This document shows, one piece after another, positions 1-64,000 of a DNA stretch of 64,000 nt. A program made the translations under genes and the position numbers. Under the pieces are notes generated by a model. The model made no database searches, was not told the origin of the DNA, and saw nothing but the letters and a program-made list of their open reading frames with translations. Source of the stretch: Desulfosporosinus youngiae DSM 17734. GTDB lineage: Bacteria; Bacillota; Desulfitobacteriia; Desulfitobacteriales; Desulfitobacteriaceae. Numbering within the stretch: the first letter of the stretch is position 1; the number at the start of each line of letters is the position of its first letter. The stretch is from NCBI RefSeq assembly GCF_000244895.1, contig NZ_CM001441.1, forward strand, positions 4,244,198-4,308,197, in the 5' to 3' direction.

Positions 1-1
1 G

Positions 2-157
2 GAACTGTATGAAACCATCTGGGAGGAGCCTTTTTTGCCGCTCTCCAATAATACGGTAGTGGCTCATATCAAGAACCTTCGCCAAAAAATCGAAAAAGAC
101 CCCAAGAATCCCAAGTATATCCTCACAGTTTGGGGAAGGGGGTATCAGATTGTTTAA
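2..157 (+). CDS. OmpR-family response regulator, C-terminal end only (partial at window start)
   Basis: Reading from base 2 gives about 51 residues of a winged-helix DNA-binding domain ending in TVWGRGYQIV. The same ending (TVWGEGYKIV) closes the complete regulator at 25459-26160, so the two are paralogues. The receiver domain lies outside the window. Its stop codon overlaps the TTG start of the next gene by 8 bp, the same arrangement as in the second pair, which implies translational coupling of regulator and kinase. Confidence 0.85.
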   Translation, partial: ELYETIWEEPFLPLSNNTVVAHIKNLRQKIEKDPKNPKYILTVWGRGYQIV

Positions 158-2282
158 AAAGCTGCTTGTAAGAAGGCTGATACTATCTGTTGTCCTGGCC
201 TTTGTCTGTGCCGGAACTGTTTTTGCCTTGCTTCAACAAGTATCTTCTTACAAGATAGAAGCTAAGTATAAGAATGGGGACTATCTGGAACAAAGAATGG
301 AGAAAGAGGCAGCCGCTTTCCAACACTATATCACGGAAAATGATCTTGCCATCCATGACTTTCCTATGATTTCGAAATGGCTGGATACCACTAAGATCAC
401 GACCATTTCCCTGTACTATGATAATCGGATCATTTTTAATTCCGGGATCCCTTACATGGAGGAAACCCTCAGCTCGGGTATCCCCCATCAGCCTTTGCCG
501 TGGGAAAAACTATATCCGATCCATTTCAAGGATGCCGACGTGTTACTGAGTTTATCCCTTGATTTAAAGCATTATGATTATGATATTGCCCTGCTCTTTA
601 GTTTAGCCACATTCTTTGCTGTTTTTTTGGGAATCGTACTATTTTTCGTTCATGGCAAAACATCCTACCTCTTGCAATTAGAGCAGCAGGTTTTGCTGAT
701 GCAGGGCGGAAAGCTGGACATAACCATCCCTCTGAAAGGAAAGGATGAAATCACCTCTTTAGCCGAAAATATCGATGGCATGCGTCAGGCTTTTATTAAG
801 CAAAAACAGGCTCAGGAAGCCCGGCAACGATTTTCGGCTGCTATGTCCCATGATATTCGCACGCCATTAGCGGCCCTCATTGGTTATCTTGATATTATTG
901 TGAACAAGCGCACCTCCGATGAACAGCGTTTGCAGCAATTTTTGGCCAAAAGCGTGGAAAAGGCCAATCAACTGAAAAGTCTCACAGATCATCTTTTTGA
1001 TTATTTCGTTGCTTCCGAACAGCAGCCGAAAGAAGCGGCTGAGAATCTCAGCCGCACTGATTTTGAAAAACTGATTTTTGACGGGATTTTCTTGCTTGAA
1101 TCCAGCGGATTTACGGTAAATATAACTCTGACTCACCTTCAGTATTATCTGAAGATACCCAAACACGCCCTGCAGCGGGTGCTTGATAATATGTTTTCAA
1201 ATATCCTGAAATATGCGGCGGCGGATAAACCTGTTATGATCAAAATGGAATTAGCCAAGGAGATTCTGACCTTATGCTTAAAAAATGAAGCCAAGACAGA
1301 TGCCGGGCCTTCCGCAGACACCGGCATGGGTCTTAAAAACACACGGGCTATTGTGGAACGCTATCGCGGCAGGATGACCCAAAGCAAGGTTGAAAATGAC
1401 TACTCAATTGAGCTTTCCATCCCTGTGGAAATGCCGAAAGCCGTTTTTGCAGTGCAGACTACGAATATTGAAACCCTCATCGCCCTTGGTTTGCAAGAGA
1501 AAATTGTGGGTGTGGCTCCGGGTCACGAGGCTGACTTTTTACCTGAACACCGGAAAATTTATAATTCATTAAACCGCTTAGAGGGTAAGCTTATCCGGGG
1601 TCACCGCTATCCTTCCTTTGAAGCTGTTGTTGGCACAAAACCGGACTTTATTTACGGCACATCCTTCTCATTAGACACCACCGGAATTATTTCCCTATTG
1701 AAAAATGTTGATAAGACCAGCATTGCTACTTATGTAAACAAGCCCACTGATCTGCTCAACGCCAAGCTGGAGGATGTTTATGACGAAATCTTGACTTTAG
1801 GCCGGATCTTTAATGTGGAGGACCGGGCTGATAAATTAGTGCAAACTATGTCGGCAAAAATCAGGGCGGTGCGGGACAAATCAGGCGGCATGGAAGAGCT
1901 TCTGCCTGTGTTTGTCTTTGATACTGAAGAAGCAGGAATGATCTTTACGGCAGGCGCCGCCCTTCTTTCCAGCCTGATCCAACTGGCCGGCGGAAAGAAT
2001 ATCTTTTCCGAGGCGAATAGAAACTGGCTGTATGTTAATTACGAAACGATTGCAGCCGGCAAGCCCCAGGTTGTTGTCATTATTGATTATGGAGAGACCA
2101 GTGCCGGGGATAAAATTGCCTCGTTTAAAAACAACCCCCTCTTCGCCGAAGTGCCTGCGGTGGTCAACAATCAATTTGTCATTGTCAGTCTTAACGAGGT
2201 TCTGCCCGGCACCCGCAACGCTGATTGCGTAGAGAAGCTGGCTCAAGGCTTTTATCCCCACCTCCAATTCCAGCGGCAGTAG
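150..2282 (+). CDS. Sensor histidine kinase fused to a C-terminal FecB/BtuF-type binding-protein domain
   Basis: TTG start after the GGAAGGGGG purine run, overlapping the preceding regulator gene. Residues 1-30 hold one membrane segment, about 30-145 an external sensor region, about 146-166 a second membrane segment, then HAMP, HisKA (MSHDIRTP, phospho-accepting His about residue 234) and HATPase_c (N-box NMFSNILKY, G-box GMGLKN). The kinase paralogue at 26153-27457 stops at this point with 434 residues. Here the frame continues from about residue 428 into roughly 280 residues resembling helical-backbone metal/siderophore/corrinoid-binding proteins (AVQTTNIETLIALGLQEKIV near its start, GTRNADCVEKLAQGFYP near its end), without a signal peptide. 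The topology puts this domain in the cytoplasm. It may sense a chelate or another protein, or be a chance fusion; the open frame over the whole length argues that it is translated. Confidence 0.85.
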   Translation: MFKKLLVRRLILSVVLAFVCAGTVFALLQQVSSYKIEAKYKNGDYLEQRMEKEAAAFQHYITENDLAIHDFPMISKWLDTTKITTISLYYDNRIIFNSGIPYMEETLSSGIPHQPLPWEKLYPIHFKDADVLLSLSLDLKHYDYDIALLFSLATFFAVFLGIVLFFVHGKTSYLLQLEQQVLLMQGGKLDITIPLKGKDEITSLAENIDGMRQAFIKQKQAQEARQRFSAAMSHDIRTPLAALIGYLDIIVNKRTSDEQRLQQFLAKSVEKANQLKSLTDHLFDYFVASEQQPKEAAENLSRTDFEKLIFDGIFLLESSGFTVNITLTHLQYYLKIPKHALQRVLDNMFSNILKYAAADKPVMIKMELAKEILTLCLKNEAKTDAGPSADTGMGLKNTRAIVERYRGRMTQSKVENDYSIELSIPVEMPKAVFAVQTTNIETLIALGLQEKIVGVAPGHEADFLPEHRKIYNSLNRLEGKLIRGHRYPSFEAVVGTKPDFIYGTSFSLDTTGIISLLKNVDKTSIATYVNKPTDLLNAKLEDVYDEILTLGRIFNVEDRADKLVQTMSAKIRAVRDKSGGMEELLPVFVFDTEEAGMIFTAGAALLSSLIQLAGGKNIFSEANRNWLYVNYETIAAGKPQVVVIIDYGETSAGDKIASFKNNPLFAEVPAVVNNQFVIVSLNEVLPGTRNADCVEKLAQGFYPHLQFQRQ

Positions 2283-2410
2283 CATTATCAATGCCGTTAT
2301 CGCTACTTCGGCTGACATTTGCCTTAGCTTCGCCATAGAAAACCCTCTAAGTCACTAAATATGAAGATAGCAACATAAATATAACTGCAGATTATGCTCG
2401 TTTTATTATG

Positions 2411-3292
2411 CTATACTACCTGGTATACTACCTTGACCAAAAACTGAAACAGGTAATTAAGCAAGAAAAACCCGCCGAACCAACTTACCAAATTGGCAAC
2501 AATACCATAAACGACTTTACGCTTATTACTGTTACCGACTAAAAAGTGCTTATAGACGAGAACTTCAAAAACAAGGATTGCGGTTTCAACCGGAAATTGA
2601 ACAAGATGTGCGGAAAACGTGCCGCTTTTGATAAGTGTTGCGCCTACTGTTACGGTTAGCACGATTTGAGTCAGCAAATTTGTCAGAAAGAAAACTTTCC
2701 AGTTTCCTTTTAACTTAAAGCCAAACAAACATAGAATAACACCTTCGATCAATAGTGTAATAACAAATGTCCAACCAAATTGCAGAAAGTAAATTAAGAA
2801 AATCGACGGTACAACCGCTTTGCCGGTTGCGTAATCAAAAGTTACACTGCTCTGCAAAGCTTCTCTTGTATAAACATCTGATACAGAAACATTTCCGCTT
2901 TGGGTAACAAGAATGATTCTGTAAGTATCCGGCACACCGACATATCCAAATTTGTGCACCATGCGCTCGCTATCCGCTTCGCCAATCAGGTTTCCCCACA
3001 TTGGAACTCCCGTACCCTCAACTAGCGCAGGCATCCATCCTTCATTTTCATAGCTGTACAGTAGCTCCACCATCTTCTCGTCCAGGGCTTCTCGCTCGCC
3101 ATCCTTATGAAAATTGTTATAACTACTGCTTTTCTGCGTCAATAAATCCAAATAATAAACTTGATTCGGAGGGTTTTCCACATAAACTGTCAGTTCGTCT
3201 TTCGGACCCATATCGGCATAGGAGGTTGTTGGCAAGACGATCACAAACAGGCAGCTGATAAAAGCAGTCAGTAGCAGCTTCTTTCTTTCCAT
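2411..3292 (-). CDS. Putative membrane protein with signal peptide (unknown function)
   Basis: Start chosen at the ATG preceded by GGAGGTGTGTT; an upstream in-frame start exists but has no ribosome site. The 293-residue product begins with an export signal (KKLLLTAFISCLFVIVLP...SYA), followed by about 110 extracytoplasmic residues, then four to five hydrophobic segments in the C-terminal half. I do not recognise the family. The next gene upstream (3366-4046) is also a membrane protein, but 74 bp separates them and there is no sign of a shared role. Confidence 0.7.
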   Translation of the reverse strand: MERKKLLLTAFISCLFVIVLPTTSYADMGPKDELTVYVENPPNQVYYLDLLTQKSSSYNNFHKDGEREALDEKMVELLYSYENEGWMPALVEGTGVPMWGNLIGEADSERMVHKFGYVGVPDTYRIILVTQSGNVSVSDVYTREALQSSVTFDYATGKAVVPSIFLIYFLQFGWTFVITLLIEGVILCLFGFKLKGNWKVFFLTNLLTQIVLTVTVGATLIKSGTFSAHLVQFPVETAILVFEVLVYKHFLVGNSNKRKVVYGIVANLVSWFGGFFLLNYLFQFLVKVVYQVV

Positions 3293-3365
3293 AACACACC
3301 TCCGTAAAATATAAGGAATCCTCGTGGCAGATGAAGTTCCTGCCCCCAAAATAAGCTCAGAAATT

Positions 3366-4046
3366 CTATTTGATATTATTTAATATGTTTTTAATTTTAT
3401 CAGAATAGACTTTGTCAATATCTTTTTCAATTAGTTCAAAGTTATCTTTTCTTGCTGTCTTCTTGATACCCATATTTACAAATACCTTATCGATTTCTTC
3501 AAAGACCGCATTGGTTTCCTTGTTATGTTTTGTTCCACCGGCGTCACCATTTAGGTCTATTTTGGTCCCATCTTTTAAAGTGACAATATAGTAAAACTGA
3601 CCGCTCTTATCTGTAAACAGAATATTGCTAAGTTTCCTTTTGCCATAGACCCCAGTTTCAATACTAACAATATCAGTGTGATTGTAGACCCTTCCCTTTG
3701 GGAAAAGGAAAGAACGGTCAATTATCTTGTCAGTTGTTATAACGCAAACATTAAAGAGCAAAATATATAGCAAAAATATATTTACAATTGAGAAAACCGG
3801 AAGAAACCATCTTCTTTTACCTTTCAAAAACTGACTTATTTTGTGAAAATCAAATATAAATACTAGAAATGTAAGTTCGAAAATGAAGACAAAGGTTAAT
3901 CTTGAAATTGGATATTTGAAAGTCCACATTATATATTCTTTTGGTAAAAATAATTTCTCTTGAGTAAGACCTAGTAGAATGAAAAAAGCAATAATAAATA
4001 TAACTGTCAAGATAAATAGTATAATCCGTATAATAAGCCGTTTCAT
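3366..4046 (-). CDS. Small integral membrane protein, possibly PH-like soluble tail
   Basis: 226 residues with a low-GC, lysine- and isoleucine-rich composition unlike the GC-richer transport operons nearby. Hydrophobic segments lie at about 4-28, 47-67 and 82-105. The remaining half is soluble, with a pattern (RVYNHTDIVSIETG, then YYIVTLKDGTKIDL) like the PH-type domains found in bacterial YdbT/YcxB-like membrane proteins. Ribosome site is weak (GGGAGC). The specific function is unknown. Confidence 0.6.
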   Translation of the reverse strand: MKRLIIRIILFILTVIFIIAFFILLGLTQEKLFLPKEYIMWTFKYPISRLTFVFIFELTFLVFIFDFHKISQFLKGKRRWFLPVFSIVNIFLLYILLFNVCVITTDKIIDRSFLFPKGRVYNHTDIVSIETGVYGKRKLSNILFTDKSGQFYYIVTLKDGTKIDLNGDAGGTKHNKETNAVFEEIDKVFVNMGIKKTARKDNFELIEKDIDKVYSDKIKNILNNIK

Positions 4047-4146
4047 TTATAGATTATGCTCCCTTTTCTAATAAGCGTTAAACTATATTGTTTCACGAGT
4101 AATAAAAATAAACTAAGGATTAAGCCTCATCCTCAGGAAATTTCAT

Positions 4147-4220
4147 CTAACGTTCCGAGGGGTTGCGACGTCGAGTTACTACATTTATATTCTCTCCGAT
4201 GTCGCAAACCCTCTGTTAGC
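4147..4220. repeat. Imperfect palindromic repeat, copy A
   Basis: Left arm CTAACGTTCCGAGGGG... and right arm ...ACCCTCTGTTAG pair over about 25 bp, including TTGCGACGTCG against CGATGTCGCAA. A related copy lies at 4796-4873 with the same CGTTCCGAG and CTCTGTTA ends. The pair brackets a small membrane-protein gene. Dispersed REP/MITE-like element by shape; no transposase nearby. Confidence 0.6.
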
Positions 4221-4455
4221 TAATGTGTCCCTTCAAAGAGCATCGAATAATTCCATGGTAAGACGACAACAATAAATTTCCTTAACAATGAATAATTTTC
4301 ACTTAAAAGGTAGACTTCGGAAACACCTTGTTTACGACGTATCGTGCCTCCAGACTCAGACAGCACCATGACGGCACTGCCTTGAACATCGCCGCAATAC
4401 CCTTAATGCGCAAACTAAGAATGTTACGCATCAATGCTATAATTTCAAGTAATAT

Positions 4456-4620
4456 TTATTCCTTTTTATCAGTAATGACCAGGAAAAATGTAGCTAATGG
4501 CCCTAAAATTAAAGTTAACAAGAACCAATTGAAGCCTGATCTATTTTTACCCTGTGCTATTCCAGCATTTATTAATGTTAGCGTACCCCATCCTACCGCG
4601 TATTGACTTACATCCAACAC
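4456..4620 (-). CDS. Small membrane protein, 54 aa
   Basis: Short frame with GTG start (or TTG one codon later) after GGGAGGTGAAA. The product reads roughly ...GWGTLTLINAGIAQGKNRSG followed by FNWFLLTLILGPLATFFLVI and ends TDKKE. One or two hydrophobic helices separated by a basic-glycine turn are typical of small membrane proteins with an 'RSGxxWFLLxLxxGPLA' core that are common in Firmicutes. Ribosome site, composition and a recognisable family-like motif support it as real; function unknown. Confidence 0.6.
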   Translation of the reverse strand: MLDVSQYAVGWGTLTLINAGIAQGKNRSGFNWFLLTLILGPLATFFLVITDKKE

Positions 4621-4795
4621 TTTCACCTCCCATCTTTCTCTTCGCGTATTAAGCCCACAAGATAGTTCTTCTACTTTAAGCCCCTTTTAGCTAAAAGGGC
4701 TACAAACAATACACATAACCCTACTACTAGAGGAAATACTCTAAATCCCTTTCGTCCGCGCCAAGGAGGGCAACGATCTTTGCATGATATGCTGT

Positions 4796-4873
4796 ATAAC
4801 GTTCCGAGTTGTTTGCGACACGACATAACGCATTCATCAGGCTAAGTGTCGAAAACACTCTGTTATCTGATGC
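4796..4873. repeat. Imperfect palindromic repeat, copy B
   Basis: Shares TAACGTTCCGAG at one end and CACTCTGTTATCTGATG at the other with copy A, while the central stem differs (TTGCGACACG against AGTGTCGAAA). Together the two copies suggest a dispersed palindromic element rather than a terminator, because neither arm is followed by a T run. Confidence 0.55.
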
Positions 4874-4944
4874 CGCGGCAAAGGCTTGCCAAAGAAATCC
4901 CTTAGTTCAACAAGACTACTCTTGTCTCAGTTACTCCTGGTCCC

Positions 4945-6081
4945 TTAAATATGTTTTTTCAACACGTTAATGGGGTAAAAAGTTCCTCGCCATTCGATAC
5001 CGCCACGGCTTATTGTCTTAACCATCGAATTAATTGCTGCTCCAATGTACAGCAAAATAGATATAGGGTGAATTAAAACATAACTACGGGAAATATCAAT
5101 ATGCTTGGATAAGTAATTATAAACAGCAAGCAAACTAAGGATAGAAACACTGCACAAACCTCTTGCCCAAATTGGTCCAAGGAATATTCCAACGAATGGG
5201 TAAACACCCACTATTAGTACATATAAGCATGATGCTAATAATGTAAAAATACTGTACTTTGCAACCGCAAATTGGTTTTTTTCAAAGCCTTTGAGCAAGG
5301 CAAAAAGGTTGTCATACCATTTTACTGAAATAAACCCTTTTCCTGATAAACCCACTTCCTGTTTGTATCCCTTATCTACCACCAGTGCCCCTAAAGACAT
5401 GTCATCCGCTATCTTCATGGCTATTGCTTCATATCCGCCAATTTTATCATATACTGATTTTTTTACTAAGTTAAAAGCCCCTAATCCTACTTTTTTGGTA
5501 AACATTATTACAGAGGCAGCTGCAAAGGTAAAGTAAGCAAGAAAAGCACGGTAGAAAACACCTCCGTAAAACGTATCAGGTACTATTGTTAGGTGGTCGA
5601 GCGTGTGTTCCAAAGCATAACTAACTGTTTTCTTTAAACTGCTAGGGGAGAACATAACATCGGCATCGGTAAAAAGTAGCCACTCGCCCGTAGCCTCATT
5701 TACGCCCCGGTAAACAGCATAGTTTTTACCTAACCAGTTCGGAGGTAAATCATAAATAGTTATAACTTTTAGTTGAGGATACTGAACTTCAAGCTTCTCC
5801 AATACCATACCAGTGTTATCCGTAGAGCGGTCATTCACTACGATTACCTCTAAATTAGGGTAATCTTGACTGATTAACTGCCTAACGGTCTTTTCTATGG
5901 ATTCTTCTTCATTACAAGCAGGAATTATTACAGATAATGATGGGTATTCAGCCCTATAATTCGAACTATCCACTTTGCAAAATACTGTTACTTTTTTCAT
6001 ATATTTAAACCAAAGCAAGACTGTACTTATCCCTATAAAAGCACTAATTAAGGACAATACTGAAAAAAGAACATTCATCAT
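4945..6081 (-). CDS. Membrane-anchored family 2 glycosyltransferase
   Basis: 378 residues, ATG after GGAGGAGAGAAA. An N-terminal membrane helix (about 4-25) is followed by a GT-A catalytic domain: SVIIPACNEEESI, VVNDRSTDNT (nucleotide-binding Asp) and the metal-binding FTDADVMF. Two or three C-terminal hydrophobic segments and the tail GGIEWRGTFYP resemble polyprenyl or carotenoid/hopanoid-type membrane glycosyltransferases (CrtQ/HpnB-like). The acceptor is unknown, and no pathway genes flank it. It stands alone between palindromic repeats. Confidence 0.8.
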   Translation of the reverse strand: MMNVLFSVLSLISAFIGISTVLLWFKYMKKVTVFCKVDSSNYRAEYPSLSVIIPACNEEESIEKTVRQLISQDYPNLEVIVVNDRSTDNTGMVLEKLEVQYPQLKVITIYDLPPNWLGKNYAVYRGVNEATGEWLLFTDADVMFSPSSLKKTVSYALEHTLDHLTIVPDTFYGGVFYRAFLAYFTFAAASVIMFTKKVGLGAFNLVKKSVYDKIGGYEAIAMKIADDMSLGALVVDKGYKQEVGLSGKGFISVKWYDNLFALLKGFEKNQFAVAKYSIFTLLASCLYVLIVGVYPFVGIFLGPIWARGLCSVSILSLLAVYNYLSKHIDISRSYVLIHPISILLYIGAAINSMVKTISRGGIEWRGTFYPINVLKKHI

Positions 6082-6099
6082 TTTCTCTCCTCCCTTAAT

Positions 6100-6718
6100 T
6101 AAATTACGCTTTCGGATAAACCCTTATTGATACAATCGTAGTGTTAATGAAATAATTCAATAGGCCATTCTATCAACTCCTCTTATTCATATCCACCTGT
6201 AAACCGTTCTAAATAAAGCAGTATTAAGAATGCTTGGGTACGGATATTTCGGGTAACTATGGGATTACCGAAATTGACAACTCCACTAACCCTTAACACC
6301 AGTTCTGATCATTAAACGGTACGCCACTCATTATCTCGACTGAAGGCAGCCAAGGATCCGCTTAAATACAGGAAATAGGGCATCTGTTGAAGGAACCGGT
6401 CAGCGAACGACTGAAAAGCTGGTCCAGTTTCTCGAAGAGTATGGAACGAAACGGCTTGCCTCAACCGACAGTGACGGTAATCCAAATTCGTCACTGGTGA
6501 CGAATTTGACCTACACCCAGGCGCTCATCCTTATTAGGAAGAAATCACTTCCTTAACAAATTACAGTTGAGGTTATACATTTCACTTAGAAATACGACAT
6601 AACATAACCATTTGTTTTGTTTTATTTTTTTGCAATTGGACAAGGATTCACTGTCGCTTGTTTGTCCTCAAGATTTAATGATAATTTGGTTAGGTCTTTA
6701 AACAAACGAATGTTATTG
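6100..6718. other. Gene-poor gap with one palindrome
   Basis: No convincing gene. A 60-codon minus-strand frame at 6312-6494 has no ribosome site and no recognised relatives. The only clear structure is the palindrome at 6483-6508. The composition looks like eroded mobile DNA, but I cannot assign it. Confidence 0.4.
6483..6508. repeat. 26-bp perfect palindrome, copy 1
   Basis: Two 12-bp arms (CAAATTCGTCAC and its reverse complement) separated by TG. A second copy with one mismatch lies at 7616-7641 inside a group II intron maturase relic, so the palindrome probably belongs to mobile-element remains. Confidence 0.7.
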
Positions 6719-7012
6719 CTATTCTATGTTTTTATGATAAGGCATTTTAGTAATTATAATAGGAGTGTTTAAATCTACATTTGGAAGTTGTTGCAGTTCA
6801 TTATTATCTGGCAAAGACAAAATATTAATAGCTTCTGACGGCAATGGGTCGTATACAGAATCCCTAATAATAATTTTCCGTTTCAGCTGATCGTTTCCAG
6901 TAAATAAAGTACTTTCTTGTTTTTCTTTCACTGTTAATTCTTCTATATTGCTACAACCATCTAAAGCCAAACCCAATGTCAAAATCATTAAAACTAAAAT
7001 TAACTTTTTCAA
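6719..7012 (-). CDS. Small predicted lipoprotein
   Basis: 97 residues from a TTG start after GGGGGTGTATGA. The N terminus is a lipoprotein signal with lipobox LALDGC, giving a mature protein of about 78 residues with no recognised domain. An overlapping ATG lies 4 bp upstream but in another frame. Function unknown. Confidence 0.6.
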   Translation of the reverse strand: MKKLILVLMILTLGLALDGCSNIEELTVKEKQESTLFTGNDQLKRKIIIRDSVYDPLPSEAINILSLPDNNELQQLPNVDLNTPIIITKMPYHKNIE

Positions 7013-7140
7013 TCATACACCCCCAATATAATACCCCTCACAATTATTATTTTATTGGCTATGTAATAAACATACCCCTGGCTATTACTCTGGTAAGCTG
7101 AGATTTTGGGAAAAGAATAGCCGAAATAAGCACATTCGTA

Positions 7141-7416
7141 TTAATCATGATTCTCATATTTCTTCTCCCAAATCTCCTTTCTAATATCTTTAACTAAGTT
7201 ATTTACATCATCTTCTGTATACATGCCTTGCTTCTCGGCTACCCCTTGCATTCCTTCTTGTATTTCTTTCAGCGCTATCATGGAGGAATTAGCAAAAACT
7301 ATCTTATCGCCTTCTTCAATGAAGATAACTTTATCCCCTTCTTTTAAATTAAGTTTCTTCCTTATTCCTATTGGTATTGTAATTTGTCCTTTTGATGTTA
7401 TTCTAGCAAGCTCCAT
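7141..7416 (-). CDS. AbrB/SpoVT-fold DNA-binding protein (orphan antitoxin-like)
   Basis: 91 residues from the ATG nine bases after GGAG. The swapped-hairpin domain is clear: RITSKGQITIPIGIRKKLNL then GDKVIFIEEGDKIVF. The C-terminal tail is acidic and helical, as in antitoxins that bind a PIN or MazF toxin. No toxin frame follows in the 3' direction, so it is either an orphan antitoxin or a stand-alone regulator. Confidence 0.8.
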   Translation of the reverse strand: MELARITSKGQITIPIGIRKKLNLKEGDKVIFIEEGDKIVFANSSMIALKEIQEGMQGVAEKQGMYTEDDVNNLVKDIRKEIWEKKYENHD

Positions 7417-7528
7417 TACAACCACTCCGTTCCTTACATTCCTTACTTTTTATTATATCACATATTATGCTTAATCAACCATTTATTTACATACTATTCC
7501 AAACACTTTTGCATGGTATTTCATAGTC

Positions 7529-7621
7529 ACGGTAGATGCGCCAGTTTACATGTTCATAGAACTTGCTTAGACTGCTGTAGTTTCCAATCAGTCCATAGTA
7601 GTTGTTATACCCATCCAAATT
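7529..7621 (-). pseudogene. Group II intron maturase C-terminal relic
   Basis: The minus strand reads NLDGYNNYYGLIGNYSSLSK followed by FYEHVNWRIYR, which matches the thumb/maturase region of group II intron reverse transcriptases (usual form G(H/Y)xNYYGxxGN...F). The frame then runs out, and no catalytic RT domain, domain V or intron boundary is visible. A small fragment only. Confidence 0.6.
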
Positions 7622-7641
7622 CGTCACTGGTGACGTATTTG
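7616..7641. repeat. 26-bp palindrome, copy 2
   Basis: Same sequence as 6483-6508 with one mismatch in the right arm (GACGTATTTG). Overlaps the start of the maturase relic. Confidence 0.65.
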
Positions 7642-7751
7642 AAAGTATGCCCTCCCTGTTATCAGGACAAATTTATCGATGAATACGGATTCTTCCCATA
7701 AACGCACTTCCATTTCCTCGATATCGACCTTCTGCTATCCACCTTCCTAAT

Positions 7752-7819
7752 AAAAAATAAAAACCACAAAGTCGACTCAATCGAGTCAAACCTTCATGGT
7801 TTTTCAAGACCTTCGGGGC
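7752..7819 (-). ncRNA. Recurrent three-way-junction/terminator RNA element, copy 1 (operon end)
   Basis: Begins 10 bp after the stop codon of the 7829-8584 methyltransferase. Stems on the minus strand: P2 AAACC/GGTTT around ATGAA, P3 GACTC/GAGTC, and the 3' arm CTTTGTGGTT followed by a T-rich run. The distal arm CCCCGAAGG can pair with the 3' arm. This is the only copy at the end of an operon and the only one with ATGAA instead of ATGGA in the P2 loop; it probably serves as the operon terminator. No promoter precedes it. Confidence 0.75.
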
Positions 7820-7828
7820 CATAATATT

Positions 7829-8584
7829 TCACTCTTTGATAGCCGCAACCATAAACGTGGGAATCTCTGCGTACAGACATTCATAATAGGCATCGTGGAT
7901 CTTACCCGGAAGTTTCGGTTTAATCATGATTTTTTCGCAGCCCAGATCGGTCAGAACGCCTATATCCCAGGCCGGCCTCCGTTCCTTGGACAAGGGTAAA
8001 CTGCGGACAATAGTTTCAAACTCTTCATTATGATCACTTTCTTTAACCTCAAAGCCCCGGGCCATAACCTTTTCCAGGCCCCTTTCATACGCTCCCTTTG
8101 CTTTCTCATCATGGAGATGCAGAAACCAGTTGCCATCGAAATTCAGAAACCGGCCCTTGGGCTTAAGCACACGCAGCCATTCCCCGTAAGCCTGCGCCGG
8201 GTTCTCCAACACCCAGGTAATATCACGGCTCAGAATCACATCAAAAACCTGGTCAGCAAACTCCAACTTCTGAGCATCCATTTTCAAAAAATCGATAGTC
8301 CCGCCCACCCCAAAGGCCTGGGCGTTTTTCCCGGCTTGTTCCAGCATGCCTTCATTGTAGTCCACCGCCGTCACCCGGTGACCCAGCTTACTCATAACAA
8401 TGGAAAAAAATCCCGTACCGCAGCCCACATCCAAAACGGCAAGACCCTTTTCCGCCGGCAGATTTTCTTCCAGCACAGACAGCCATAACTCGTATTTATC
8501 CGAGGTTAACTCGTCAAGATTAATTTCGGCAAACCCTGCCACTTGGGTCGTCCAATAATCCTTAATTGCTTCAAGGTAAGCCAT
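7829..8584 (-). CDS. Class I SAM-dependent methyltransferase
   Basis: 251 residues, ATG after AGGAGGAATAGCTC. Motif I is VLDVGCGTGFFS, followed by the acidic end of strand 2 (VTAVDYNEGML) and DVILSRDITWVLENP around motif IV. It is the same length as, and clearly a paralogue of, the methyltransferase at 17180-17935, which opens the same operon. The two therefore bracket a complete Opp/Nik-type importer plus a pair of half-ABC proteins. Substrate unknown. A role in modifying or releasing the imported chelate is an inference from location only. Confidence 0.85.
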   Translation of the reverse strand: MAYLEAIKDYWTTQVAGFAEINLDELTSDKYELWLSVLEENLPAEKGLAVLDVGCGTGFFSIVMSKLGHRVTAVDYNEGMLEQAGKNAQAFGVGGTIDFLKMDAQKLEFADQVFDVILSRDITWVLENPAQAYGEWLRVLKPKGRFLNFDGNWFLHLHDEKAKGAYERGLEKVMARGFEVKESDHNEEFETIVRSLPLSKERRPAWDIGVLTDLGCEKIMIKPKLPGKIHDAYYECLYAEIPTFMVAAIKE

Positions 8585-8652
8585 GAGCTATTCCTCCTCT
8601 TTTTGTGACATCAGAGCCTTTCCCGGACTGACTTCCCCTCAATCGAGCCGCC

Positions 8653-10440
8653 TCATTTAAGAACCCCGGTTTTGTCAAACTGGGCTGCCACCAGATTCTT
8701 ATAGAAACCCTCTTCTTTAATCAAAGTCTCATGCGTCCCCACCTGCATGACCCGGCCCTGGTTAATAACCACCAGCTTATCCGCCGCCATAATGGTAGAC
8801 AAGCGATGGGCCACCACCAGGGTCGTCCGGTTTTTCGACTGCTCCTTCAGGGCCTTCTGAATATACCGCTCATTTTCCGTATCCAAGCTGGAAACCGCTT
8901 CATCCAGAATCAGGATGGGAGAATTCTTGAGAATAGCCCGGGAGATGGCAATACGCTGCCGCTGTCCGCCGGAAAGCTGAAAGCCCCGCTCCCCGGTTAC
9001 CGTATCGTAACCCTCAGGCAGCCCCATGATAAAGTCATGGGCATAAGCCGCTTTGGCCGCTTCTTCCACCTGGGCATCACCGGCACCCGGCCGGCCCAGA
9101 CGGATATTTTCCCGCACCGAGACATTGAATAAATAGACATCCTGGAGCACGGCGGAGGTAAGATCACGGAGATTGTCCAGGGACATTTCCCGGATGTCCC
9201 GTCCCCCGATTTTAACCGCTCCGGCACCGACCTCCCAATAGCGCAGCAGCAAACTGACGCAGGTGGTTTTTCCTGCCCCTGAAGGGCCCACTAAGGCCAC
9301 GGTCTGCCCCGGTTCCGCTTCAAAGCTTACCCCGTGCAGCACATCCTCCAAGTCCCGATCATAGCGGAAGGAGACGTTTTCAAAGCTGACCTTGGGCGCC
9401 AGCTGGTCAACCTTAATTGACGGCCCCTCGTCTTTGACGACAGGCTCACTCTCCAGCACCCGTTGAATGCGGTCAGCGGCGGCAAAGACCAAGCCCAGAT
9501 TGCGGGCCGCCGCGCAGACTTCGATGATAGGATTAAAGAGCAAAGCGGAGAGGATGACAACCATAGGATAGATGGCAAATTCAACAGAGCCTTGGGCCAC
9601 AAAGCCGGCAGTCACTCCCATAACGATGACCGTAAAAACCCCGATAAAGATCTGCATCAGCATACTTTCCGTCCCCAGCCGCTTCCCGTAGCGCAATTGG
9701 GCGTCATAGAGCCGCTGCATGCTCTCCTTGTTTTTCAGCTTATAGCGTTCCAGGTAATTTAAAGACAAAATCTCCCGCAGACCCTGAACCCCTTCAATAG
9801 TGACCCCATTGGCTTCCGCCAGCCTGGCGCGCACTTCCGTACCTTGGCTGTCCGCCTGCTTTTTCAGAAGGAAAGGCGTCCAGCCTGTCAGAACACCAAA
9901 GATCAGCATCAACACCGCTAAGGCTATATGGATCTTGGCCAGCAGAACAAGGATCAGTCCGGTGACTCCCAAAGCCACCAGAAAGGTACCGAAGGTATGG
10001 GCCAGAAACCATTCCAGCACCTCCACATCACTCATTAAGGTAGAACCGATTTGGCCGGAATGTTTTTTCAAGAGAAAGGCCGGAGACAGTTTGTCAATTT
10101 TGGCATAGAGGCTGATCCGAAAATCCTTCAAGACCCGATAGGCTACATCATGTCCAAACCACATTTCTCCGTAATACATCACGGCCCGCAAAAGGATACA
10201 GAGGCTTAAATAAGCAAAAAGTGAGGCAAACTCTCCTTTCAGCTGACCCAGCATGGCCAGCCCTACCATGTAGGCGGCCAGGGCCGCAGCGCCGATGGTG
10301 GCAATATGCTTGATAAAGGTGGCGAGGATGGTTAAGATCATCTCTAACCTGTAAGGCTTCATAGAGGCAATGAGCAAAAAGGTGTTTTTCAGGCGGGTTC
10401 CCTGCTTATTGGTCTCTTCCCTCTTGATTGCTTTATTCAT
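8653..10440 (-). CDS. Half-size ABC transporter with exporter fold (TMD-NBD), YbtP/Q-like pair member
   Basis: About 595 residues. The ATG at 10440 has GAGGG seven bases upstream; an earlier in-frame ATG lacks spacing. An N-terminal six-helix membrane domain is followed by an ATPase with Walker A GPSGAGKTT, signature LSGGQRQRI, Walker B ILILDEAVSSLD and H-loop AHRLST. The gene overlaps the upstream half-transporter, so the two probably form a heterodimer. Such pairs usually export drugs or peptides, but YbtPQ and IrtAB pairs import metal chelates. Placement with a binding-protein-dependent importer and methyltransferases makes a metallophore or corrinoid role plausible, not proven. Confidence 0.85.
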   Translation of the reverse strand: MNKAIKREETNKQGTRLKNTFLLIASMKPYRLEMILTILATFIKHIATIGAAALAAYMVGLAMLGQLKGEFASLFAYLSLCILLRAVMYYGEMWFGHDVAYRVLKDFRISLYAKIDKLSPAFLLKKHSGQIGSTLMSDVEVLEWFLAHTFGTFLVALGVTGLILVLLAKIHIALAVLMLIFGVLTGWTPFLLKKQADSQGTEVRARLAEANGVTIEGVQGLREILSLNYLERYKLKNKESMQRLYDAQLRYGKRLGTESMLMQIFIGVFTVIVMGVTAGFVAQGSVEFAIYPMVVILSALLFNPIIEVCAAARNLGLVFAAADRIQRVLESEPVVKDEGPSIKVDQLAPKVSFENVSFRYDRDLEDVLHGVSFEAEPGQTVALVGPSGAGKTTCVSLLLRYWEVGAGAVKIGGRDIREMSLDNLRDLTSAVLQDVYLFNVSVRENIRLGRPGAGDAQVEEAAKAAYAHDFIMGLPEGYDTVTGERGFQLSGGQRQRIAISRAILKNSPILILDEAVSSLDTENERYIQKALKEQSKNRTTLVVAHRLSTIMAADKLVVINQGRVMQVGTHETLIKEEGFYKNLVAAQFDKTGVLK

Positions 10441-12175
10441 GTCCATTCCCTCTTCTCTGGGCATCTACCAATCCGGCATAGACACCCTTCAATTGCAGCA
10501 ATTCTTCGTGAGTTCCTGTTTCTGCAAGCCTGCTCTCATCCAGAACATAGATTTTGTCCGCATTTTGAATCGTGGAGAGCCTATGGGCAATGATGATGGT
10601 GGTACGGTTCCGGGTGAGGGATTCCAAGGTTTTTTGAATCAAGGCTTCACTTTTGGCATCCACGCTGGAAGTGGCTTCATCCAGAATCAAAAGAGGCGCA
10701 TCTTTCAGTATAGCCCGGGCCAGGGCCAGGCGCTGCCTCTCCCCGCCGGAAAGAGTTGCCCCCCGCTCCCCGATGACCGTCTGATAACCCGCAGGCAGAG
10801 CCCTAATAAAATCATGGGCTCCGGCGGATTTTGCCGCAGCCTTGAGGGCCCGGTCATCGGCCTGAGGCTGGGCCATACGCAGGTTTTCAGCGATGGAATC
10901 GTGAAAAAGATACGTATCCTGAAAGACCACGGCAATTTTTTGTTGCAGGTAGTCGATGGCATAATCCTTCAGATCCACACCGTTCATCAGAATCCTCCCT
11001 TGGGAGGGATCATAAAAGCGGAGCAGCAGATTGACGAGAGTGGATTTGCCTGAGCCGGACTTGCCCACCACAGCTATGGTCTGGCCGGGTTGGATATCCA
11101 GGGTTACTTTGTCCAGGGCAGGTTTTTCCCCCTCCTGATAAGCAAAACTCACCTCGGAAAACTGCAGGGAAGGAAGCCCTTGCTCCAACGAAGTCTGGTC
11201 GGGATTTTCCCTTTCCGTAATCACCAGTTCTTGGTCCACAATTTCAAAAAGCTCTTCCGCCACAGACAACCCTAAAAAACTGTTATGCCAGTAATTGTTC
11301 AGATCAACCATGGGACGGGCGCATTCGGCGGCCAGGAACAGGAAAGCGGAGACGGCCCCAATAGGGATAATCCCCAGATCCGTCCGATAAGCGGCAATCG
11401 CCACCGTCACGCTGGCGGCTATAGAGGTCAGCAGCATCATCAGGCCGGAGTCAATCAGGGAAAAGGTGGTGTTGCGAATAGCCTGGCGATAGAAGGCCAG
11501 AGCATTGCCTGCCAGTTCCTCACCCTTGGAGCGGCTGGCCTTGAACGCCTTCAGGGTGGTCATTCCCTGCATAGCGTCCACATACTGGGCATTAAGCAGG
11601 GCATAGGAACGCCAATAGGTGACGATGCTGCGGCTGACCAAGGGTACGGTCAGGTAAGGAACGATAACGCAGAGCATCATTGCTATAATAATGATGATTC
11701 CTGTAACCCCGTCCAGCAGGGTCAGATAAAAACCGATAACCAAGCCGGAGATGGCAATGGTGATAATCTGCGGGACATAATAAACCAGAAAAGGCTCCAA
11801 TGATTCAATACCGTCCAACACCAGGGACTGCACCCGCCCGCTGCGCTTATTGCTCAGATAGCCCGGTCCCAGGCGCAGAATCTTGTCAAAAATCAGCAGA
11901 CGGATTTTATTCTTGACCTTAGCGGCCACGACTTTACTATAGCTTTCCATCAGCCGGGTCAGGAATCCCCTCAGAAAAACGGCGGCCAAAGCAATGACCA
12001 GGTACCCGGCAATGTCGGAGACACTCCCCCCCAGGAAGACCACAGAAACGGCCTTGGCCATGGCAAAGGCCTGCCCGATATAGGTAGTACTAATGGCTAG
12101 GCCGATCAGGACTTTCCAGGCCACTTCATTTTTAATAGCTGCCACATAGCGCAGCAATCGTCCGTATGCTCCCAT
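10433..12175 (-). CDS. Half-size ABC transporter with exporter fold, partner of 8653-10440
   Basis: 580 residues, ATG after AAAGGATAAGAA. Membrane domain in the first 300 residues, then Walker A GKSGSGKST, signature LSGGERQRL, Walker B LLILDEATSSVD, H-loop AHRLST. Both ATPase sites of the pair look intact, with no degenerate signature. It follows the OppF-like ATPase gene by about 35 bp, consistent with one polycistronic message from the leader near 18 kb. Confidence 0.85.
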   Translation of the reverse strand: MGAYGRLLRYVAAIKNEVAWKVLIGLAISTTYIGQAFAMAKAVSVVFLGGSVSDIAGYLVIALAAVFLRGFLTRLMESYSKVVAAKVKNKIRLLIFDKILRLGPGYLSNKRSGRVQSLVLDGIESLEPFLVYYVPQIITIAISGLVIGFYLTLLDGVTGIIIIIAMMLCVIVPYLTVPLVSRSIVTYWRSYALLNAQYVDAMQGMTTLKAFKASRSKGEELAGNALAFYRQAIRNTTFSLIDSGLMMLLTSIAASVTVAIAAYRTDLGIIPIGAVSAFLFLAAECARPMVDLNNYWHNSFLGLSVAEELFEIVDQELVITERENPDQTSLEQGLPSLQFSEVSFAYQEGEKPALDKVTLDIQPGQTIAVVGKSGSGKSTLVNLLLRFYDPSQGRILMNGVDLKDYAIDYLQQKIAVVFQDTYLFHDSIAENLRMAQPQADDRALKAAAKSAGAHDFIRALPAGYQTVIGERGATLSGGERQRLALARAILKDAPLLILDEATSSVDAKSEALIQKTLESLTRNRTTIIIAHRLSTIQNADKIYVLDESRLAETGTHEELLQLKGVYAGLVDAQRRGNGHE

Positions 12176-12210
12176 TTCTTATCCTTTCTTTGTGCGCTAA
12201 GGCACCCTTA

Positions 12211-12951
12211 TTATTGTTGAGCAGCGTCAGCCAGAGTCAAAGCTGAAGAAATCAACAACTTTGTGTAATCCTTTTGAGGATTAGCTATAACCTCCCGGGT
12301 GCTGCCTGTTTCCACAATCCTGCCCTGATACATCACGGCAAGGCGGTCGCAAATGCTGCTGACCAGTGCGATATCATGGGAAATAAAAAGATAAGCTAAG
12401 CCCAGCTCTTTTTTTAACTTAATAAGCAACTGAATGATCTGCTCCTGAACGGAAACGTCCAGGGCACTGGTCACCTCATCACAGATCAGCAGTTCCGGCC
12501 GGATGAGAATGGCCCTGGCAATAGCGGCACGCTGACACTCACCGCCGCTCAGCTGCCAGCTGTAACGGTTCCCGTACTCCCTTTTCAGCAGCACCATGTC
12601 CATAGCCTCCAGGGCTTTTTCTTTAATTTCCGCCCCGGATAAATTCGTCTTGTAGCGCAAGCCTTCACCGATACTGTCCAGCAGACGCATTCTGGGACTG
12701 AAGGACATGACGGGATTTTGAAAAACCATCTGCCGGTGCTTCCCGTAAAAGGACACCTTACCGGCGCTGGGCGGCAGAAGTCCTCCCGTCATATAGGCCA
12801 CAGTGGACTTTCCGCTGCCGCTCTCCCCGATCAAACCCAGGCATTCCCCCCGCTTAATGGAAAAATCCACCCCCGCAACCGCCACGGTTTGTTTGGGCTT
12901 GGCGGCAAAACGTTTCTCCAGCCCCTGCACGTCTAAAATGAGATCCATCAT
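12211..12951 (-). CDS. Opp/Dpp/Nik-type importer ATPase, F subunit
   Basis: About 246 residues. The ATG at 12951 forms an ATGA overlap with the stop of the D subunit and follows GGAGGGG. Walker A GESGSGKSTVA, signature LSGGECQRA, Walker B LLICDEVTSALD. Belongs to the two-ATPase peptide/nickel/opine-metallophore importer family. The C-terminal Cys-rich extension of true OppF proteins is short or absent, as in the nickel and metallophore members. Confidence 0.85.
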   Translation of the reverse strand: MMDLILDVQGLEKRFAAKPKQTVAVAGVDFSIKRGECLGLIGESGSGKSTVAYMTGGLLPPSAGKVSFYGKHRQMVFQNPVMSFSPRMRLLDSIGEGLRYKTNLSGAEIKEKALEAMDMVLLKREYGNRYSWQLSGGECQRAAIARAILIRPELLICDEVTSALDVSVQEQIIQLLIKLKKELGLAYLFISHDIALVSSICDRLAVMYQGRIVETGSTREVIANPQKDYTKLLISSALTLADAAQQ

Positions 12952-13736
12952 GTCCCCTCCATTTTGGGAGTAGCCCGAACCAGGGCTTTCGTATAGTCGT
13001 GGGACGGGTGATGCAGCACGTCGTCTTTTTTCCCCCATTCCACCAATTCCCCGCGGTACATAACCCCCACTGTATCCGCCAGGCGGGCGATAACCCCCAT
13101 ATTATGAGAAACCATCAGAATGGCGGTCTGAAACATCTCACGCATTTGCAGCAGGGTTTCTATCACCTGATTCTGCACAGTGACGTCCAAGGCGCTGGTC
13201 GGTTCGTCTGCCAAAAGCAGCCTGGGGCCGTTAGCCATGGCGATGGCAATAGCCACGCGCTGACACATGCCTCCGCTCAGCTCAAAGGGATAGGATTTTA
13301 AGATGCGTGCCGTATCCTTCAGGGACAGACTGCTCAGCAGTTCTTCCGCCAGGCTTAAGGCTTGCTTTTTCGAGATGTTTCCATGAAAGCGCATACTTTC
13401 GAAAAACAGATTGCCTATGGTCCAAAGAGGGTCCAGAGCCAGCTCGGGATGTTGTATCACCAGAGCAATCTCTTTTCCTCTGATTCGGCGCATTTCCCCT
13501 TCGGAGAGGTCAAGCAGCTTACGGCCATGGAATGAGATTTCGCCGGCAGTTACCTGTCCCTGATTCCCCAGCAGTTTGATGATGCTGCGGATCAAGGTGC
13601 TTTTGCCGCTGCCGCTCTCGCCCACAATGCCGACAATCTCCTTCTCGTGAACCTTAAAGCTGACATTTCTGACAGCGGCATTCTCCCGGTAAGCAACATT
13701 AACTCCGCGCAATTCAAGCATAGCTTTTTCCTTCAT
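12948..13736 (-). CDS. Opp/Dpp/Nik-type importer ATPase, D subunit
   Basis: 262 residues with Walker A GESGSGKST, signature LSGGMCQRV and Walker B LLLADEPTSALD. The start could be the ATG at 13736 or one five codons inside; both have purine-rich leaders. It partners the F subunit, to which it is translationally coupled, and energises the permease pair encoded just upstream. Confidence 0.85.
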   Translation of the reverse strand: MKEKAMLELRGVNVAYRENAAVRNVSFKVHEKEIVGIVGESGSGKSTLIRSIIKLLGNQGQVTAGEISFHGRKLLDLSEGEMRRIRGKEIALVIQHPELALDPLWTIGNLFFESMRFHGNISKKQALSLAEELLSSLSLKDTARILKSYPFELSGGMCQRVAIAIAMANGPRLLLADEPTSALDVTVQNQVIETLLQMREMFQTAILMVSHNMGVIARLADTVGVMYRGELVEWGKKDDVLHHPSHDYTKALVRATPKMEGT

Positions 13737-13741
13737 TTCGT

Positions 13742-14554
13742 TTACCTTCCCCCTCTTGCGTCCAGGCGGTCTCTGATGCTGTCTCCCAAAAGATTAAACA
13801 GTACCACCACAATGAACAAGGCCATACTGGGAAAGGCCATGCACCAGGGAGCGGTCTGCAAATAGCTTCGGGCATTGCTGATCATAATCCCCCATTCTGC
13901 CAAAGGAGGCTGGGCACCCAAGCCCAGGAAGGAAAGACCCGCCATGCTCAAAATCACATTGCCGATGTCTAAGACCGCAGTATTAATTAACGGAGGAAGC
14001 GTATTCGGCAAAATATATTTCAGGATGATATGCCGCTTTTGAGCGCCGCACATCCGGGCGGCCTGAATATACGTCTCATCTTTAAGTTTCAGAACTAAAC
14101 TCCGTGCCAGCCGGGCATAAGTCGTCCAATACATGGCAGCCAGAGATAAAATAGCGTTCCGGATTCCCGGGCCCAACATGCCCGCGATGGCCACCGCCAG
14201 GATAAAGCTGGGAAAGGCCTGAAAAATCGTGGTAATTTTCATGATTGCGCTGTCCCACCAGCCACCCAGATAGCCGGCCAGAATGCCCAGCAAACTGCCG
14301 AGGACAAAAACCGCTCCCACAACGATCAGGGCGGAAAAAATGGAAGCAGAGGCACCTTCCATAACCCGGGAGTAAACACAGCGGCCCAAATTATCCGTAC
14401 CAAAAGGAAATTGAGGGGAAGGCGGGATAAGGGATTGGGCTAAATCAGTTCTGTAAGGGTCGTTCACTGTCAGATGATCCCCACCCAAAGCGGCCAGGAG
14501 CACGATCCCCAAAAGACCCAGGATCAGCATTAATTTCAAATTACCCTTGGTCAT
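13742..14554 (-). CDS. Opp/Dpp/Nik-type importer permease, C subunit
   Basis: 270 residues with an N-terminal helix, the characteristic FGTDNLGRCVYSRVM segment and about five further membrane helices. The EAA loop is AARMCGAQKRHIILKYILPN. Overlaps the B-subunit gene by 14 bp. Part of the importer with the 15533-17101 binding protein. Confidence 0.85.
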   Translation of the reverse strand: MTKGNLKLMLILGLLGIVLLAALGGDHLTVNDPYRTDLAQSLIPPSPQFPFGTDNLGRCVYSRVMEGASASIFSALIVVGAVFVLGSLLGILAGYLGGWWDSAIMKITTIFQAFPSFILAVAIAGMLGPGIRNAILSLAAMYWTTYARLARSLVLKLKDETYIQAARMCGAQKRHIILKYILPNTLPPLINTAVLDIGNVILSMAGLSFLGLGAQPPLAEWGIMISNARSYLQTAPWCMAFPSMALFIVVVLFNLLGDSIRDRLDARGGR

Positions 14555-15494
14555 GCTCCTTCCCCCCCTGCTTTCTGACCCGGGGGTCTATTAGGCCGTA
14601 GGAAAGATCAACCATAAAGTTGACTAAAAGAAACATCATGGCCATCCAAACAACATAACCCTGAATCACCGGATAATCCCGCGCCGAAATGGAATCCATG
14701 GCCAGCTTCCCCAAGCCCGGCCAGGAGAAAATCGTCTCAACGATGGTTGTTCCCCCCAGCAGACCTGCAAAGCTGATACCTACCAGGGTTAAAATAGGCA
14801 GCAAAGAGTTGTATAACACATGGCCGAACATAATATGACCTTCCGGAACTCCCCTCGCTCTTGCTCCAACGATGTAATCCTTGCCCAGTTCTTCTAAAAC
14901 AATGACCCGCACCTGGCGAATGTACCAGGCACTCAGAGTCAGGGCCAGCACCAGGGCAGGCATAATAATCCCTTTGGCGCCGGGGGCAGAGATCACGGTA
15001 AACCAGCCCAGTTGAACACACAGAACATATAAAAACAACAGAGCCAGCACAAAAGCGGGGATGGAGGCAAAGAGATAAGTAATAAAACGCAGGAGGTTAT
15101 CAAAGATGCTGTCACGGTATTTGGCGCATAGGACTCCGACAGGGATGGAAACCGCCAGAACCAGGGTCATGGACAGCAAGGTTAAGGCCAGGGTTTTAGG
15201 CAGCGCTTTTTTTAATTCACTGACCACCGGTTTGTTGGTGCGCAGGGAAGTTCCCATTTCCCCCTGAGCCAGGTTGATCAGCCAGGAACCGTATTGCACA
15301 ATTAACGGCCGGTTCAATCCCATTTCCTGCCTTGTCAAATCTAACAGTTCCCGGGTTGGGGTAACCCCGGTTCTATTTAACTTGATCTCCGCAGGATCGC
15401 TGGGAGAAAGATAGATCATGCCAAAGGAAAGAAAGGTAATCCCAACCAAGATGGTCAGAATCATTCCCAGTTTTCTGATGAAGAAGCTAAACAT
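14541..15494 (-). CDS. Opp/Dpp/Nik-type importer permease, B subunit
   Basis: 317 residues. MFSFFIRKLGMILTILVGIT is the usual first helix. A conserved NRPLIVQYGSWL segment and the EAA loop ARARGVPEGHIMFGHVLYNS support the B-subunit call. The ribosome site is weak (GGCGTG), so expression may depend on coupling with the upstream binding-protein gene, 38 bp away. Confidence 0.85.
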   Translation of the reverse strand: MFSFFIRKLGMILTILVGITFLSFGMIYLSPSDPAEIKLNRTGVTPTRELLDLTRQEMGLNRPLIVQYGSWLINLAQGEMGTSLRTNKPVVSELKKALPKTLALTLLSMTLVLAVSIPVGVLCAKYRDSIFDNLLRFITYLFASIPAFVLALLFLYVLCVQLGWFTVISAPGAKGIIMPALVLALTLSAWYIRQVRVIVLEELGKDYIVGARARGVPEGHIMFGHVLYNSLLPILTLVGISFAGLLGGTTIVETIFSWPGLGKLAMDSISARDYPVIQGYVVWMAMMFLLVNFMVDLSYGLIDPRVRKQGGKEHDQG

Positions 15495-15532
15495 AGTTCA
15501 CACGCCATTCTCACCTATGGTTTTTCTTAAAT

Positions 15533-17101
15533 TTACCTGACAATGTCAGTATTGACATCAAGGAGATAGTATTCCGAGGGGTGGGTTTTAAATCCCGTCA
15601 CCTGGCTGGAATAAATGTTCGTGAGTTTTTGATGGTTGTAAACCGTCATCATATTATCGTCCAGCATAATTTGAACCATGCTGCGAATGATTTCATTGCG
15701 TTTTCCTTCGTCAGAGGTGGCTTCAAGCTCTTTGGCAAGTCTATCTACTTCTGTGTTGGAATAATGAGACCAGTTGGAACTGGCACCGGTGACAGCAATA
15801 ATATTAAAGAAGTACTGGGCATTGCCCGTCGGTACCATAACACCGGTTGCACACTCCAGATCATAATCTCCGGAGGCATGAACATCACTAACACTTTCCA
15901 GAATGTCGACTTTGAGCTTAATGCCGATATTGGCAAGCTCCGATTGAAGCAACTCACAGAATTGGCCCAGCTCTTTGCGGGAACTGAAGGTAACGATTTT
16001 CAGAGAAAGCTCCGTGCCGTTTTTATCCAAGGTACCGTCCTTGTTCGTATCCGCATAGCCTGCGTCGGCTAATAGCTGTTTGGCACCTTCGGGATTGTAC
16101 GAACTAACGCTCAGCTTAAGACCATCGCTGCCGCCGTAAGGCAGGAAGGCGGGTAAGAATCCGTAAGAAGCCTCAGCCATGCCATTATACAGACTGCGGA
16201 CGATCCCTTCCCGGTCGATGCACATGGCAATAGCCTGGCGAACAGCGCTGTCCTTCATGGCAGCTCTGTCCATATTGAAGTACAGGCGGTTGCCCCGGGA
16301 AGTGGTGGCGGCGTCCACAACAAACTCCTTGTTGTTGGCAAACAGGGAGATGCCCGCCACAGGCATAGCCACGGCCATGTCGATCTCCCCGTTTTGCAGG
16401 GCCATGGTCAGGGCGTCCGTATCGCTGACGGTTATCAGATGAGCTTCGTCCAGTTTAGGTTCACCGCCCCAATAAGAGGCATATTTGACAACCACAGTTT
16501 CCTTAAAAGGCTCAAACTTAGTAATCTTGTAGGGACCTGTGCCATAAAGAGTGTCGGTGTAGTTGCTTTTTTCCGCATCATAAACACTCCACAGAGGGTC
16601 GCTCAGGTCATAGATCAGGGTAAGGCTGGGTTTTTCCAGCTGGAAGGTCAATTTCTGCCCGTCGGCCTCTAAGGATTTGATGGAAATTTGGGCTTTAGCC
16701 CGGGAATTGGTTTGATAAGTACGTTCAAAACACTTCTTCACCGCTGCCGCCGTCATTTTTTCGCCATTTTGAAAGGTAACATCATCTCTCAGGGTAAACA
16801 CCCAGGTCAGATTATCCACATTCTCATAAGATTTAACCAAGCAAGGCTGGGGCACACAGTTTTGATCCAGCTTGAAAAGAGTTTCCAGCGTGCCGTCATA
16901 GGTCATATACCAGCCATCCCAGCCATTGGCGGGGTCCAGCTTCTCTGTGGCAAAATAACCGGTGGAGCCGAATTTCATGACTTTAGGGCCGGGAGTCCCG
17001 GTACTGGCGGTACTGGCAGGTGAGCTCCCGCAGGCGGTAAGGGAAATCATAAATAACAGGGAAATCAACAAGGCCAAGATAGATTTAAGATTTTTTTTCA
17101 T
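15533..17101 (-). CDS. Extracytoplasmic solute-binding lipoprotein (SBP_bac_5, Opp/Nik family)
   Basis: 522 residues, ATG after AAGGAGTCGTCAAAC. Lipobox SLTACGSS. Family 5 features are clear: TWVFTLRDDVTFQNGEKMTA near the start, then GTGPYKI and IAMCIDREGIV. Members bind oligopeptides, nickel, haem or metal-opine complexes. The ligand cannot be read from sequence. The cobalamin riboswitch upstream suggests cobalt or a corrinoid precursor, and this remains inference. Confidence 0.85.
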   Translation of the reverse strand: MKKNLKSILALLISLLFMISLTACGSSPASTASTGTPGPKVMKFGSTGYFATEKLDPANGWDGWYMTYDGTLETLFKLDQNCVPQPCLVKSYENVDNLTWVFTLRDDVTFQNGEKMTAAAVKKCFERTYQTNSRAKAQISIKSLEADGQKLTFQLEKPSLTLIYDLSDPLWSVYDAEKSNYTDTLYGTGPYKITKFEPFKETVVVKYASYWGGEPKLDEAHLITVSDTDALTMALQNGEIDMAVAMPVAGISLFANNKEFVVDAATTSRGNRLYFNMDRAAMKDSAVRQAIAMCIDREGIVRSLYNGMAEASYGFLPAFLPYGGSDGLKLSVSSYNPEGAKQLLADAGYADTNKDGTLDKNGTELSLKIVTFSSRKELGQFCELLQSELANIGIKLKVDILESVSDVHASGDYDLECATGVMVPTGNAQYFFNIIAVTGASSNWSHYSNTEVDRLAKELEATSDEGKRNEIIRSMVQIMLDDNMMTVYNHQKLTNIYSSQVTGFKTHPSEYYLLDVNTDIVR

Positions 17102-17179
17102 GTTTGACGACTCCTTCTAAGCTTGTTCATAATATGCTTCCGCTCTAGCAGGTCCGGACAGCATGCCGGGCAAGGCCTG

Positions 17180-17935
17180 CTATTGTTTTTCCCCGACCAC
17201 CATAAACATTGGGGTGGCGCCGTAGAGCAATTGTTCCGGTTCGCCCCACAGTTCCCCCGTCACATCCTTCTCCCAGGAAACCGCAAACCCCATCTGCCTC
17301 AGGGCCTCGATATCCCAGTCCGGGCGCAGCCGGCTGCTGAGAAACATTTGGTCGATGTACTCTTCATCCGCCTTATTGGTTTTGGGCGGTTCTCCGTACT
17401 TTTTGCGGTACAAGGCTGCATTTTTGTCGTTCTGCTGCCGGATCTCTTCATCAAAGCAGTACCTGCCCCAGTTCGCATCAAAAATCAGCAGTTTCCCTCC
17501 CACCCGCAAAACCCGCTGCCACTCACGGTAGGCCGCCGAAGGGTCATACAGCGTCCAGGTGACATTGCGATTGACAATCAGGTCAAAGCTGTTGTCCGGA
17601 AAATCCAGAGAATGACTATCCATTTGATAAAAGCCGGCCTTTACGCCGGCAACCGCAGCATTGTTTCTGGCCTCGGCCAGCATTTTCTCTGTACAGTCAA
17701 CAGCCGTCAGGCGATGACCCGCTTCCCCGAGAATGATGGGAAAGAAGCCGGGGCCGGTTCCAATATCCAGAATCTCCAGGCACTCTTGCCTGGGAGCGTT
17801 AGCCAGTATCTTGTTTCTCCAGGCATCTTTGCGGAACGAAGAAAGCTCGTTTTTTATCAGCCCGCTGTATCCCTCCGCTGAACCCGTCCAATAGTTCTCA
17901 ATAGTCTGTTGTAGTTCCTCTTCTTTGGCGGCCAT
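17180..17935 (-). CDS. Class I SAM-dependent methyltransferase, first gene of the operon
   Basis: The ATG at 17935 has GAGGAG eight bases upstream, giving 251 residues, the same length as its paralogue at 7829-8584. An earlier start at 17962 lacks a ribosome site. Motif I ILDIGTGPGFFPIIL, strand-2 acidic residue in LTAVDCTEKML, then DLIVNRNVTWTLYDP. It is the gene nearest to RNA element copy 2 and its sigma-H-like promoter. Confidence 0.85.
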   Translation of the reverse strand: MAAKEEELQQTIENYWTGSAEGYSGLIKNELSSFRKDAWRNKILANAPRQECLEILDIGTGPGFFPIILGEAGHRLTAVDCTEKMLAEARNNAAVAGVKAGFYQMDSHSLDFPDNSFDLIVNRNVTWTLYDPSAAYREWQRVLRVGGKLLIFDANWGRYCFDEEIRQQNDKNAALYRKKYGEPPKTNKADEEYIDQMFLSSRLRPDWDIEALRQMGFAVSWEKDVTGELWGEPEQLLYGATPMFMVVGEKQ

Positions 17936-17984
17936 CAAAACACTCCTCTTTTTTAGTTTCAATCATCAAATAACCTTGTCCTTT

Positions 17985-18074
17985 TCAGCCCTGATACAGT
18001 TCAGTAATATCTGGACTGATAAATTCTTCCTTGAACCCAACATCGATCAGGACACCAGCATCCACTCCATTTCT
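17985..18074 (-). pseudogene. Relic peptide after the leader (possible methyltransferase C-terminal scrap)
   Basis: Frame reading RNGVDAGVLIDVGFKEEFIS and a few more residues to a TGA, with no ATG. It resembles the peptide behind leader copy 9 (RNGALIDAGFKKS). An (A/V)LIDxGF motif is common near the C terminus of UbiE-like methyltransferases. Likely the remains of a deleted gene between leader and operon. Confidence 0.35.
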
Positions 18075-18120
18075 GTTAATTATTTTTCATCAGCTGTCGG
18101 AATTTCGACAATTTGCTTAA

Positions 18121-18190
18121 AATAAAAAAGACCACGAAGCAGACTCTAGTGAGTCAAACCTCCATGGTCTTTGCAAATACCTTCGTGGTT
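18121..18190 (-). ncRNA. Recurrent three-way-junction/terminator RNA element, copy 2
   Basis: Minus strand. P1 is a perfect 9-bp pairing, ACCACGAAG with CTTCGTGGT. P2 AGACC/GGTTT closes loop ATGGA, and P3 GACTC/GAGTC closes loop ACTA. P2 and P3 abut. A T run follows the 3' arm. The alternative pairing AGACCA with TGGTCT uses the same 3' arm. It starts about 20 nt after the predicted start site of the sigma-H-like promoter. Confidence 0.8.
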
Positions 18191-18217
18191 CTGCATTTAA
18201 AATAATTTTGTACATTG

Positions 18218-18245
18218 ATTCTACAAACTCTTCATAGATTCCTGC
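18218..18245 (-). promoter_or_regulatory. Sigma-H-like promoter for leader copy 2
   Basis: -35 GCAGGAATC, 12-nt spacer, -10 GTAGAAT. This fits the Bacillus sigma-H consensus RNAGGAWWW-N11-12-RNNGAAT. Equivalent sites precede six other element copies. Confidence 0.7.
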
Positions 18246-18339
18246 TTAATGTCTTATTTTTAAAATAAATTTTAAAGTTATAATTTTAACTGAACAAGTT
18301 TACTTTAAGGCACTGTCTTTCACTTCCTCTCAGTATAGA

Positions 18340-18392
18340 AACAAAAAAACCACAAAGTTGACCCTAATGAGTCAAACCTCCATGGTTTTTGC
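18340..18392 (-). ncRNA. RNA element copy 3, lacking the distal arm
   Basis: Retains AAACC/GGTTT (loop ATGGA), GACTC/GGGTC and the 3' arm CTTTGTGGTT followed by a T run. The upstream distal arm is replaced by an unrelated GGGCGGAAGC, and no sigma-H-like site precedes it. It sits between the cobalamin riboswitch terminator and the copy-2 promoter, so it would act on messages started at the riboswitch promoter. Confidence 0.7.
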
Positions 18393-18520
18393 TTCCGCCC
18401 TCTCAGAATATCCCCATCATTTTATACCTTAACAGAACCGTCGAAACGCGAAGGACCCATTCGTTTTTATAATTTCTGTTATCATCCGTTACGCGCCCTC
18501 ATCTTTCCCCTTTTTAAATT

Positions 18521-18553
18521 CAAAAAGCCCCTCGACGATGAGCGCCAAGAGGC
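18521..18553 (-). terminator. Expression-platform terminator of cobalamin riboswitch 1
   Basis: 11-bp stem GCCTCTTGGCG with CGTCGAGGGGC (some G-U pairs), loop CTCAT, followed by TTTTTG on the minus strand. The same hairpin follows riboswitch 2. Confidence 0.8.
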
Positions 18554-18594
18554 CGTGTATATTCCTAAATACGACACTTACTTATAGAACCTCC

Positions 18595-18800
18595 CTATCG
18601 CTCGTAGAGTTACTGGTTCATTAACAAAGGCAGGTCTTCTGACTTTGGTTCATTTAAATACATCACGCCTTCCCGGTATGAACCAGTGGCCTATTGTATG
18701 AAACATCTCCCCATTACAGTGGCGGGACCGTGCAGGACTTTAACCTGCTTCCCTTTTAAGCCGTACTTTAAGTACACGCACCTTTATTCTCAAATATTTA
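18595..18800 (-). promoter_or_regulatory. Adenosylcobalamin riboswitch 1
   Basis: On the minus strand the core is clear: GGTCCCGCCACTGTAATGGG, then GCCACTGG...CCGGGAAGGC, and the B12 box AAGTCAGAAGACCTGCC at about 18629-18645. The downstream terminator implies cobalamin-dependent transcriptional attenuation of the methyltransferase/importer operon 17935-7829. Confidence 0.9.
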
Positions 18801-18809
18801 ATTACTATA

Positions 18810-18839
18810 ATGTTAACGCATCTTAATCTCATGTGTCAA
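18810..18839 (-). promoter_or_regulatory. Sigma-A promoter for riboswitch 1
   Basis: TTGACA, 18-nt spacer, TAACAT on the minus strand, about 15 nt before the riboswitch. The identical arrangement lies before riboswitch 2. Confidence 0.75.
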
Positions 18840-18910
18840 CCATGAAGTACACCTGATAAGATTACTACGTCACATAAACAGGGTATCAGCTACTATAGCA
18901 AAAATGGATG

Positions 18911-20473
18911 TTAATATTTTAGATTTTCAACTATATCAAGTATTTTCTCTTCAGCGATGAGGCTGGAGACATGCTCAATATAAGGCTGTAAAAATTCATC
19001 CTTTTCGAGAAAAGGAACATTCTTTCTGATTAGATTTTTCACCGCTAAAGTTGTGGGGGATGGCAAAAGTTCTGCAATAAAATCTTGTGCTTGGGCAGCA
19101 CACATTAATTCAATCGCTAAAACATATTTCAAAAGGTTTACAGTTTTATAGGCCTTTAATGCAGCATTATAACCCATACTCGTATAATCTTCCTGAAATG
19201 CACTTGTAATGGCGTTATCAATTGTTGCTGGATGACTAAATATTCTCATTTGACCTACGATACCCGCTGACGTATATTGCGGAATCATGAAGCCGTGATT
19301 TACGCCATTATTTCTAATTAAAAAGGCGGGAAGCTCACTTACATGCGGGTTAACCAGTCTATGGGTTCTTCTTTCTGACATTTTTGCCATCATCGTCATG
19401 GCCATGCATAAAGAATCAGCTTCAATTCCAACAAATGAACCATCAGCATTACATCCCATCAATACCTGTCCGTCATCTTCGCTGTCTGAAAATATTAAAG
19501 GATTATCACAACAGGAGTTCATTTCAGTAAGAACTGTTTGATATGCATCTTTGATTGTCTTCTTAGCTGCCCCGTGTACTTGAGGAACATTTCTTAATGA
19601 CGTAGCATCCTGTACTCTGTAGGATTTGTATTGGGCAATTATCTCACTATCTTTCAATATATTTCTAATGTTTTCAGCAGTATTTATTTGGTCTTCATGT
19701 GGTCTTACAGCATGAATCCTTGGGTCATAAGCTTCTAGGGTTCCTTTTAATACTTCTAAAGACATGGCTGCAGAGATGTCTGCTGTTTTCGAATAATTAA
19801 TTGCATCATATAATGTTAAAGCAGTTAGTGCTGTAATTGATGTCGTTCCAGAAACAAGGGATAAGCCCTCTTTGCTTGCTAAAGCGATTGGTTTCATACC
19901 CGCCTCTTCAAGAACTTTATCTCCGGGCAGTAAATTATCGTTAAACCAAGCCTTACCTAGCCCAATTAGAACGAGGCCAACGTGAGCTTCCGGCCCTAGA
20001 TAGCCTACGGAACCATCTTTTGGTGCAAACGGGATAATGCCATTATTGAGAAGTCCTGCTATTTGCTCGAGAGTTTCCATCCGAACTCCGGCATAAGCTT
20101 GTCCCAGGTTTAAAAGCATCATCAGAAGTATTCCCCTTACTACTTCTTTGTCCAAAGGTTCTCCTACCGAGGTGGCATGGGACAGGAGTGTGTTTCTTTG
20201 TAAAAGCGCTGAGTCTTCAGGACATACTGCTTTATTCCAATTTTCTCCCAATCCGGTTGTGACACCATAGATAATTCTGTTTTCATTCGTAAATTTATCC
20301 ACTAAAAATCGGGAACGATTAACTCTATCACGGTATTGAGCCGAAAACTCTACCTTGGCATTATATCGTACGACTCCGACAAATTGGTTTAACTCGATCG
20401 GGCTATCTCCTAATATCACTTTACTGATACATTTAGCTCGTTTTAGCGTATTTTCCAGACTATGCGTATGCAT
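18911..20473 (-). CDS. Histidine/aromatic ammonia-lyase-fold protein lacking the MIO tripeptide
   Basis: 520 residues, ATG after AAGGAGAGAATTC. Most lyase landmarks are present: IYGVTTGLG (Tyr 69), LLQRNTLLSHA, QDATSLRNVPQVHG, EMNSCCDNPL, FQEDYTSMG. At the site where HAL/PAL/TAL enzymes have GSVGASGDLAPLAH, this protein reads GSVGYLGPEAH (residues 154-164). Ala-Ser-Gly, which cyclises into the electrophilic MIO group, is replaced by Tyr-Leu-Gly, and three residues are missing. MIO chemistry is therefore not expected. The gene follows a cobalamin riboswitch alone, so the function is probably tied to cobalt or B12 status. I do not know a characterised relative with this change. Confidence 0.85.
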   Translation of the reverse strand: MHTHSLENTLKRAKCISKVILGDSPIELNQFVGVVRYNAKVEFSAQYRDRVNRSRFLVDKFTNENRIIYGVTTGLGENWNKAVCPEDSALLQRNTLLSHATSVGEPLDKEVVRGILLMMLLNLGQAYAGVRMETLEQIAGLLNNGIIPFAPKDGSVGYLGPEAHVGLVLIGLGKAWFNDNLLPGDKVLEEAGMKPIALASKEGLSLVSGTTSITALTALTLYDAINYSKTADISAAMSLEVLKGTLEAYDPRIHAVRPHEDQINTAENIRNILKDSEIIAQYKSYRVQDATSLRNVPQVHGAAKKTIKDAYQTVLTEMNSCCDNPLIFSDSEDDGQVLMGCNADGSFVGIEADSLCMAMTMMAKMSERRTHRLVNPHVSELPAFLIRNNGVNHGFMIPQYTSAGIVGQMRIFSHPATIDNAITSAFQEDYTSMGYNAALKAYKTVNLLKYVLAIELMCAAQAQDFIAELLPSPTTLAVKNLIRKNVPFLEKDEFLQPYIEHVSSLIAEEKILDIVENLKY

Positions 20474-20665
20474 GAATTCTCTCCTTTATACGGAACCATC
20501 ATTGAACAAAAGAAATTAAGAAATAAAATCGGTCAGTAAGGCTGACGTTATAACAATGACTACATTTTAAATTACAGCCCTGCGTGAAACTGCCGATGCG
20601 ATCGTCCATCTCGTTTAATAATTCTCTTATCATCCGTTACGCCCTATCTTCCCCTTTTTTGAATT

Positions 20666-20698
20666 CAAAAAGCCCCTTGACGATGAGCGCCAAGAGGC
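20666..20698 (-). terminator. Expression-platform terminator of cobalamin riboswitch 2
   Basis: Stem AGCCTCTTGGCG with CGTCAAGGGGCT, followed by TTTTTG on the minus strand; nearly identical to the hairpin at 18521-18553. Confidence 0.8.
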
Positions 20699-20734
20699 TG
20701 TGTATTTCCCTAAATACAACACTTACTTTATAGA

Positions 20735-20930
20735 ACCCCCTATCGCTCGTAGAGTTATTGGTTCATTCAACAAAGGCAGGTCTTCTGACTTTGGTTCATC
20801 AATGCTTTACGCCTTCCCGGTAGGACTAGTGGCTATTAGTATAAAACATTTCCCCATTACAGTGGCGGGACCGTGCAGAATTTTACCTGCTTCCCTTTTA
20901 AGCTGTACTATGTAGTACGCGCACCTTTAT
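20735..20930 (-). promoter_or_regulatory. Adenosylcobalamin riboswitch 2
   Basis: Same core as riboswitch 1 on the minus strand: GGTCCCGCCACTGTAATGGG, CCGGGAAGGC, and B12 box AAGTCAGAAGACCTGCC at about 20775-20791. It precedes the MIO-less lyase-fold gene, with about 190 nt between its terminator and that start codon. Confidence 0.9.
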
Positions 20931-20952
20931 TTTCCAATATACAATTGTTTTA

Positions 20953-20982
20953 ATGTTATCGTATATTAGTCTAATATGTCAA
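20953..20982 (-). promoter_or_regulatory. Sigma-A promoter for riboswitch 2
   Basis: TTGACA, 18-nt spacer, TAACAT on the minus strand, matching the promoter of riboswitch 1 exactly in both hexamers and spacing. Confidence 0.75.
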
Positions 20983-21144
20983 CCATTAAAACAGTTGAAC
21001 AGAGCTGAAGCATGATTTTCCCCTTGAAACTGAGAACAATAGTCGCTACTCAGACTTATCCAGGTTGAACGCCTTGGCCCTGAAATCCCAAAAAGGATGA
21101 GCCCTTGGGTGTAGTTCAAATGTTGCATCGATGCACCATTTAGG

Positions 21145-21170
21145 CTCTCTTCCCCCTCGGGGGAGGAGAG
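21145..21170. repeat. GC-rich inverted repeat in a gene-free stretch
   Basis: CTCTCTTCCCCC/GGGGGAGGAGAG, nearly perfect, no T run on either side. The surrounding 20990-21229 holds no convincing gene; a 69-codon minus frame has no ribosome site. Confidence 0.4.
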
Positions 21171-21229
21171 TATAGCAATGCTTTGCACATCACCTTATCC
21201 TCGCCGGATTGCCTTATTCTAAAGCTCAA

Positions 21230-22957
21230 TTACGCGATCTTCCACCCCTTGGCCACCTCCTGTGCTTTCCAGAGCTGTGCATACAAGCCTCCCTTCTCAA
21301 GGAGCAATGAATGGGCACCCTGCTCTACAAGACTCCCCTGATCAAAAACAAGAATTTGATCTGCGGTCTGAATGGTACGCAAATGATGGGCAATGACAAG
21401 CACTGTCCGTCCCTTGGCCAGAGCACTGACGGCTTTTTGGATCTTGGTCTCGTTCACAGGGTCCACATTGCTGGTGATCTCGTCCAACACAACAATAGGT
21501 GCATTTTTAAGGAAGGCGCGGGCAATGGAAATACGCTGTTTTTGACCACCGGATAAGCCCACACCGTTTTCCCCCACTCTTGTATCATATCCTTCCGGCA
21601 GCCCGGCGATAAAGTCATGGATTTGTGCCTTTTTTGCCGCCTCGATAACCTGTTCCCGTGTTGCGTTCCGGTTGCCCAGCCGGATGTTTTCATAGATACT
21701 GTCAGCGAAGAGCACGACATTCTGCATGACAATACTGATATTGGAAAGCAGCTCGTCATAGTCCATATCCCGGATATCCACACCACCTACCTGGATGGAA
21801 CCTCTTCCAATGTCCCAGAAGCGCAGCAGCAAATTGGTGATCGTGGTCTTCCCGGAGCCGGAGGGACCTACCAATGCCGTCAAGCTTCCCTGAGGCAGCT
21901 TAAAATTGATATTTTTCAGCGCGAACTCATCGGTTTCATAGGAAAAATCAACCTTTTCATAAGTGATATCAAAAGCGCTTGTTTTTCTTGGAAAAACTGC
22001 CGCCGGTACAGTGGGGGCCTCCAACACCCCTTCCACCCGTCGATAGCTGTCCTTTACCTGCAGGTAGTCCAGCCAGTACTTCTCAATTTTCCGGAAAGGC
22101 TTGTAAAATTCCACACTGAAAATGATAAATATCAATAGTGTTTCAAAGTTAAGGCTTCCTTGATGCAGCATTAATGCTCCTACTATAATCATTACCGCAT
22201 AGGAAAGCTCGAAGAAAAATGAGAATCTGCCGACATAGCCCGCAACTGTTTTAGATTGCCTCCGGGCACTTACTCCGAATCTTTCGATGCTGCTCCGCAG
22301 TTTTGTTTCAAAGGCCGCATTTTCGGAAAATGCTTTCATCAGGGGAATTCCTTTGGTGTATTCGACAAACAAGCTGACCATATCCGCCAGATCGTCATTG
22401 GTTTTCTCCTGCAGTTTGAGATTTTTGCGGAAACCCATTCCCAGCATCAGCACCGCTAAAGGCAGCAGGGATACCATGGCCAACCCCATCCAAGGACTTT
22501 TCATAAATAACCAGATGCCCAGGAGCAGCGCAATGAGGATATCAGAGAACATAATGGAGAAGAAATGCCCCACAACACCCTCCAAATTATCCACATCCTT
22601 ATGGATGATAGTACTGATTTTGCCCAGGCGCTCTTTGCTGTAAAAGCCAAGTGAAAACTGTTTAAGCCTGTTTATAATGCTTTTCCTTACAGTAAGCACT
22701 ACATCAAAACCGGCAAAGTGCTTGGACATATCCGCCACCACAGCCATCAGTGTTTTGAGCAGCACGATGCCAAACAGAGCAATCCATAGCCCGGTCAGTT
22801 CTCTGCCGTCTTTATAGGTATGAATATTATTGAGCATATCAATCACAAGATACATGAGATAGGCCCCTAAAAGGCCGGCAGCAGTGAAGGCCAGAGTGGC
22901 TGTTGCAATCAATGCTTTTCCTTTGCCCGTCACTACCGAAAATAGTTTTCTGATCAT
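21230..22957 (-). CDS. Half-size ABC transporter with exporter fold (second pair)
   Basis: About 575 residues. The ATG at 22957 follows GGAGGTATCGGC and forms an ATGA overlap with the upstream half-transporter. Walker A GPSGSGKTT, signature LSGGQKQRI, Walker B IVVLDEITSNVD, H-loop AHHLRT. The membrane domain occupies about the first 310 residues. It would pair with 22954-24696 as a heterodimer controlled by the upstream MarR protein. Drug export or YbtPQ-like chelate import are both possible. Confidence 0.85.
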   Translation of the reverse strand: MIRKLFSVVTGKGKALIATATLAFTAAGLLGAYLMYLVIDMLNNIHTYKDGRELTGLWIALFGIVLLKTLMAVVADMSKHFAGFDVVLTVRKSIINRLKQFSLGFYSKERLGKISTIIHKDVDNLEGVVGHFFSIMFSDILIALLLGIWLFMKSPWMGLAMVSLLPLAVLMLGMGFRKNLKLQEKTNDDLADMVSLFVEYTKGIPLMKAFSENAAFETKLRSSIERFGVSARRQSKTVAGYVGRFSFFFELSYAVMIIVGALMLHQGSLNFETLLIFIIFSVEFYKPFRKIEKYWLDYLQVKDSYRRVEGVLEAPTVPAAVFPRKTSAFDITYEKVDFSYETDEFALKNINFKLPQGSLTALVGPSGSGKTTITNLLLRFWDIGRGSIQVGGVDIRDMDYDELLSNISIVMQNVVLFADSIYENIRLGNRNATREQVIEAAKKAQIHDFIAGLPEGYDTRVGENGVGLSGGQKQRISIARAFLKNAPIVVLDEITSNVDPVNETKIQKAVSALAKGRTVLVIAHHLRTIQTADQILVFDQGSLVEQGAHSLLLEKGGLYAQLWKAQEVAKGWKIA

Positions 22958-24696
22958 GCCGATACCTCCTTCGTTTGCTTGATTTCCCAATGATCCACTT
23001 CATTCTGTGCTTTCACCATGTCCGAGTAAAGCGGGCAGGTATCAAGCAGCTTGCTGTGCTTGCCGCTGGCAGCCATACACCCCTGATCCATAACAACAAT
23101 CTGATCGGCATTGACAATGGTGTTCAGGTGATGAGCGATAACAATCAATGTCTTGCTCTTGCTCAGGTTACTGATGGCCTCTTGAATCAGATGCTCATTA
23201 TAGGGATCAATGGCAGCAGTGGCCTCATCCAGGATAATAATCGGTGCGTTTTTCAGTATGATACGGGCAATGGCAATGCGCTGTTTTTCGCCGCCGGAAA
23301 GCTTTGCGCCGCCCTCGCCGGCCATAGTATCATAACCCTTTGGCAAATTGCTGATCATTTCGTGAATACGCGCCTTTTGGGCAGCTTCCACAACCTCTTC
23401 CCTGGTTGCCTCCCCACTTCCGATGAGGATATTTTCCGCAATGGTTGCATTGAACAGGAAACTTTCCTGCTGCACGATGGAAACAAGACTTGACAAGTCT
23501 CTTTCGTTCATTTTGTCGATGCGTTTCCCTCCAATGGTTATAGTTCCCTGTTCGGCTTGCCAAAAGCCCATGATGAGATTGGCGATGGTGGATTTACCCG
23601 ATCCGGAGGAGCCCACAATAGCGCTGATGGTATTTTGCCTGAAGGTAAGGTTAACCTCCTTGAGGGCCTTATTCTTTTCATCATAACTGAAGGTCACATT
23701 CCTTAATTCAATATCCCCAGGTCGAAGCTCCTTGTCATGGGAATAATCGGGCCGCGGCTCTTCTCCTAAAATTGTGACAATGCTTTCCGCCGACTTGTTC
23801 AGCATAATATCCGAATGATGGAAAGACATATATTTAATTAGTGCAGCGGAAAACAAATTAGAAAGGATTAAGGCCAGGATAAAGCGTATAATTGAAAGCT
23901 GTCCGTTGATCATCAGCCCTGCGCCGACAATAACCACCAAGATAAGCCCGATTTCCAGCAGCATCTGAACTATACTGAGAGGTACGGAAATCGTATACAT
24001 GATTTTTTTGACCCAAGTGATGTAGGCTTGCATACGCGAAAGTACTTTACCTGTTTTTTGCTCATCGGTAGAAAAGGCTTTTACTGCAGGCATCGCTCCA
24101 ATGTATTCAATTAAATCCTCCGACATTTCCTTCGTGCTCTGGATATAGCGTTTCAGCGTCTTGCCCCATAGTTTATAGATGAATTTTTGGTAAATGGCCA
24201 TTACCGGAAAAGGTGTAATCAGAGCAAGCGCCAAACGCCAGTCGATTACCAGCATGCTGACGGCTGCCAGCAGGGGAAGCAGTAGAGTGATCTTGATTTC
24301 CGGCTGGGCATGAGCCAGATAAATTTCAATCTGTTCTACATCATGATTGATAATATTGGTCAAATCTCCTGTCTTGCGCTTTTGGAAAAAGCTAAGGGGC
24401 AGTTTTTTGAGATGGCTCACAATATCAAGCCGGATCTCTGCAAGGGAACGGTAAGCCGCATCGTGGGCACGCCCGATACCTATGGCATAAAAGATAGCCT
24501 TAACAGTCTGCGAAATACAAATACCTGCTCCCACCATTGCAATTTTCTGTAGTGATACCTGTCCCGATATAAACAAGTTAACCAGCCAGACTACCAAAAA
24601 GGTAGTGGCAATACCGGACAATACACTTACGAACATATAGATATCCAATGCTTTGTTCTTTGACTTAATTTGTTTGGTCAGTGTTTTTGTATTCAA
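22954..24696 (-). CDS. Half-size ABC transporter with exporter fold, partner of 21230-22957
   Basis: 580 residues from a TTG start with GGGGG upstream. Walker A GSSGSGKST, signature LSGGEKQRI, Walker B IIILDEATAAID, H-loop AHHLNT. First gene of the pair after the MarR regulator. A hairpin and T-rich run in the 145-bp gap before it may attenuate readthrough from the regulator gene. Confidence 0.85.
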   Translation of the reverse strand: MNTKTLTKQIKSKNKALDIYMFVSVLSGIATTFLVVWLVNLFISGQVSLQKIAMVGAGICISQTVKAIFYAIGIGRAHDAAYRSLAEIRLDIVSHLKKLPLSFFQKRKTGDLTNIINHDVEQIEIYLAHAQPEIKITLLLPLLAAVSMLVIDWRLALALITPFPVMAIYQKFIYKLWGKTLKRYIQSTKEMSEDLIEYIGAMPAVKAFSTDEQKTGKVLSRMQAYITWVKKIMYTISVPLSIVQMLLEIGLILVVIVGAGLMINGQLSIIRFILALILSNLFSAALIKYMSFHHSDIMLNKSAESIVTILGEEPRPDYSHDKELRPGDIELRNVTFSYDEKNKALKEVNLTFRQNTISAIVGSSGSGKSTIANLIMGFWQAEQGTITIGGKRIDKMNERDLSSLVSIVQQESFLFNATIAENILIGSGEATREEVVEAAQKARIHEMISNLPKGYDTMAGEGGAKLSGGEKQRIAIARIILKNAPIIILDEATAAIDPYNEHLIQEAISNLSKSKTLIVIAHHLNTIVNADQIVVMDQGCMAASGKHSKLLDTCPLYSDMVKAQNEVDHWEIKQTKEVSA

Positions 24697-24730
24697 TGTT
24701 AGAACCCCCTAACTTTTTATTTTTAAAGAA

Positions 24731-24760
24731 AACTTAGCTGGTAAAAGCAGCAGCTAAGTT
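24731..24760 (-). terminator. Hairpin between MarR gene and ABC pair
   Basis: Perfect 10-bp arms AACTTAGCTG/CAGCTAAGTT with a 10-nt loop, followed on the minus strand by TTCTTT. Either a terminator/attenuator or, as a palindrome, a possible MarR operator. Confidence 0.55.
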
Positions 24761-24840
24761 GCACTGAAAGTTATAACGAAAGTTTATACTTTCTAAGCTT
24801 AAAAAAGTGTATGGCATCCATACTCTTAGGGTAAAAATTT

Positions 24841-25314
24841 TTACCCTTCTACGCTTTCATTGAATTTCTCTACCTTAGCTTTAATCGCGGATAAAAAACA
24901 CGATAAAAACTTAACGTCATGTTCTGAGACAGTTTCAAGCTCTTCCTCTACCATGCTGTTCAAAATTGTATGATAGCGCATATGATTGCTGTGCGCCTTT
25001 TCACCCTTCTCAGTCAGCCTTAAGGCAAGCTTGGATAGATTTTGAACATCAATTTCCTTTACAACCAGAGCCTTTCTCTCCAGCTTTTTGATAATTTCGG
25101 AAACCGAACCTTTTGTAATACCAAGGATTTCTGCCAACCCTCCCACATGAACTCCGGGGTACTCGGCAATAACCGATATCATATGAATTTCCGAGTGAAA
25201 AATCGGTACATCGGTTCCATAATACCGGGTCTTTTTGTCCAACTCAACATAGGTCATGGCTAAATTCAGTATGTCATATCCAATCTTTTGTTTAATGCTT
25301 CTAACTTTATTCAT
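24841..25314 (-). CDS. MarR-family transcriptional regulator
   Basis: About 157 residues with a winged helix (VGGLAEILGITKGSVSEIIKKL, then LALRLTEKGEKA). The ATG at 25314 falls on the predicted transcription start of a strong promoter, so the message may be leaderless. An in-frame TTG at 25332 has an AAGGTG site but lies within that promoter. Divergent from a regulator/kinase pair and upstream of two half-ABC genes, which it probably represses. Confidence 0.8.
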   Translation of the reverse strand: MNKVRSIKQKIGYDILNLAMTYVELDKKTRYYGTDVPIFHSEIHMISVIAEYPGVHVGGLAEILGITKGSVSEIIKKLERKALVVKEIDVQNLSKLALRLTEKGEKAHSNHMRYHTILNSMVEEELETVSEHDVKFLSCFLSAIKAKVEKFNESVEG

Positions 25315-25320
25315 GGCAAA

Positions 25321-25349
25321 AGTATATGGCAACCTTACACCTTTGTCAA
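25321..25349 (-). promoter_or_regulatory. Sigma-A promoter for the MarR gene
   Basis: TTGACA, 17-nt spacer, TATACT on the minus strand; the -10 box ends six bases before the ATG at 25314. Confidence 0.7.
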
Positions 25350-25458
25350 GAGTAATACCGCAAAATGTTTTTGGTCAAAATATACTGATTATTTCCTGCT
25401 ATTTACCCGTATGATATACTGAACCTACTATTTGCAATTGCCTGGAGGGATACTTACG

Positions 25459-26160
25459 ATGCCGACATCAACGATACTGATCGTAGATGACGACAGTGAT
25501 ATATGTGAAGTCATTGCGGCATTGCTGCAAAGTGAGGGCTTCCTGACATTGCGGGCTTGCAATGGACAAGAGGCTTTATCCTTGCTGAACAGCAGGATCG
25601 ATCTGATTATTTTAGATATCATGATGCCCGGTGATTCCGGTTTTACTGTTTGCGAAAAGATGCGCAGGGTCACCACCGCGCCCATCCTGTACTTGAGCGC
25701 TAAAAGTCTGACTGCAGATAAAGAAACCGCCTTTGATTCGGGCGGCGATGATTACTTGACAAAGCCTTTTATTCCGGCAGAACTCTTAACAAGAGTTAAG
25801 GCGATACTCCGGCGTTATCAGGTCTATCAGGGGAAAAATCACAGCTCAAATGCTGACCCGGATTTTATCCGGATCAATAATCTCGCTGTGCATCCTACCT
25901 CCGGAGAAGTGTTTTTGAATGGAACACCCATACGTTTACGTCCTAAAGAGTACCAATTGCTGGCCTTTCTGGCCCAAAACCGGGAAACCGTTTTTTCCGT
26001 CCAACGTCTTTATGAACAGCTTTGGGGGGAATCCTATCTTCCCTCGGCCAACAATACTGTCATGGTGCATATCCGAAACCTGCGGCAAAAAATAGAAGCG
26101 GATCCGCAGTGCCCTAAATATATCCTCACTGTTTGGGGGGAGGGGTATAAAATTGTTTAA
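25459..26160 (+). CDS. OmpR-family response regulator
   Basis: 233 residues from the ATG after GGAGGGATACTTACG. Receiver domain with acidic pocket (LIVDDDSD), phospho-acceptor Asp in DLIILDIMMPG and conserved Lys in LTKPF, then a winged-helix domain ending TVWGEGYKIV. Overlaps its kinase gene by 8 bp. It is a paralogue of the fragment at 2-157. Confidence 0.9.
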   Translation: MPTSTILIVDDDSDICEVIAALLQSEGFLTLRACNGQEALSLLNSRIDLIILDIMMPGDSGFTVCEKMRRVTTAPILYLSAKSLTADKETAFDSGGDDYLTKPFIPAELLTRVKAILRRYQVYQGKNHSSNADPDFIRINNLAVHPTSGEVFLNGTPIRLRPKEYQLLAFLAQNRETVFSVQRLYEQLWGESYLPSANNTVMVHIRNLRQKIEADPQCPKYILTVWGEGYKIV

Positions 26161-27457
26161 GATTAAGTTAGGTTCCAAACTGGCTCTTTGCACCTTATCG
26201 GCATTTTTGCTTGCTTCGGTTGTTTTTTTAGCTGTACATAAAATCGGTGCTTTATGGATTGACGATAAGTTCCATGATCTTGCCTTTGTGGAGCAGCAGC
26301 AGGATTTGGAAATCCAAAACCTGCAGGAATATATCAATAACAGTCAGGCTTCCGCCCTGGACTATCATTTTGTCTCCCGTTGGGTAAAAGAGCGCGAGCT
26401 TACCACGTTATTTCTCTACTATGGAGACCGCCTGATTTACGACTCAACTATTTCTTATCACGCGGGAAATTTAGCAAGCGGCAGATTAACGGCCCCTTTG
26501 CCATGGCAAAAAACCTATTCTCTGCAGTTCAGTGACGTTGAGGTTACCGCTGTTGTCAGTACATTTTCCCGTCACCGCTTTGAGGATAGGCTGAACTTTA
26601 TCTGCCTGACCGTGTTTTTCTTTACCTTTTTCCTGATCATGCTTTACTATGTGCGTAGAAAAGTCGTTTATATACACCGTCTGGCCCAGGAGATAAAAAA
26701 TATCGAAACGGGAAACCTTAATTTCCCCATCACCATAAAGGGGGATGATGAACTTTCGTCCCTGGCCCGGGATGTTGACAAAATGCGCCATGCCTTGCTG
26801 AAGCAAATTATCCGCTTTCAAAAAGTACGCAAGGATCGCGATCAATTTGCGGTGCACATGTCCCATGACCTGCGTACTCCCGTAACCAGCCTGATTGGTT
26901 ATCTGGATATTGTCAATCAAAAACGCTGCCCCAGTAAAGAAGTACAGGAGCAGTATCTTCATAAGGCGGAAGAAAAAGCGCTCCAGCTAAAAGGGCTTTC
27001 GGAAAATATGTTCAAGCATTTTTTGACCAGTATGGATGAATCCCAATCGGAAGATATATTTTGCGACAGCTCTGCCATCAATCTTTTAATCGACGATGGA
27101 CTTGTTCTTCTGGAATCCCATTTATTTCAGTGCCTTGCTGCAAAATACGAAGGAGATCCGGCTTTCTTTTCCATTCGCAAGACTTCGTTGCAGCGGGTAT
27201 TCGATAATATTTTCTCCAATCTTCTTAAATATGCAAATCCGGCCTTTCCAATAGATTTATCATGCCATAAATCGGATAAGGGCTTGGTAATATCCTTTAC
27301 CAACCATATTCGGCAGGAAAAAACCGACACTGTTTCCAGTGCCGGAATTGGCCTCAAGAGTGCCGATGAAATTATCAGGCAGAACGGTGGATATCTGCGC
27401 ACCCATAAGCACGATGGTGTATTTCAATGCATTCTCTTTATCCCGGAAATACCTTAA
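26153..27457 (+). CDS. Sensor histidine kinase
   Basis: 434 residues from TTG after GGAGGGG. Two membrane segments enclosing an external domain of about 110 residues, HAMP, HisKA (HMSHDLRTP, His about 238), and an ATPase domain (FDNIFSNLLKYA; GIGLKSAD). The N-terminal half is closely similar to the kinase at 150-2282, but there is no binding-protein domain at the C terminus. Its last four bases overlap the convergent importer operon, which may be its target. Confidence 0.9.
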   Translation: MFKIKLGSKLALCTLSAFLLASVVFLAVHKIGALWIDDKFHDLAFVEQQQDLEIQNLQEYINNSQASALDYHFVSRWVKERELTTLFLYYGDRLIYDSTISYHAGNLASGRLTAPLPWQKTYSLQFSDVEVTAVVSTFSRHRFEDRLNFICLTVFFFTFFLIMLYYVRRKVVYIHRLAQEIKNIETGNLNFPITIKGDDELSSLARDVDKMRHALLKQIIRFQKVRKDRDQFAVHMSHDLRTPVTSLIGYLDIVNQKRCPSKEVQEQYLHKAEEKALQLKGLSENMFKHFLTSMDESQSEDIFCDSSAINLLIDDGLVLLESHLFQCLAAKYEGDPAFFSIRKTSLQRVFDNIFSNLLKYANPAFPIDLSCHKSDKGLVISFTNHIRQEKTDTVSSAGIGLKSADEIIRQNGGYLRTHKHDGVFQCILFIPEIP

Positions 27458-28071
27458 CAGCGTGCTGCGTTAAGGGCCGGAAGGTCGATGATCCGTGTGC
27501 AGACCTTTTGAGCCAGGGCTTCACTGTGTGTCACCACGATCATCCCCATATTACGCTCTTCCACGACTGAAAGCACCAGCTGCCAGATTTGCGCCTGGGT
27601 AATGACATCCAGCATGGTGCTGATTTCATCTGCAAGCAGAAATTTGGTTTGAGGTCCCAAGATCCGCGCAATGCAAAAACGCTGCATCTCGCCGCCGCTC
27701 AGTTCATTGGGCCAGCGGTTAAGCCACTGCTTTTCAATGCCGATTTTCTGCAGGAACCCCTCATCGGGAGTCCATGATTCCTCCAGGATCTGGCGCATTT
27801 TCCACCTTAGATTCACGGCCTTTTCAGGATGCTGATAAATAAGCTGGACAGGGCAGTAACCGGTGGTGGGCAGGGGCTTTCCCTCAAACAGAACTTCTCC
27901 CTCTGTGGGGGCCAGATAACCTGCCAGGAGCTTGGAAAGGGTGCTTTTGCCATAGCCGGAGGGGCCCACAAGGCCGACCCGTTCCCCTTTATCCACTGCA
28001 AAACTCACGTCTTTTAAAATCAACTCTTTTTTGGAATAACCAAAGCTGACATTTTTCACCTCAAGTAGCAT
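27454..28071 (-). CDS. Opp/Nik-type importer ATPase, F-like, short form
   Basis: 205 residues, shorter than the usual 250-330. Walker A GPSGYGKSTL, signature LSGGEMQRF, Walker B FLLADEISTMLD are intact, so the ATPase core is complete and only the C-terminal extension is missing. Overlaps the D-like gene. Similar short ATPases occur in CntF/NikE-type importers. Confidence 0.8.
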   Translation of the reverse strand: MLLEVKNVSFGYSKKELILKDVSFAVDKGERVGLVGPSGYGKSTLSKLLAGYLAPTEGEVLFEGKPLPTTGYCPVQLIYQHPEKAVNLRWKMRQILEESWTPDEGFLQKIGIEKQWLNRWPNELSGGEMQRFCIARILGPQTKFLLADEISTMLDVITQAQIWQLVLSVVEERNMGMIVVTHSEALAQKVCTRIIDLPALNAARC

Positions 28072-28993
28072 GCTTGCATCTCACCTCTCCTCCCCGCACT
28101 TCACGCATTTCCACACTACCGGAGCAGTCGTCGGTGCGGTACTGGCAGCGCGGCGCAAAAGGGCAACCGCTGGGCAAGCTGCCCGCATAAGGCTGGAGCC
28201 CGGAAATGGGAACGAAGTTGTTCTGGGGCAACGCATCCCACAGGGCTTTGGTATAGGGATGGCGCAGCTGCTCCTTTCCTGCGATAAAATCCTGTACCGG
28301 AGCTATTTCGATGGTTGTTCCGGCATAAAAAACGGCAATTTTATCGGCAATCCTGAGGGCTAAATCAATGTCGTGAGTGATGAGCATGACGGCATTTCCT
28401 GCATCAGAGATCTCGCGGAAATAGCGCATGGTCTCTTCCGCCACTTCCGGATTTAGCCCCGGGGTAGGCTCATCGGCAATGATGAGATGGGCGTCCGTAA
28501 TGACCGCCGTAGACACCAGCACCCGGCGCGCCATGCCTCCGGAAAGCTGAAAGGGATATTTCCGGGCCGTTTCCGGTGCCAGGTTGAAGCGCCGGAACAC
28601 TTCCTGCTGCTGCTTTTCCGTGCCATGAATACCGCGAACCTGTTTGCCGACCCGCATCATCGGGTCTAAATAACCCACCGACTGGGGAACCAGGGCGATT
28701 TCCTGGCCCCGCAGTTTTTTTTGCAGGCGGGGAGTAAGCTCCTGCCCGCAATACTTCATGGAGCCGGAGTAGGAACTGTTGTGAGGTAATATTCCTAAAA
28801 CAGCGTGGGCAAGCAAGCTTTTACCGCTTCCCGACGAACCGACGACCGCCAGGATTTCCCCTGCCTTTATGGCTATGTCCAGGCTGGATATGACCTTCAG
28901 CTCTTTCTGATTCAGTCCCCGGTCATACATCCGAAAACAAATGGATAAATCGTTGACCTCCAAGACGGGAGGCTTTGCTTTATTCTGTGACAT
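28061..28993 (-). CDS. Opp/Nik-type importer ATPase, D subunit
   Basis: 310 residues with Walker A GSSGSGKSLLA, signature LSGGMARRV (unusual ARRV in place of QRV) and Walker B LIIADEPTPGLN. The C-terminal oligopeptide/nickel extension with clustered cysteines is present (CPFAPRCQYRTDDC). Works with the 27454-28071 ATPase and the B/C permeases in the same operon. Confidence 0.85.
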   Translation of the reverse strand: MSQNKAKPPVLEVNDLSICFRMYDRGLNQKELKVISSLDIAIKAGEILAVVGSSGSGKSLLAHAVLGILPHNSSYSGSMKYCGQELTPRLQKKLRGQEIALVPQSVGYLDPMMRVGKQVRGIHGTEKQQQEVFRRFNLAPETARKYPFQLSGGMARRVLVSTAVITDAHLIIADEPTPGLNPEVAEETMRYFREISDAGNAVMLITHDIDLALRIADKIAVFYAGTTIEIAPVQDFIAGKEQLRHPYTKALWDALPQNNFVPISGLQPYAGSLPSGCPFAPRCQYRTDDCSGSVEMREVRGGEVRCKHAT

Positions 28994-29001
28994 AGTTCCT
29001 C

Positions 29002-29853
29002 CTATTCCTGTGCGCTGTAGGGATCGATAATCGTTCGCAGATTATCCCCGATGGCATCGAACAATAACACGATTGCCAGAAGGGCTGCGCCGGGCAGTAC
29101 GGTGAGCCACCAAAATCCGGAAGTCAGATAGCGCATGGATTCGGATAAAATAACACCCACCGCCGGTTGTTCCGGAGACAGCCCAAAGCCCAGAAAGGTG
29201 ATGGACGCCTCGTGTAATATGGCATGGGGGAACAATAAAATAAGCCCTACAATATACTGAGGAATCACATGAGGCAGGATATGCCGCACGGCAATAAACA
29301 TTCGGCTGCGCCCCATCTTGCGGGATGCCTGCACAAATTGCCCATTCTTTACCGCCATGACCTCCGCCCGGACAATACGGGCCAGATTGGGCCAATGGGT
29401 GATAGCGATGCCGATCATAACCCCCTGCAATCCCTTGCCCAGCATAAAAGAGATGAGCATCAGCAGAATCAGGTGGGGAATACCCTGGACCATATCAATC
29501 AGCCATAAAACCACTTGATCCGCTTTTTTCCCCATCACCGCCGAAAAGGTGCCCATAATGACCGCGATCACAGAGCTGATACCTGCCGCCAATACCCCGA
29601 TCAGAATGCTGGTGGAAAGTCCCTTGATGGTACGGGCAAACATATCCCGCCCCATCCAGTCGGTGCCGAACAGATGGGAAAATGAGGGCGGCTGATTCTT
29701 ATTTTCAAAATTGGTGGCATAGGCCTCCGGCGACATGAAAATACCCGCTGCCACGATGCCAAGCAAAACAACGATTGCCGCTGTGATAATGGTTAAGGTC
29801 CAGGTGCGGCGGTTAACTAAAGGTTTTTTTACTGCAACGATTTCATTCACCAT
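29002..29853 (-). CDS. Opp/Nik-type importer permease, C subunit
   Basis: 283 residues, N-terminal helix then FGTDWMGRDMFARTI, five more helices and EAA loop ASRKMGRSRMFIAVRHILPH. Overlaps the B-subunit gene by 11 bp. Confidence 0.85.
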   Translation of the reverse strand: MVNEIVAVKKPLVNRRTWTLTIITAAIVVLLGIVAAGIFMSPEAYATNFENKNQPPSFSHLFGTDWMGRDMFARTIKGLSTSILIGVLAAGISSVIAVIMGTFSAVMGKKADQVVLWLIDMVQGIPHLILLMLISFMLGKGLQGVMIGIAITHWPNLARIVRAEVMAVKNGQFVQASRKMGRSRMFIAVRHILPHVIPQYIVGLILLFPHAILHEASITFLGFGLSPEQPAVGVILSESMRYLTSGFWWLTVLPGAALLAIVLLFDAIGDNLRTIIDPYSAQE

Positions 29854-30832
29854 GGGCTGCCTCCCTAATCTGAGGGTCGATCACCGGATAAAGCAGATTG
29901 GCAATCATATTCCCGCAAAATACGAACAATGCACTGAACAATGCGATTCCCATCAGCAGCGGCGTATCCCCATGGGTTCCTGCCAGCACCGCGGCTTGCC
30001 CCAGGCCGGTATAGGAAAAGACGTTTTCAGCCAGCACCGAGCCGCCGAACAGTTCACTGATGGCCGCAAACTGCAAGGTCACCGCCGGCAAAAGAATATT
30101 GCGCAGTCCATGACGTCGTATGGCCTGCCATTTTCCTTCTCCCCTGGCCTGGGAAAAAAGCATAAAGTCGCTTTCCAGAATGTCGATCAGTTTCTGCCGG
30201 GTGTGCAGAGCAATGCTGGACACCCCGGTGATGGAAAGTGTCACCGCCGGCAAGATCAGATGATGTAACCGCTCCCAGACGGTCACCTCATGTGTCAGCT
30301 TACCGATCGGTGCGGCAAGCCCCAGGGGAAACCAGCCCAGCTTCACCGCAAAGACCATCATCATCAGCAGCCCCAGCCAAAATGATGGACTGGAGGACAA
30401 TAATAGGCAAAGTGCTTTGATCCCTTTATCAATGGGCTTATGGCGAAAGGCGGCGGCAATCACACCCAGCAAAAAGCCAAAAACCCCGGACAGCACCCAG
30501 GCAACTCCCATCAGCATAATAGATTGGGTAAAACGCTCTCCGATCACCGCCGTCACCGGCTGCTGAAAATAGTACGATTTTCCCATATCACCCTGAGCCA
30601 ATGCCTTAAGCCAGCTTACCAGGCGGCCGGCGGGAGGCTGGTCAAGTCCCCAGTACTTGGCAATCGCCTCTCGTTGTTCCTGACTGATGGCACTTTCTGA
30701 TCCGACGTAAGCACTGATCGGATCAATGGGGGATGCATCTGCCAGCAAAAAGGTAACGATGACCACTGCAACCAGTAAGGTTACTCCCCGAATAAAGCTC
30801 ACCCCGATCATTTTTGCTATGCTTTTATTCAT
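29843..30832 (-). CDS. Opp/Nik-type importer permease, B subunit
   Basis: 329 residues with about six helices. The external loop DQPPAGRLVSWLKALAQGDM and EAA loop ARGEGKWQAIRRHGLRN are typical. Separated from the binding-protein gene by a strong intercistronic hairpin. Confidence 0.85.
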   Translation of the reverse strand: MNKSIAKMIGVSFIRGVTLLVAVVIVTFLLADASPIDPISAYVGSESAISQEQREAIAKYWGLDQPPAGRLVSWLKALAQGDMGKSYYFQQPVTAVIGERFTQSIMLMGVAWVLSGVFGFLLGVIAAAFRHKPIDKGIKALCLLLSSSPSFWLGLLMMMVFAVKLGWFPLGLAAPIGKLTHEVTVWERLHHLILPAVTLSITGVSSIALHTRQKLIDILESDFMLFSQARGEGKWQAIRRHGLRNILLPAVTLQFAAISELFGGSVLAENVFSYTGLGQAAVLAGTHGDTPLLMGIALFSALFVFCGNMIANLLYPVIDPQIREAAHGE

Positions 30833-30860
30833 CTCACACTCATTTCTCCCTTTTCATGCA

Positions 30861-30897
30861 AAATGCGGCCAAACCACAACCGGGTATGGCCGCATTT
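30861..30897 (-). terminator. Intercistronic hairpin after the binding-protein gene
   Basis: Perfect 10-bp arms AAATGCGGCC/GGCCGCATTT with a 17-nt loop and only TTTTGC after it. Probably limits readthrough or stabilises the upstream message so that the binding protein exceeds the permease. Confidence 0.6.
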
Positions 30898-30919
30898 CAC
30901 TCTGATTCTTAGTTCCGGT

Positions 30920-32545
30920 TTATTTTACAGAGCTCCAATCCATGATGTTGCCCAATACCGCAAAGCCATGATCGTGAGGGTGGATCTTCTGTTCGCCGAT
31001 GCTGATTCCATCACGGACAAAATACAGATGACTGATGTTTACGATGTAAATATAGGGTGCGTCACCAAGGATACTGCCTCCGGTGGTTCCATCCCACTGG
31101 GCTTTCTGCCAGTATTGATTGGCTTCTTCCTGGGTGGTTGCCGCTATGGCTGCCTTAAGATACTTATCCACCGTTTCGTTATTGTAGGCAACAATGTTAT
31201 ACCAGCCGCCTTTTGCCGCATAAGGGCCATAAAGTGCATTGTAAACAGGGGTTGGGTTATAATCGCCGCCCCCTAACATAAAGGCATCCTTGTGCTTGCG
31301 GGGGTTACGGTCAGCGGAGGAAAGTCCTTCGGTGATCACGTTGATGCCAAAGACCTTGGCTTGCTCGCTGAAGGCCATGGAAATGGATTGACGGGTAGAA
31401 TCGTCCGAAGCATAAATTAATTTAAACTCCGCTTTCAAGCCATTCTTTTCGCGGATAGCGTCACCATTCGTATCCACCCAGCCGGCATCTTCTAAAATCT
31501 GCTTGGCAGCTTCCACATTGCCATCGGTGAGGATCACCTCTTTGTTATCCCATGGCAGACCCTGAGCAATGGTATAGGCAACCTCTCCATAACCGTTGAG
31601 CACCGTATCAATGATCTTCTGACGATTGATCCCGTTGGCCAGGGCCTTACGTATTGCCGGGTCACTGGTCACTTCATTACCGATTAGATACCCTTCTTTA
31701 CTGGTTTCACCAGGCTTTTGTACAGGCAGGGCTACTGTACGGAAGTCATTGGTTTTGCAATCGACCAGATTGTAGCCGGACATTCCCTTGACCGCAAGGT
31801 TTTCCGAAATTTTCGCTACATCAACTTGTCCGGCCTGCAATGCCGCGTAGGCCGCATCATCACTGAGGAACAGGAGTACAAGACGCTTGAAGGGAGGCTT
31901 TCCGCCGTAATATTGCTCATTTGCTTCCACAATCAGCTGCTGTCCTTTATCCCACTGGACAAATTTATAAGGGCCGGAACCAATGGGGGCTTGGGCATAA
32001 GCTGCCGGGTCGCTGTAGGCATGTTCCGGTACAATTCCCAAGGCGGCTGTCTGATAAACGAAGGTGGACATGGGCGATTTCATATGAAACACGACCGTAG
32101 CATCATTAGTTGCCTCTGCTTTGTCAAGCAGGGTCAGGTCAATGGTGGAAATACCGTTTTCCTTGGTCTTGTTGTAAGTAAAGGCCACATCCCTTGCGGT
32201 GAGCTTCTCACCATCGTGGCAAATCACGTCGTCACGAATGGTAAATGTCCAGGTAAGGCCGTCCTCGCTGACTTTATAGCCGGTAGCAAGGTCATTTTTC
32301 AACTGATTGTTGGTATCCGTATCCAGCAATTTACTTTGAAAAAGCGGAGTACCATGGCTGCCCCATCCCGTGCAAGGGTCATAGCCGGATTCTTTCTCCC
32401 CGCCAACGGCCACGATGACTTCGTCTTTCACAGCTGAAGGGTTACCGGAAGAGTTTGCCGGTGTTTGTGCCGAACAACCTGTGACAAGAAGTAAAATGCC
32501 CATGAGCCCTGCTACTAGTTTGGTTTTGATCCATTGTTTTTTCAT
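30920..32545 (-). CDS. Extracytoplasmic solute-binding lipoprotein (SBP_bac_5, Nik/Cnt-like)
   Basis: 541 residues with lipobox LLVTGCSA and family signatures TWTFTIRDDVICHDGEKLTA and GSGPYKF. First gene of a five-gene importer under a Fur-like box, so the ligand is likely a metal or metal chelate. His-rich EQKIHPHDHGF near the C terminus could contact metal; this is speculative. Confidence 0.85.
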   Translation of the reverse strand: MKKQWIKTKLVAGLMGILLLVTGCSAQTPANSSGNPSAVKDEVIVAVGGEKESGYDPCTGWGSHGTPLFQSKLLDTDTNNQLKNDLATGYKVSEDGLTWTFTIRDDVICHDGEKLTARDVAFTYNKTKENGISTIDLTLLDKAEATNDATVVFHMKSPMSTFVYQTAALGIVPEHAYSDPAAYAQAPIGSGPYKFVQWDKGQQLIVEANEQYYGGKPPFKRLVLLFLSDDAAYAALQAGQVDVAKISENLAVKGMSGYNLVDCKTNDFRTVALPVQKPGETSKEGYLIGNEVTSDPAIRKALANGINRQKIIDTVLNGYGEVAYTIAQGLPWDNKEVILTDGNVEAAKQILEDAGWVDTNGDAIREKNGLKAEFKLIYASDDSTRQSISMAFSEQAKVFGINVITEGLSSADRNPRKHKDAFMLGGGDYNPTPVYNALYGPYAAKGGWYNIVAYNNETVDKYLKAAIAATTQEEANQYWQKAQWDGTTGGSILGDAPYIYIVNISHLYFVRDGISIGEQKIHPHDHGFAVLGNIMDWSSVK

Positions 32546-32570
32546 AAAAATTCTTCAACCTTTCTAATTA

Positions 32571-32625
32571 AGAGTAATTATCATTCTCTGTTAAAAATTA
32601 TAGTATTGTTTTTCATCTATCACAA
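32571..32625 (-). promoter_or_regulatory. Sigma-A promoter overlapped by a Fur-like box
   Basis: Minus strand TTGTGA, 17-nt spacer, TATAAT (32597-32602). Just downstream, GAGAATGATAATTACTCT (32571-32588) resembles the Fur box GATAATGATAATCATTATC. Its position over the start region suits repression by a Fur-family protein (Fur, Zur or Nur). Confidence 0.6.
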
Positions 32626-32750
32626 TAATTAACAACCAGATTTCAGATTATTTAAGATTTTAAGACCCATTATAATCTATCCGTCTTAGCTGATTATAGG
32701 ACCATTCCGCCGCCATCTTTAAGAAACATAAGGTACTCTTTAAAAACACG

Positions 32751-32783
32751 GGGCCGTGTTGAAAACTTAGTTTCTCACGGCCC
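32751..32783. terminator. Probable bidirectional terminator
   Basis: Arms GGGCCGTG/CACGGCCC with a 17-nt loop. A TTTT run follows on the plus strand and a GTGTTTTT run follows on the minus strand. It separates the CbiX-like gene from the importer operon. Confidence 0.6.
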
Positions 32784-32859
32784 TTTTGCTTGCAAATAAT
32801 GGTATGATCACTATCGCTTCAATTTCCCTTCCTCTGCATCGCAAATATTCTCGTATTAA

Positions 32860-33252
32860 TTACTGAAAGGGTTCGTCAGAAAATTCATGGCCGATGGTCT
32901 CCTTAATACGCGAGTATGCCAAATTGGCTATGATATCATCTGCTCCTAATTCTTTGGCAACTATAATTTCAATTTGAGGAAATTGTTCCTTAATGTCCTT
33001 AATTTCTTCATAAATGCCTGTACTAACATACATCCCACGAAATAAAAACAAGGGCATGATGATAATGCGCGTAGCCCCACTTAATATTTTTACAATAATA
33101 GCACTCGGCAGGTCCGGTGTACCATGAGACACAAAAGCGGGTGTAACCGGTCTATTGACAAGATGAGTAACCTTATTTGCCACTTTGATTAGTCCATGAT
33201 TCGCTTCTAAGCTTCGACTGCCATGTCCAAGTAAGATTATTTCCGTTTGCAT
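32860..33252 (-). CDS. cbiX: CbiX-type sirohydrochlorin chelatase, short form
   Basis: 130 residues, ATG after GGAGGAGTA. The single-domain CbiX(S) fold is recognisable from LGHGSRSLEAN (metal-binding His about residue 10), FVSHGTPDLPSA and IIIMPLFLFRGMYV. Such proteins insert cobalt or iron into sirohydrochlorin and work as dimers. Here the gene is alone, not in a cobalamin operon, and is controlled by a perfect palindrome overlapping its promoter. That suggests metal-dependent repression and a possible role in cobalt handling. Confidence 0.75.
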   Translation of the reverse strand: MQTEIILLGHGSRSLEANHGLIKVANKVTHLVNRPVTPAFVSHGTPDLPSAIIVKILSGATRIIIMPLFLFRGMYVSTGIYEEIKDIKEQFPQIEIIVAKELGADDIIANLAYSRIKETIGHEFSDEPFQ

Positions 33253-33298
33253 TACTCCTCCTCCATCCTCATTATTAGTCTTATTGAGTAAACATCTC

Positions 33299-33337
33299 TA
33301 ATATAAATGCAAATGCGTTGCATTTGCATTTATATTA
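33299..33337. promoter_or_regulatory. 39-bp perfect palindromic operator upstream of cbiX
   Basis: 18-bp arms around GTT, containing ATGCAAATGC and its inverse. It lies downstream of a minus-strand TTGACA (33360-33365), covering the -10/+1 region, about 50 bp before the cbiX start. Size and symmetry suit a Fur/Zur-family dimer-of-dimers site. The regulator is not identified. Confidence 0.65.
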
Positions 33338-33566
33338 ATAGTATCCGCATTTATCTCTTTGTCAATACACAATTTGGAATGTGTACGTCAATTAGCATAA
33401 AATTCATAAGAAATACTTTCCTTCTTCTGATTGAATTGAATCCTGATACCCCCCTGCTGTGGGCGCTATCTATCCGCAACTTGTACCACAGAATAACATG
33501 AACGAAAAGTTCACCCGGAATATGATTCCAGGTTAACATAACCTCCATGAATCTGCTTGAAAATCC

Positions 33567-33600
33567 AAAAAATCTCCCCTTAAGACAGGAGAGATTTTTT
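33567..33600. terminator. Bidirectional terminator
   Basis: AAAAAATCTC/GAGATTTTTT arms with a 14-nt loop. The flanking AAAGGAATTTGT is shared with a similar terminator near 38150-38187, so the two are copies of one unit. Confidence 0.75.
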
Positions 33601-33622
33601 ACAAATTCCTTTGGTTTAATAA

Positions 33623-33856
33623 TTAGTGAAATGTCATGTTCTCGAACTCAGATAACAATTGGTTCCCCTCTGTAATATGGTTTTGTAAATGCTGAATGCT
33701 AGATTGATCATTGCTTTTTTGCAACTCTGTCATTTCTAAATTATGGGCATCGAGCGACCCTTTAAGGTCACTATAAAGAGTCATAGCATCTTTAAAGCGA
33801 ATCCCCCCCTGACCCTTCATTTGTTCATAACGATGTTTTAAACTTGAGCAGCTCAT
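33623..33856 (-). CDS. Small soluble protein, 77 aa, unknown
   Basis: Start ATG with GGATGGGTG upstream. The product is helical and charged (LKHRYEQMKGQGG, then SSIQHLQNHITEGNQLLSEF), with no membrane segment or metal-binding cluster. It follows the FecE-like ATPase gene by 134 bp and precedes a terminator, so it is probably the last gene of that operon. Confidence 0.6.
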   Translation of the reverse strand: MSCSSLKHRYEQMKGQGGIRFKDAMTLYSDLKGSLDAHNLEMTELQKSNDQSSIQHLQNHITEGNQLLSEFENMTFH

Positions 33857-33990
33857 GAAATTTCACCCATCCTTTCTTCAATACACTAATAGTATGAGGA
33901 AAGGATTCCAGCTTTATTCCTTGTAATCGCAGCTATTTCAACCTCTAGTAAGGATCAAACCCTCAACTTTTCCCTCAGTAGAATTCAGCC

Positions 33991-34761
33991 CTACTTCTCG
34001 TCAGGAAAAAAAGGAACAATAACGGGGATTCCCATGTATTCAATAACATGAACATTGATCCGATACACTTCTTTGATGTTTGCCGGGGTCATTGTATCTA
34101 ATCCGCCATAGGAAAAGACCCGTGAATCCTTTAGAAATACGAAACGATCACAGTAACGAATGGCAAGGTTGAGGTCATGAATAATGATAGCCACGCAGGT
34201 ATTGTGTTCCTGAGCAATTTCTTTGACTATTTGAAGCACTTCATGTTGATTGCGTGGGTCAAGGTTGCTTGTGGGCTCATCAAGCAGCAGGAGCTTCGGT
34301 TCCTGTGCCAGCGCTCTTGCCAGCATTACCTTTTGCACTTCGCCACCTGAAAGCTCCGTTACATTTCGCAGTGCAAAATCATCCAACTTCATTTTATGCA
34401 TTATGTCGCACACAATTTGCTTGTCCTCTGATGTTGAATCCCACTTGATATATGGTTTTCGGCCCAAAAGGATCGCATCGAACACAGTCATGTTAAGCGA
34501 TCTATTATGTTGCGACACATAGGCAATATTCTGTGCAAACATATTGTTAGTCATTTTAAACACGTTTTCGCTGTCAACCAACACTACCCCTTGCTGTGGG
34601 GGACAAATGCGGTCAATACATTTAATCAATGTGCTTTTACCTGCTCCGTTATTACCTAAAATGGCTATACATCGATTCTTTTCTATATCTAAGCTTACAT
34701 TTTCCAGTATGTTTCTTGAGGTTCGGCTATAGGCGAAACTGATATTTTTTATCTCAATCAT
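33991..34761 (-). CDS. FecE/BtuD-type importer ATPase
   Basis: About 256 residues from the ATG at 34761, which overlaps the permease stop by 8 bp. Walker A GNNGAGKST, signature LSGGEVQKV, Walker B LLLLDEPTSNLD. The family powers iron-siderophore, haem and cobalamin importers. Likely still functional, although its binding-protein partner is broken. Confidence 0.85.
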   Translation of the reverse strand: MIEIKNISFAYSRTSRNILENVSLDIEKNRCIAILGNNGAGKSTLIKCIDRICPPQQGVVLVDSENVFKMTNNMFAQNIAYVSQHNRSLNMTVFDAILLGRKPYIKWDSTSEDKQIVCDIMHKMKLDDFALRNVTELSGGEVQKVMLARALAQEPKLLLLDEPTSNLDPRNQHEVLQIVKEIAQEHNTCVAIIIHDLNLAIRYCDRFVFLKDSRVFSYGGLDTMTPANIKEVYRINVHVIEYMGIPVIVPFFPDEK

Positions 34762-35821
34762 TGGTCTTGAACCCCCTGAATAGAAGGAATAGGAATAAAG
34801 GAGCACCTAAAAATGACGTGATAGCTCCAATCGGAAGTATAACGGGCGCAATGATCAGCCTGCCGAATGTGTCGGCCAGAATAAGAAGCAGCGCCCCGGC
34901 AACTGCGGAGCAGGGTATCAGATACCGGTAGTCGTTTCCAACAAATCTGCGCATTATGTGCGGAGCCACAAGTCCTACAAAACTGATAATACCCACAAAA
35001 GATACCGCCACCGCTGCAGTCAAAGAGCAAATACCCATACTGATCAGCATGACTGCTCTCGTGTTAACTCCAAGACTCTTTGCCGTATCCGCTCCGCTTT
35101 CCATTGCGTTGTAGTTCCAGCGATTCAGCAAGAAATACGTCAGTGAAGAGAAAAATACCACCGCAAGAATTAAGAGCTCGGTCCAGCCTGCCGATCCCAG
35201 ATTCCCAAAAGTCCAGAACACAACAGCGCTGATTTTTGTTTCATCCGCAAAATATTGGAGCAAAGCACTGCCGCCGGTAAATAATGAACTTAAGGCAACT
35301 CCGCCCAGTATGAGCCCTCCGGGGCCCAGATCTTTTCTAAACTGGGATAGAATAATGACTACAAAAGTAGACAATGAGCCGCACAAAAAAGCGCAAATGG
35401 TCACAATGTATGGATTATTTATGGAAACTGCTGTTGCGGCGGAGTCGGAATTCACAACTCCACCGCCAAACACAATAATGCCCAACGCCGCGCCGAAGGC
35501 GGCACCCTGAGATACTCCAAGTGTCGAAGGCGACGCCAGAGGGTTTTGCAGCACACACTGCATGACGGCACCGGAGACAGCCAAAGTATCACCCACAATG
35601 ACGGCCGCTATGACTCGCGGCAGTCTTATACCTCGCAGGATCATCTGGGCTTGTGCGTCTCCTTGGCCAAACATTGATTTGATCACTTCAGATACTGGAA
35701 TATGCAGGGAACCGGCGCTGACTGCAAAAAGCGCTATTACAATCGTTGCAAAAATTGCTATTACTAATGTCAGAGATTCCTTTAGTAACATCCTTGGCGG
35801 ATATTGCTTCAAATACGGCAT
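34754..35821 (-). CDS. FecCD/BtuC-type importer permease with altered N terminus
   Basis: 355 residues with 9-10 helices and typical FecCD segments (SGAVMQCVLQNPLASPSTLG, GLVAPHIMRRFVGNDYR). The first 25 or so residues (MPYLKQYPPRMLLKES) lie in DNA that, in another frame, encodes the SBP gene 35688-36521, so the original start was probably lost by deletion. Membrane segments from about residue 15 onward look complete, so activity is possible. Confidence 0.75.
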   Translation of the reverse strand: MPYLKQYPPRMLLKESLTLVIAIFATIVIALFAVSAGSLHIPVSEVIKSMFGQGDAQAQMILRGIRLPRVIAAVIVGDTLAVSGAVMQCVLQNPLASPSTLGVSQGAAFGAALGIIVFGGGVVNSDSAATAVSINNPYIVTICAFLCGSLSTFVVIILSQFRKDLGPGGLILGGVALSSLFTGGSALLQYFADETKISAVVFWTFGNLGSAGWTELLILAVVFFSSLTYFLLNRWNYNAMESGADTAKSLGVNTRAVMLISMGICSLTAAVAVSFVGIISFVGLVAPHIMRRFVGNDYRYLIPCSAVAGALLLILADTFGRLIIAPVILPIGAITSFLGAPLFLFLLFRGFKTND

Positions 35822-36521
35822 ATTTGGTGTAAACTCCCTCTATTCCGTGCGCGCCTTTGAAGGTTGCGGCAGCTCCTAAAACAGTGGGTTTGTCCGTATC
35901 CGGGATGTTTGATGTTCTGGATGCGAGGTCCTTCAGACAAGCGTTAATGTAGGAAATAACTTTCTCGGCCCTGTCTTTCGCGCCGCAGACATCTCCCAGG
36001 AGACGGAGCGCGTCCTCATAGTCTTTTCCGAATAACGTCCCCATGGGCACAGCAACCACCGGGATACCTGTTTTAGTTTGGATTTCGTCCGCCAGTTCCT
36101 TTGTGTATGAGCATAATATCACATCCGGCTTAACACTGATGATTTGTTCCGGATAATAATCGGTTGCACCGGCTGCATCCGTACCAACGATGGGCACGCT
36201 TTTCCACAGGTCTTTGTTGGCGTAAGCATAGGCTGTAACGGGGTTTATCTTATCCGGATCCATCCCGCCTAATCCCACCACTTTATCTGCCAGCCCGAGA
36301 TATGTAATCATGCGCGGCGTGTTCCCCAGAGGAACCATTCTCTTTACTGTCGCGGGTATCTCGACCGTGCGTCCGACACTGTCTGTTATCGTTTTTGTTC
36401 CGGAAGGCGTGTTTTCCGGGACGGTGGCAGCCAAGAACCCGGTTGCCTTACTATTTCCACAGCCGGCTAAAAGGGTTAGCAGCATAAACAAGACCACGCA
36501 TAATGACAAGGCTTTTTTCAA
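35688..36521 (-). pseudogene. FecB/BtuF-type binding protein, truncated and fused out of frame
   Basis: TTG start after GGGGGAGG; lipobox LLAGCGNS. The frame matches FecB-type proteins (TITDSVGRTVEIP; VKRMVPLGNTPRMITYLGLA) to about residue 245 (YAVFEAISAKDVTKG), then becomes ISDISNSNFCNDCN, which is the permease coding DNA read in the wrong frame. Paralogues at 50008 and 53702 are 373 and 389 residues, so about 110-130 residues of the second lobe are missing. A single deletion removed the end of this gene and the start of the permease. Confidence 0.8.
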
Positions 36522-36577
36522 ACTAACCTCCCCCTACATAAATTATAGAAATTTTGAGAATAGATTCCCGTATAGGT

Positions 36578-37078
36578 TCATTTATTAAAGAGTTCCAGCG
36601 TCTTCTGCGCAACCCTGTTACCGAACAGCTTGAATATACCGGCCTGTTCATCCAAAGATGCCATAAGGGCAACCGGCCCCAAGTGTATATAAGGACGTCC
36701 AAACTCTGTTCCCGAAGAATAGGCAAGCATTCCCCGAGTTAAAGCCATCCCCAGAATGCTCTGCAACGCAATATCCGGCCCGCCCCACAAGCAACCTGCC
36801 GTTGCAAAGCAGGCTGCCAGCTTCCCTTCCAGCTTGCAGTCAAACCTTGTATCGAAGAATTTTTTCATCTGCCAGCAGGTGTTCGCGACATAGCACGGCG
36901 TGCCGAAGATTACAGCAGAACTTGCTTCTAGGAATTCCTGGTTGATGTTTTCCTGGTCTGCGATATTCATCAGTGAAACCTCAATATTTTTGTCGGCATC
37001 TAAAATGCCCTCACGGACGACGCCAGCCATCTTTTCGGTGTGGCCTGTCTGACTGAAGTATAAGATCGTTATTTTCAC
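36578..37078 (-). CDS. Flavodoxin-like / NAD(P)H-dependent reductase family protein
   Basis: GTG start at 37078 with AAGGAG nine bases upstream; the longer frame has no ribosome site. The 166 residues begin KITILYFSQTGHTEKMA, the FMN phosphate-binding loop, with the conserved GTPCYVANTCWQMKKF segment following. Probably a flavodoxin-fold reductase. Within a methyltransferase/FecBCD operon it could reduce the metal in an imported chelate; that is inference. Confidence 0.75.
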   Translation of the reverse strand: MKITILYFSQTGHTEKMAGVVREGILDADKNIEVSLMNIADQENINQEFLEASSAVIFGTPCYVANTCWQMKKFFDTRFDCKLEGKLAACFATAGCLWGGPDIALQSILGMALTRGMLAYSSGTEFGRPYIHLGPVALMASLDEQAGIFKLFGNRVAQKTLELFNK

Positions 37079-37116
37079 AATTCTGCTCCTTACATATTTG
37101 TTATTCAGCGTTTTTT

Positions 37117-37929
37117 TCAGTTCACATGCCAATACATAACCACAATGGTGGTGTTACTGACCTCATGTACGATACCGTCAACCGCAATGCTTTCGAGATA
37201 CTCTCTAATCGTTTCCCTGTCACTGTCCGAAAGCTCATGGGTGGAAGAAATACGGAGCGTATATTCTTTGATTGCCTCTTCCAGCGGCTGATCGTCTTTC
37301 CAAATCTGTTCCTCATATTCAAACTTCGGGCGGCCTCCGGTGCGCCACACCAAGTCAAATGCGTAGACCATCGTTTCATCCAGCGCTTTGGTGTCCTGTT
37401 CAGCCTTTACCAGTCTGTTGAGTTCGTCCAAAATCGAGTTCGTACGTCTGGTGGGTTTTACCATGATCACCCAGCCGCGGCTCGCTTCGCTGAGCTTCAA
37501 AAATGTGTCTGCGGAAACAACTGCGGGCGTCATGTGTGCGAGAACGAGATCGAATTGTTTTTCCCAGTTCTTTTCTTGCAGATTCACCGTGTGCCAGTTA
37601 TCCGCCGAAAAGCGCACCTTCGAACCTCTTTCCTTTCCCTTCTCCAGGGCTTTCTTGATCATTTCGGACGAAAAATCAGTTGCGGTCGCTTCCGCGCCCA
37701 TAGCCTCAAGTACGAAAGAGAATCTTCCTCCGCCACAGCCTACGTCCAGCGTTCTGCTTCCCTTGCCAACCATATTCTCGAGTTGGATGATCCGCATAGC
37801 AATGCTGTTTTCCACCGTGGGCAGTTCCTTTACGGAAAATTTCTCTGCCTTGCTGTTCCACCACTCCATCCCCGCTTTCAGATTGCGGAGATTCGGCTGC
37901 CACAATTCCCTAATCTTTGATATGTCCAT
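37117..37929 (-). CDS. Class I SAM-dependent methyltransferase (270 aa subtype)
   Basis: Motif I TLDVGCGGGRFSFVL, acidic strand-2 end in ATATDFSSEM, then DLVLAHMTPAV. Closest relative in the window is 52107-52928, with a shared start (I...LW...N...) and a tail that ends in an aromatic Y/W motif (VVMYWHVN here, AWIYWKA there). First gene after leader copy 4. Different subgroup from the 251-residue pair at 7829 and 17180. Confidence 0.85.
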   Translation of the reverse strand: MDISKIRELWQPNLRNLKAGMEWWNSKAEKFSVKELPTVENSIAMRIIQLENMVGKGSRTLDVGCGGGRFSFVLEAMGAEATATDFSSEMIKKALEKGKERGSKVRFSADNWHTVNLQEKNWEKQFDLVLAHMTPAVVSADTFLKLSEASRGWVIMVKPTRRTNSILDELNRLVKAEQDTKALDETMVYAFDLVWRTGGRPKFEYEEQIWKDDQPLEEAIKEYTLRISSTHELSDSDRETIREYLESIAVDGIVHEVSNTTIVVMYWHVN

Positions 37930-38011
37930 CTTAATCCATCCATTCTTTTGATATTAATTCCGAATTCTTACGCTTTTCTATCCCCTATTAATCTTTCACC
38001 TTCCTTTCAAG

Positions 38012-38084
38012 CAAATAAAAAGACCACGAAAATTGACCCCTAATGAGTCAAACCTCCATGGTTTTTGCAAACACCTACATGGCA
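38012..38084 (-). ncRNA. Recurrent RNA element, copy 4
   Basis: Minus strand: distal arm GCCATGTAGG, P2 AAACC/GGTTT with loop ATGGA, P3 GACTC with GGGGTC, 3' arm TTTTCGTGGTC and a T run. Precedes the methyltransferase at 37929. Confidence 0.8.
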
Positions 38085-38115
38085 TTGCTTCTACATCTGT
38101 ATTTTATAGTCTTAT

Positions 38116-38143
38116 ATTCTACATACATGAATAAATTTCCTTC
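38116..38143 (-). promoter_or_regulatory. Sigma-H-like promoter for leader copy 4
   Basis: -35 GAAGGAAAT, 12-nt spacer, -10 GTAGAAT on the minus strand. Confidence 0.65.
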
Positions 38144-38149
38144 AGATCC

Positions 38150-38187
38150 AAAAAATCTCTCCTCCTTAAAATAGAAGAGATTTTTTT
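38150..38187. terminator. Bidirectional terminator
   Basis: Arms AAAATCTCT/AGAGATTTT with T runs on both strands and flanking AAAGGAATTTGT, as at 33567-33600. Insulates leader copy 4 from upstream relics. Confidence 0.65.
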
Positions 38188-38205
38188 ACAAATTCCTTTG
38201 TTTTA

Positions 38206-38510
38206 ATATTGCCAAACGACTAAGCTCAAACACTTCCTGGTTATCCCATAAAATGCTGCCTTTTTTTGGCAACAAAATCCTGTTTAAGGTCTTGAGCAGC
38301 GTGGATTCCCAGCGCCATTGCTCCCTAAAATGGAGAGGAGCTCCGAGAAAAGAGGTTACTGCCCCACTGTCCAGAGCATTGTAATTCCAACGGTTAAATT
38401 AAGAAAAAGAATAATCATCGTCGTAAGCATGGCCGCTATGAAGGCTGAAATTGTGACAATATAGGGGCTGTTAATCAGCAGCGCTCCGCCGCCGGTGCTT
38501 GGAACCTTCA
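38206..38510 (-). pseudogene. Mosaic relic of a FecE ATPase and FecCD permease
   Basis: The DNA closely follows the intact genes at 48.7-49.6 kb but in four blocks: ATPase Walker A region (as 48692-48845), permease C-terminal end (as 48945-48978), a block as 49245-49290 and another as 49500-49605. Junctions fall at short shared sequences such as CTGCCCC. Three internal deletions explain the order, so this is a decayed duplicate rather than a gene. Confidence 0.75.
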
Positions 38511-38571
38511 GTGCGATCTGTGCAAAGTTATCCTCGAAGCAGAGAACCTCTTTGGGCAGGTCGGCTTGATG

Positions 38572-39777
38572 TTAGATACCCCGCTGAGCTCGTGCTGCAG
38601 GACGGCTTTTCATAAATAGCCCTATCAGACCGGCGATGAGAGGCAGGATAAAGAGGGTGGATATGGCACTTTGAAGCCCCCAAAGATCGGCGATGCGGCC
38701 GATGAGCACCACTGCAAGCCCCCCGACCCCTCCGGCAAAGCCTAAAGTTAATCCTGCTGCCATGGCCTTATTATTGGGAATAACTTCTTGAGCCGCGACC
38801 ACGGTTACCGAGAAGCTCGAAAGTAAAGAAGCTCCGGCTAAGGCTAGGAACATAGTGCTCAAGGCACCTTCGGTGTAAAGGAAAGCAAAGAACAAAGGTG
38901 TAGCCAGGAGGAGGGATCCTACGATTAAGGGCTTTCGGCCAAACCTATCGGAGATAAAACCGCCGATAATTCCGCCTGCTGCACCGGCAGCCAGCATAAT
39001 TGTTACCAGATGACTGGCGGCAATATTGGATAGATTCTGGGATTTAAAATACAAAGGAAGTATGGTGAGCAATCCTGTATAAGCTAAAGAGCGGATGGCG
39101 ATAACTCCGACGATAGCGATCAGTTCCTTAGCAGCGGCTTGCAAGGATGCTGCCAGAGCGGAAAACTCAGGAGGGTTTTGGGGAGATACATCGACCCGGG
39201 GAGCAAAGAACAAAAGGAGCAGGGATACGATGATACCGGGAATCACAAAGTAAAGGGTTCCCTGTAAGCCATAGGTCTCAAATAAGGGTACCAAAAGCAA
39301 GGGACTAAGGGCAAAACCGAAATTACCAAAGGCGATAAAGGTTGAAAGTAAAACCGCTTTATAATCCCCGCTTAAAATATTGACCATGGTGGAAGCTTGA
39401 GGATGAAAAGCGGCCGTACCAAGACCGGCCAGAGTCGCTAAGGTAACCAAAAGCAGGTAGTTCTCATGAACAACCCCTGTCAGGCTGAGCATGATGGCCA
39501 TCCAAAGGGTCCCGACATAGACAAACCAACGTTTGCCTCGGCGATCCAGATAATAGCCGATAAAAGGTTGTACTAAGGATGATGAGATGGTAAAGGAAGC
39601 TACCAGGATTGCTGCTTGAGTTGCTGTAAAATCCGGGTGTAAAATAATTAGAAAGGGAAGCATCTGGGGAAGAAAGTTACTATAGAGATCATTGAGCATA
39701 TGAGCTAAGGATAAGATACCGATTTTAGAGTATTGAATAGGCTGTTTTTGAATAGGCTGTTCTGCTGTAATGGCCAT
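38572..39777 (-). CDS. Major facilitator superfamily transporter (Fsr-like)
   Basis: About 401 residues from the ATG with GAGGGG upstream. Twelve predicted helices. LDRRGKRWFVYVG and GFISDRFGRKPLIVG are the two paired loop motifs of the superfamily. Overall pattern resembles fosmidomycin-resistance-type exporters. It follows an Rrf2 regulator gene by 27 bp, forming a two-gene unit probably repressed by that regulator. Confidence 0.8.
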   Translation of the reverse strand: MAITAEQPIQKQPIQYSKIGILSLAHMLNDLYSNFLPQMLPFLIILHPDFTATQAAILVASFTISSSLVQPFIGYYLDRRGKRWFVYVGTLWMAIMLSLTGVVHENYLLLVTLATLAGLGTAAFHPQASTMVNILSGDYKAVLLSTFIAFGNFGFALSPLLLVPLFETYGLQGTLYFVIPGIIVSLLLLFFAPRVDVSPQNPPEFSALAASLQAAAKELIAIVGVIAIRSLAYTGLLTILPLYFKSQNLSNIAASHLVTIMLAAGAAGGIIGGFISDRFGRKPLIVGSLLLATPLFFAFLYTEGALSTMFLALAGASLLSSFSVTVVAAQEVIPNNKAMAAGLTLGFAGGVGGLAVVLIGRIADLWGLQSAISTLFILPLIAGLIGLFMKSRPAARAQRGI

Positions 39778-39803
39778 AAAAATAACCCCTCTTTCATCAG
39801 ATG

Positions 39804-40184
39804 CTAGACAAGATCTGATATTTTTATAGTTCTTAATTCCTCTTCCATATTTTTCTCTGCCGCAAGCATAACTTTTTTTATTGAACATTCAGGGTTTGAG
39901 TTCAGACAGCAATCAAATAAGGAGGTTTTTCCTTCTATGCCTTGAATGATATCCAAGAAAGATATCTTCTCCCAATGGGGACTTAGGGAATATCCGCCGT
40001 TAACTCCTGGTGAAGAGTGAATAATCCCTTCTTTAACCAGCTTGTTAAGTATTTTCGATAAGTAAGTAGGAGAAACTTTTTGTTTTTCAGCTAATTCCTG
40101 AACCCCCAATTTTTTTTCCGAACTGCTCCTGGCAAGAAATAAGACTGTGTGAAGAGCATAATCTGTTGCTTTGGAATATTTCAT
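39804..40184 (-). CDS. Rrf2-family transcriptional regulator with three cysteines
   Basis: 126 residues, ATG after TTGGAGGGTTTT. N-terminal winged helix (YSKATDYALHTVLFLA; VSPTYLSKILNKLVKEGII; GGYSLS) followed by CCLNSNPEC, matching the Fe-S-ligating cysteine cluster of IscR/NsrR-type proteins. Likely senses redox or iron and controls the adjacent transporter. Confidence 0.85.
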   Translation of the reverse strand: MKYSKATDYALHTVLFLARSSSEKKLGVQELAEKQKVSPTYLSKILNKLVKEGIIHSSPGVNGGYSLSPHWEKISFLDIIQGIEGKTSLFDCCLNSNPECSIKKVMLAAEKNMEEELRTIKISDLV

Positions 40185-40318
40185 AAAAACCCTCCAATTA
40201 TAGACTATATGTATCCATAATATCCAGGAACAATCTAACTGTCAATGATTTTTAAATGTTTCACAGAGTCGGAAAAGCTTAGGCGCATACAGTTGCTTCT
40301 CTGTCCGTTCGAACGTTG

Positions 40319-40356
40319 AAAAACCGCATATCGCAAATGATGACAATGCGGTTTTT
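40319..40356. terminator. Bidirectional terminator
   Basis: AAAAACCGCAT/ATGCGGTTTTT, 11-bp perfect arms around 16 nt. Lies between the Rrf2 gene and a metK relic. Confidence 0.75.
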
Positions 40357-40454
40357 CAATGCTCCAATGCTTAACTTGCCCAGGCTGCTCCTGATAATTT
40401 CTAACCCTACGAAACATACTGCCGACGCCAGCAAACACCTTCATAGTCTTGCCG

Positions 40455-40661
40455 GGCAACTCCGGTAGCATAGGCTACCGGAATCTCACAACGCTCAGCT
40501 AAACCAGCGGCAACAATGTTTTTGGCTACATAACGAGCAGCATAAGCTCCAGACCGATCTACCTTTGTTGGGTCTTTACCCGAGAAAGCTCCGCCCCCGT
40601 GGCAAGCCATACCGCCGTAGGTATCGACAATAATCTTCCGTCCGGTTAAACCAGCATCACC
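40455..40661 (-). pseudogene. metK: S-adenosylmethionine synthetase fragment
   Basis: Reads [37 protein letters not shown], then [20 protein letters not shown] and [10 protein letters not shown], the highly conserved C-terminal part of MetK, after which the sequence diverges. The upstream two thirds of the gene are absent. A fragment of a methyl-donor enzyme next to a methyltransferase-rich region is suggestive, but it cannot be active. Confidence 0.85.
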
Positions 40662-40710
40662 TTGGGGGCCACTTCTTCAATGTTTTCCGGGGTCATTATA
40701 AAAGCACAAA

Positions 40711-41100
40711 TTACATCTTAACTGAGTTTAGTGATTTAGGAATACAGGAAAGTACCGCTGATTCATATTTTCCCTGTACAACTTCGATATTCGGAAACTT
40801 TCCTTCAATCAGAACTTGATAATTGTATCTGAAAGCACAATAAAAACTCAGACAATTAGTGAAATGAATTTTCTCAACCTTAAATTTAAGCAGATACTGA
40901 ACCTGATTGATAATTCTTTCTGAATCAGCTTCTGCAGGGCATCCCGGACAATTAATAACTCCTATCATCTCAAGGCTTTCAGAACTATCGTATATCTCAT
41001 AAGGGCCTAGCCTGTTTCTTAGTTCATCTAAACAATCAGAACCGGAGCATCCTAATTTATTAGTTACTTTCGGACAGCTGAAAATTGCTATATTTGTCAT
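40711..41100 (-). CDS. CGGC-domain protein
   Basis: 129 residues, ATG after GGAGGTGCTGATTA. Cysteine-rich: IAIFSCPKV, CSGSDCLDEL, GVINCPGCPAEAD, IHFTNCLSFYC. The arrangement matches the CGGC domain, thought to bind metal. It follows the FRG gene by 40 bp and is probably co-transcribed with it from leader copy 5. Confidence 0.7.
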   Translation of the reverse strand: MTNIAIFSCPKVTNKLGCSGSDCLDELRNRLGPYEIYDSSESLEMIGVINCPGCPAEADSERIINQVQYLLKFKVEKIHFTNCLSFYCAFRYNYQVLIEGKFPNIEVVQGKYESAVLSCIPKSLNSVKM

Positions 41101-41140
41101 TAATCAGCACCTCCTTATCCTTCTTTCACTGTTTCACGGC

Positions 41141-41920
41141 TCAGCGCTTAATAAGCATTAATCGTCTCTTCTTATAGTTTAAGGCTTGCTGTTGATCAGG
41201 AAAAAGTCTTGCCTGATTTATATTCATTCTATTCAGCGCTTTCAAGATCTTGGTTCGTTCAGAGTTAGGCAAGGTCAGCTTAACTAAAACTATCTCTTTA
41301 TCATCAACTAAACTAACGTTTTTTCTGACCCACTGCTCAATATCTACTCCGGTTGGGGACTTTGTAAACAGACCTCTCGACTTTATTAAGCCGGAATGAT
41401 TGTCGAAGGCTGGATTTATGAATCTAACCAATAAATTGTCTTCATGAATGCCAGGATTTTTTATTTTCAACTTCGAATTAATGACCTTCGCTGTTCTCAA
41501 AGCAAAGGAATAAATAGCCCGTTGATCCTGTTCATCACTATCCTTACAGAACGCAAAATAGGCGGCGGTAAAAGGCGAGGCGGTCCATTCCAGAAGTGGC
41601 GTAACGGAACCGTAATGTTGTCCTGATGCCCACCAATCATCGTCAGATTCCATTATTTCCGGATTTTCCCGTCCTCTTCCCCTGCCGGCATACTTAAAAT
41701 GTCTATAAGGCAGCAAACCGTCAATATCCAGCTTTTTTAGCGTTCTTCCCCAAGTTGATTCTAATAACCATTCGGCGACCCGCTGCCCCCGCCAAATAAC
41801 CTGACTTGTGCTGAAGGTTCTCCCTGTTACCAGGCGGGAAAACTCCCGCCAGGAAGAAAGATCAAGCTTAAGAACTCCTTCATCAAAATTACCCCTCATA
41901 TAATCGCCGCTTAAGATCAT
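41141..41920 (-). CDS. FRG-domain protein
   Basis: 259 residues. FRG landmarks: FSTSQVIWRGQRVAEWLLES, then HYGSVTPLLEWTASPFTAAY and the F-A-F continuation. FRG proteins are often found near defence or toxin systems, but biochemical roles are poorly known. Here it lies directly behind RNA element copy 5 and its sigma-H-like promoter, divergent from an importer operon with the same leader, so it belongs to the same regulon by regulation. Confidence 0.8.
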   Translation of the reverse strand: MILSGDYMRGNFDEGVLKLDLSSWREFSRLVTGRTFSTSQVIWRGQRVAEWLLESTWGRTLKKLDIDGLLPYRHFKYAGRGRGRENPEIMESDDDWWASGQHYGSVTPLLEWTASPFTAAYFAFCKDSDEQDQRAIYSFALRTAKVINSKLKIKNPGIHEDNLLVRFINPAFDNHSGLIKSRGLFTKSPTGVDIEQWVRKNVSLVDDKEIVLVKLTLPNSERTKILKALNRMNINQARLFPDQQQALNYKKRRLMLIKR

Positions 41921-41935
41921 AATTCTCCCCCCTCA

Positions 41936-42006
41936 AAAAACAAAAAACCATGAAAGCTGACTGTAATGAGTCAAACCTCCATGGTTTTTGCAAACACCTT
42001 CGTGGC
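41936..42006 (-). ncRNA. Recurrent RNA element, copy 5
   Basis: Minus strand: distal arm CCACGAAGG, P2 AAACC/GGTTT with loop ATGGA, P3 GACT/AGTC, 3' arm CTTTCATGGTT and T run ending about 15 bp before the FRG start codon. Confidence 0.8.
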
Positions 42007-42047
42007 CTTGCCCCGGCTATTTACTTGCTTTCTTGCTAATGATTAGT

Positions 42048-42074
42048 ATTCTACAATTGTTGGCAAGTTCCTGC
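42048..42074 (-). promoter_or_regulatory. Sigma-H-like promoter for leader copy 5
   Basis: -35 GCAGGAACT, 11-nt spacer, -10 GTAGAAT on the minus strand. Confidence 0.7.
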
Positions 42075-42176
42075 TTAACAGTTTTCCCGGAAAAAATAAA
42101 GCGCTTCCTAAAACTATCAGCAGGTCCGGGCAGACAGCACTTTAAGTTAAAATTATCCTTAAAATAATCTTACCCG

Positions 42177-42203
42177 GCAGGAAATATATAAAATATGTAG
42201 AAT
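42177..42203 (+). promoter_or_regulatory. Sigma-H-like promoter for leader copy 6
   Basis: -35 GCAGGAAAT, 11-nt spacer, -10 GTAGAAT. Divergent from the copy-5 promoter about 100 bp away. Confidence 0.7.
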
Positions 42204-42229
42204 AATTAGGAAAATACATGCTAAGTTAA

Positions 42230-42300
42230 GGCTATGAAAGCTTTTGCAAAACCATGGAGGTTCGACTCTCAGAGTCGCTTTTGTGGTTTTTTTTATTTTA
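42230..42300 (+). ncRNA. Recurrent RNA element, copy 6
   Basis: Distal arm CTATGAAAGC pairs with all ten bases of GCTTTTGTGG, an extension (AAAGC/GCTTT) not seen in other copies that keeps pairing. P2 AACC/GGTT with loop ATGGA, P3 CGACTC/GAGTCG, then an eight-T run. Confidence 0.85.
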
Positions 42301-42385
42301 TCTGAGGGGAAGTGAGAACACATCGTCAACTGAGTATGAGACGGCGAAAATCCAGCCAATATTTGAGGTTATGAAAAGGAGTTGA

Positions 42386-42475
42386 AATCATGAAGAATCT
42401 GGGGAGATTTCCCGGAACGGTCAGATCAAGGAAAAAATCGAGGCCAGGATTACCTGGATGTATTGGAAAATTTAG
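42386..42475 (+). pseudogene. C-terminal scrap of a methyltransferase
   Basis: In one frame the sequence reads GEISRNGQIKEKIEARITWM then YWKI and a stop. This parallels the tail of the methyltransferase at 52107-52928 (EKISQNGFVHE...KTAWIYWKA). The rest of the gene is gone. The position, directly behind leader copy 6, is where intact methyltransferases stand behind copies 2 and 4. Confidence 0.65.
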
Positions 42476-42492
42476 AATTGTGGAGGTTCAGT

Positions 42493-44067
42493 ATGTTTAA
42501 GAAACTATTAAAAACTGTAATATCCTTGGCTCTTGCAGCCACTCTGGGGCTGACGGGCTGCACGAATTCCCAACCCGCCGCCGGCGACGGGCCACAATCT
42601 TCCGGCCCCTTGGTTATCAACCTGGAAGGAGGAGACTGGGGCTATCCCACTCCCTTCAGCCATTATTCCCGGGGGCCGGGCAGCTTTAAGATGGCCCTGA
42701 TCTTCGACAGCCTCCTGGAACGAGGGGAAAAAGGCTATATTCCCTGGCTGGCTGACAAGTGGGAGGTCTCCGGAGACGGTCTGACCTACACCTTTACGCT
42801 CAAAGACAATGTCAGATGGCAGGACGGCCGGCCTATGACGGCGGAGGATGTCAAGTTTTCCTTCGATTATTACGCGGTTCATCCCCCGGTCTCCAATGAC
42901 CTGACCATTGACAACCAAAGCTTCATTCAGTCGGTAGAAGCTACGGACGCCAAAACCGTGCGCTTTAAGGTGGAAAAACCCCTGGCCATTGTCCTGGGTA
43001 AAATCGGAAATACCCGGATTATTCCCCGCCACATCTGGGAAAGTGTAGATGACCCCCTTAAGTTCACCGCCCCTGAAGCCGCCGTCGGCACGGGGCCCTT
43101 CCTGCTTAAGGAATACAATAAGGAACAGGGTGCCTATAAGTTTGAAGCCTTTAAAGACTTCTGGGGACCGAAGCCCCTGGTGGATACCCTCCAGTTTGTC
43201 CCTGTCAGTGATCCTGTTCTGGCTTTTGACAAGGGTGAAATCGACCTAACCGGCAGTATTACTACGGATATCCTGCCTAAGTATCAAAACAGCGAAGACT
43301 ATAAGGTCCTGCAAAACCCCGGCTTTTGGGGGTATCGCCTCATTTTCAATATGGAAAAAAGGCCGGAACTCAAAGATAAGGCTGTTCGTCAAGCCTTTGC
43401 CTATGCCATCAACCGCCGGGAACTGGTGGAAAAGGTGGCCAGGAACGCGGCCGTACCGGCAAGCGCGGGCTACCTGCCTGTGGGACACCTCTGGTATAAT
43501 CCGGCAGTTAAAGACTACGAGTTTAATCTCGAAAAGGCCAGGCAGCTCCTGGCGGGCCGGACCCTTTCCGTTAAGCTCTTAACCGGCAACTCCAATGAAG
43601 AATTGCGAATCGGAGAGCTGCTCAAAATAAGTCTGGCCCAGGCCGGAATTGAACTCAGCGTTACCAGTGCGGACACTAAAACCCGGGATGCGGCCGTTAA
43701 AAAAGGCGACTATGAACTGGTTTTGAACGGCCACGGCGGCTGGGGCGGCGATGCGGACCTGCTGCGAACAAGTTATGCCAGTAAAATCACCACCAGCCAA
43801 AGTCCCTCTGCCGACGGCATCCGCGGCTACAGCAATGAGCAGCTCAACGAGCTCTGCCGGCAGCAATTGTATGAATTGGACGCTGAGAAGCGCAAAGCCA
43901 TGGTTTTCCGGATCCAGGAGCTGATCGCTGAGGAAGTTCCCCAACTTCCCCTCTACAACACCACCGGCTATGTGGTCTTCAAGCCGGCCAAGTTTGACGG
44001 CTGGAAATATATGTTCGACCATCACGAGGTAACCCACAACAAGCTCTCCTACCTGGATGTGAACTAG
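42493..44067 (+). CDS. Extracytoplasmic solute-binding lipoprotein (SBP_bac_5)
   Basis: 524 residues; ATG after GTGGAGGTTCAGT. Lipobox LGLTGCTN. Family features TYTFTLKDNVRWQDGRPMTA and GTGPFLLKEY, with FAYAINRRELV following. First intact gene of a four-gene importer (binding protein, two permeases, fused ATPases) behind leader copy 6. Ligand unknown; relatives carry peptides, nickel and metallophores. Confidence 0.85.
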   Translation: MFKKLLKTVISLALAATLGLTGCTNSQPAAGDGPQSSGPLVINLEGGDWGYPTPFSHYSRGPGSFKMALIFDSLLERGEKGYIPWLADKWEVSGDGLTYTFTLKDNVRWQDGRPMTAEDVKFSFDYYAVHPPVSNDLTIDNQSFIQSVEATDAKTVRFKVEKPLAIVLGKIGNTRIIPRHIWESVDDPLKFTAPEAAVGTGPFLLKEYNKEQGAYKFEAFKDFWGPKPLVDTLQFVPVSDPVLAFDKGEIDLTGSITTDILPKYQNSEDYKVLQNPGFWGYRLIFNMEKRPELKDKAVRQAFAYAINRRELVEKVARNAAVPASAGYLPVGHLWYNPAVKDYEFNLEKARQLLAGRTLSVKLLTGNSNEELRIGELLKISLAQAGIELSVTSADTKTRDAAVKKGDYELVLNGHGGWGGDADLLRTSYASKITTSQSPSADGIRGYSNEQLNELCRQQLYELDAEKRKAMVFRIQELIAEEVPQLPLYNTTGYVVFKPAKFDGWKYMFDHHEVTHNKLSYLDVN

Positions 44068-44070
44068 TGA

Positions 44071-45048
44071 ATGGGCAAAAGCATCCTTAAAAAAACCGGC
44101 GAGTACCTGCTGACCTTTTGGGTTATTATCACTCTGAACTTTTTCATCCCCCGACTTATGCCCGGAGACCCCTTTACCTTTTTATCCTCCGGTGAGGGAC
44201 AGATCACCGTCACTTATTCCGAGGCGCAAATCGCCAAATACAAGGCTTATTACGGACTCGACAAGCCCCTGCCGGTTCAGTACACAATCTATCTGACCAA
44301 CCTGCTGCAGGGTAATATCGGCTACAGCATTTACTACAACAACAGTGTTCTCTCGGTGATCGGCAAGCGGGTGTTATGGACTCTGGCCATTGTTCTGGCC
44401 GCACTTCTGATCAGCTGCCTGGTGGGTACGGTGCTGGGAAGCCTTTCCGCCTGGCACCGCAGCGGAGCCTTTGATAAGATCATGTATTCTCTTATCATTG
44501 CTCTTTCTGAAATACCGGCTTTTCTAATCGGCATTCTCTTTCTCTTTATCCTGGCCGCCCAGCTGGAACTCTTCCCTTTGTCGGGAGGCATGAAGCCCTT
44601 TGCCGACTACGGCAGCTGGACAGATAAACTCTCAGATCTTATGGCCCATGCTTTCCTGCCTGTTCTTACTTTGTCCCTGGTCCGCCTGGGCGAATTCTAC
44701 CTTCTCTCCCGCAACAGCATGATCTCAGTGCTCTCCAAGGATTACATGAGAACGGCCCGGGCCAAGGGGCTGGAAAAAAGGCGGCTTATCTTCCGCCATG
44801 CTCTTAAAAACGCTCTTCTGCCTATCGTAACCAGGTTGTTTTTGTCCCTTGGCGCCGTCTTTGGCGGCGCTATCCTGGTGGAAAATGTCTTCAAGTATCC
44901 GGGGGTGGGGTTTTTGATGAGAGAGGCGGTCCTGGTCAGGGACTATGTCCTTATTCAGGGAATCTTCTTATTCGTAGCCGTTACGGTCCTGACTATGAAT
45001 CTCCTGGCCGATCTCATCTACAGCAGATTAGACCCGAGGGTGAGTTAA
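44071..45048 (+). CDS. Opp/Nik-type importer permease, B subunit
   Basis: 325 residues, six helices. LDKPLPVQYTIYLTNLLQGN is the conserved external loop and ARAKGLEKRRLIFRHALKNA the EAA loop. Starts 3 bp after the binding-protein stop. Confidence 0.85.
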   Translation: MGKSILKKTGEYLLTFWVIITLNFFIPRLMPGDPFTFLSSGEGQITVTYSEAQIAKYKAYYGLDKPLPVQYTIYLTNLLQGNIGYSIYYNNSVLSVIGKRVLWTLAIVLAALLISCLVGTVLGSLSAWHRSGAFDKIMYSLIIALSEIPAFLIGILFLFILAAQLELFPLSGGMKPFADYGSWTDKLSDLMAHAFLPVLTLSLVRLGEFYLLSRNSMISVLSKDYMRTARAKGLEKRRLIFRHALKNALLPIVTRLFLSLGAVFGGAILVENVFKYPGVGFLMREAVLVRDYVLIQGIFLFVAVTVLTMNLLADLIYSRLDPRVS

Positions 45049-45894
45049 ATGAAGTATGTCAGACAAGCAATTGCAACTCTCCGGAGCTTATCCTTCCTGG
45101 GAAAATCGGGTCTGGCCGTGATTTCAGCCGTCTTTATCCTGGCTGTCTTCTCCTCCTGGCTGGCCCCTCATTCCTGGAGCGTCCCCTCCGGAAAGGCTCT
45201 GGAGCCCCCCGGGGCCGGCCACTGGCTGGGTACGGATGATTTGGGCATCGACCTTTGGGCACAGATTTGCTACGGTGCCGGGATCAGCATCAGCGTGGGC
45301 TTGGGCACCGCTTTGCTGGCAGGAATCGGCGGCAGCATCATCGGCATCTTTGCGGGATACTTTGGCGGGCTGGCGGACAAAGTGGTCATGCGCCTCACCG
45401 ACCTGGTGATTGTCCTGCCGGATCTGCCCATGATGATTGTGCTGGGAGCTTTTTTCGGTCCCAGTGTCCGCAACATTATTATCGTCCTGGCTCTTTTTTC
45501 CTGGACGATACCGGCGAGAATCGTCCGCTCCAAGATCATTGCCGTCAAACAGGAAAATTATGTGACGGCGGCTGCCAGCTATGGGGCGGGGTTTTGGCAT
45601 CTGACTCTGCGCCACTTCCTGCCCAATATCTTTCCCCTGGTCATGGTCAGCACCGTTCGCCTGACCAGCCGGGCTATCGTTGCCGAGGCCGGCCTGGCCT
45701 TTTTAGGCTTGGGAGACCCCACCTCCAAAAGCTGGGGCCTGATTATGAACCATGCTATCAACTTTAAGGGGATTTACTTTACGGAGTACTGGAAATGGTG
45801 GGTGGTCAGTCCCATTACCGCCATTATGCTGCTGGTTACCGCCCTGGCCTTTATCGGCAGGGATCTGGAAAAAGTCATCAGCACTAAAACCTAA
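45049..45894 (+). CDS. Opp/Nik-type importer permease, C subunit
   Basis: 281 residues. LGTDDLGIDLWAQICYG is the family segment; EAA loop AAASYGAGFWHLTLRHFLPN. Start codon immediately follows the B-subunit stop, with GAGGGTGAG as ribosome site inside that gene. Confidence 0.85.
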   Translation: MKYVRQAIATLRSLSFLGKSGLAVISAVFILAVFSSWLAPHSWSVPSGKALEPPGAGHWLGTDDLGIDLWAQICYGAGISISVGLGTALLAGIGGSIIGIFAGYFGGLADKVVMRLTDLVIVLPDLPMMIVLGAFFGPSVRNIIIVLALFSWTIPARIVRSKIIAVKQENYVTAAASYGAGFWHLTLRHFLPNIFPLVMVSTVRLTSRAIVAEAGLAFLGLGDPTSKSWGLIMNHAINFKGIYFTEYWKWWVVSPITAIMLLVTALAFIGRDLEKVISTKT

Positions 45895-45969
45895 GCAGGG
45901 TTTGCCTGTTGCTCACCCTTTCTCATGATTATTTATGCCGCCGGTAATAACGGCGGAATGGAGGTTATT

Positions 45970-47670
45970 ATGGAGGATTCACTTATAAGGGTGGAAAACC
46001 TTTCCGTAGATTACCGGCCGGATCAGGAATGCCCTCCGGCAGTCAGCCGGGTCAGCTTTACTCTGGACAGAGGGGCCAGTTTAGGAATCATCGGCGAGTC
46101 CGGCAGCGGCAAAACCTCTCTGGCCCTGGCCCTGATGGGGCTGATTAAAAAACCCGCCTCCGCCGGCGGCCGGATTTACTTTGGAGATCGGGAATTAAAC
46201 AGCCTGACAGAAAAGGAACGGAATCTCTATCGCTGGGGAAAGATTGCCATTGTCTTTCAAAACAGTCTGGATGTGCTGAATCCTGTCTTAACGGTCCACG
46301 AGCAGATCCTGGAATGTCTTCTCAGGCACACGAACCTGACCGGGCAGGCCGCCGCTGAAAAAGTTCTCCGGCTTCTGGAACTGGTGGGTCTTAAGCCAAG
46401 CTGGAACACTTATTACCCTCATCAGTTATCCGGAGGCATGCGCCAGAGGGTCTTGCTGGCCATGGCATTGTCCTGCGATCCCGAGGTTTTAATCGTGGAT
46501 GAACCCACCACGGCCCTGGACGCTATTGCCAAGAGTGAAATTGTCAGTCTCCTGCTCCGGCTCCACAAGGAAAGGAAATTCGCCTTGCTGGTCATCTCTC
46601 ATGAGATGCAGATTGTCGCCAAACTGACGAGCAGGGTGATGGTCATGTACGGGGGACACATTGTGGAAGAAGGCTTAACCAGGGACGTCCTGAAAAATCC
46701 CCTCCACACCTACACCCGGGGCCTGATTCAGGCTTCTCCCGCCCTTAACCCCTACCTGGATTTGTGGGGTATACCGGGGGAATCGGACCAAAACAGCCCG
46801 GAGGGATGTCCCTTTTACCGGCGCTGCCAGCAAAAGCTGGCGGAATGCCGGACCAAGGGGCCTCTCCTGGAGTATATTTCCCTGGAACGGAAAGTGGCCT
46901 GCAACCAAGGGGGGATTGCCACCCTGCTCCTGGGCCGCGGGCTTAAAAAGACCTTTGTGTTTAAAGGCAGAGCCGTTAAGGCTTGCGACAACTGCGATCT
47001 GTCCGTCCGCTCGGGGGAAGTGGCCGTCCTCCTGGGCGAATCAGGCTCCGGCAAAACCACCCTGGCCGGTCTTCTCTCCGGAGTATTGACCCCGGACATG
47101 GGCGAAGTCCTCTTTGCCGGGGAAAAAGTCAGGGGAAACAGCGCCACCTGCCGGCCAAAGGGTATTCAAATCGTCTTTCAGGACCCCTTTACCGCTACTA
47201 ATGAACACCTGAGTATTGCCCAAGTGGTCAGGGAACCTCTGGATATCCTGAAACTGGGCAGCAAAGGGGAACGAATGGAAACAGTACGCCAGGCTCTCAA
47301 GGATGTTCAGCTTCCCGCTGACGATGAGTTTATGGCCCGAAAATGTCACAGCTTAAGCGGCGGCCAGCGGCAGCGGGTGGCTCTGGCCCGCAGTCTGATC
47401 ATGGAACCCCGGCTCTTGATTGCCGATGAAATCAGCTCCATGCTGGACCCTTCCACTCAGGCCAATGTCCTGAGACTCCTCAAGGGACTGCAGAACGCCA
47501 AGGGGTTTGCCATGCTCTACATCACTCACGATCTGGCCCTGGCCCGCAAGATTGCCGATCGGGTTTATGTCATGTATCAAGGCAGGATTATCGAGGATGG
47601 GTCTGTAGTGGAGGTCTTTGATTCCCCTAGGGAAGACTATACCGGCAAGCTGGTGAAACAGTCCCTTTAA
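45970..47670 (+). CDS. Fused double ATPase of an Opp/Nik-type importer (D-F fusion)
   Basis: About 566 residues from the ATG after GGAGGTTATT. Two complete ATPase domains in tandem: GESGSGKTSLA / LSGGMRQRV / VLIVDEPTTALD, then GESGSGKTTLA / LSGGQRQRV / LLIADEISSMLD. The Cys-containing extension (CPFYRRCQQKLAEC) sits between them. The other two importers in the window use separate D and F genes. A terminator follows at 47758-47798. Confidence 0.9.
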   Translation: MEDSLIRVENLSVDYRPDQECPPAVSRVSFTLDRGASLGIIGESGSGKTSLALALMGLIKKPASAGGRIYFGDRELNSLTEKERNLYRWGKIAIVFQNSLDVLNPVLTVHEQILECLLRHTNLTGQAAAEKVLRLLELVGLKPSWNTYYPHQLSGGMRQRVLLAMALSCDPEVLIVDEPTTALDAIAKSEIVSLLLRLHKERKFALLVISHEMQIVAKLTSRVMVMYGGHIVEEGLTRDVLKNPLHTYTRGLIQASPALNPYLDLWGIPGESDQNSPEGCPFYRRCQQKLAECRTKGPLLEYISLERKVACNQGGIATLLLGRGLKKTFVFKGRAVKACDNCDLSVRSGEVAVLLGESGSGKTTLAGLLSGVLTPDMGEVLFAGEKVRGNSATCRPKGIQIVFQDPFTATNEHLSIAQVVREPLDILKLGSKGERMETVRQALKDVQLPADDEFMARKCHSLSGGQRQRVALARSLIMEPRLLIADEISSMLDPSTQANVLRLLKGLQNAKGFAMLYITHDLALARKIADRVYVMYQGRIIEDGSVVEVFDSPREDYTGKLVKQSL

Positions 47671-47757
47671 GATAGACCGGTGATTAAAAAAGTCCGTGTA
47701 TGTCGTCCGTATCCTTTACGGACCGCGCAACTAACCGGATTTATTGTAAAGAACGGC

Positions 47758-47798
47758 AAAGCGCCGGTGTGGATACCGCTTCCATACCGGCGCTTTTT
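47758..47798 (+). terminator. Terminator of the importer operon
   Basis: AAAGCGCCGGT/ACCGGCGCTTTTT, perfect 11-bp stem with T run on the plus strand, about 90 bp after the fused ATPase gene. Confidence 0.85.
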
Positions 47799-47811
47799 CG
47801 CGTCTTACGCG

Positions 47812-48097
47812 CAGGGCATCATCAGCCATTCCCGGAGTATACACACGCTGGGCTCGTCCGGAAAAGGCGCGAGAGAGAAACGGCACTCGGTGCAGACGGT
47901 GCGCTTGCCGCCGATGTCCGCGCCAATCACATTACCTCTTTACCTTACTCTTCCTTTTTTATGAACATTTCCCCACAGTCGGCCCTTCTTGCCGATGCGA
48001 CCGGTCTTGTAAACTGCATTCCTTGCTCCCCGATCACAATAGAGAGGGGCCGCAGAACCGGTATGATTTGCCCTCTCTTTTGGGGTTTTAAAATCAT
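47812..48097 (-). other. Possible small gene and zinc-ribbon scrap, unassigned
   Basis: A 50-codon minus-strand frame at 47945-48097 starts with ATG after AAAGGAGGAAGAAAATT and reads MILKPQKRGQIIPVLRPLSI onward; no family recognised. Downstream at about 47812-47930 another frame reads GGKRTVCTECRFSLAPF, a CxxC scrap. Both look like remains of plasmid- or transposon-borne DNA rather than part of the transport system. Confidence 0.35.
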
Positions 48098-48159
48098 AAT
48101 TTTCTTCCTCCTTTAAAAGACCAGGAAAGTTTGCCGGCTTCATTGGGAAAATGCCCTCC

Positions 48160-48912
48160 CTAACTTGGAATCACGACCATTTGGTTCCGTACCCGCTCCA
48201 CACTTACCGGAACTCCATAAGCCTGAGAGATGTTCTCAGCGGTCATCACTTCCGGGCCTCCGGCGGCAAAAACTTTGGTGTTCTGCAATAACAGAAATTT
48301 ATCTGAGAAGCGTAATGCCAGATTCAGATCGTGCATCACCGCAACCACCGCAATATTCTTCTCTCTAGCAGCAGCCTGAATGGTTCTCAGCACTTCAATT
48401 TGATTTCTCAGATCCAAGTTGCTGGTTGGCTCATCTAATAAGAGAACCTCAGGTTCCTGAGCTAAGGCCCTGGCAATCACGACTTTCTGCAGTTCCCCTC
48501 CACTCAGTTCATCTAAGTAGCGAAGCGCAAATTCCTCCAGACCGGTTCTTGCCAATACCTCTTGCACCAGCGCCAAGTCTGACGCTGTCGCCTCCCACTT
48601 AATGTGAGGCTTGCGGCCTAAAAGGACAGCGTCAAAGACAGTCTGCCGATTGCTCTCGTAGTTTTGGGCGACATAGGCCATCTTCAGGGCTATTGCCAAA
48701 CGGCTAAGCTCAGACACTTCCTGGTTATCTAATAAAACGCTGCCCTTTTTAGGCTGCAAAATCCTGTTCAAGGTCTTGAGCAGTGTGGATTTCCCGGCGC
48801 CATTGTTCCCTAGAATGGAGAGAAACTCTCCTCTTTGCACGGAAAAACCTACCTTATCCAAGATTGTCCGGGAACTGTATCTAAATTCGATCTCTTTGGC
48901 AGACAGGATCAT
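48160..48912 (-). CDS. FecE/BtuD-type importer ATPase
   Basis: 250 residues with Walker A GNNGAGKST, signature LSGGELQKV, Walker B VLLLDEPTSNLD. Overlaps the permease gene by 4 bp. Parent-type sequence of the decayed copy at 38206-38510. Confidence 0.88.
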   Translation of the reverse strand: MILSAKEIEFRYSSRTILDKVGFSVQRGEFLSILGNNGAGKSTLLKTLNRILQPKKGSVLLDNQEVSELSRLAIALKMAYVAQNYESNRQTVFDAVLLGRKPHIKWEATASDLALVQEVLARTGLEEFALRYLDELSGGELQKVVIARALAQEPEVLLLDEPTSNLDLRNQIEVLRTIQAAAREKNIAVVAVMHDLNLALRFSDKFLLLQNTKVFAAGGPEVMTAENISQAYGVPVSVERVRNQMVVIPS

Positions 48913-49991
48913 CGCAACTTAGCCCCCTTCACCAGCAGATAGAGAAAGAGAGGAGCTCCCAGAAAAGAGGTTACTGCCCCTACAGGCAAGATCACGGGTG
49001 CGATGATCCGCCTGGCCAGAGTATCCGCAGCCAGAAGCAGCAAAGCCCCCATCACCCCGGATGCCGGAATAAGAAAGCGATTGTCCCCGCCAATCAAGCG
49101 CCTCACAAGATGGGGCGCAACAAGACCAATGAAGGCAATTATGCCTAAAAAGGAAACTGCCGTAGCAGTAATCAAAGAAGCAAAGAACATCCCCAACTGT
49201 CTCGTTTTTTCCACGTTGACACCCAGACCCTTGGCGGTTTCTGCCCCACTGTCCAGAGCATTATAATTCCAACGGTTAAATAAGAAAAAGAGTACGGAGC
49301 CGAAGACTACACAGGACATAATCCCTAACTCTCCCCATGCTGCCCGCCCGATATCTCCAAACGTCCAGAAGACAATTGCTGCAACGTTGACATCATTAGT
49401 AAAATACTGTAAAAGCATAGTGCCTGCCTGAAAGAAAAATCCTAAAGCAAACCCGGCCAACACCATAGACTCTGGTGACACACCCTTATATTGGGCCAGA
49501 AAAATAATGATCATAGTCGAAAGCATAGCCCCCACGAAGGCGGAAATAGTGACAAGATAAGGACTGCTAATCAGAATCGTTCCTCCACCTGTGCTTGAAG
49601 AACTACCTGCTCCCCAGCCAACGATGGCCAGCGCAGCCCCAAAGGCTGCGCCTTGAGCTATACCGACGGTAGTCGGAGAGGCTAAGGGATTTCTGAGAAC
49701 ATTTTGCATGACCGCACCGGCAGCCCCCAAACCTATCCCCGCCACCATTGCTGCCAATACTCGGGGTAAGCGGATTGACCAAATGATAATCTGAGACTGT
49801 CCTTCGGTTTGGCCGAGCAACGTCAAGAGGACCTGCCAGGGTGAAAGCTCAGCTGAACCGGCACTGATGGCATAGAGGGCGAGCACTGCAGTCAGAAGGA
49901 TTAGTGCCAGCATGATTAATTTTTTCTTCCAAGTATATCTCAAATAATGATTTGCCGTCCCGCTATCCGGCACGCTTTCATTGCGAACCAA
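48909..49991 (-). CDS. FecCD/BtuC-type importer permease
   Basis: 360 residues with 9-10 helices. AGAVMQNVLRNPLASPTTVG and GLVAPHLVRRLIGGDNRF are the family markers. An intact counterpart of the altered permease at 34754-35821. Operon order binding protein, permease, ATPase. Confidence 0.88.
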   Translation of the reverse strand: MVRNESVPDSGTANHYLRYTWKKKLIMLALILLTAVLALYAISAGSAELSPWQVLLTLLGQTEGQSQIIIWSIRLPRVLAAMVAGIGLGAAGAVMQNVLRNPLASPTTVGIAQGAAFGAALAIVGWGAGSSSSTGGGTILISSPYLVTISAFVGAMLSTMIIIFLAQYKGVSPESMVLAGFALGFFFQAGTMLLQYFTNDVNVAAIVFWTFGDIGRAAWGELGIMSCVVFGSVLFFLFNRWNYNALDSGAETAKGLGVNVEKTRQLGMFFASLITATAVSFLGIIAFIGLVAPHLVRRLIGGDNRFLIPASGVMGALLLLAADTLARRIIAPVILPVGAVTSFLGAPLFLYLLVKGAKLR

Positions 49992-50007
49992 TTCTAATCA
50001 CCTCAAA

Positions 50008-51129
50008 TTACTTTCCCAGCTCAAGCTTTTTAAAGCCGCCTAAATCCCGTTCCATTTCAGCATATAAAGGTTTGCCTAACAGAAACTGATAAATTTCATC
50101 ACTTTTCTTGAGCGGATCGATGTCTTTAAACTGTTCAGGGAAGATAATTTTTCCCGCGTAATAGGCGTCTGCAAAGGCCGTGTCGATATTGGGGTTATAG
50201 TTATTAAAGGGAATCAAGTTATAGACCCGGTCATTTTTCAAAGCCTGCAAGGATTGGTAGAAAGCAGGGTTTCTCTTATAATCTTCCGTAACCAGTGCAT
50301 ACCCTCCCGCATCAAGAAACAAGAAAACCGGATTCCAGCTGATGAGTTTTTCTTTATCAATCATAACCGTTCCGTTTTTGCCTGTTTCATCAACCACATT
50401 TTTGGCACCGATATACTTAAATGGAGGGTATTGGGCCTGAGTGCTTTCAATCCCCCGCGCTCCTTTCATGCTCACAGCACCTACATAAACCTTTGCTTTG
50501 TCCCCATCGGCAAGATCTTTCGTCCGTTCTCCCAAATCCTTTTCATTTTGTTTAAGATAGGCCACAACCTCTTGAGCCCGCTTCTCCTTGCCTATGATTG
50601 TGCCGATTATATTGATAGAACGATACAAATCCTCGCCAAAGGTCGCCAAATCGCCATAGCTTAAAGCGACGACCGGAATACCTGTTTTGGCCTGTAATTG
50701 ATCAGCCTTCTCTTTATCCACAAGGGTACAGACAAAAATCACATCCGGTTGGACGCTGACCAAGCTTTCCTCATTCGGGGCAGTATCCGGCCCGCCCTGC
50801 CCAATGCCGGGCAGTTTTTTCAGATCCGGATTAGCCATCATATAGGATCTTCCCGGGGAAGCTTTTTTTTCAGTCTCTTCGATACCCACTACCATAGAGG
50901 TGCCTTCGGCATAAGTCACCAACCGCAAGGCACCCGGTCCGATGGCCACGACCCTTTGAACAGGGACCGCCAGCTCCACTTCTCTGCCCAGCAAATCCGT
51001 AACTTTTTGTTTTTGGACCTGAGCCGTTGTGGGAACCGTTCCCCCTTCCTTCTCTGCAGTTCCTCCACATCCCGTTAAAAGGACTAAGGACATAGTTAGC
51101 GTCAAAAATAGCGCCATCAGTTTTCTCAT
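50008..51129 (-). CDS. FecB/BtuF-type binding lipoprotein
   Basis: 373 residues; ATG after GAAGGAGGATGAGTTTCA. Lipobox VLLTGCGG. First lobe VTDLLGREVELAVPVQRVVA, helical backbone, second lobe ending FLLGKPLYAEM. Family binds iron-siderophores, haem or corrinoids; the paralogue at 53702-54871 lacks its own permease and may share this one. The start codon overlaps the stop of a 40-codon FmdE-like frame (ATGA). Confidence 0.88.
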   Translation of the reverse strand: MRKLMALFLTLTMSLVLLTGCGGTAEKEGGTVPTTAQVQKQKVTDLLGREVELAVPVQRVVAIGPGALRLVTYAEGTSMVVGIEETEKKASPGRSYMMANPDLKKLPGIGQGGPDTAPNEESLVSVQPDVIFVCTLVDKEKADQLQAKTGIPVVALSYGDLATFGEDLYRSINIIGTIIGKEKRAQEVVAYLKQNEKDLGERTKDLADGDKAKVYVGAVSMKGARGIESTQAQYPPFKYIGAKNVVDETGKNGTVMIDKEKLISWNPVFLFLDAGGYALVTEDYKRNPAFYQSLQALKNDRVYNLIPFNNYNPNIDTAFADAYYAGKIIFPEQFKDIDPLKKSDEIYQFLLGKPLYAEMERDLGGFKKLELGK

Positions 51130-51248
51130 TGAAACTCATCCTCCTTCAAGGCGATCTGTGCCGCCTGGAAACCGATTGCCAAACCGGGGCAAATATGTCC
51201 GTGAAACTCTACACAACGCTCCCAATCCATCTGAACTTGTTTCTCCAT
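51126..51248 (-). CDS. 40-residue FmdE-like N-terminal fragment, coupled to the binding-protein gene
   Basis: Reads ...WERCVEFHGHICPGLAIG then FQAAQIALKEDEFQ and stops in an ATGA overlap with the binding-protein start. Full FmdE at 51571 has WEKAVEFHGHECPGLAIG at the same place, including the His and Cys that bind metal in this family. The rest of FmdE is missing, so it is either a deletion remnant kept for translational coupling or a real mini-protein. Start ATG has GGAGCGG upstream. Confidence 0.6.
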   Translation of the reverse strand: MEKQVQMDWERCVEFHGHICPGLAIGFQAAQIALKEDEFQ

Positions 51249-51271
51249 CGTTTCATCCGCTCCTTTAGTTT

Positions 51272-51328
51272 AATAAAAAAAGAGACCACAAAGCTGACTT
51301 CGTTATCGAAGCCAGACCTCCATGGTCT
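51272..51328 (-). ncRNA. RNA element copy 7, lacking the distal arm
   Basis: Minus strand: P2 AGACC/GGTCT with loop ATGGA (compensatory G-C for A-T against other copies), an extended P3 GGCTTCG/CGAAGTC, 3' arm CTTTGTGGTCT and T run. The distal ACCAYGAAG arm is replaced by an A/T-rich sequence. Confidence 0.75.
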
Positions 51329-51358
51329 AATTTTTAAGTATTTTGTTTAATGTTGGTA

Positions 51359-51385
51359 GTTCTACATGAATTTAAGAATTCCTTC
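51359..51385 (-). promoter_or_regulatory. Sigma-H-like promoter for leader copy 7
   Basis: -35 GAAGGAATT, 11-nt spacer, GTAGAAC on the minus strand; last -10 base differs from the other sites. Confidence 0.55.
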
Positions 51386-51425
51386 TTTTTCCCTTGCCCT
51401 TTTATACATTTTGAACATATGTCTG

Positions 51426-51452
51426 GCAGGAATTCATGAGATGTTGTAGAAT
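51426..51452 (+). promoter_or_regulatory. Sigma-H-like promoter for leader copy 8
   Basis: -35 GCAGGAATT, 11-nt spacer, -10 GTAGAAT. A TATAAT lies about 5 bp further on, but with no good -35 for it. Confidence 0.7.
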
Positions 51453-51473
51453 ACTAGTATAATCATAGCTCGC

Positions 51474-51552
51474 AGGACCATGAAGGTGTTTGTGAAGACC
51501 ATGGAGGTCTGACTTTGATAGGTCAGTTTTCTTTTGGTCTTTTTTATTTTGC
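51474..51552 (+). ncRNA. Recurrent RNA element, copy 8
   Basis: Distal arm ACCATGAAGG, P2 AGACC/GGTCT with loop ATGGA, P3 CTGAC/GTCAG, 3' arm TTTTGGTCT and T run ending about 20 bp before the FmdE start codon. Distal pairing is weak in this copy; proximal AGACC with GGTCT is strong. Confidence 0.8.
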
Positions 51553-51570
51553 AAAAGGGGGATTAATGGT

Positions 51571-52101
51571 ATGTGTCAAGAGAAAACACGGTGGGAAAAA
51601 GCAGTAGAATTTCACGGGCATGAGTGCCCAGGTCTGGCAATTGGCTACAAAGCTTGTGAAGCTGCCATCAAGAAGCTGGGCATTCGGTTTTCTGCGGATG
51701 AAGAAATTGTCTGTGTTACTGAAAACGACGCCTGCGGAGTGGATGCTGTACAGGTGATCACGGGCTGTACGTTTGGAAAGGGAAATCTTTTGTATAAAGG
51801 TACAGGAAAAATGGCCTTTAGTTTTTATAACCGGTCCAATGGCGAAAGCCTGAGAATGATCATCAAGCCTTTCAATGGTGAAATGGATCGCCGGCAGCGT
51901 CAGGAATACCTTCTGAACTCACCTGCAGCGGAACTCTTTAACTTCTCCAAGCCTTCCTTTGAGTTGCCCGAGAAAGCAAGACTCTTTAAGACCGTAATTT
52001 GCGAAAATTGCGGGGAAGGCGCTCCCGAGCACAAGATACGCATCAATGAGGGCAAAAAAGTGTGCCTGGACTGCTTCAAGGACTATTCGAGAGGGTGGTA
52101 A
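51571..52101 (+). CDS. FmdE-family protein with C-terminal zinc ribbon
   Basis: 176 residues, ATG after AAGGGGG. The FmdE core holds VEFHGHECPGLAIGYKACEA and ENDACGVDAVQVITGCTFGK, with conserved Cys/His. The tail CENCGEG...VCLDCF is a four-cysteine zinc ribbon. The family is named for formylmethanofuran dehydrogenase subunit E but is widespread in bacteria that lack that enzyme, where it is suspected in metal or molybdopterin handling. Translationally close (5 bp) to the following methyltransferase. Confidence 0.85.
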   Translation: MCQEKTRWEKAVEFHGHECPGLAIGYKACEAAIKKLGIRFSADEEIVCVTENDACGVDAVQVITGCTFGKGNLLYKGTGKMAFSFYNRSNGESLRMIIKPFNGEMDRRQRQEYLLNSPAAELFNFSKPSFELPEKARLFKTVICENCGEGAPEHKIRINEGKKVCLDCFKDYSRGW

Positions 52102-52106
52102 AATAG

Positions 52107-52928
52107 ATGGACATAGAACAATACACCCGTCTATGGAGCGAGGGAAAGGTTGCTAACCCTTCCGGGGCATCCTTTTGGGACAATCGGGCGGATGAGTTCA
52201 ATAAATTAGTTTCTCGTGGTACCCCTGACCAACGGATTGGGAAAATCGTTGAATTTATGTTCAGCAATAATCTTCTTAGCAAAGACAGCAGCGTTTTGGA
52301 TATAGGCTGCGGTCCGGGAGGGTTTGCCGTTGAATTTGCCAAGATATCCCGTGAGGTTACCGGCCTGGACATATCCGCTAAAATGTTAGACTATGCGCAA
52401 AAAAACGCTGCTGTAGCAAACCTGCCCAATGTCTCGTTTAAAAACTTAAATTGGGATGAAGTCAATCTTGAAGAATACGGTTGGGAAAAAAGGTTTGACT
52501 TGGTTGCCGCCATCAACAGTCCGGGAATTCATGATCAAATCACCCTGGAAAAGATGATCGCTGCCAGCAGGGGATACTGCTTTCTATCTAATTTTGTGGA
52601 TCGTTCCGATTCGGTTCAGGACATTATTCGCACGGAAGTCCTTCAAATTAAAGATCCAAAATTTTATGTTAATACAGTCTATTGTATTTTTAATATTCTT
52701 TGGCTAATAGGGTATTATCCCTACATTACCTATGTCGATACTGATCGGGAGCATGTCCGCTCACTTGAAGAAGCTTGTATTTATTATGGTACACTCTTTG
52801 AAGCTGTAAATAACTCAGATGATCAGAAATACATTTTAATTAGAAATTATCTGGAAAAGATCTCTCAAAATGGATTTGTTCACGAGAGAGTTCGGACCAA
52901 AACTGCCTGGATCTATTGGAAAGCCTGA
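52107..52928 (+). CDS. Class I SAM-dependent methyltransferase (270 aa subtype)
   Basis: 273 residues; GAGGGTGG site, then ATG. Motif I VLDIGCGPGGFAVEF, then VTGLDISAKML and DLVAAINSPGI. Paralogue of 37117-37929. Two-gene operon with FmdE behind leader copy 8, ended by the terminator at 52964-53005. Confidence 0.85.
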   Translation: MDIEQYTRLWSEGKVANPSGASFWDNRADEFNKLVSRGTPDQRIGKIVEFMFSNNLLSKDSSVLDIGCGPGGFAVEFAKISREVTGLDISAKMLDYAQKNAAVANLPNVSFKNLNWDEVNLEEYGWEKRFDLVAAINSPGIHDQITLEKMIAASRGYCFLSNFVDRSDSVQDIIRTEVLQIKDPKFYVNTVYCIFNILWLIGYYPYITYVDTDREHVRSLEEACIYYGTLFEAVNNSDDQKYILIRNYLEKISQNGFVHERVRTKTAWIYWKA

Positions 52929-52963
52929 TCTGAGAAAGATCAGAACTGATTCTAATAAGAAGA

Positions 52964-53005
52964 GGGATGAACCGATACGTTTAAGCATCTGTTCATCCCC
53001 TTTTC
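52964..53005 (+). terminator. Terminator of the FmdE-methyltransferase operon
   Basis: GGGATGAAC/GTTCATCCC with an 18-nt loop and TTTT, about 35 bp after the stop codon. Confidence 0.8.
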
Positions 53006-53036
53006 AAATGAGAGAGTTTTCATAATTGATGCTCCC

Positions 53037-53639
53037 TCATCTTTTTCTTCCCGACAAGCAATAACGCTGAGGCACATCTTCAAGGGTAATAGACTCAAAA
53101 CCCGCCTCAGTAAAAATAGTCTGCATAACTTCCTCCTCAGGCAACAAACAGTTCTCAACTGCACCTCCTAGAGAGGCGTGCAGCTCATTAATGTACTCCC
53201 TGCTATGGGGATGCATTACGGTAACTCGTCCCCCGCGTCTCAGCACACGAGCCATTTCCTGAGCGGCACGCCTCAGATCATCAAAGTGCGGAAACGCCGA
53301 GTTGCACACAACCTCATCCACAACTTGGTCCGCTAAAGGAATTGCCTCTGCAGCTCCCTCCAAGAACTCTAAATTAGTCCACTGATACTTCTTTCGGGCT
53401 TCAGCCAGCATCTGGGGAGCAAAGTCTATGGCCACTACCGCTCCGGAGGAACCAACGGCGTCCATCAACATTGGAATGAGCACTCCGGTACCTGTTCCCA
53501 GATCGAGCACCTTACTGCCCTGTGATAAACCAAGTTCTGACACCATATTTTGCAAGCGGATGATTACCTCATCTTTGATAAGGGTATCCCACTTCGCTGC
53601 TTTCTCGTCGAAATAGGCTTTTTTAGGCACAACTGCCAC
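53037..53639 (-). CDS. Class I SAM-dependent methyltransferase (UbiE-like)
   Basis: 200 residues; GTG start at 53639, or the GTG three codons later, which has AAGGTGG upstream. Motif I VLDLGTGTGVLIPML, VVAIDFAPQML, then VVCNSAFPHFDD. A different subgroup from the other four methyltransferases. It follows the orphan binding-protein gene by about 60 bp and shares its leader (copy 9). Confidence 0.8.
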   Translation of the reverse strand: MAVVPKKAYFDEKAAKWDTLIKDEVIIRLQNMVSELGLSQGSKVLDLGTGTGVLIPMLMDAVGSSGAVVAIDFAPQMLAEARKKYQWTNLEFLEGAAEAIPLADQVVDEVVCNSAFPHFDDLRRAAQEMARVLRRGGRVTVMHPHSREYINELHASLGGAVENCLLPEEEVMQTIFTEAGFESITLEDVPQRYCLSGRKR

Positions 53640-53701
53640 CTTACTTTCTTCACTTAATAATCATAGCTACGTTTTGTCTCCGGTATGCATCTGCTTATCT
53701 C

Positions 53702-54871
53702 TTACGGTTGAGTTAATTCGAGTTTTTTAAACCCACCGTAATCCTCAGCCATTTGTTCATAGACAGGTTTACCTAAAAGAAAGGTATAGATCTCCTCACT
53801 TTTCTTGACGGGATCGATATCCTGAAATCTTTCCGGGAAAATCACTTTCCCGGCATAATAAGAATCTGCCAAGGCAGTATCGATGTTTGTGGTATAAAAA
53901 TTATAGGGAATCTGGCCGTAAACCTGGCCGTTCTTGACTGCACGCAGAGCCTGATAAAATGACGGGTTCTTCTGCGCGTCGGCAAGCACTTTGCTGTAAC
54001 CGCCTTCATCAATAAAAAGAATGTCGGGGTCCCAGCTCACAAGTTTCTCGCGTTCAATCATCAAGCTGCCGCTTTTTCCGGTTTCATCCACAACATTGCG
54101 CGCTCCGATGTTTACAAACGGCGGATACTCGGCCTGAGTGCTTTCAATACCTTGAGTTCCTTTCACTCCTAAAGCTCCAACATAGACCTTAGGTTTATCA
54201 ACGTCTGCAATCCCCTTCGTGCGCTCTCTCAAATCCTCTTGACTTTTTTTAACATAGTTAATGACTTCTTTCGCTCTCTGTTCAGTTCCGATAACCTTCC
54301 CGACCAGTTCTAAAGAGCGATAGATCTCTTCCTCATTAAAGGTTGCCAATGGCCCATAACTCAAGACAACAACAGGAATCCCGGTTTTTTTCTGCAGCTT
54401 ATCTGCTTTAGCCTTGTCCACCAGATAAGCTATAAAAATAACATCGGGCTTGACACTCAGTAATGCTTCTTCATCCGGCACAGTGTCTATTCCGCCCTGC
54501 CCAATTGTCGGCAGAGCCTTCAATTCCGGATAGGCAAACATATACGGCCTTCCCGTCGGCACTTTCTTTTCCATATCCTCAATTCCAACCACCAGATCAG
54601 TTCCCTTAGCATAAGCAACCAGCCTTAACGAACCTGGTCCAAGGGCTACAATACGTTGAGCCGGAACCTTCACGTTCACTTCCCGGCCAACCAGATCAGT
54701 GATTGTCTGCATTTCCGAATTACCGGTTCCCTGTGTACTTACCGCAACTTTGCCTGTCTCCGACTTGTTGCCTTCGTTAGCAGTTTTAACCGCTGAACAA
54801 CCCGCTAAGAGCAGTCCTACAAGCAACAAACTGAGAAACCACACGCTTCTCTTCAAAAGCACCCTACTCAT
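53702..54871 (-). CDS. FecB/BtuF-type binding lipoprotein, without its own permease
   Basis: 389 residues, ATG after GAAGGGGG. Lipobox LLLAGCSA. Close paralogue of 50008-51129 throughout (IVALGPGSLRLVAYAKGTDL; FLLGKPVYEQMAEDYGGFKK). No permease or ATPase gene in the operon, so it probably shares the 48160-49991 transporter, perhaps with a different ligand. Confidence 0.88.
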   Translation of the reverse strand: MSRVLLKRSVWFLSLLLVGLLLAGCSAVKTANEGNKSETGKVAVSTQGTGNSEMQTITDLVGREVNVKVPAQRIVALGPGSLRLVAYAKGTDLVVGIEDMEKKVPTGRPYMFAYPELKALPTIGQGGIDTVPDEEALLSVKPDVIFIAYLVDKAKADKLQKKTGIPVVVLSYGPLATFNEEEIYRSLELVGKVIGTEQRAKEVINYVKKSQEDLRERTKGIADVDKPKVYVGALGVKGTQGIESTQAEYPPFVNIGARNVVDETGKSGSLMIEREKLVSWDPDILFIDEGGYSKVLADAQKNPSFYQALRAVKNGQVYGQIPYNFYTTNIDTALADSYYAGKVIFPERFQDIDPVKKSEEIYTFLLGKPVYEQMAEDYGGFKKLELTQP

Positions 54872-54966
54872 TTTCGTTTTCCCCCTTCAAATTTCTAAAC
54901 ATAATCCTCAACCATTTCCAGGTGTTTTACTATTTTTGCTATATAAAAATCACCTCTAATCAACCT

Positions 54967-55104
54967 TTAATAATACCTAAAAACCATACCTTGCCTCTTG
55001 CTCATTTCCAAGAAACCTTCTCTGGTCGGAAATATCCCCATTGCTGAAGATTTCTTAAACCCGGCATCAATCAGTGCGCCATTCCTTTCACTCCATTTCT
55101 CCAT
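54967..55104 (-). pseudogene. 45-codon relic after leader copy 9
   Basis: ATG frame reading MEKWSERNGALIDAGFKKSS then AMGIFPTREGFLEM and on to a stop; no ribosome site. Related to the relic at 17985-18074 (RNG...LIDxGFK). Probably the scrap of a deleted methyltransferase-like gene. Confidence 0.4.
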
Positions 55105-55107
55105 TCA

Positions 55108-55178
55108 TAAAAAAAAGACCACAAAGCTGACCCTAAATGGGTCAAACCTCCATGGTCTTTGCAATACCTTCATGGTTT
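55108..55178 (-). ncRNA. Recurrent RNA element, copy 9
   Basis: Minus strand: distal ACCATGAAG pairs with CTTTGTGGT (nine pairs, two G-U). P2 AGACC/GGTTT with loop ATGGA. P3 GACCC/GGGTC, a compensatory change from GACTC/GAGTC. Long T run. Confidence 0.85.
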
Positions 55179-55214
55179 CGCCGACAAATTATTTTCTGGT
55201 TTTTTTTACATTAA

Positions 55215-55242
55215 TTTCTACAAACTCTTCGCAAATTCCTGC
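55215..55242 (-). promoter_or_regulatory. Sigma-H-like promoter for leader copy 9
   Basis: -35 GCAGGAATT, 12-nt spacer, GTAGAAA(T) on the minus strand. A long stretch is shared with the copy-2 promoter, including GAAGAGTTTGTAGAA. Confidence 0.65.
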
Positions 55243-55700
55243 TAAATACTTATTTCAAAAAAGTTTATTTTACATTGCCTACTATTGCTACGGTTGAATT
55301 TCATCAAAGAACTCAAAACCATGAAATATGTATCATCTCACAAAAGCTCTCTCCCTCTTTCGGATTTTAACTTTGCTTGCCAACAAGTGACCCAAAGAAA
55401 GCTATACCAGTAAACTGGTGAGTCTTCGCTTTGAGACCGTATCATCCTCTGTATTCATTATTGAAAATAGTATCCGCTATTCTCCGGTAATCTCTATTAT
55501 TCTGGTGGGTATGGACTGCTTCAGAACTTCTGAAAGCCTGAGAAAATTGTCCTGCCATTCCTACTTACACGCGATGGATTATTATGGTAAAATCAATTTG
55601 ATAATGTAAAATATTGTATCCTGAAAAAAGCCAAAGCTTATTCAAAACTAACTCAGCAGCCTTAAGCGGCTTTTTTAGGCTGATAAGCTTAAGTTGGTTC
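55243..55700. other. Gap without a supported gene
   Basis: A 63-codon plus-strand frame at 55418-55609 has no ribosome site or recognised relatives. Near 55655-55685 there is a weak AGCC/GGCT hairpin with six Ts. Nothing else stands out. Confidence 0.4.
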
Positions 55701-55718
55701 TTATACTGTCAGAATTAG

Positions 55719-55894
55719 AAAACTATCGCCTTGCTGGATCAGGTGTTTCCCGAATACGCCAGTCTGTTTTCCAACACCTTTGGTGTTACCTCCAAGAAGT
55801 TGCTGCTGCAGTGCCCGACGCCGGAGGATATGCCTGCCGTTTCCACCCGGAAACTGACCAATCTGCTGAACAAGGCCAGTCATGGTCGTTTTAG
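55719..55894 (+). pseudogene. IS110-family transposase fragment
   Basis: In frame: KTIALLDQVFPEYASLFSNT, then FGVTSKKLLLQCPTPEDMPA and ...KLTNLLNKASHGRF, the central part of IS110-type transposases. Ends of the IS and catalytic DEDD residues are absent. The frame runs on into the phosphotransferase gene, so a long fused frame is an artefact. Confidence 0.75.
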
Positions 55895-55940
55895 AGACCT
55901 TGTATTGAACTGTGGATTATTTTGTTTTAGAGGTTATTGC

Positions 55941-56909
55941 ATGGAAGATAAAATTATAGCTGATTTGAAAGACAGTTATGGGTTAACTTTTAATAAAATT
56001 ACTCCAGTAATAGGTGGATTGTTAAATCAGAAATGGAAACTTTCAACCGAAAAAGGCGAATTATTGGTTAAACAGTATAGTATCAAGCGGTTTCGCAGAG
56101 AACAAATTGAGAGAATTGAGTCTGCGCTACAGCGGCAGATTATCCTTGGAAAAAACGGCGTTTCCTGTCCGTTTCTCTGGCAGTGTGAAGGCCGTATAAT
56201 TCGTTGGCTGGATGACGAAACGATTTATATGGTTATGGATTTTTGCACGGGAAAGACCGAAAATGCCGATACAATCACAATACCGCAAATGCGCAGTCTT
56301 GGCAGCACCTGCGCCATAATGCACAGGGCTTTTTCGCAGGTGCCGACGCCTTCGGTCAGGAATCTACCTGTTTTCGGCGGTTATACGACAGCTTTATTAT
56401 GGGGAAACTTTAACTCCTGTATGACGAAATATTCGCCGGACGCTCATGTTGAATATCGAAAAGCCTTGCTTGCGCTGGAGCCGATTTTGAAGCAGCTTAA
56501 CACCGATTTTTTTGATAAGTTTCCCAAAGGATTCGCACACGAAGATTTTCACTCCGGCAATATCCTGTTCGATGTGGATTGCGTATCCGCTGTCATTGAT
56601 TTCGACCGTAATTGCTACAGCTATATTTGGCATGATATAGGAAGAGCGATACTGTCTTTTGCGTTGGAAGGAAATAAAATGAACGTCAAAAAGGTATGCG
56701 CTTTCCTTGAAGGCTATTTGCAGTATTCAGCATTGACTTTACCTAATATAGCAGATGCTTTGCGGCTATCTTGGTGCATTGAAACACCTTGGTGGATACG
56801 GTCGGAATTTCTTGGGAATTGTGACGAAACCCCAAAACGTTTCAAGGATGAAATGCTTTGGTTGACTGAACACTGGTTTGAAATAGATTCTTTAATATGT
56901 CCCAAATAA
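55941..56909 (+). CDS. APH-type phosphotransferase family protein
   Basis: 322 residues from the internal ATG with AGAGG upstream. Catalytic loop FAHEDFHSGNILFD and metal-binding VSAVIDFDRNCYSYI match the aminoglycoside/choline/homoserine kinase-like fold; VKQYS carries the ATP-binding Lys. The CotS/YsxE spore-coat kinase-like group is a possible home. Substrate unknown. Confidence 0.8.
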   Translation: MEDKIIADLKDSYGLTFNKITPVIGGLLNQKWKLSTEKGELLVKQYSIKRFRREQIERIESALQRQIILGKNGVSCPFLWQCEGRIIRWLDDETIYMVMDFCTGKTENADTITIPQMRSLGSTCAIMHRAFSQVPTPSVRNLPVFGGYTTALLWGNFNSCMTKYSPDAHVEYRKALLALEPILKQLNTDFFDKFPKGFAHEDFHSGNILFDVDCVSAVIDFDRNCYSYIWHDIGRAILSFALEGNKMNVKKVCAFLEGYLQYSALTLPNIADALRLSWCIETPWWIRSEFLGNCDETPKRFKDEMLWLTEHWFEIDSLICPK

Positions 56910-57028
56910 ATATAATACGAAGCAGTAAAGTTTCATTTGCTGCAAAATTGCAACCTGTAGATATAAGGATATAAACTTCCACAAATAGAGCACAAACACT
57001 TTCTGCCGAGAGCAAGGTATGTCTTTGC

Positions 57029-57505
57029 TTATGAAATGTAGTATGATAAAAAAGTCGGCTTACCGCATTCGCGGTATTTCCGTATTTTATAATTAGTTTT
57101 ACGATTGAACCGCACCACCCAATCTTCCTGCTCATCTGGCGCGGGAATTATATGTATCTTTCGCAAAATTTCGCCGGATTTTAGCCCCAACCCATATTGT
57201 TTTGTTTCGGACAGCATCGGGATTGCTGCTTCGGCGCCCTCGCCGTCAATCCAACTTTCAAGGATATAAACGCCGTCTCCGCAAGCGCCAAATTCAATCG
57301 GCATGCACATCGGAATGCCCAACCCGGCTACACGTTCCAATAGTTCAAACAAGACTTTTCTCTTTTCATACTGCTCGGCGGGCGAGATACGAAGCAGATA
57401 CCTCATTCTGTCTGCCCTTGTCACGCAGTATTTTTTGTCCCCAGACCAACCTTTGTTGACCGATTCGACTTTTATGAATCTGTTAAAAAGCTCTATATCC
57501 TGCAT
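57029..57505 (-). pseudogene. APH-type phosphotransferase, N-terminal half only
   Basis: 158 residues: GWSGDKKYCVTRADRMRYLL and the interdomain segment LESWIDGEGAE are present. The frame then ends soon after NRKTNYKIRKYRECG, before the catalytic HxDxxxxN loop. Probably a truncated relic; the preserved half cannot phosphorylate. Confidence 0.7.
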
Positions 57506-57675
57506 TCAGTCACCGCCCCCTCAGTCTTCGTCATCCTCAGGCAGTTTGAGTCAAATAATATTTGCCTCATTTTTTTAACCCACGGCCTATGAGACCTAGC
57601 TGAACTTTATTTGTTCTTCTCCGGCTCTTCGGAGTCCCTGCCTGATTTCACAAGAATCAATTCACGATTCTGGCT

Positions 57676-57930
57676 GTGAATATACATTTCTTCGGTCTGA
57701 CGCTGAACCTGCTGAATTTCTTCATAAGGCAATTAAGAGAAGACAAAGACCTGACCCAGACAGAGATCGCAGCCTATCTTAATTGCAGCCAAAGGATATA
57801 TAGCAACTACGAACGAGGCGAGGTAGATTTACCTACGGGAATTTTAATCAAACTAGCTGAATTCCATGAGACCAGTACCGACTATCTTTTAAACAGAACG
57901 AATCGGAAAAAGCCCTATCCGAAAAACTGA
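57676..57930 (+). CDS. XRE-family helix-turn-helix protein
   Basis: Up to 84 residues from GTG, with a real start possibly further in. LTQTEIAAYLNCSQRIYSNY and TGILIKLAEFHETSTDYLLN are the five-helix repressor-type domain. No C-terminal domain. No partner gene on either side. Confidence 0.7.
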   Translation: MNIHFFGLTLNLLNFFIRQLREDKDLTQTEIAAYLNCSQRIYSNYERGEVDLPTGILIKLAEFHETSTDYLLNRTNRKKPYPKN

Positions 57931-58206
57931 TTAATACAGAGCCGGACAGCTTGGCCCCTCAAATTCGGATTCGAATCCGAATTTGAATTACAGTCAGGCA
58001 GGGCTTCTTTTAGGTATTCCAAAGGAAGACCTCTATCTTGAGCCTGAGAGCAAGAACATCTCTGACTCAAACCCCGCAGGGGATGGCTGAGATTTCGCGA
58101 CGTTGCATATCTCACTTGCCTTCTATAGTTTATCCTCCCGGGGACCCCGGAAAAAAACAGGAGACTGAAGCTGCTCAGCCCCGGTCTCTCGTTTATTTGA
58201 CTCGGA

Positions 58207-59130
58207 CTATGGATTCCGGAAAAATAATTTATCTTTCAGTTCCGCCACTTTTTCCGGCGAAAGCTCGGTTAATTCGGAAATCTCTTCAACCGAGTCTCCC
58301 CGTCTCAGCATTTTTTCAGCTATACTAAGAGCCTTTTGTGTTTCCCCCATATTCATTCCTTCAGCCCTACCTTTATCTTCCGCAACTTTCAGCCTGGTCA
58401 GCTGGTCTCGAAGCTCGGCTTCCCTGGCCTCATAAAGCATTCTCGCCTTTTCGTCTTTACTAATGATCTGTAATAAATCATAGGCCTTTTTAATGTCCTG
58501 GTTTTTCTCGGCTAGCATCTCAATCACTCCTTTGGATTTGGCATCCAAAAATTCCATCCATTCAACCACCGGGTCCCTGAGATCCCGGGAAATTTCTAAA
58601 TCCGCGAGTTTGGCAATCTCCAGAAAATGAACTTCGAGGATGTCCGTCAGGCGGTAACCGGTCTTATCTTCAGTCAAATGATAAGCGGAGTATAACTTGG
58701 GAAGTGGGGTACATATGAAATCCACTATGTTGATAGTAATGCACTTTTTAAGCCGGTCATAGGTATCCCCCGGTTTAACCTGACTTGTGAACATTTTTGA
58801 CCAGTAGAACAGTGTTCTCTCCGGCATGAATTGGGTGGGCAAGATTTGAATTTCGATGTCGATCTGTTTGCCTGATTTTGTTTTTGCCCGTACATCGAGA
58901 ATTCCTTTCCTGTCCTCGGCAAACTCCCGGAGAAGTTCATTGTTGATGATTTCTATCCCTTCATACTCATCAGCCGAATCGCCGAGAACGGCTTTGAGAA
59001 AAGCCAGCAATAGATCTTTATTATTTTCCTGACCAAAGATAAGTTTAAAGACAAAATCAATTTTAGGAGACATTAGAAAGCCATCGTCCGTTGGAATTGA
59101 CAGGCCTTTGTTTTTTTCAAATGAGGACAT
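58207..59130 (-). CDS. Rpn-family recombination-promoting nuclease / PD-(D/E)XK transposase-like protein
   Basis: 307 residues; ATG after GGGGGAGTGACTACT. MSPKIDFVFKLIFGQENNKD is the family N terminus and GILDVRAKTKSGKQIDIEIQ carries the D...ExQ nuclease residues. The C-terminal acidic repeats and EEISELTELSPEKVAELK resemble the usual tail. A stand-alone mobile-type gene. Confidence 0.85.
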   Translation of the reverse strand: MSSFEKNKGLSIPTDDGFLMSPKIDFVFKLIFGQENNKDLLLAFLKAVLGDSADEYEGIEIINNELLREFAEDRKGILDVRAKTKSGKQIDIEIQILPTQFMPERTLFYWSKMFTSQVKPGDTYDRLKKCITINIVDFICTPLPKLYSAYHLTEDKTGYRLTDILEVHFLEIAKLADLEISRDLRDPVVEWMEFLDAKSKGVIEMLAEKNQDIKKAYDLLQIISKDEKARMLYEAREAELRDQLTRLKVAEDKGRAEGMNMGETQKALSIAEKMLRRGDSVEEISELTELSPEKVAELKDKLFFRNP

Positions 59131-59353
59131 AGTAGTCACTCCCCCGTTAAATATAGAAACTAAGCGAACAGGCAGTGATTGACGCCTAAGTCATGCAAAG
59201 CGCTCAACCATATTATACCATTAAGCAACCTAAGGATAAAGGAAAGTCTTCAGCAATTCTTATATTGGCTGCGGGTAAAGGCTAAGCGCCTTTCCAACGG
59301 CAGTTCTTTAAGATCGAAATAGCCGAACACGGCTGCTTACACAGATAATACAT

Positions 59354-59500
59354 TTTTATTCTAGAGGTATTGCTATGGAAGATAAAATTAGTCTGATTTG
59401 AGGACAATTATAGTTTACTTCTAAATAAAGATATACTTTCTGCCGAGAGGAGGGGATGTCTTTGTTTATGAAATGTGGTTCGGAAGAAGGGCAGGGAGTG
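59354..59500 (+). pseudogene. Collapsed duplicate of the phosphotransferase locus
   Basis: Opens with GAGGTATTGCTATGGAAGAT, like the start of the gene at 55941, runs through TTTGAGGACAATTATAG with a frame-breaking stop, then jumps to ACTTTCTGCCGAGAGGAGG, which matches the sequence after that gene near 56998. About 1 kb between these points is missing. Confidence 0.65.
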
Positions 59501-59624
59501 CTTTTTCGCTATCAGCATATTTAGGTTCGATTATTATGGAAATTATATCCTATTCAGTGCGCTCTGCTATAATTATTGAGAACGATAAACAGGAATTTGT
59601 CAGAGATTACATGGGGAGCAACTT

Positions 59625-60089
59625 ATGAATCGATCGATAAGGAATTCTGCAAAAGCTTTGATAATTAAAGACGGCAAGATGCTCGCAATAAAATTGCAGG
59701 AGAATGGTGAAGTATGGTATATCATGCCTGGTGGAGGGCAGGAAACGGAGGAGCTTCTTCCTGATGCCGCTTGTCGTGAGGTTGCCGAAGAATTAGGAAT
59801 AAGTGTCGCTCCGAAAGAATTGGTTTTTGTTGTTGAAGGCATTCATGGTGAGAGTTTTCATCGAGTGGATTTAGTCTTTCTGTGTGAATATATCGCCGAA
59901 ATTCCCAACGCCGCCTTACACGGTGATACTAACCAAATTGGCTTTGACTGGATAGATATAAAAACGCTCAATACTCAACCCTTGTATCCTTCAATACTGC
60001 GTAGGCAGATTATGAACCTTTATGCAGGAAACCCACACAAAGTATATTTAGGGAATGAAGAAGCGGGGGATCCGAAATGCTTAGAATAG
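59625..60089 (+). CDS. NUDIX hydrolase
   Basis: 154 residues. The NUDIX box GGGQETEELLPDAACREVAE then ELG fits GX5EX7REUXEEXGU. VWYIMPGGG precedes it, as usual. Probably hydrolyses a nucleoside diphosphate derivative. Overlaps a 58-codon gene at its 3' end. Confidence 0.85.
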   Translation: MNRSIRNSAKALIIKDGKMLAIKLQENGEVWYIMPGGGQETEELLPDAACREVAEELGISVAPKELVFVVEGIHGESFHRVDLVFLCEYIAEIPNAALHGDTNQIGFDWIDIKTLNTQPLYPSILRRQIMNLYAGNPHKVYLGNEEAGDPKCLE

Positions 60090-60253
60090 ATACTTATATT
60101 GATGAACTGATTGGCCTGTTAAAGCAAAATTTCAAGGAAGATAAAAAGGTTCTGCTTAAAGCTATGGAATTGAAAAATAAAAAGGAGTACGATTTTGACG
60201 AGTATTTTAGTGCGTTATTTAAATGGTGTCAAAATTCAATACGTAAATCTTAA
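60077..60253 (+). CDS. Small protein, 58 aa, overlapping the NUDIX gene
   Basis: ATG after GCGGGGGATCCGA, inside the last codons of the NUDIX gene. Reads MLRIDTYIDELIGLLKQNFK and ends FKWCQNSIRKS. Charged, helical, no known motif. The ribosome site and overlap suggest co-translation. Confidence 0.55.
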   Translation: MLRIDTYIDELIGLLKQNFKEDKKVLLKAMELKNKKEYDFDEYFSALFKWCQNSIRKS

Positions 60254-60460
60254 TAATATAAACTATGTGTTGTTAAATTCCAATTTCTTAACTTAACACC
60301 CATGCTCTCCACCATATGCGGCGCTAAATATGGTATTTTCAGTGTGGCAATCAGAGAAAATTTAGCTGGTTCAGCATCTCAACGCAAAAATCCAAAAGTG
60401 CAAAAACTTCCCGCATAAATTGAATTTTGCCTGCATTGCTGGTGCCGTAAATGAATTTGG

Positions 60461-61018
60461 TTATAGGCTTTCCTTCGAGATAATATCCATCATCTCATTT
60501 TTCGCTTTCTCCCAACCCCTTGAAATATCGAAAATGTGCGCTTTGATGGGCAGCAATTCTTATATCTGCATTTGCCGACTTTTCCTCTCAACCTCAGAAG
60601 CAATTTGCGCATCAGTCGCCGTGGCTTGTCCACGGCCTTTTCGTGCCTGAATGAGCCGTGCGCCGACATCTCTTGAAGAAAGATAGAAGAGAAGCGGGTT
60701 GTACGGAGCCATTGCTGAAAGTAATGCTTTCAAGTGTGCAGCAATCATCTCATCGGTGGCATTGTAATTTTGTATCAGGTCATTTGCGCGGTGAAATAAA
60801 AAACTGCCGTCAAAAATCACAAAATCCTCGTTACCTTGGTCCGGGCGCAAAAACCGCCGCCAGCAGTCTATAAAAACTTGTGTGTATTTATCAATATTGA
60901 TAGGATTTACAGACAGTTTAGGATTATATCCCATATAAGGTATAGCAGGGGCAGAGCCGCTTATTGTGATGGCTTGTATAAGGTCTTTAGGGAGCACTGT
61001 ACGCAGCTTTTCAATCAT
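60461..61018 (-). pseudogene. Kinase-like P-loop family fragment with an in-frame stop
   Basis: The frame from ATG 61018 reads ...NEDFVIFDGSFLFHRANDLI and SARDVGARLIQ-like segments, with a stop (TAA) at 60560-60562. The same frame continues LLPIKAHIFDISRGWEKAKN to a second stop at 60461. The N-terminal P-loop expected in this group is missing. A truncated gene with a nonsense codon. Confidence 0.6.
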
Positions 61019-61054
61019 GCTAAAGTAGAGGGAAGTGAAAAGGACGGTGACCTC

Positions 61055-61801
61055 GTGAGAATCATCATTTCCCCAGCCAAGAAAATGAAAACCGACAACG
61101 ATTGCCTGCCTCATGAGACCTTGCCCCAGTTTACGGCTGAAGCAGAAACTCTGCTGCGGGTCCTGCAGAGTATGGATTATGCTGCGTTGAAATCCTTGTG
61201 GCGCTGCAATGATTCTATCGCTTCCCTTAATTACGGGCGCCTGCGGGAGATGGATTTGCGCCGCAATCTGACCCCGGCTCTGCTGGCCTACGAGGGCATT
61301 CAGTATCAATATATGGCTCCCAGCGTCTTTGAAGACCGTCAGTTCGTCTACATCAAGGAACACCTGCGCATTCTGTCGGGATTCTACGGAGTGCTGCGTC
61401 CCTTCGACGGGGTAACGCCCTACCGTTTGGAAATGCAGGCCAAACTTTCAGCTGCCGGGTGTAAATACCTCTATGCCTTCTGGGGCAAAAAACCGGCTCA
61501 GCTCCTCTCAGCCGAAACGGATGTGATTTTAAATCTGGCTTCCAAAGAATACAGCAAGGCGGTTTCCCTTCATTTGCCTAAGCCGGTGCGTTTTCTCACC
61601 TGTACTTTCGGTGAGCGGAAAGAGGGCAAGGTTATTGAAAAGGGTACTCTGTGCAAAATGGCCCGGGGTGAGATGGTCCGCTGGCTGGCTGAGAACGCCT
61701 TAACAGACCCCGATAGCCTTATAGCTTTTGACCGTTTAGGGTATACATACTGCAAAGATCTTTCTACTGACAACAATTTTGTGTTTATTAAAGAACTTTA
61801 A
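61055..61801 (+). CDS. yaaA: YaaA-family protein (DUF328)
   Basis: 248 residues from GTG at 61055; the longer frame upstream has no ribosome site and overlaps a relic. MRIIISPAKKMKTDND, NLASKEYSKAV and VRFLTCTFGERKEGKVIEKG are YaaA signatures. In E. coli the protein limits iron-driven DNA damage under peroxide stress. Stand-alone here. Confidence 0.88.
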   Translation: MRIIISPAKKMKTDNDCLPHETLPQFTAEAETLLRVLQSMDYAALKSLWRCNDSIASLNYGRLREMDLRRNLTPALLAYEGIQYQYMAPSVFEDRQFVYIKEHLRILSGFYGVLRPFDGVTPYRLEMQAKLSAAGCKYLYAFWGKKPAQLLSAETDVILNLASKEYSKAVSLHLPKPVRFLTCTFGERKEGKVIEKGTLCKMARGEMVRWLAENALTDPDSLIAFDRLGYTYCKDLSTDNNFVFIKEL

Positions 61802-61888
61802 AAATAATAATTGCTAAAGCAAGCTAAGTCACTTTGCTCTCATTATAGAGAAAAGTCTGTTTCATAACTTCTGAATTCTTGCTCTATT

Positions 61889-62170
61889 CTATTTAACTGG
61901 GATACATAAATCCATGCTTACATATTCGCTGTTTCCGTCGATCTTTTGATAGATGTTCAAGCCGTATCGCTTATCCATGATATAGCCGCTCTCAGGCAGC
62001 CGGATGCTGAATACCCCCTGTACCGAGCAGAATATGTTACGTATTTTTCCTTCATAGTGATAAATTGCGAACTTACCGCCTTTTATCGTTGTTATATTTT
62101 CCGGTGCCCGGAACTCATCCGCCGTCATGCAAATATCGCATATGCAATTGTCCGAGCCGGTGATCGCAGG
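61889..62170 (-). pseudogene. GyrI-like / AraC effector-binding domain fragment
   Basis: Reads GGKFAIYHYEGK, SIRLPESGYIMDKRYGLNIY and YVSMDLCIPVK, the C-terminal part of GyrI-like domains. An upstream in-frame stop and no start codon show that the N-terminal part was lost. Confidence 0.65.
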
Positions 62171-62383
62171 GTCGTCGTAAAACCTCTCAATAAATAGCGT
62201 TTATGCTTTAATGTAATATCCATATTTTACCATAAAACGAAGCCATTTTTCCTTCAGCTCGATATAGGTTGCTGAAGAAAGTCCAACCGCAACTGGCGGT
62301 TGACATATTTCTAAGTGTAGTTGGTAGTAATGCAACCTTATTTTTTGCTATTATGACACCAGCAAGGGAAGGAGTGTCACACA

Positions 62384-63013
62384 ATGAGTATTTCAAACAG
62401 AATTCAAACTTTAAGAAAAATCAAAGGTCTTTCGCAAGAGGAACTTGCCGACAAGATTGGTGTCTCCCGGCAGGCTGTTTCAAAATGGGAAAGTAATCAG
62501 AGTACACCGGATATTGACAAAATAATTATGATCAGTGATTATTTTGAAGTGACTATAGATTATCTTTTAAAAGGAATTGAACACCCAAAAGAAGCTGTGA
62601 AGAAAAAACCGGATGCAAGAATCTTTTCAATTGTCGGTACTGCACTGAATTTTATAGGATTGATTGCGGCAATTATGGTGTGGCATGAGGAACAAGCAGC
62701 ATCCTCCGTAGCAATTGGACTTATATTTATGGCTATCGGGTGTATGAGTTTTGCATTGGGGCAAACTGTGGGGGCTGATGAAACCAAGAGCAAAGCAAAG
62801 AAACATTATTGGCCGATTAATTTGTGGGTGTTAGTCTTGATCCCCTTATCAGTTTCTTTCAATGTACTAGATGGTTTCTTTGGTGGATTTTCAGGGTCTA
62901 TCGCTCCTTATCCGTTATTAGGAAATTCATTTATTACTTATGGATTATGTTGGTTAACATACTTGGGAATTTGTACTTTGGGGACTATAAAGATGAGAAA
63001 AGTGTTCGCTTAA
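62384..63013 (+). CDS. XRE-family regulator with membrane domain
   Basis: 209 residues, ATG after GGAAGGAG. Residues 1-66 are an HTH (LSQEELADKIGVSRQAVSKW). Four hydrophobic segments follow. A perfect CAACCGC/GCGGTTG palindrome lies next to a TTGACA about 80-100 bp upstream and may be its autoregulatory site. Membrane-tethered XRE proteins of this type are common in Clostridia. Confidence 0.8.
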   Translation: MSISNRIQTLRKIKGLSQEELADKIGVSRQAVSKWESNQSTPDIDKIIMISDYFEVTIDYLLKGIEHPKEAVKKKPDARIFSIVGTALNFIGLIAAIMVWHEEQAASSVAIGLIFMAIGCMSFALGQTVGADETKSKAKKHYWPINLWVLVLIPLSVSFNVLDGFFGGFSGSIAPYPLLGNSFITYGLCWLTYLGICTLGTIKMRKVFA

Positions 63014-63065
63014 AAATTATGAGATAGAGGACTCTTCCTTTCCGGTACGGTTCTCACTATTCTGC

Positions 63066-63540
63066 CTATGATCCCCGTCCCGTGGCATTTCTCTTTTTCA
63101 GCTCGCTCAAAGAACCATCCAGCAAGATTTTTCCCTTGCCAATCAAGAGAATTCTCTCCGCTAGTGCTTCGATGTCCTGCATGTCGTGAGTCGTCAGGAT
63201 GACGGTGGTTTTACGTTCGCTGTTTATGGTTTTAATAAATTGGCGCACCGCAATTTTGGAAACCGCATCCAGTCCGATTGTGGGTTCGTCCAAAAACAGG
63301 ATTTTAGGATTGTGCAGCAGAGAAGCTGCAATTTCACAGCGCATGCGCTGACCGAAAACAACGCCGATTTCCCTGACATGGGCGATCCTCTCCTACCAGG
63401 GTGTTCTGCCGTTAATGCTGCATGTGCCGCTGTCCGGAGTTAAAATTCCGCTCATTATTTTAATGGTGCTGCTTTTTCCGGCACCGTTGGGGCCGATATA
63501 TCCTACCATTTCTCCGTCCTTAATAGTTAAAGGAAACATC
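63066..63540 (-). pseudogene. ABC-2-type exporter ATPase with stop and internal deletion
   Basis: Minus strand reads KDGEMVGYIGPNGAGKSSTI (Walker A), then NGRTPW followed by an in-frame TAG, then VREIGVVFGQ joined to RMRCEIAASLLHNPKILFLD (Walker B). Intact relatives have about 80-90 more residues between two GQR repeats, so recombination at that repeat removed the signature loop. Inactive. Confidence 0.8.
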
Positions 63541-63542
63541 CT

Positions 63543-64000
63543 TTAGGGCATGAGAATTAGTTGTTTTATTCCTTTATATATTACACAACCAATAAATATC
63601 AGTCCGACATATCCTACAAGTGGATAAAAGATACCTACAAGTTCACTGAACGAGAATAAACTTAATACAAAGGTAAATATTGCAACCAGGGTTGCAAATA
63701 TCTGGTTCCCTCTTTTTCCGCCTAGTGTAAATCGGCTGCATACGGACCACATCATTGTGGAACAAGAAGAAAACATACCTAATATCAACACAATTGAGAA
63801 AACTGCTCCAAATATGTAAGATATTTTTTTTGCTAAATATAATGTCGGGATTGCCAAGGATGCAAGATATTCCGCATTCAGCAAGATAGCTGAATTCATG
63901 ATTGTAATAGACAGAATTACAGCAATAGCTCCAAATAATGCTCCATATCTTGCATCGTTCCGATTATCTGCTGACATACCAAGTCCTGTGAAATATACAC
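63543..64000 (-). CDS. YkvI-like membrane protein, partial at window end
   Basis: The frame stays open past 63977 to the window edge (VYFTGLGMSADNRNDARYGA), so the start lies outside. About four membrane helices are visible, with FSSCSTMMWSVCSRFT between them. Resembles the C-terminal half of YkvI-type putative transporters. Function unknown. Confidence 0.6.
   Translation of the reverse strand, partial: VYFTGLGMSADNRNDARYGALFGAIAVILSITIMNSAILLNAEYLASLAIPTLYLAKKISYIFGAVFSIVLILGMFSSCSTMMWSVCSRFTLGGKRGNQIFATLVAIFTFVLSLFSFSELVGIFYPLVGYVGLIFIGCVIYKGIKQLILMP

Follow-up and report, generated by a model that had tools for sequence, protein, structure and literature searches.

The RNA repeated across this stretch of DNA looks, from its sequence and its neighbours, like a new on/off leader placed before nickel/cobalt uptake genes in many anaerobic bacteria, and we put at roughly 60% the probability that it is a transcription attenuator for nickel/cobalt acquisition. 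The computed evidence consists of the sequence of the element, its two mutually exclusive pairings and their covariation, the greater stability of the terminator, the association with particular genes, the spread across the phylum and a shared promoter. Throughout, the window is the whole 64-kb stretch analysed (positions 4,244,198-4,308,197 of a 5.66-Mb single-contig genome), near copies are those of Desulfosporosinus and its relatives, and distant copies are the 22 from elsewhere in the phylum.

Nine leader copies in the window

The window holds nine RNA cores, seven on the minus strand (7801, 18169, 18387, 38063, 41986, 51327 and 55157) and two on the plus strand (42250 and 51497). Copy 6 (42228..42301, plus strand) displays an upstream hairpin, P1 (GGCU-AUGAA-AGCU), a second hairpin, P2 (AACC-AUGGA-GGUU), and a terminator, and stands before a NikABCDE-type operon. 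The NikA/OppA-type substrate-binding protein of this operon (42463..44067, plus strand) was identified by its SBP_bac_5 domain (PF00496) and the remaining genes were assigned by eye; the best NCBIfam model for the protein is nickel_nikA, below its cut-off (159.9 vs 393 bits). Divergent from copy 6 is copy 5 (41933..42009, minus strand), with an 8-bp P1 stem, before genes for FRG- and CGGC-domain proteins. Copy 8 (51474..51552, plus strand) has a P1 stem of 10 bp and precedes a methyltransferase gene and the gene for an FmdE-family protein with a C4 zinc finger (51571..52101, plus strand; PF02663, PF01258). Copy 7 (51271..51343, minus strand), in which the scan found no P1, precedes FecB/CD/E-type genes, the FecB-type substrate-binding protein being encoded at 50008..51129 on the minus strand (PF01497; CD and E by eye).

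The remaining copies are all on the minus strand. Copy 4 (38009..38086), without a P1 by scan, precedes a gene for a SAM-dependent methyltransferase (37117..37929, minus strand, domain match), a flavodoxin-like gene and FecB/CD/E-type genes (Fec by eye). Copy 9 (55104..55179) lies before a FecB-type gene (53702-54871, by eye) and a methyltransferase gene (53037-53639, domain match), while its nearby P1 is irregular and the scan returned a remote site only. Copy 2 (18117..18192) has a P1 with a 9-bp stem and the loop C[ACGAA]G and is followed by a SAM-methyltransferase gene (17180-17962, domain match) and a Nik-type operon (by eye). Copy 3 (18335..18410), in which no P1 was found, forms a tandem with copy 2, which follows it, and is itself preceded by a cobalamin riboswitch (18612..18800, minus strand; Rfam RF00174, 104.4 bits). 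Copy 1 (7749..7822), also with no P1 found, directly follows a methyltransferase-like gene, and the frame downstream of it falls outside the metal set.

Several features of the surroundings deserve mention in their own right. The cobalamin riboswitch at 18612-18800 and another at 20758-20943, both on the minus strand, lie on either side of a gene for an aromatic amino acid lyase (18911-20473), and the former is followed by a terminator-like hairpin (by eye) and then by the tandem of copies 3 and 2. Such tandems occur again in several genomes (L069 3653/3870; L093 819/1186 and 4889/4980; L022 1143/1501; and L175). A single frame at 150-2282 (plus strand) encodes a histidine kinase (HAMP, HisKA) with a C-terminal Peripla_BP_2 domain, an odd topology that is perhaps a fused sensor. 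The metal island also contains two pairs of exporter-type ABC proteins, at 21230-24696 (Pfam) and 8653-12175 (by eye), and it runs past the window, with more methyltransferase and Nik-type operons and a ZnuABC-like set (by eye) at L014 1753-17893.

Two mutually exclusive pairings

P2 has the form RRCC-AYGRA-GGUY, and its 5' arm doubles as the 5' arm of an intrinsic terminator. Across 126 aligned near copies the core, CCAUGGAGGU, is nearly invariant, with 120 to 126 of 126 sequences agreeing at each position. The 3' arm of the terminator, which is the core's partner, drifts between G-U and G-C and between U-A and U-G with pairing kept. Terminator helix cells in the near alignment are paired at 97.3, 98.6 and 90.4 percent, and 160 of them are double-change cells vs 48 in shuffles, counts that are not independent events and are inflated because the sequences are related. 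The model behind this alignment included P1 and the terminator but not P2. Among 123 distinct rows the outermost P2 pair is GC in 61, AU in 35, GU in 21, another combination in 3 and a gap in 3, with no instance of A facing C; the first P2 base and its terminator partner form GC in 75 rows, AU in 37 and GU in 7. Both the P2 pairing and the terminator pairing covary, and relatedness of the sequences inflates these counts too. The P2 loop is AUGGA in most near copies and AYGAA rather than AYGGA in 17 of the 22 distant copies, 13 of which have exactly CCATGAAGGT.

The same stretch could in principle be read as DNA, with RACCATGGAGGTY, an imperfect inverted repeat, serving as the operator of a metal repressor. 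The symmetry of GACC-ATGGA-GGTC and the near invariance of CCATGGAGGT in near copies are what an operator would display, but the repeat carries a terminator in a single orientation, the 3' arm of that terminator, some 40 nt off, covaries with it, and the upstream hairpins share the loop. We regard an operator as very improbable. A short leader peptide (AUG GAG GUY UGA, or M-E-V-stop, in many copies) was also considered and rejected, as judged by eye, because the stop codon and the downstream frame are not kept.

Folding covered each leader as far as the last base of its U-run. Copies that lacked a recognisable terminator end or formed under three P2 pairs were left out (15 of 117 near, 4 of 22 distant). 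The terminator stem is the minimum-energy fold in all 102 near copies scored and in 16 of the 18 distant copies scored. It is not that fold in the other two distant copies, and one of the 18 has P2 there. Forcing P2 costs a median of 9.5 kcal/mol in near copies and 8.4 kcal/mol in distant copies. Given this greater stability of the terminator, termination is expected unless P2 is stabilised. Judged by these folds, the leader looks like an attenuator whose default-off state would be lifted when P2 is held in place.

A further hairpin with a similar loop

Some copies also have P1, upstream of P2 and with a loop of the same type; both loops fit C[ANGRA]G. When P1 was defined as a C/U-closed [AG]NG[AG]A pentaloop on a stem of at least 5 bp with one bulge allowed, it was found in 55 of 117 near copies (2.7 in shuffles, largest 8) and in 14 of 22 distant copies (0.3 in shuffles, largest 2). 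C[AUGAA]G is its commonest form, accounting for 37 of the 69 P1 hairpins found. The scan gave no P1 in the other 62 near and 8 distant copies, copies 1, 3, 4 and 7 of the window among them; in the window P1 is clear in copies 2, 5, 6 and 8. In distant genomes P1 and P2 are separated by either 4-7 nt or about 37-57 nt.

Distribution across the phylum

A first model, built from the 12 copies initially found and searched against 120 relatives at E up to 0.001, matched 40 of the 120 genomes: the genome of the window (15 matches at that threshold), 25 of the 28 further Desulfosporosinus genomes, 11 of 16 from the rest of the family and three from outside it. In named genomes, a pattern consisting of core plus terminator was found in 41 stretches, all from Desulfosporosinus. 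A second model, made from 126 matches and run at E up to 1e-4 with strict filters over 398 genomes of the phylum, matched 28 genomes (the genome of the window included) belonging to 22 of 266 genera.

Rfam 15 at its gathering cut-offs placed no family over the element in the window, in 20 of the 22 distant loci or in 12 further loci; only neighbouring known RNAs scored in these scans. In the window, raising the threshold to E up to 10 still placed no family there. Nothing alike appeared among the matches listed for open-licence literature on nickel/cobalt riboswitches and leaders.

Genes downstream and the metal

The initial annotation had described the downstream genes as metal-type importers and methyltransferases, and the gene families bear this out. 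With class references chosen after seeing the genes downstream of the element, 91 of 115 near copies are followed within 500 nt by a listed class and 24 are not (8 copies with less than 700 nt downstream were left out). The classes are CbiM (21), methyltransferase (14), CooT (14), FecB (11), FmdE (11), NikA (8), DUF3842 (4) and others. A listed class likewise follows 20 of the 22 distant copies and does not follow the other two, where six of the references come from the distant set itself (ECF-S, CobN, ZnuA, DUF4198, HycI and NikB). References from outside the distant set classed 10 of the 22; for the remaining 10, seven first genes were scanned with Pfam (HycI below its cut-off) and three were classed as ECF-S by similarity to L157 alone. 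As a control, 400 positions were drawn at random from 26 other loci and none precedes a listed class, a lenient comparison because these positions are random places rather than gene starts.

Across the phylum the importers behind the element are of the CbiM, NikA, FecB and ECF types, and CooT, FmdE and methyltransferases occur there as well. Domain matches downstream include CbiM, CbiQ, FmdE with its zinc finger, DUF3842, CGGC, FRG, TrmO, a CsoR/RcnR-family repressor and CbiX, in addition to FecB-type and NikA/OppA-type proteins, methyltransferases and CooT; in the distant copies Pfam matches are to an ECF S component, CobN, ZnuA and DUF4198. In one distant genome the element and CbiM lie beside the gene for a CO dehydrogenase catalytic subunit. 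At another distant locus (L203 of genome G369, 6104-13183, plus strand) one RNA copy is followed by an ECF substrate component, a methyltransferase, FmdE and a NikABCDE-type operon (the substrate-binding protein by Pfam, the rest by eye), linking the ECF and Nik transporter types.

One RNA sub-class, of which 20 copies were read (L015 6564-6642, minus; L099 4657-4743, plus; L066 4141-4224, minus; and similar), is followed by CooT after two copies by pattern and after one by eye. Many of the others combine a promoter with a strong ribosome site but lead only into a short, decayed-looking frame, and these copies are candidate decoy RNAs or leaders of lost genes.

CooT is a nickel-binding protein, CO dehydrogenase is a nickel enzyme, and the hydrogenases and CO dehydrogenases of anaerobic Firmicutes need nickel. 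The FecB, FmdE, methyltransferase and DUF3842 classes have no proven metal. Both the nickel_nikA and RcnR models of NCBIfam match downstream proteins below their cut-offs, and we therefore left metal specificity unassigned at the level of individual proteins. A Desulfitobacterium FmdE structure described in PMC2954224 has a mixed zinc/nickel site in a protein purified over nickel resin. Choosing between nickel, cobalt and another metal from the gene families alone, we infer nickel to be most likely and cobalt next.

Sigma-H-type promoters

Before seven of the copies the initial annotation had noted a bipartite promoter motif, and this was borne out. A scan of both strands of the window for AGGA-N14/15-GTAGAA returned seven sites, all upstream of an RNA core on the same strand and serving exactly copies 2, 4, 5, 6, 7, 8 and 9; copies 1 and 3 have no such site upstream. 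The sites are those of copy 2 (18218..18245, minus; GCAGGA-N15-GTAGAAT), copy 4 (38116..38143, minus; GAAGGA-N15-GTAGAAT), copy 5 (42048..42074, minus; GCAGGA-N14-GTAGAAT), copy 6 (42177..42203, plus; GCAGGA-N14-GTAGAAT), copy 7 (51359..51385, minus; GAAGGA-N14-GTAGAAC), copy 8 (51426..51452, plus; GCAGGA-N14-GTAGAAT) and copy 9 (55215..55242, minus; GCAGGA-N15-GTAGAAA). Sixty dinucleotide shuffles of the window gave a mean of 0.28 sites and a maximum of 2, and a site appeared in a fraction of 0.00055 of 20,000 draws of a shuffled 140-nt upstream region. The stricter consensus that had been proposed, RNAGGAWWW-N11/12-GTAGAAY, fits copies 4, 6, 7 and 8 but not the other three of the seven, the WWW being broken in copy 2 (ATC) and copy 5 (ACT) and copy 9 ending in GTAGAAA. 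The distance from AGGA to the core ranges from 56 to 86 nt, a wider spread than the similar spacing that had been claimed for most copies.

The sigma-H (Spo0H) consensus of Bacillus subtilis has the layout RNAGGAWWW-N11/12-(R)NGAAT at fixed spacing. The promoters here resemble it in their bipartite layout, AGGA-N14/15-GTMGAA, and differ from it at one position, the base two before GAAT being T here and R in the consensus. The spo0A gene of this genome, whose product matches Spo0A_C and a receiver domain in Pfam, has AGGA-N14-GTCGAAA just upstream. Because spo0A shows the same layout, "sigma-H-type" seems to us a reasonable and fair label for the window promoters. Of three Spo0A_C frames inspected (the genome has five Spo0A_C matches), two have no such motif upstream.

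Over the whole genome there are 36 sites of the form AGGAW-N13/14-GTMGAAT, against 12 for the reversed pattern, and counting from the listing gives 18 with GTAGAAT and 18 with GTCGAAT. An RNA copy lies beside 7 of the 18 GTAGAAT sites and beside one of the 18 GTCGAAT sites, the latter before CooT at 468 kb. Among 27 motif loci, with names given by eye from the translations, sites without the RNA precede mraZ, YlbF-like, YggS-like and chemotaxis genes. A GTAGAAT-type promoter without the RNA also stands before another NikA/OppA-like lipoprotein gene (L107, genome position 3,243,549, minus strand; by eye).

In Desulfosporosinus and relatives, AGGA precedes GTAGAAT with at most one mismatch in 65 of 119 copies, and in all 65 the gap is 14 or 15 nt in a scan that allowed 14-20 nt. 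GTAGAAT is exact in 42, has one mismatch in 23 and two to five in 19, and no AGGA is in range in 35. This set arose from 129 rows, 10 of which were dropped for want of a strict core; it includes three copies with less than 70 nt upstream and at least one pair that is one copy in two records (L025/L105). By raw counts, 2 of the 22 distant copies have a sigma-H-type site and 8 have a TTGAC...TANNNT site. The distant copies precede the same kinds of genes. Promoter and RNA are separable: it is the RNA that looks like the conserved regulator, and the sigma-H-type promoter looks like a wiring particular to this lineage, by which many copies of the genus are driven.

These numbers bear on the original proposal of a transition-phase regulon with a shared leader, in which sigma-H would be the main control. 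All seven motif sites of the window serve the RNA and spo0A has the same layout, but copies 1 and 3 lack the motif, two of the 22 distant copies have it, and two of the three Spo0A_C frames inspected are without it. We consider it improbable that sigma-H is the main control. The transition-phase theme is superseded by a unifying theme of downstream nickel/cobalt uptake genes together with the RNA, and the promoter suggests one lineage's means of driving a more widespread RNA device.

Proposed mechanism and candidate factors

For transcription attenuation we propose the following sequence of events. RNA polymerase would start at the promoter, of sigma-H type at many Desulfosporosinus copies and mostly at other sites elsewhere, and make a short leader containing P2, accompanied in some copies by a matching P1. 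With nothing bound, the 5' arm of P2 (RRCCAYGRAG) would refold with the downstream CUUYRUGGYY into the intrinsic terminator and the importers would be off. When the metal is scarce a factor would hold P2, together with P1 where present; the most likely candidate is an RNA-binding protein that works as a dimer and without bound metal. With P2 held no terminator would form, and importers, metallochaperones and the associated methyltransferases would be made. Nickel (or cobalt) as the signal, this direction of control and the protein nature of the factor are what we infer from the arrangement.

Three protein families were considered as an obligatory trans factor. An ANTAR protein is present in 18 of the 22 element genomes, a single one in the genome of the window, and ANTAR has no match in the other four (G369, G252, G410 and G448), each 99% complete. 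HutP is found in 18 of the 22 and in 7 of 8 genomes without an element match; the element genomes missing it are G371, G432 and G130 (99% complete) and G199 (80%). FmdE is found in 19 of the 22 and in 5 of the 8. Each was rejected in this role, being missing from some nearly complete element genomes. CsrA-controlled leaders present GGA in a hairpin loop. CsrA was set aside in view of the GAA loop in 17 of the 22 distant P2 hairpins and most P1 hairpins, although near P2 hairpins mostly have AUGGA.

The alternative to a protein is a protein-free riboswitch, in which loop contacts would bring P1 and P2 together around a small molecule or a metal ion. The loops are compact and strongly conserved with a variable spacing between P1 and P2, none of the three candidate proteins is obligatory, and the loci scanned gave no match to any Rfam class, all of which suits such an RNA. 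The difficulty lies in the logic: P2 is the anti-terminator, and a metal ligand stabilising it would turn importers on with plentiful metal, so that a ligand accumulating on starvation (a metallophore or a precursor) would be needed. Because bound P2 means read-through, and importers should be off if metal is plentiful, the better fit is a protein acting without metal, or a signal of starvation, and we judge a riboswitch unlikely while taking it seriously.

Our wider proposal, on which we are evenly balanced, is that the leader may represent an undescribed, phylum-wide class of RNA attenuator through which nickel/cobalt status would be sensed, the C[ANGRA]G hairpins being clamped by a new metalloregulator that binds RNA (or by a new ligand). 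In anaerobic Firmicutes it would take the place of NikR, and some copies, whether alone or in tandem, may be decoys or dose adjusters. In practical terms the leader offers a concrete element and points to genes that may be under its control, among them FmdE, DUF3842 and methyltransferases without an assigned role, and the C[ANGRA]G hairpins can be used as bait for finding the factor.

Comparison with known systems

NikR, like the putative factor, controls nickel uptake genes, but it is a DNA-binding protein and was not found in 20 of the 22 element genomes, that of the window among them; the other two give borderline scores of 22.0 and 22.7 bits against a cut-off of 22. The NiCo (czcD) riboswitch also accompanies metal-related genes; in contrast to the element, which has no Rfam match in the loci scanned, it is a four-way junction that lies mostly before exporters. 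The mini-ykkC or guanidine-II riboswitch resembles the element in its tandem hairpins with short, ACGR-like loops and differs in loop length and in the genes controlled, and again Rfam placed no match over the element in the loci scanned.

A parallel in overall plan is with the ANTAR-controlled antiterminators of eut, nas and ami, which, as PMC3369931 describes them, consist of two hairpins with hexanucleotide loops that carry A1 and G4, the second hairpin being tied to an intrinsic terminator. An ordinary ANTAR response regulator, such as EutV, NasR or AmiR, acting here as antiterminator would account for two short hairpins tied to a terminator with loops that start with A, and for the ANTAR protein in 18 of the element genomes. 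The pentaloops C[ANGRA]G, with G at position 3, nevertheless depart from those hexaloops, P1 was not found in every copy, and metal-uptake genes lie downstream. ANTAR is also unlikely as a general factor because the four 99%-complete element genomes have no match, and we give this explanation very little weight. Likenesses of design between the element and the ANTAR leaders, going by PMC3369931, are the two small hairpins with matching loops in those copies where P1 was found, the second hairpin tied to an intrinsic terminator, the variable linker and the several copies per regulon.
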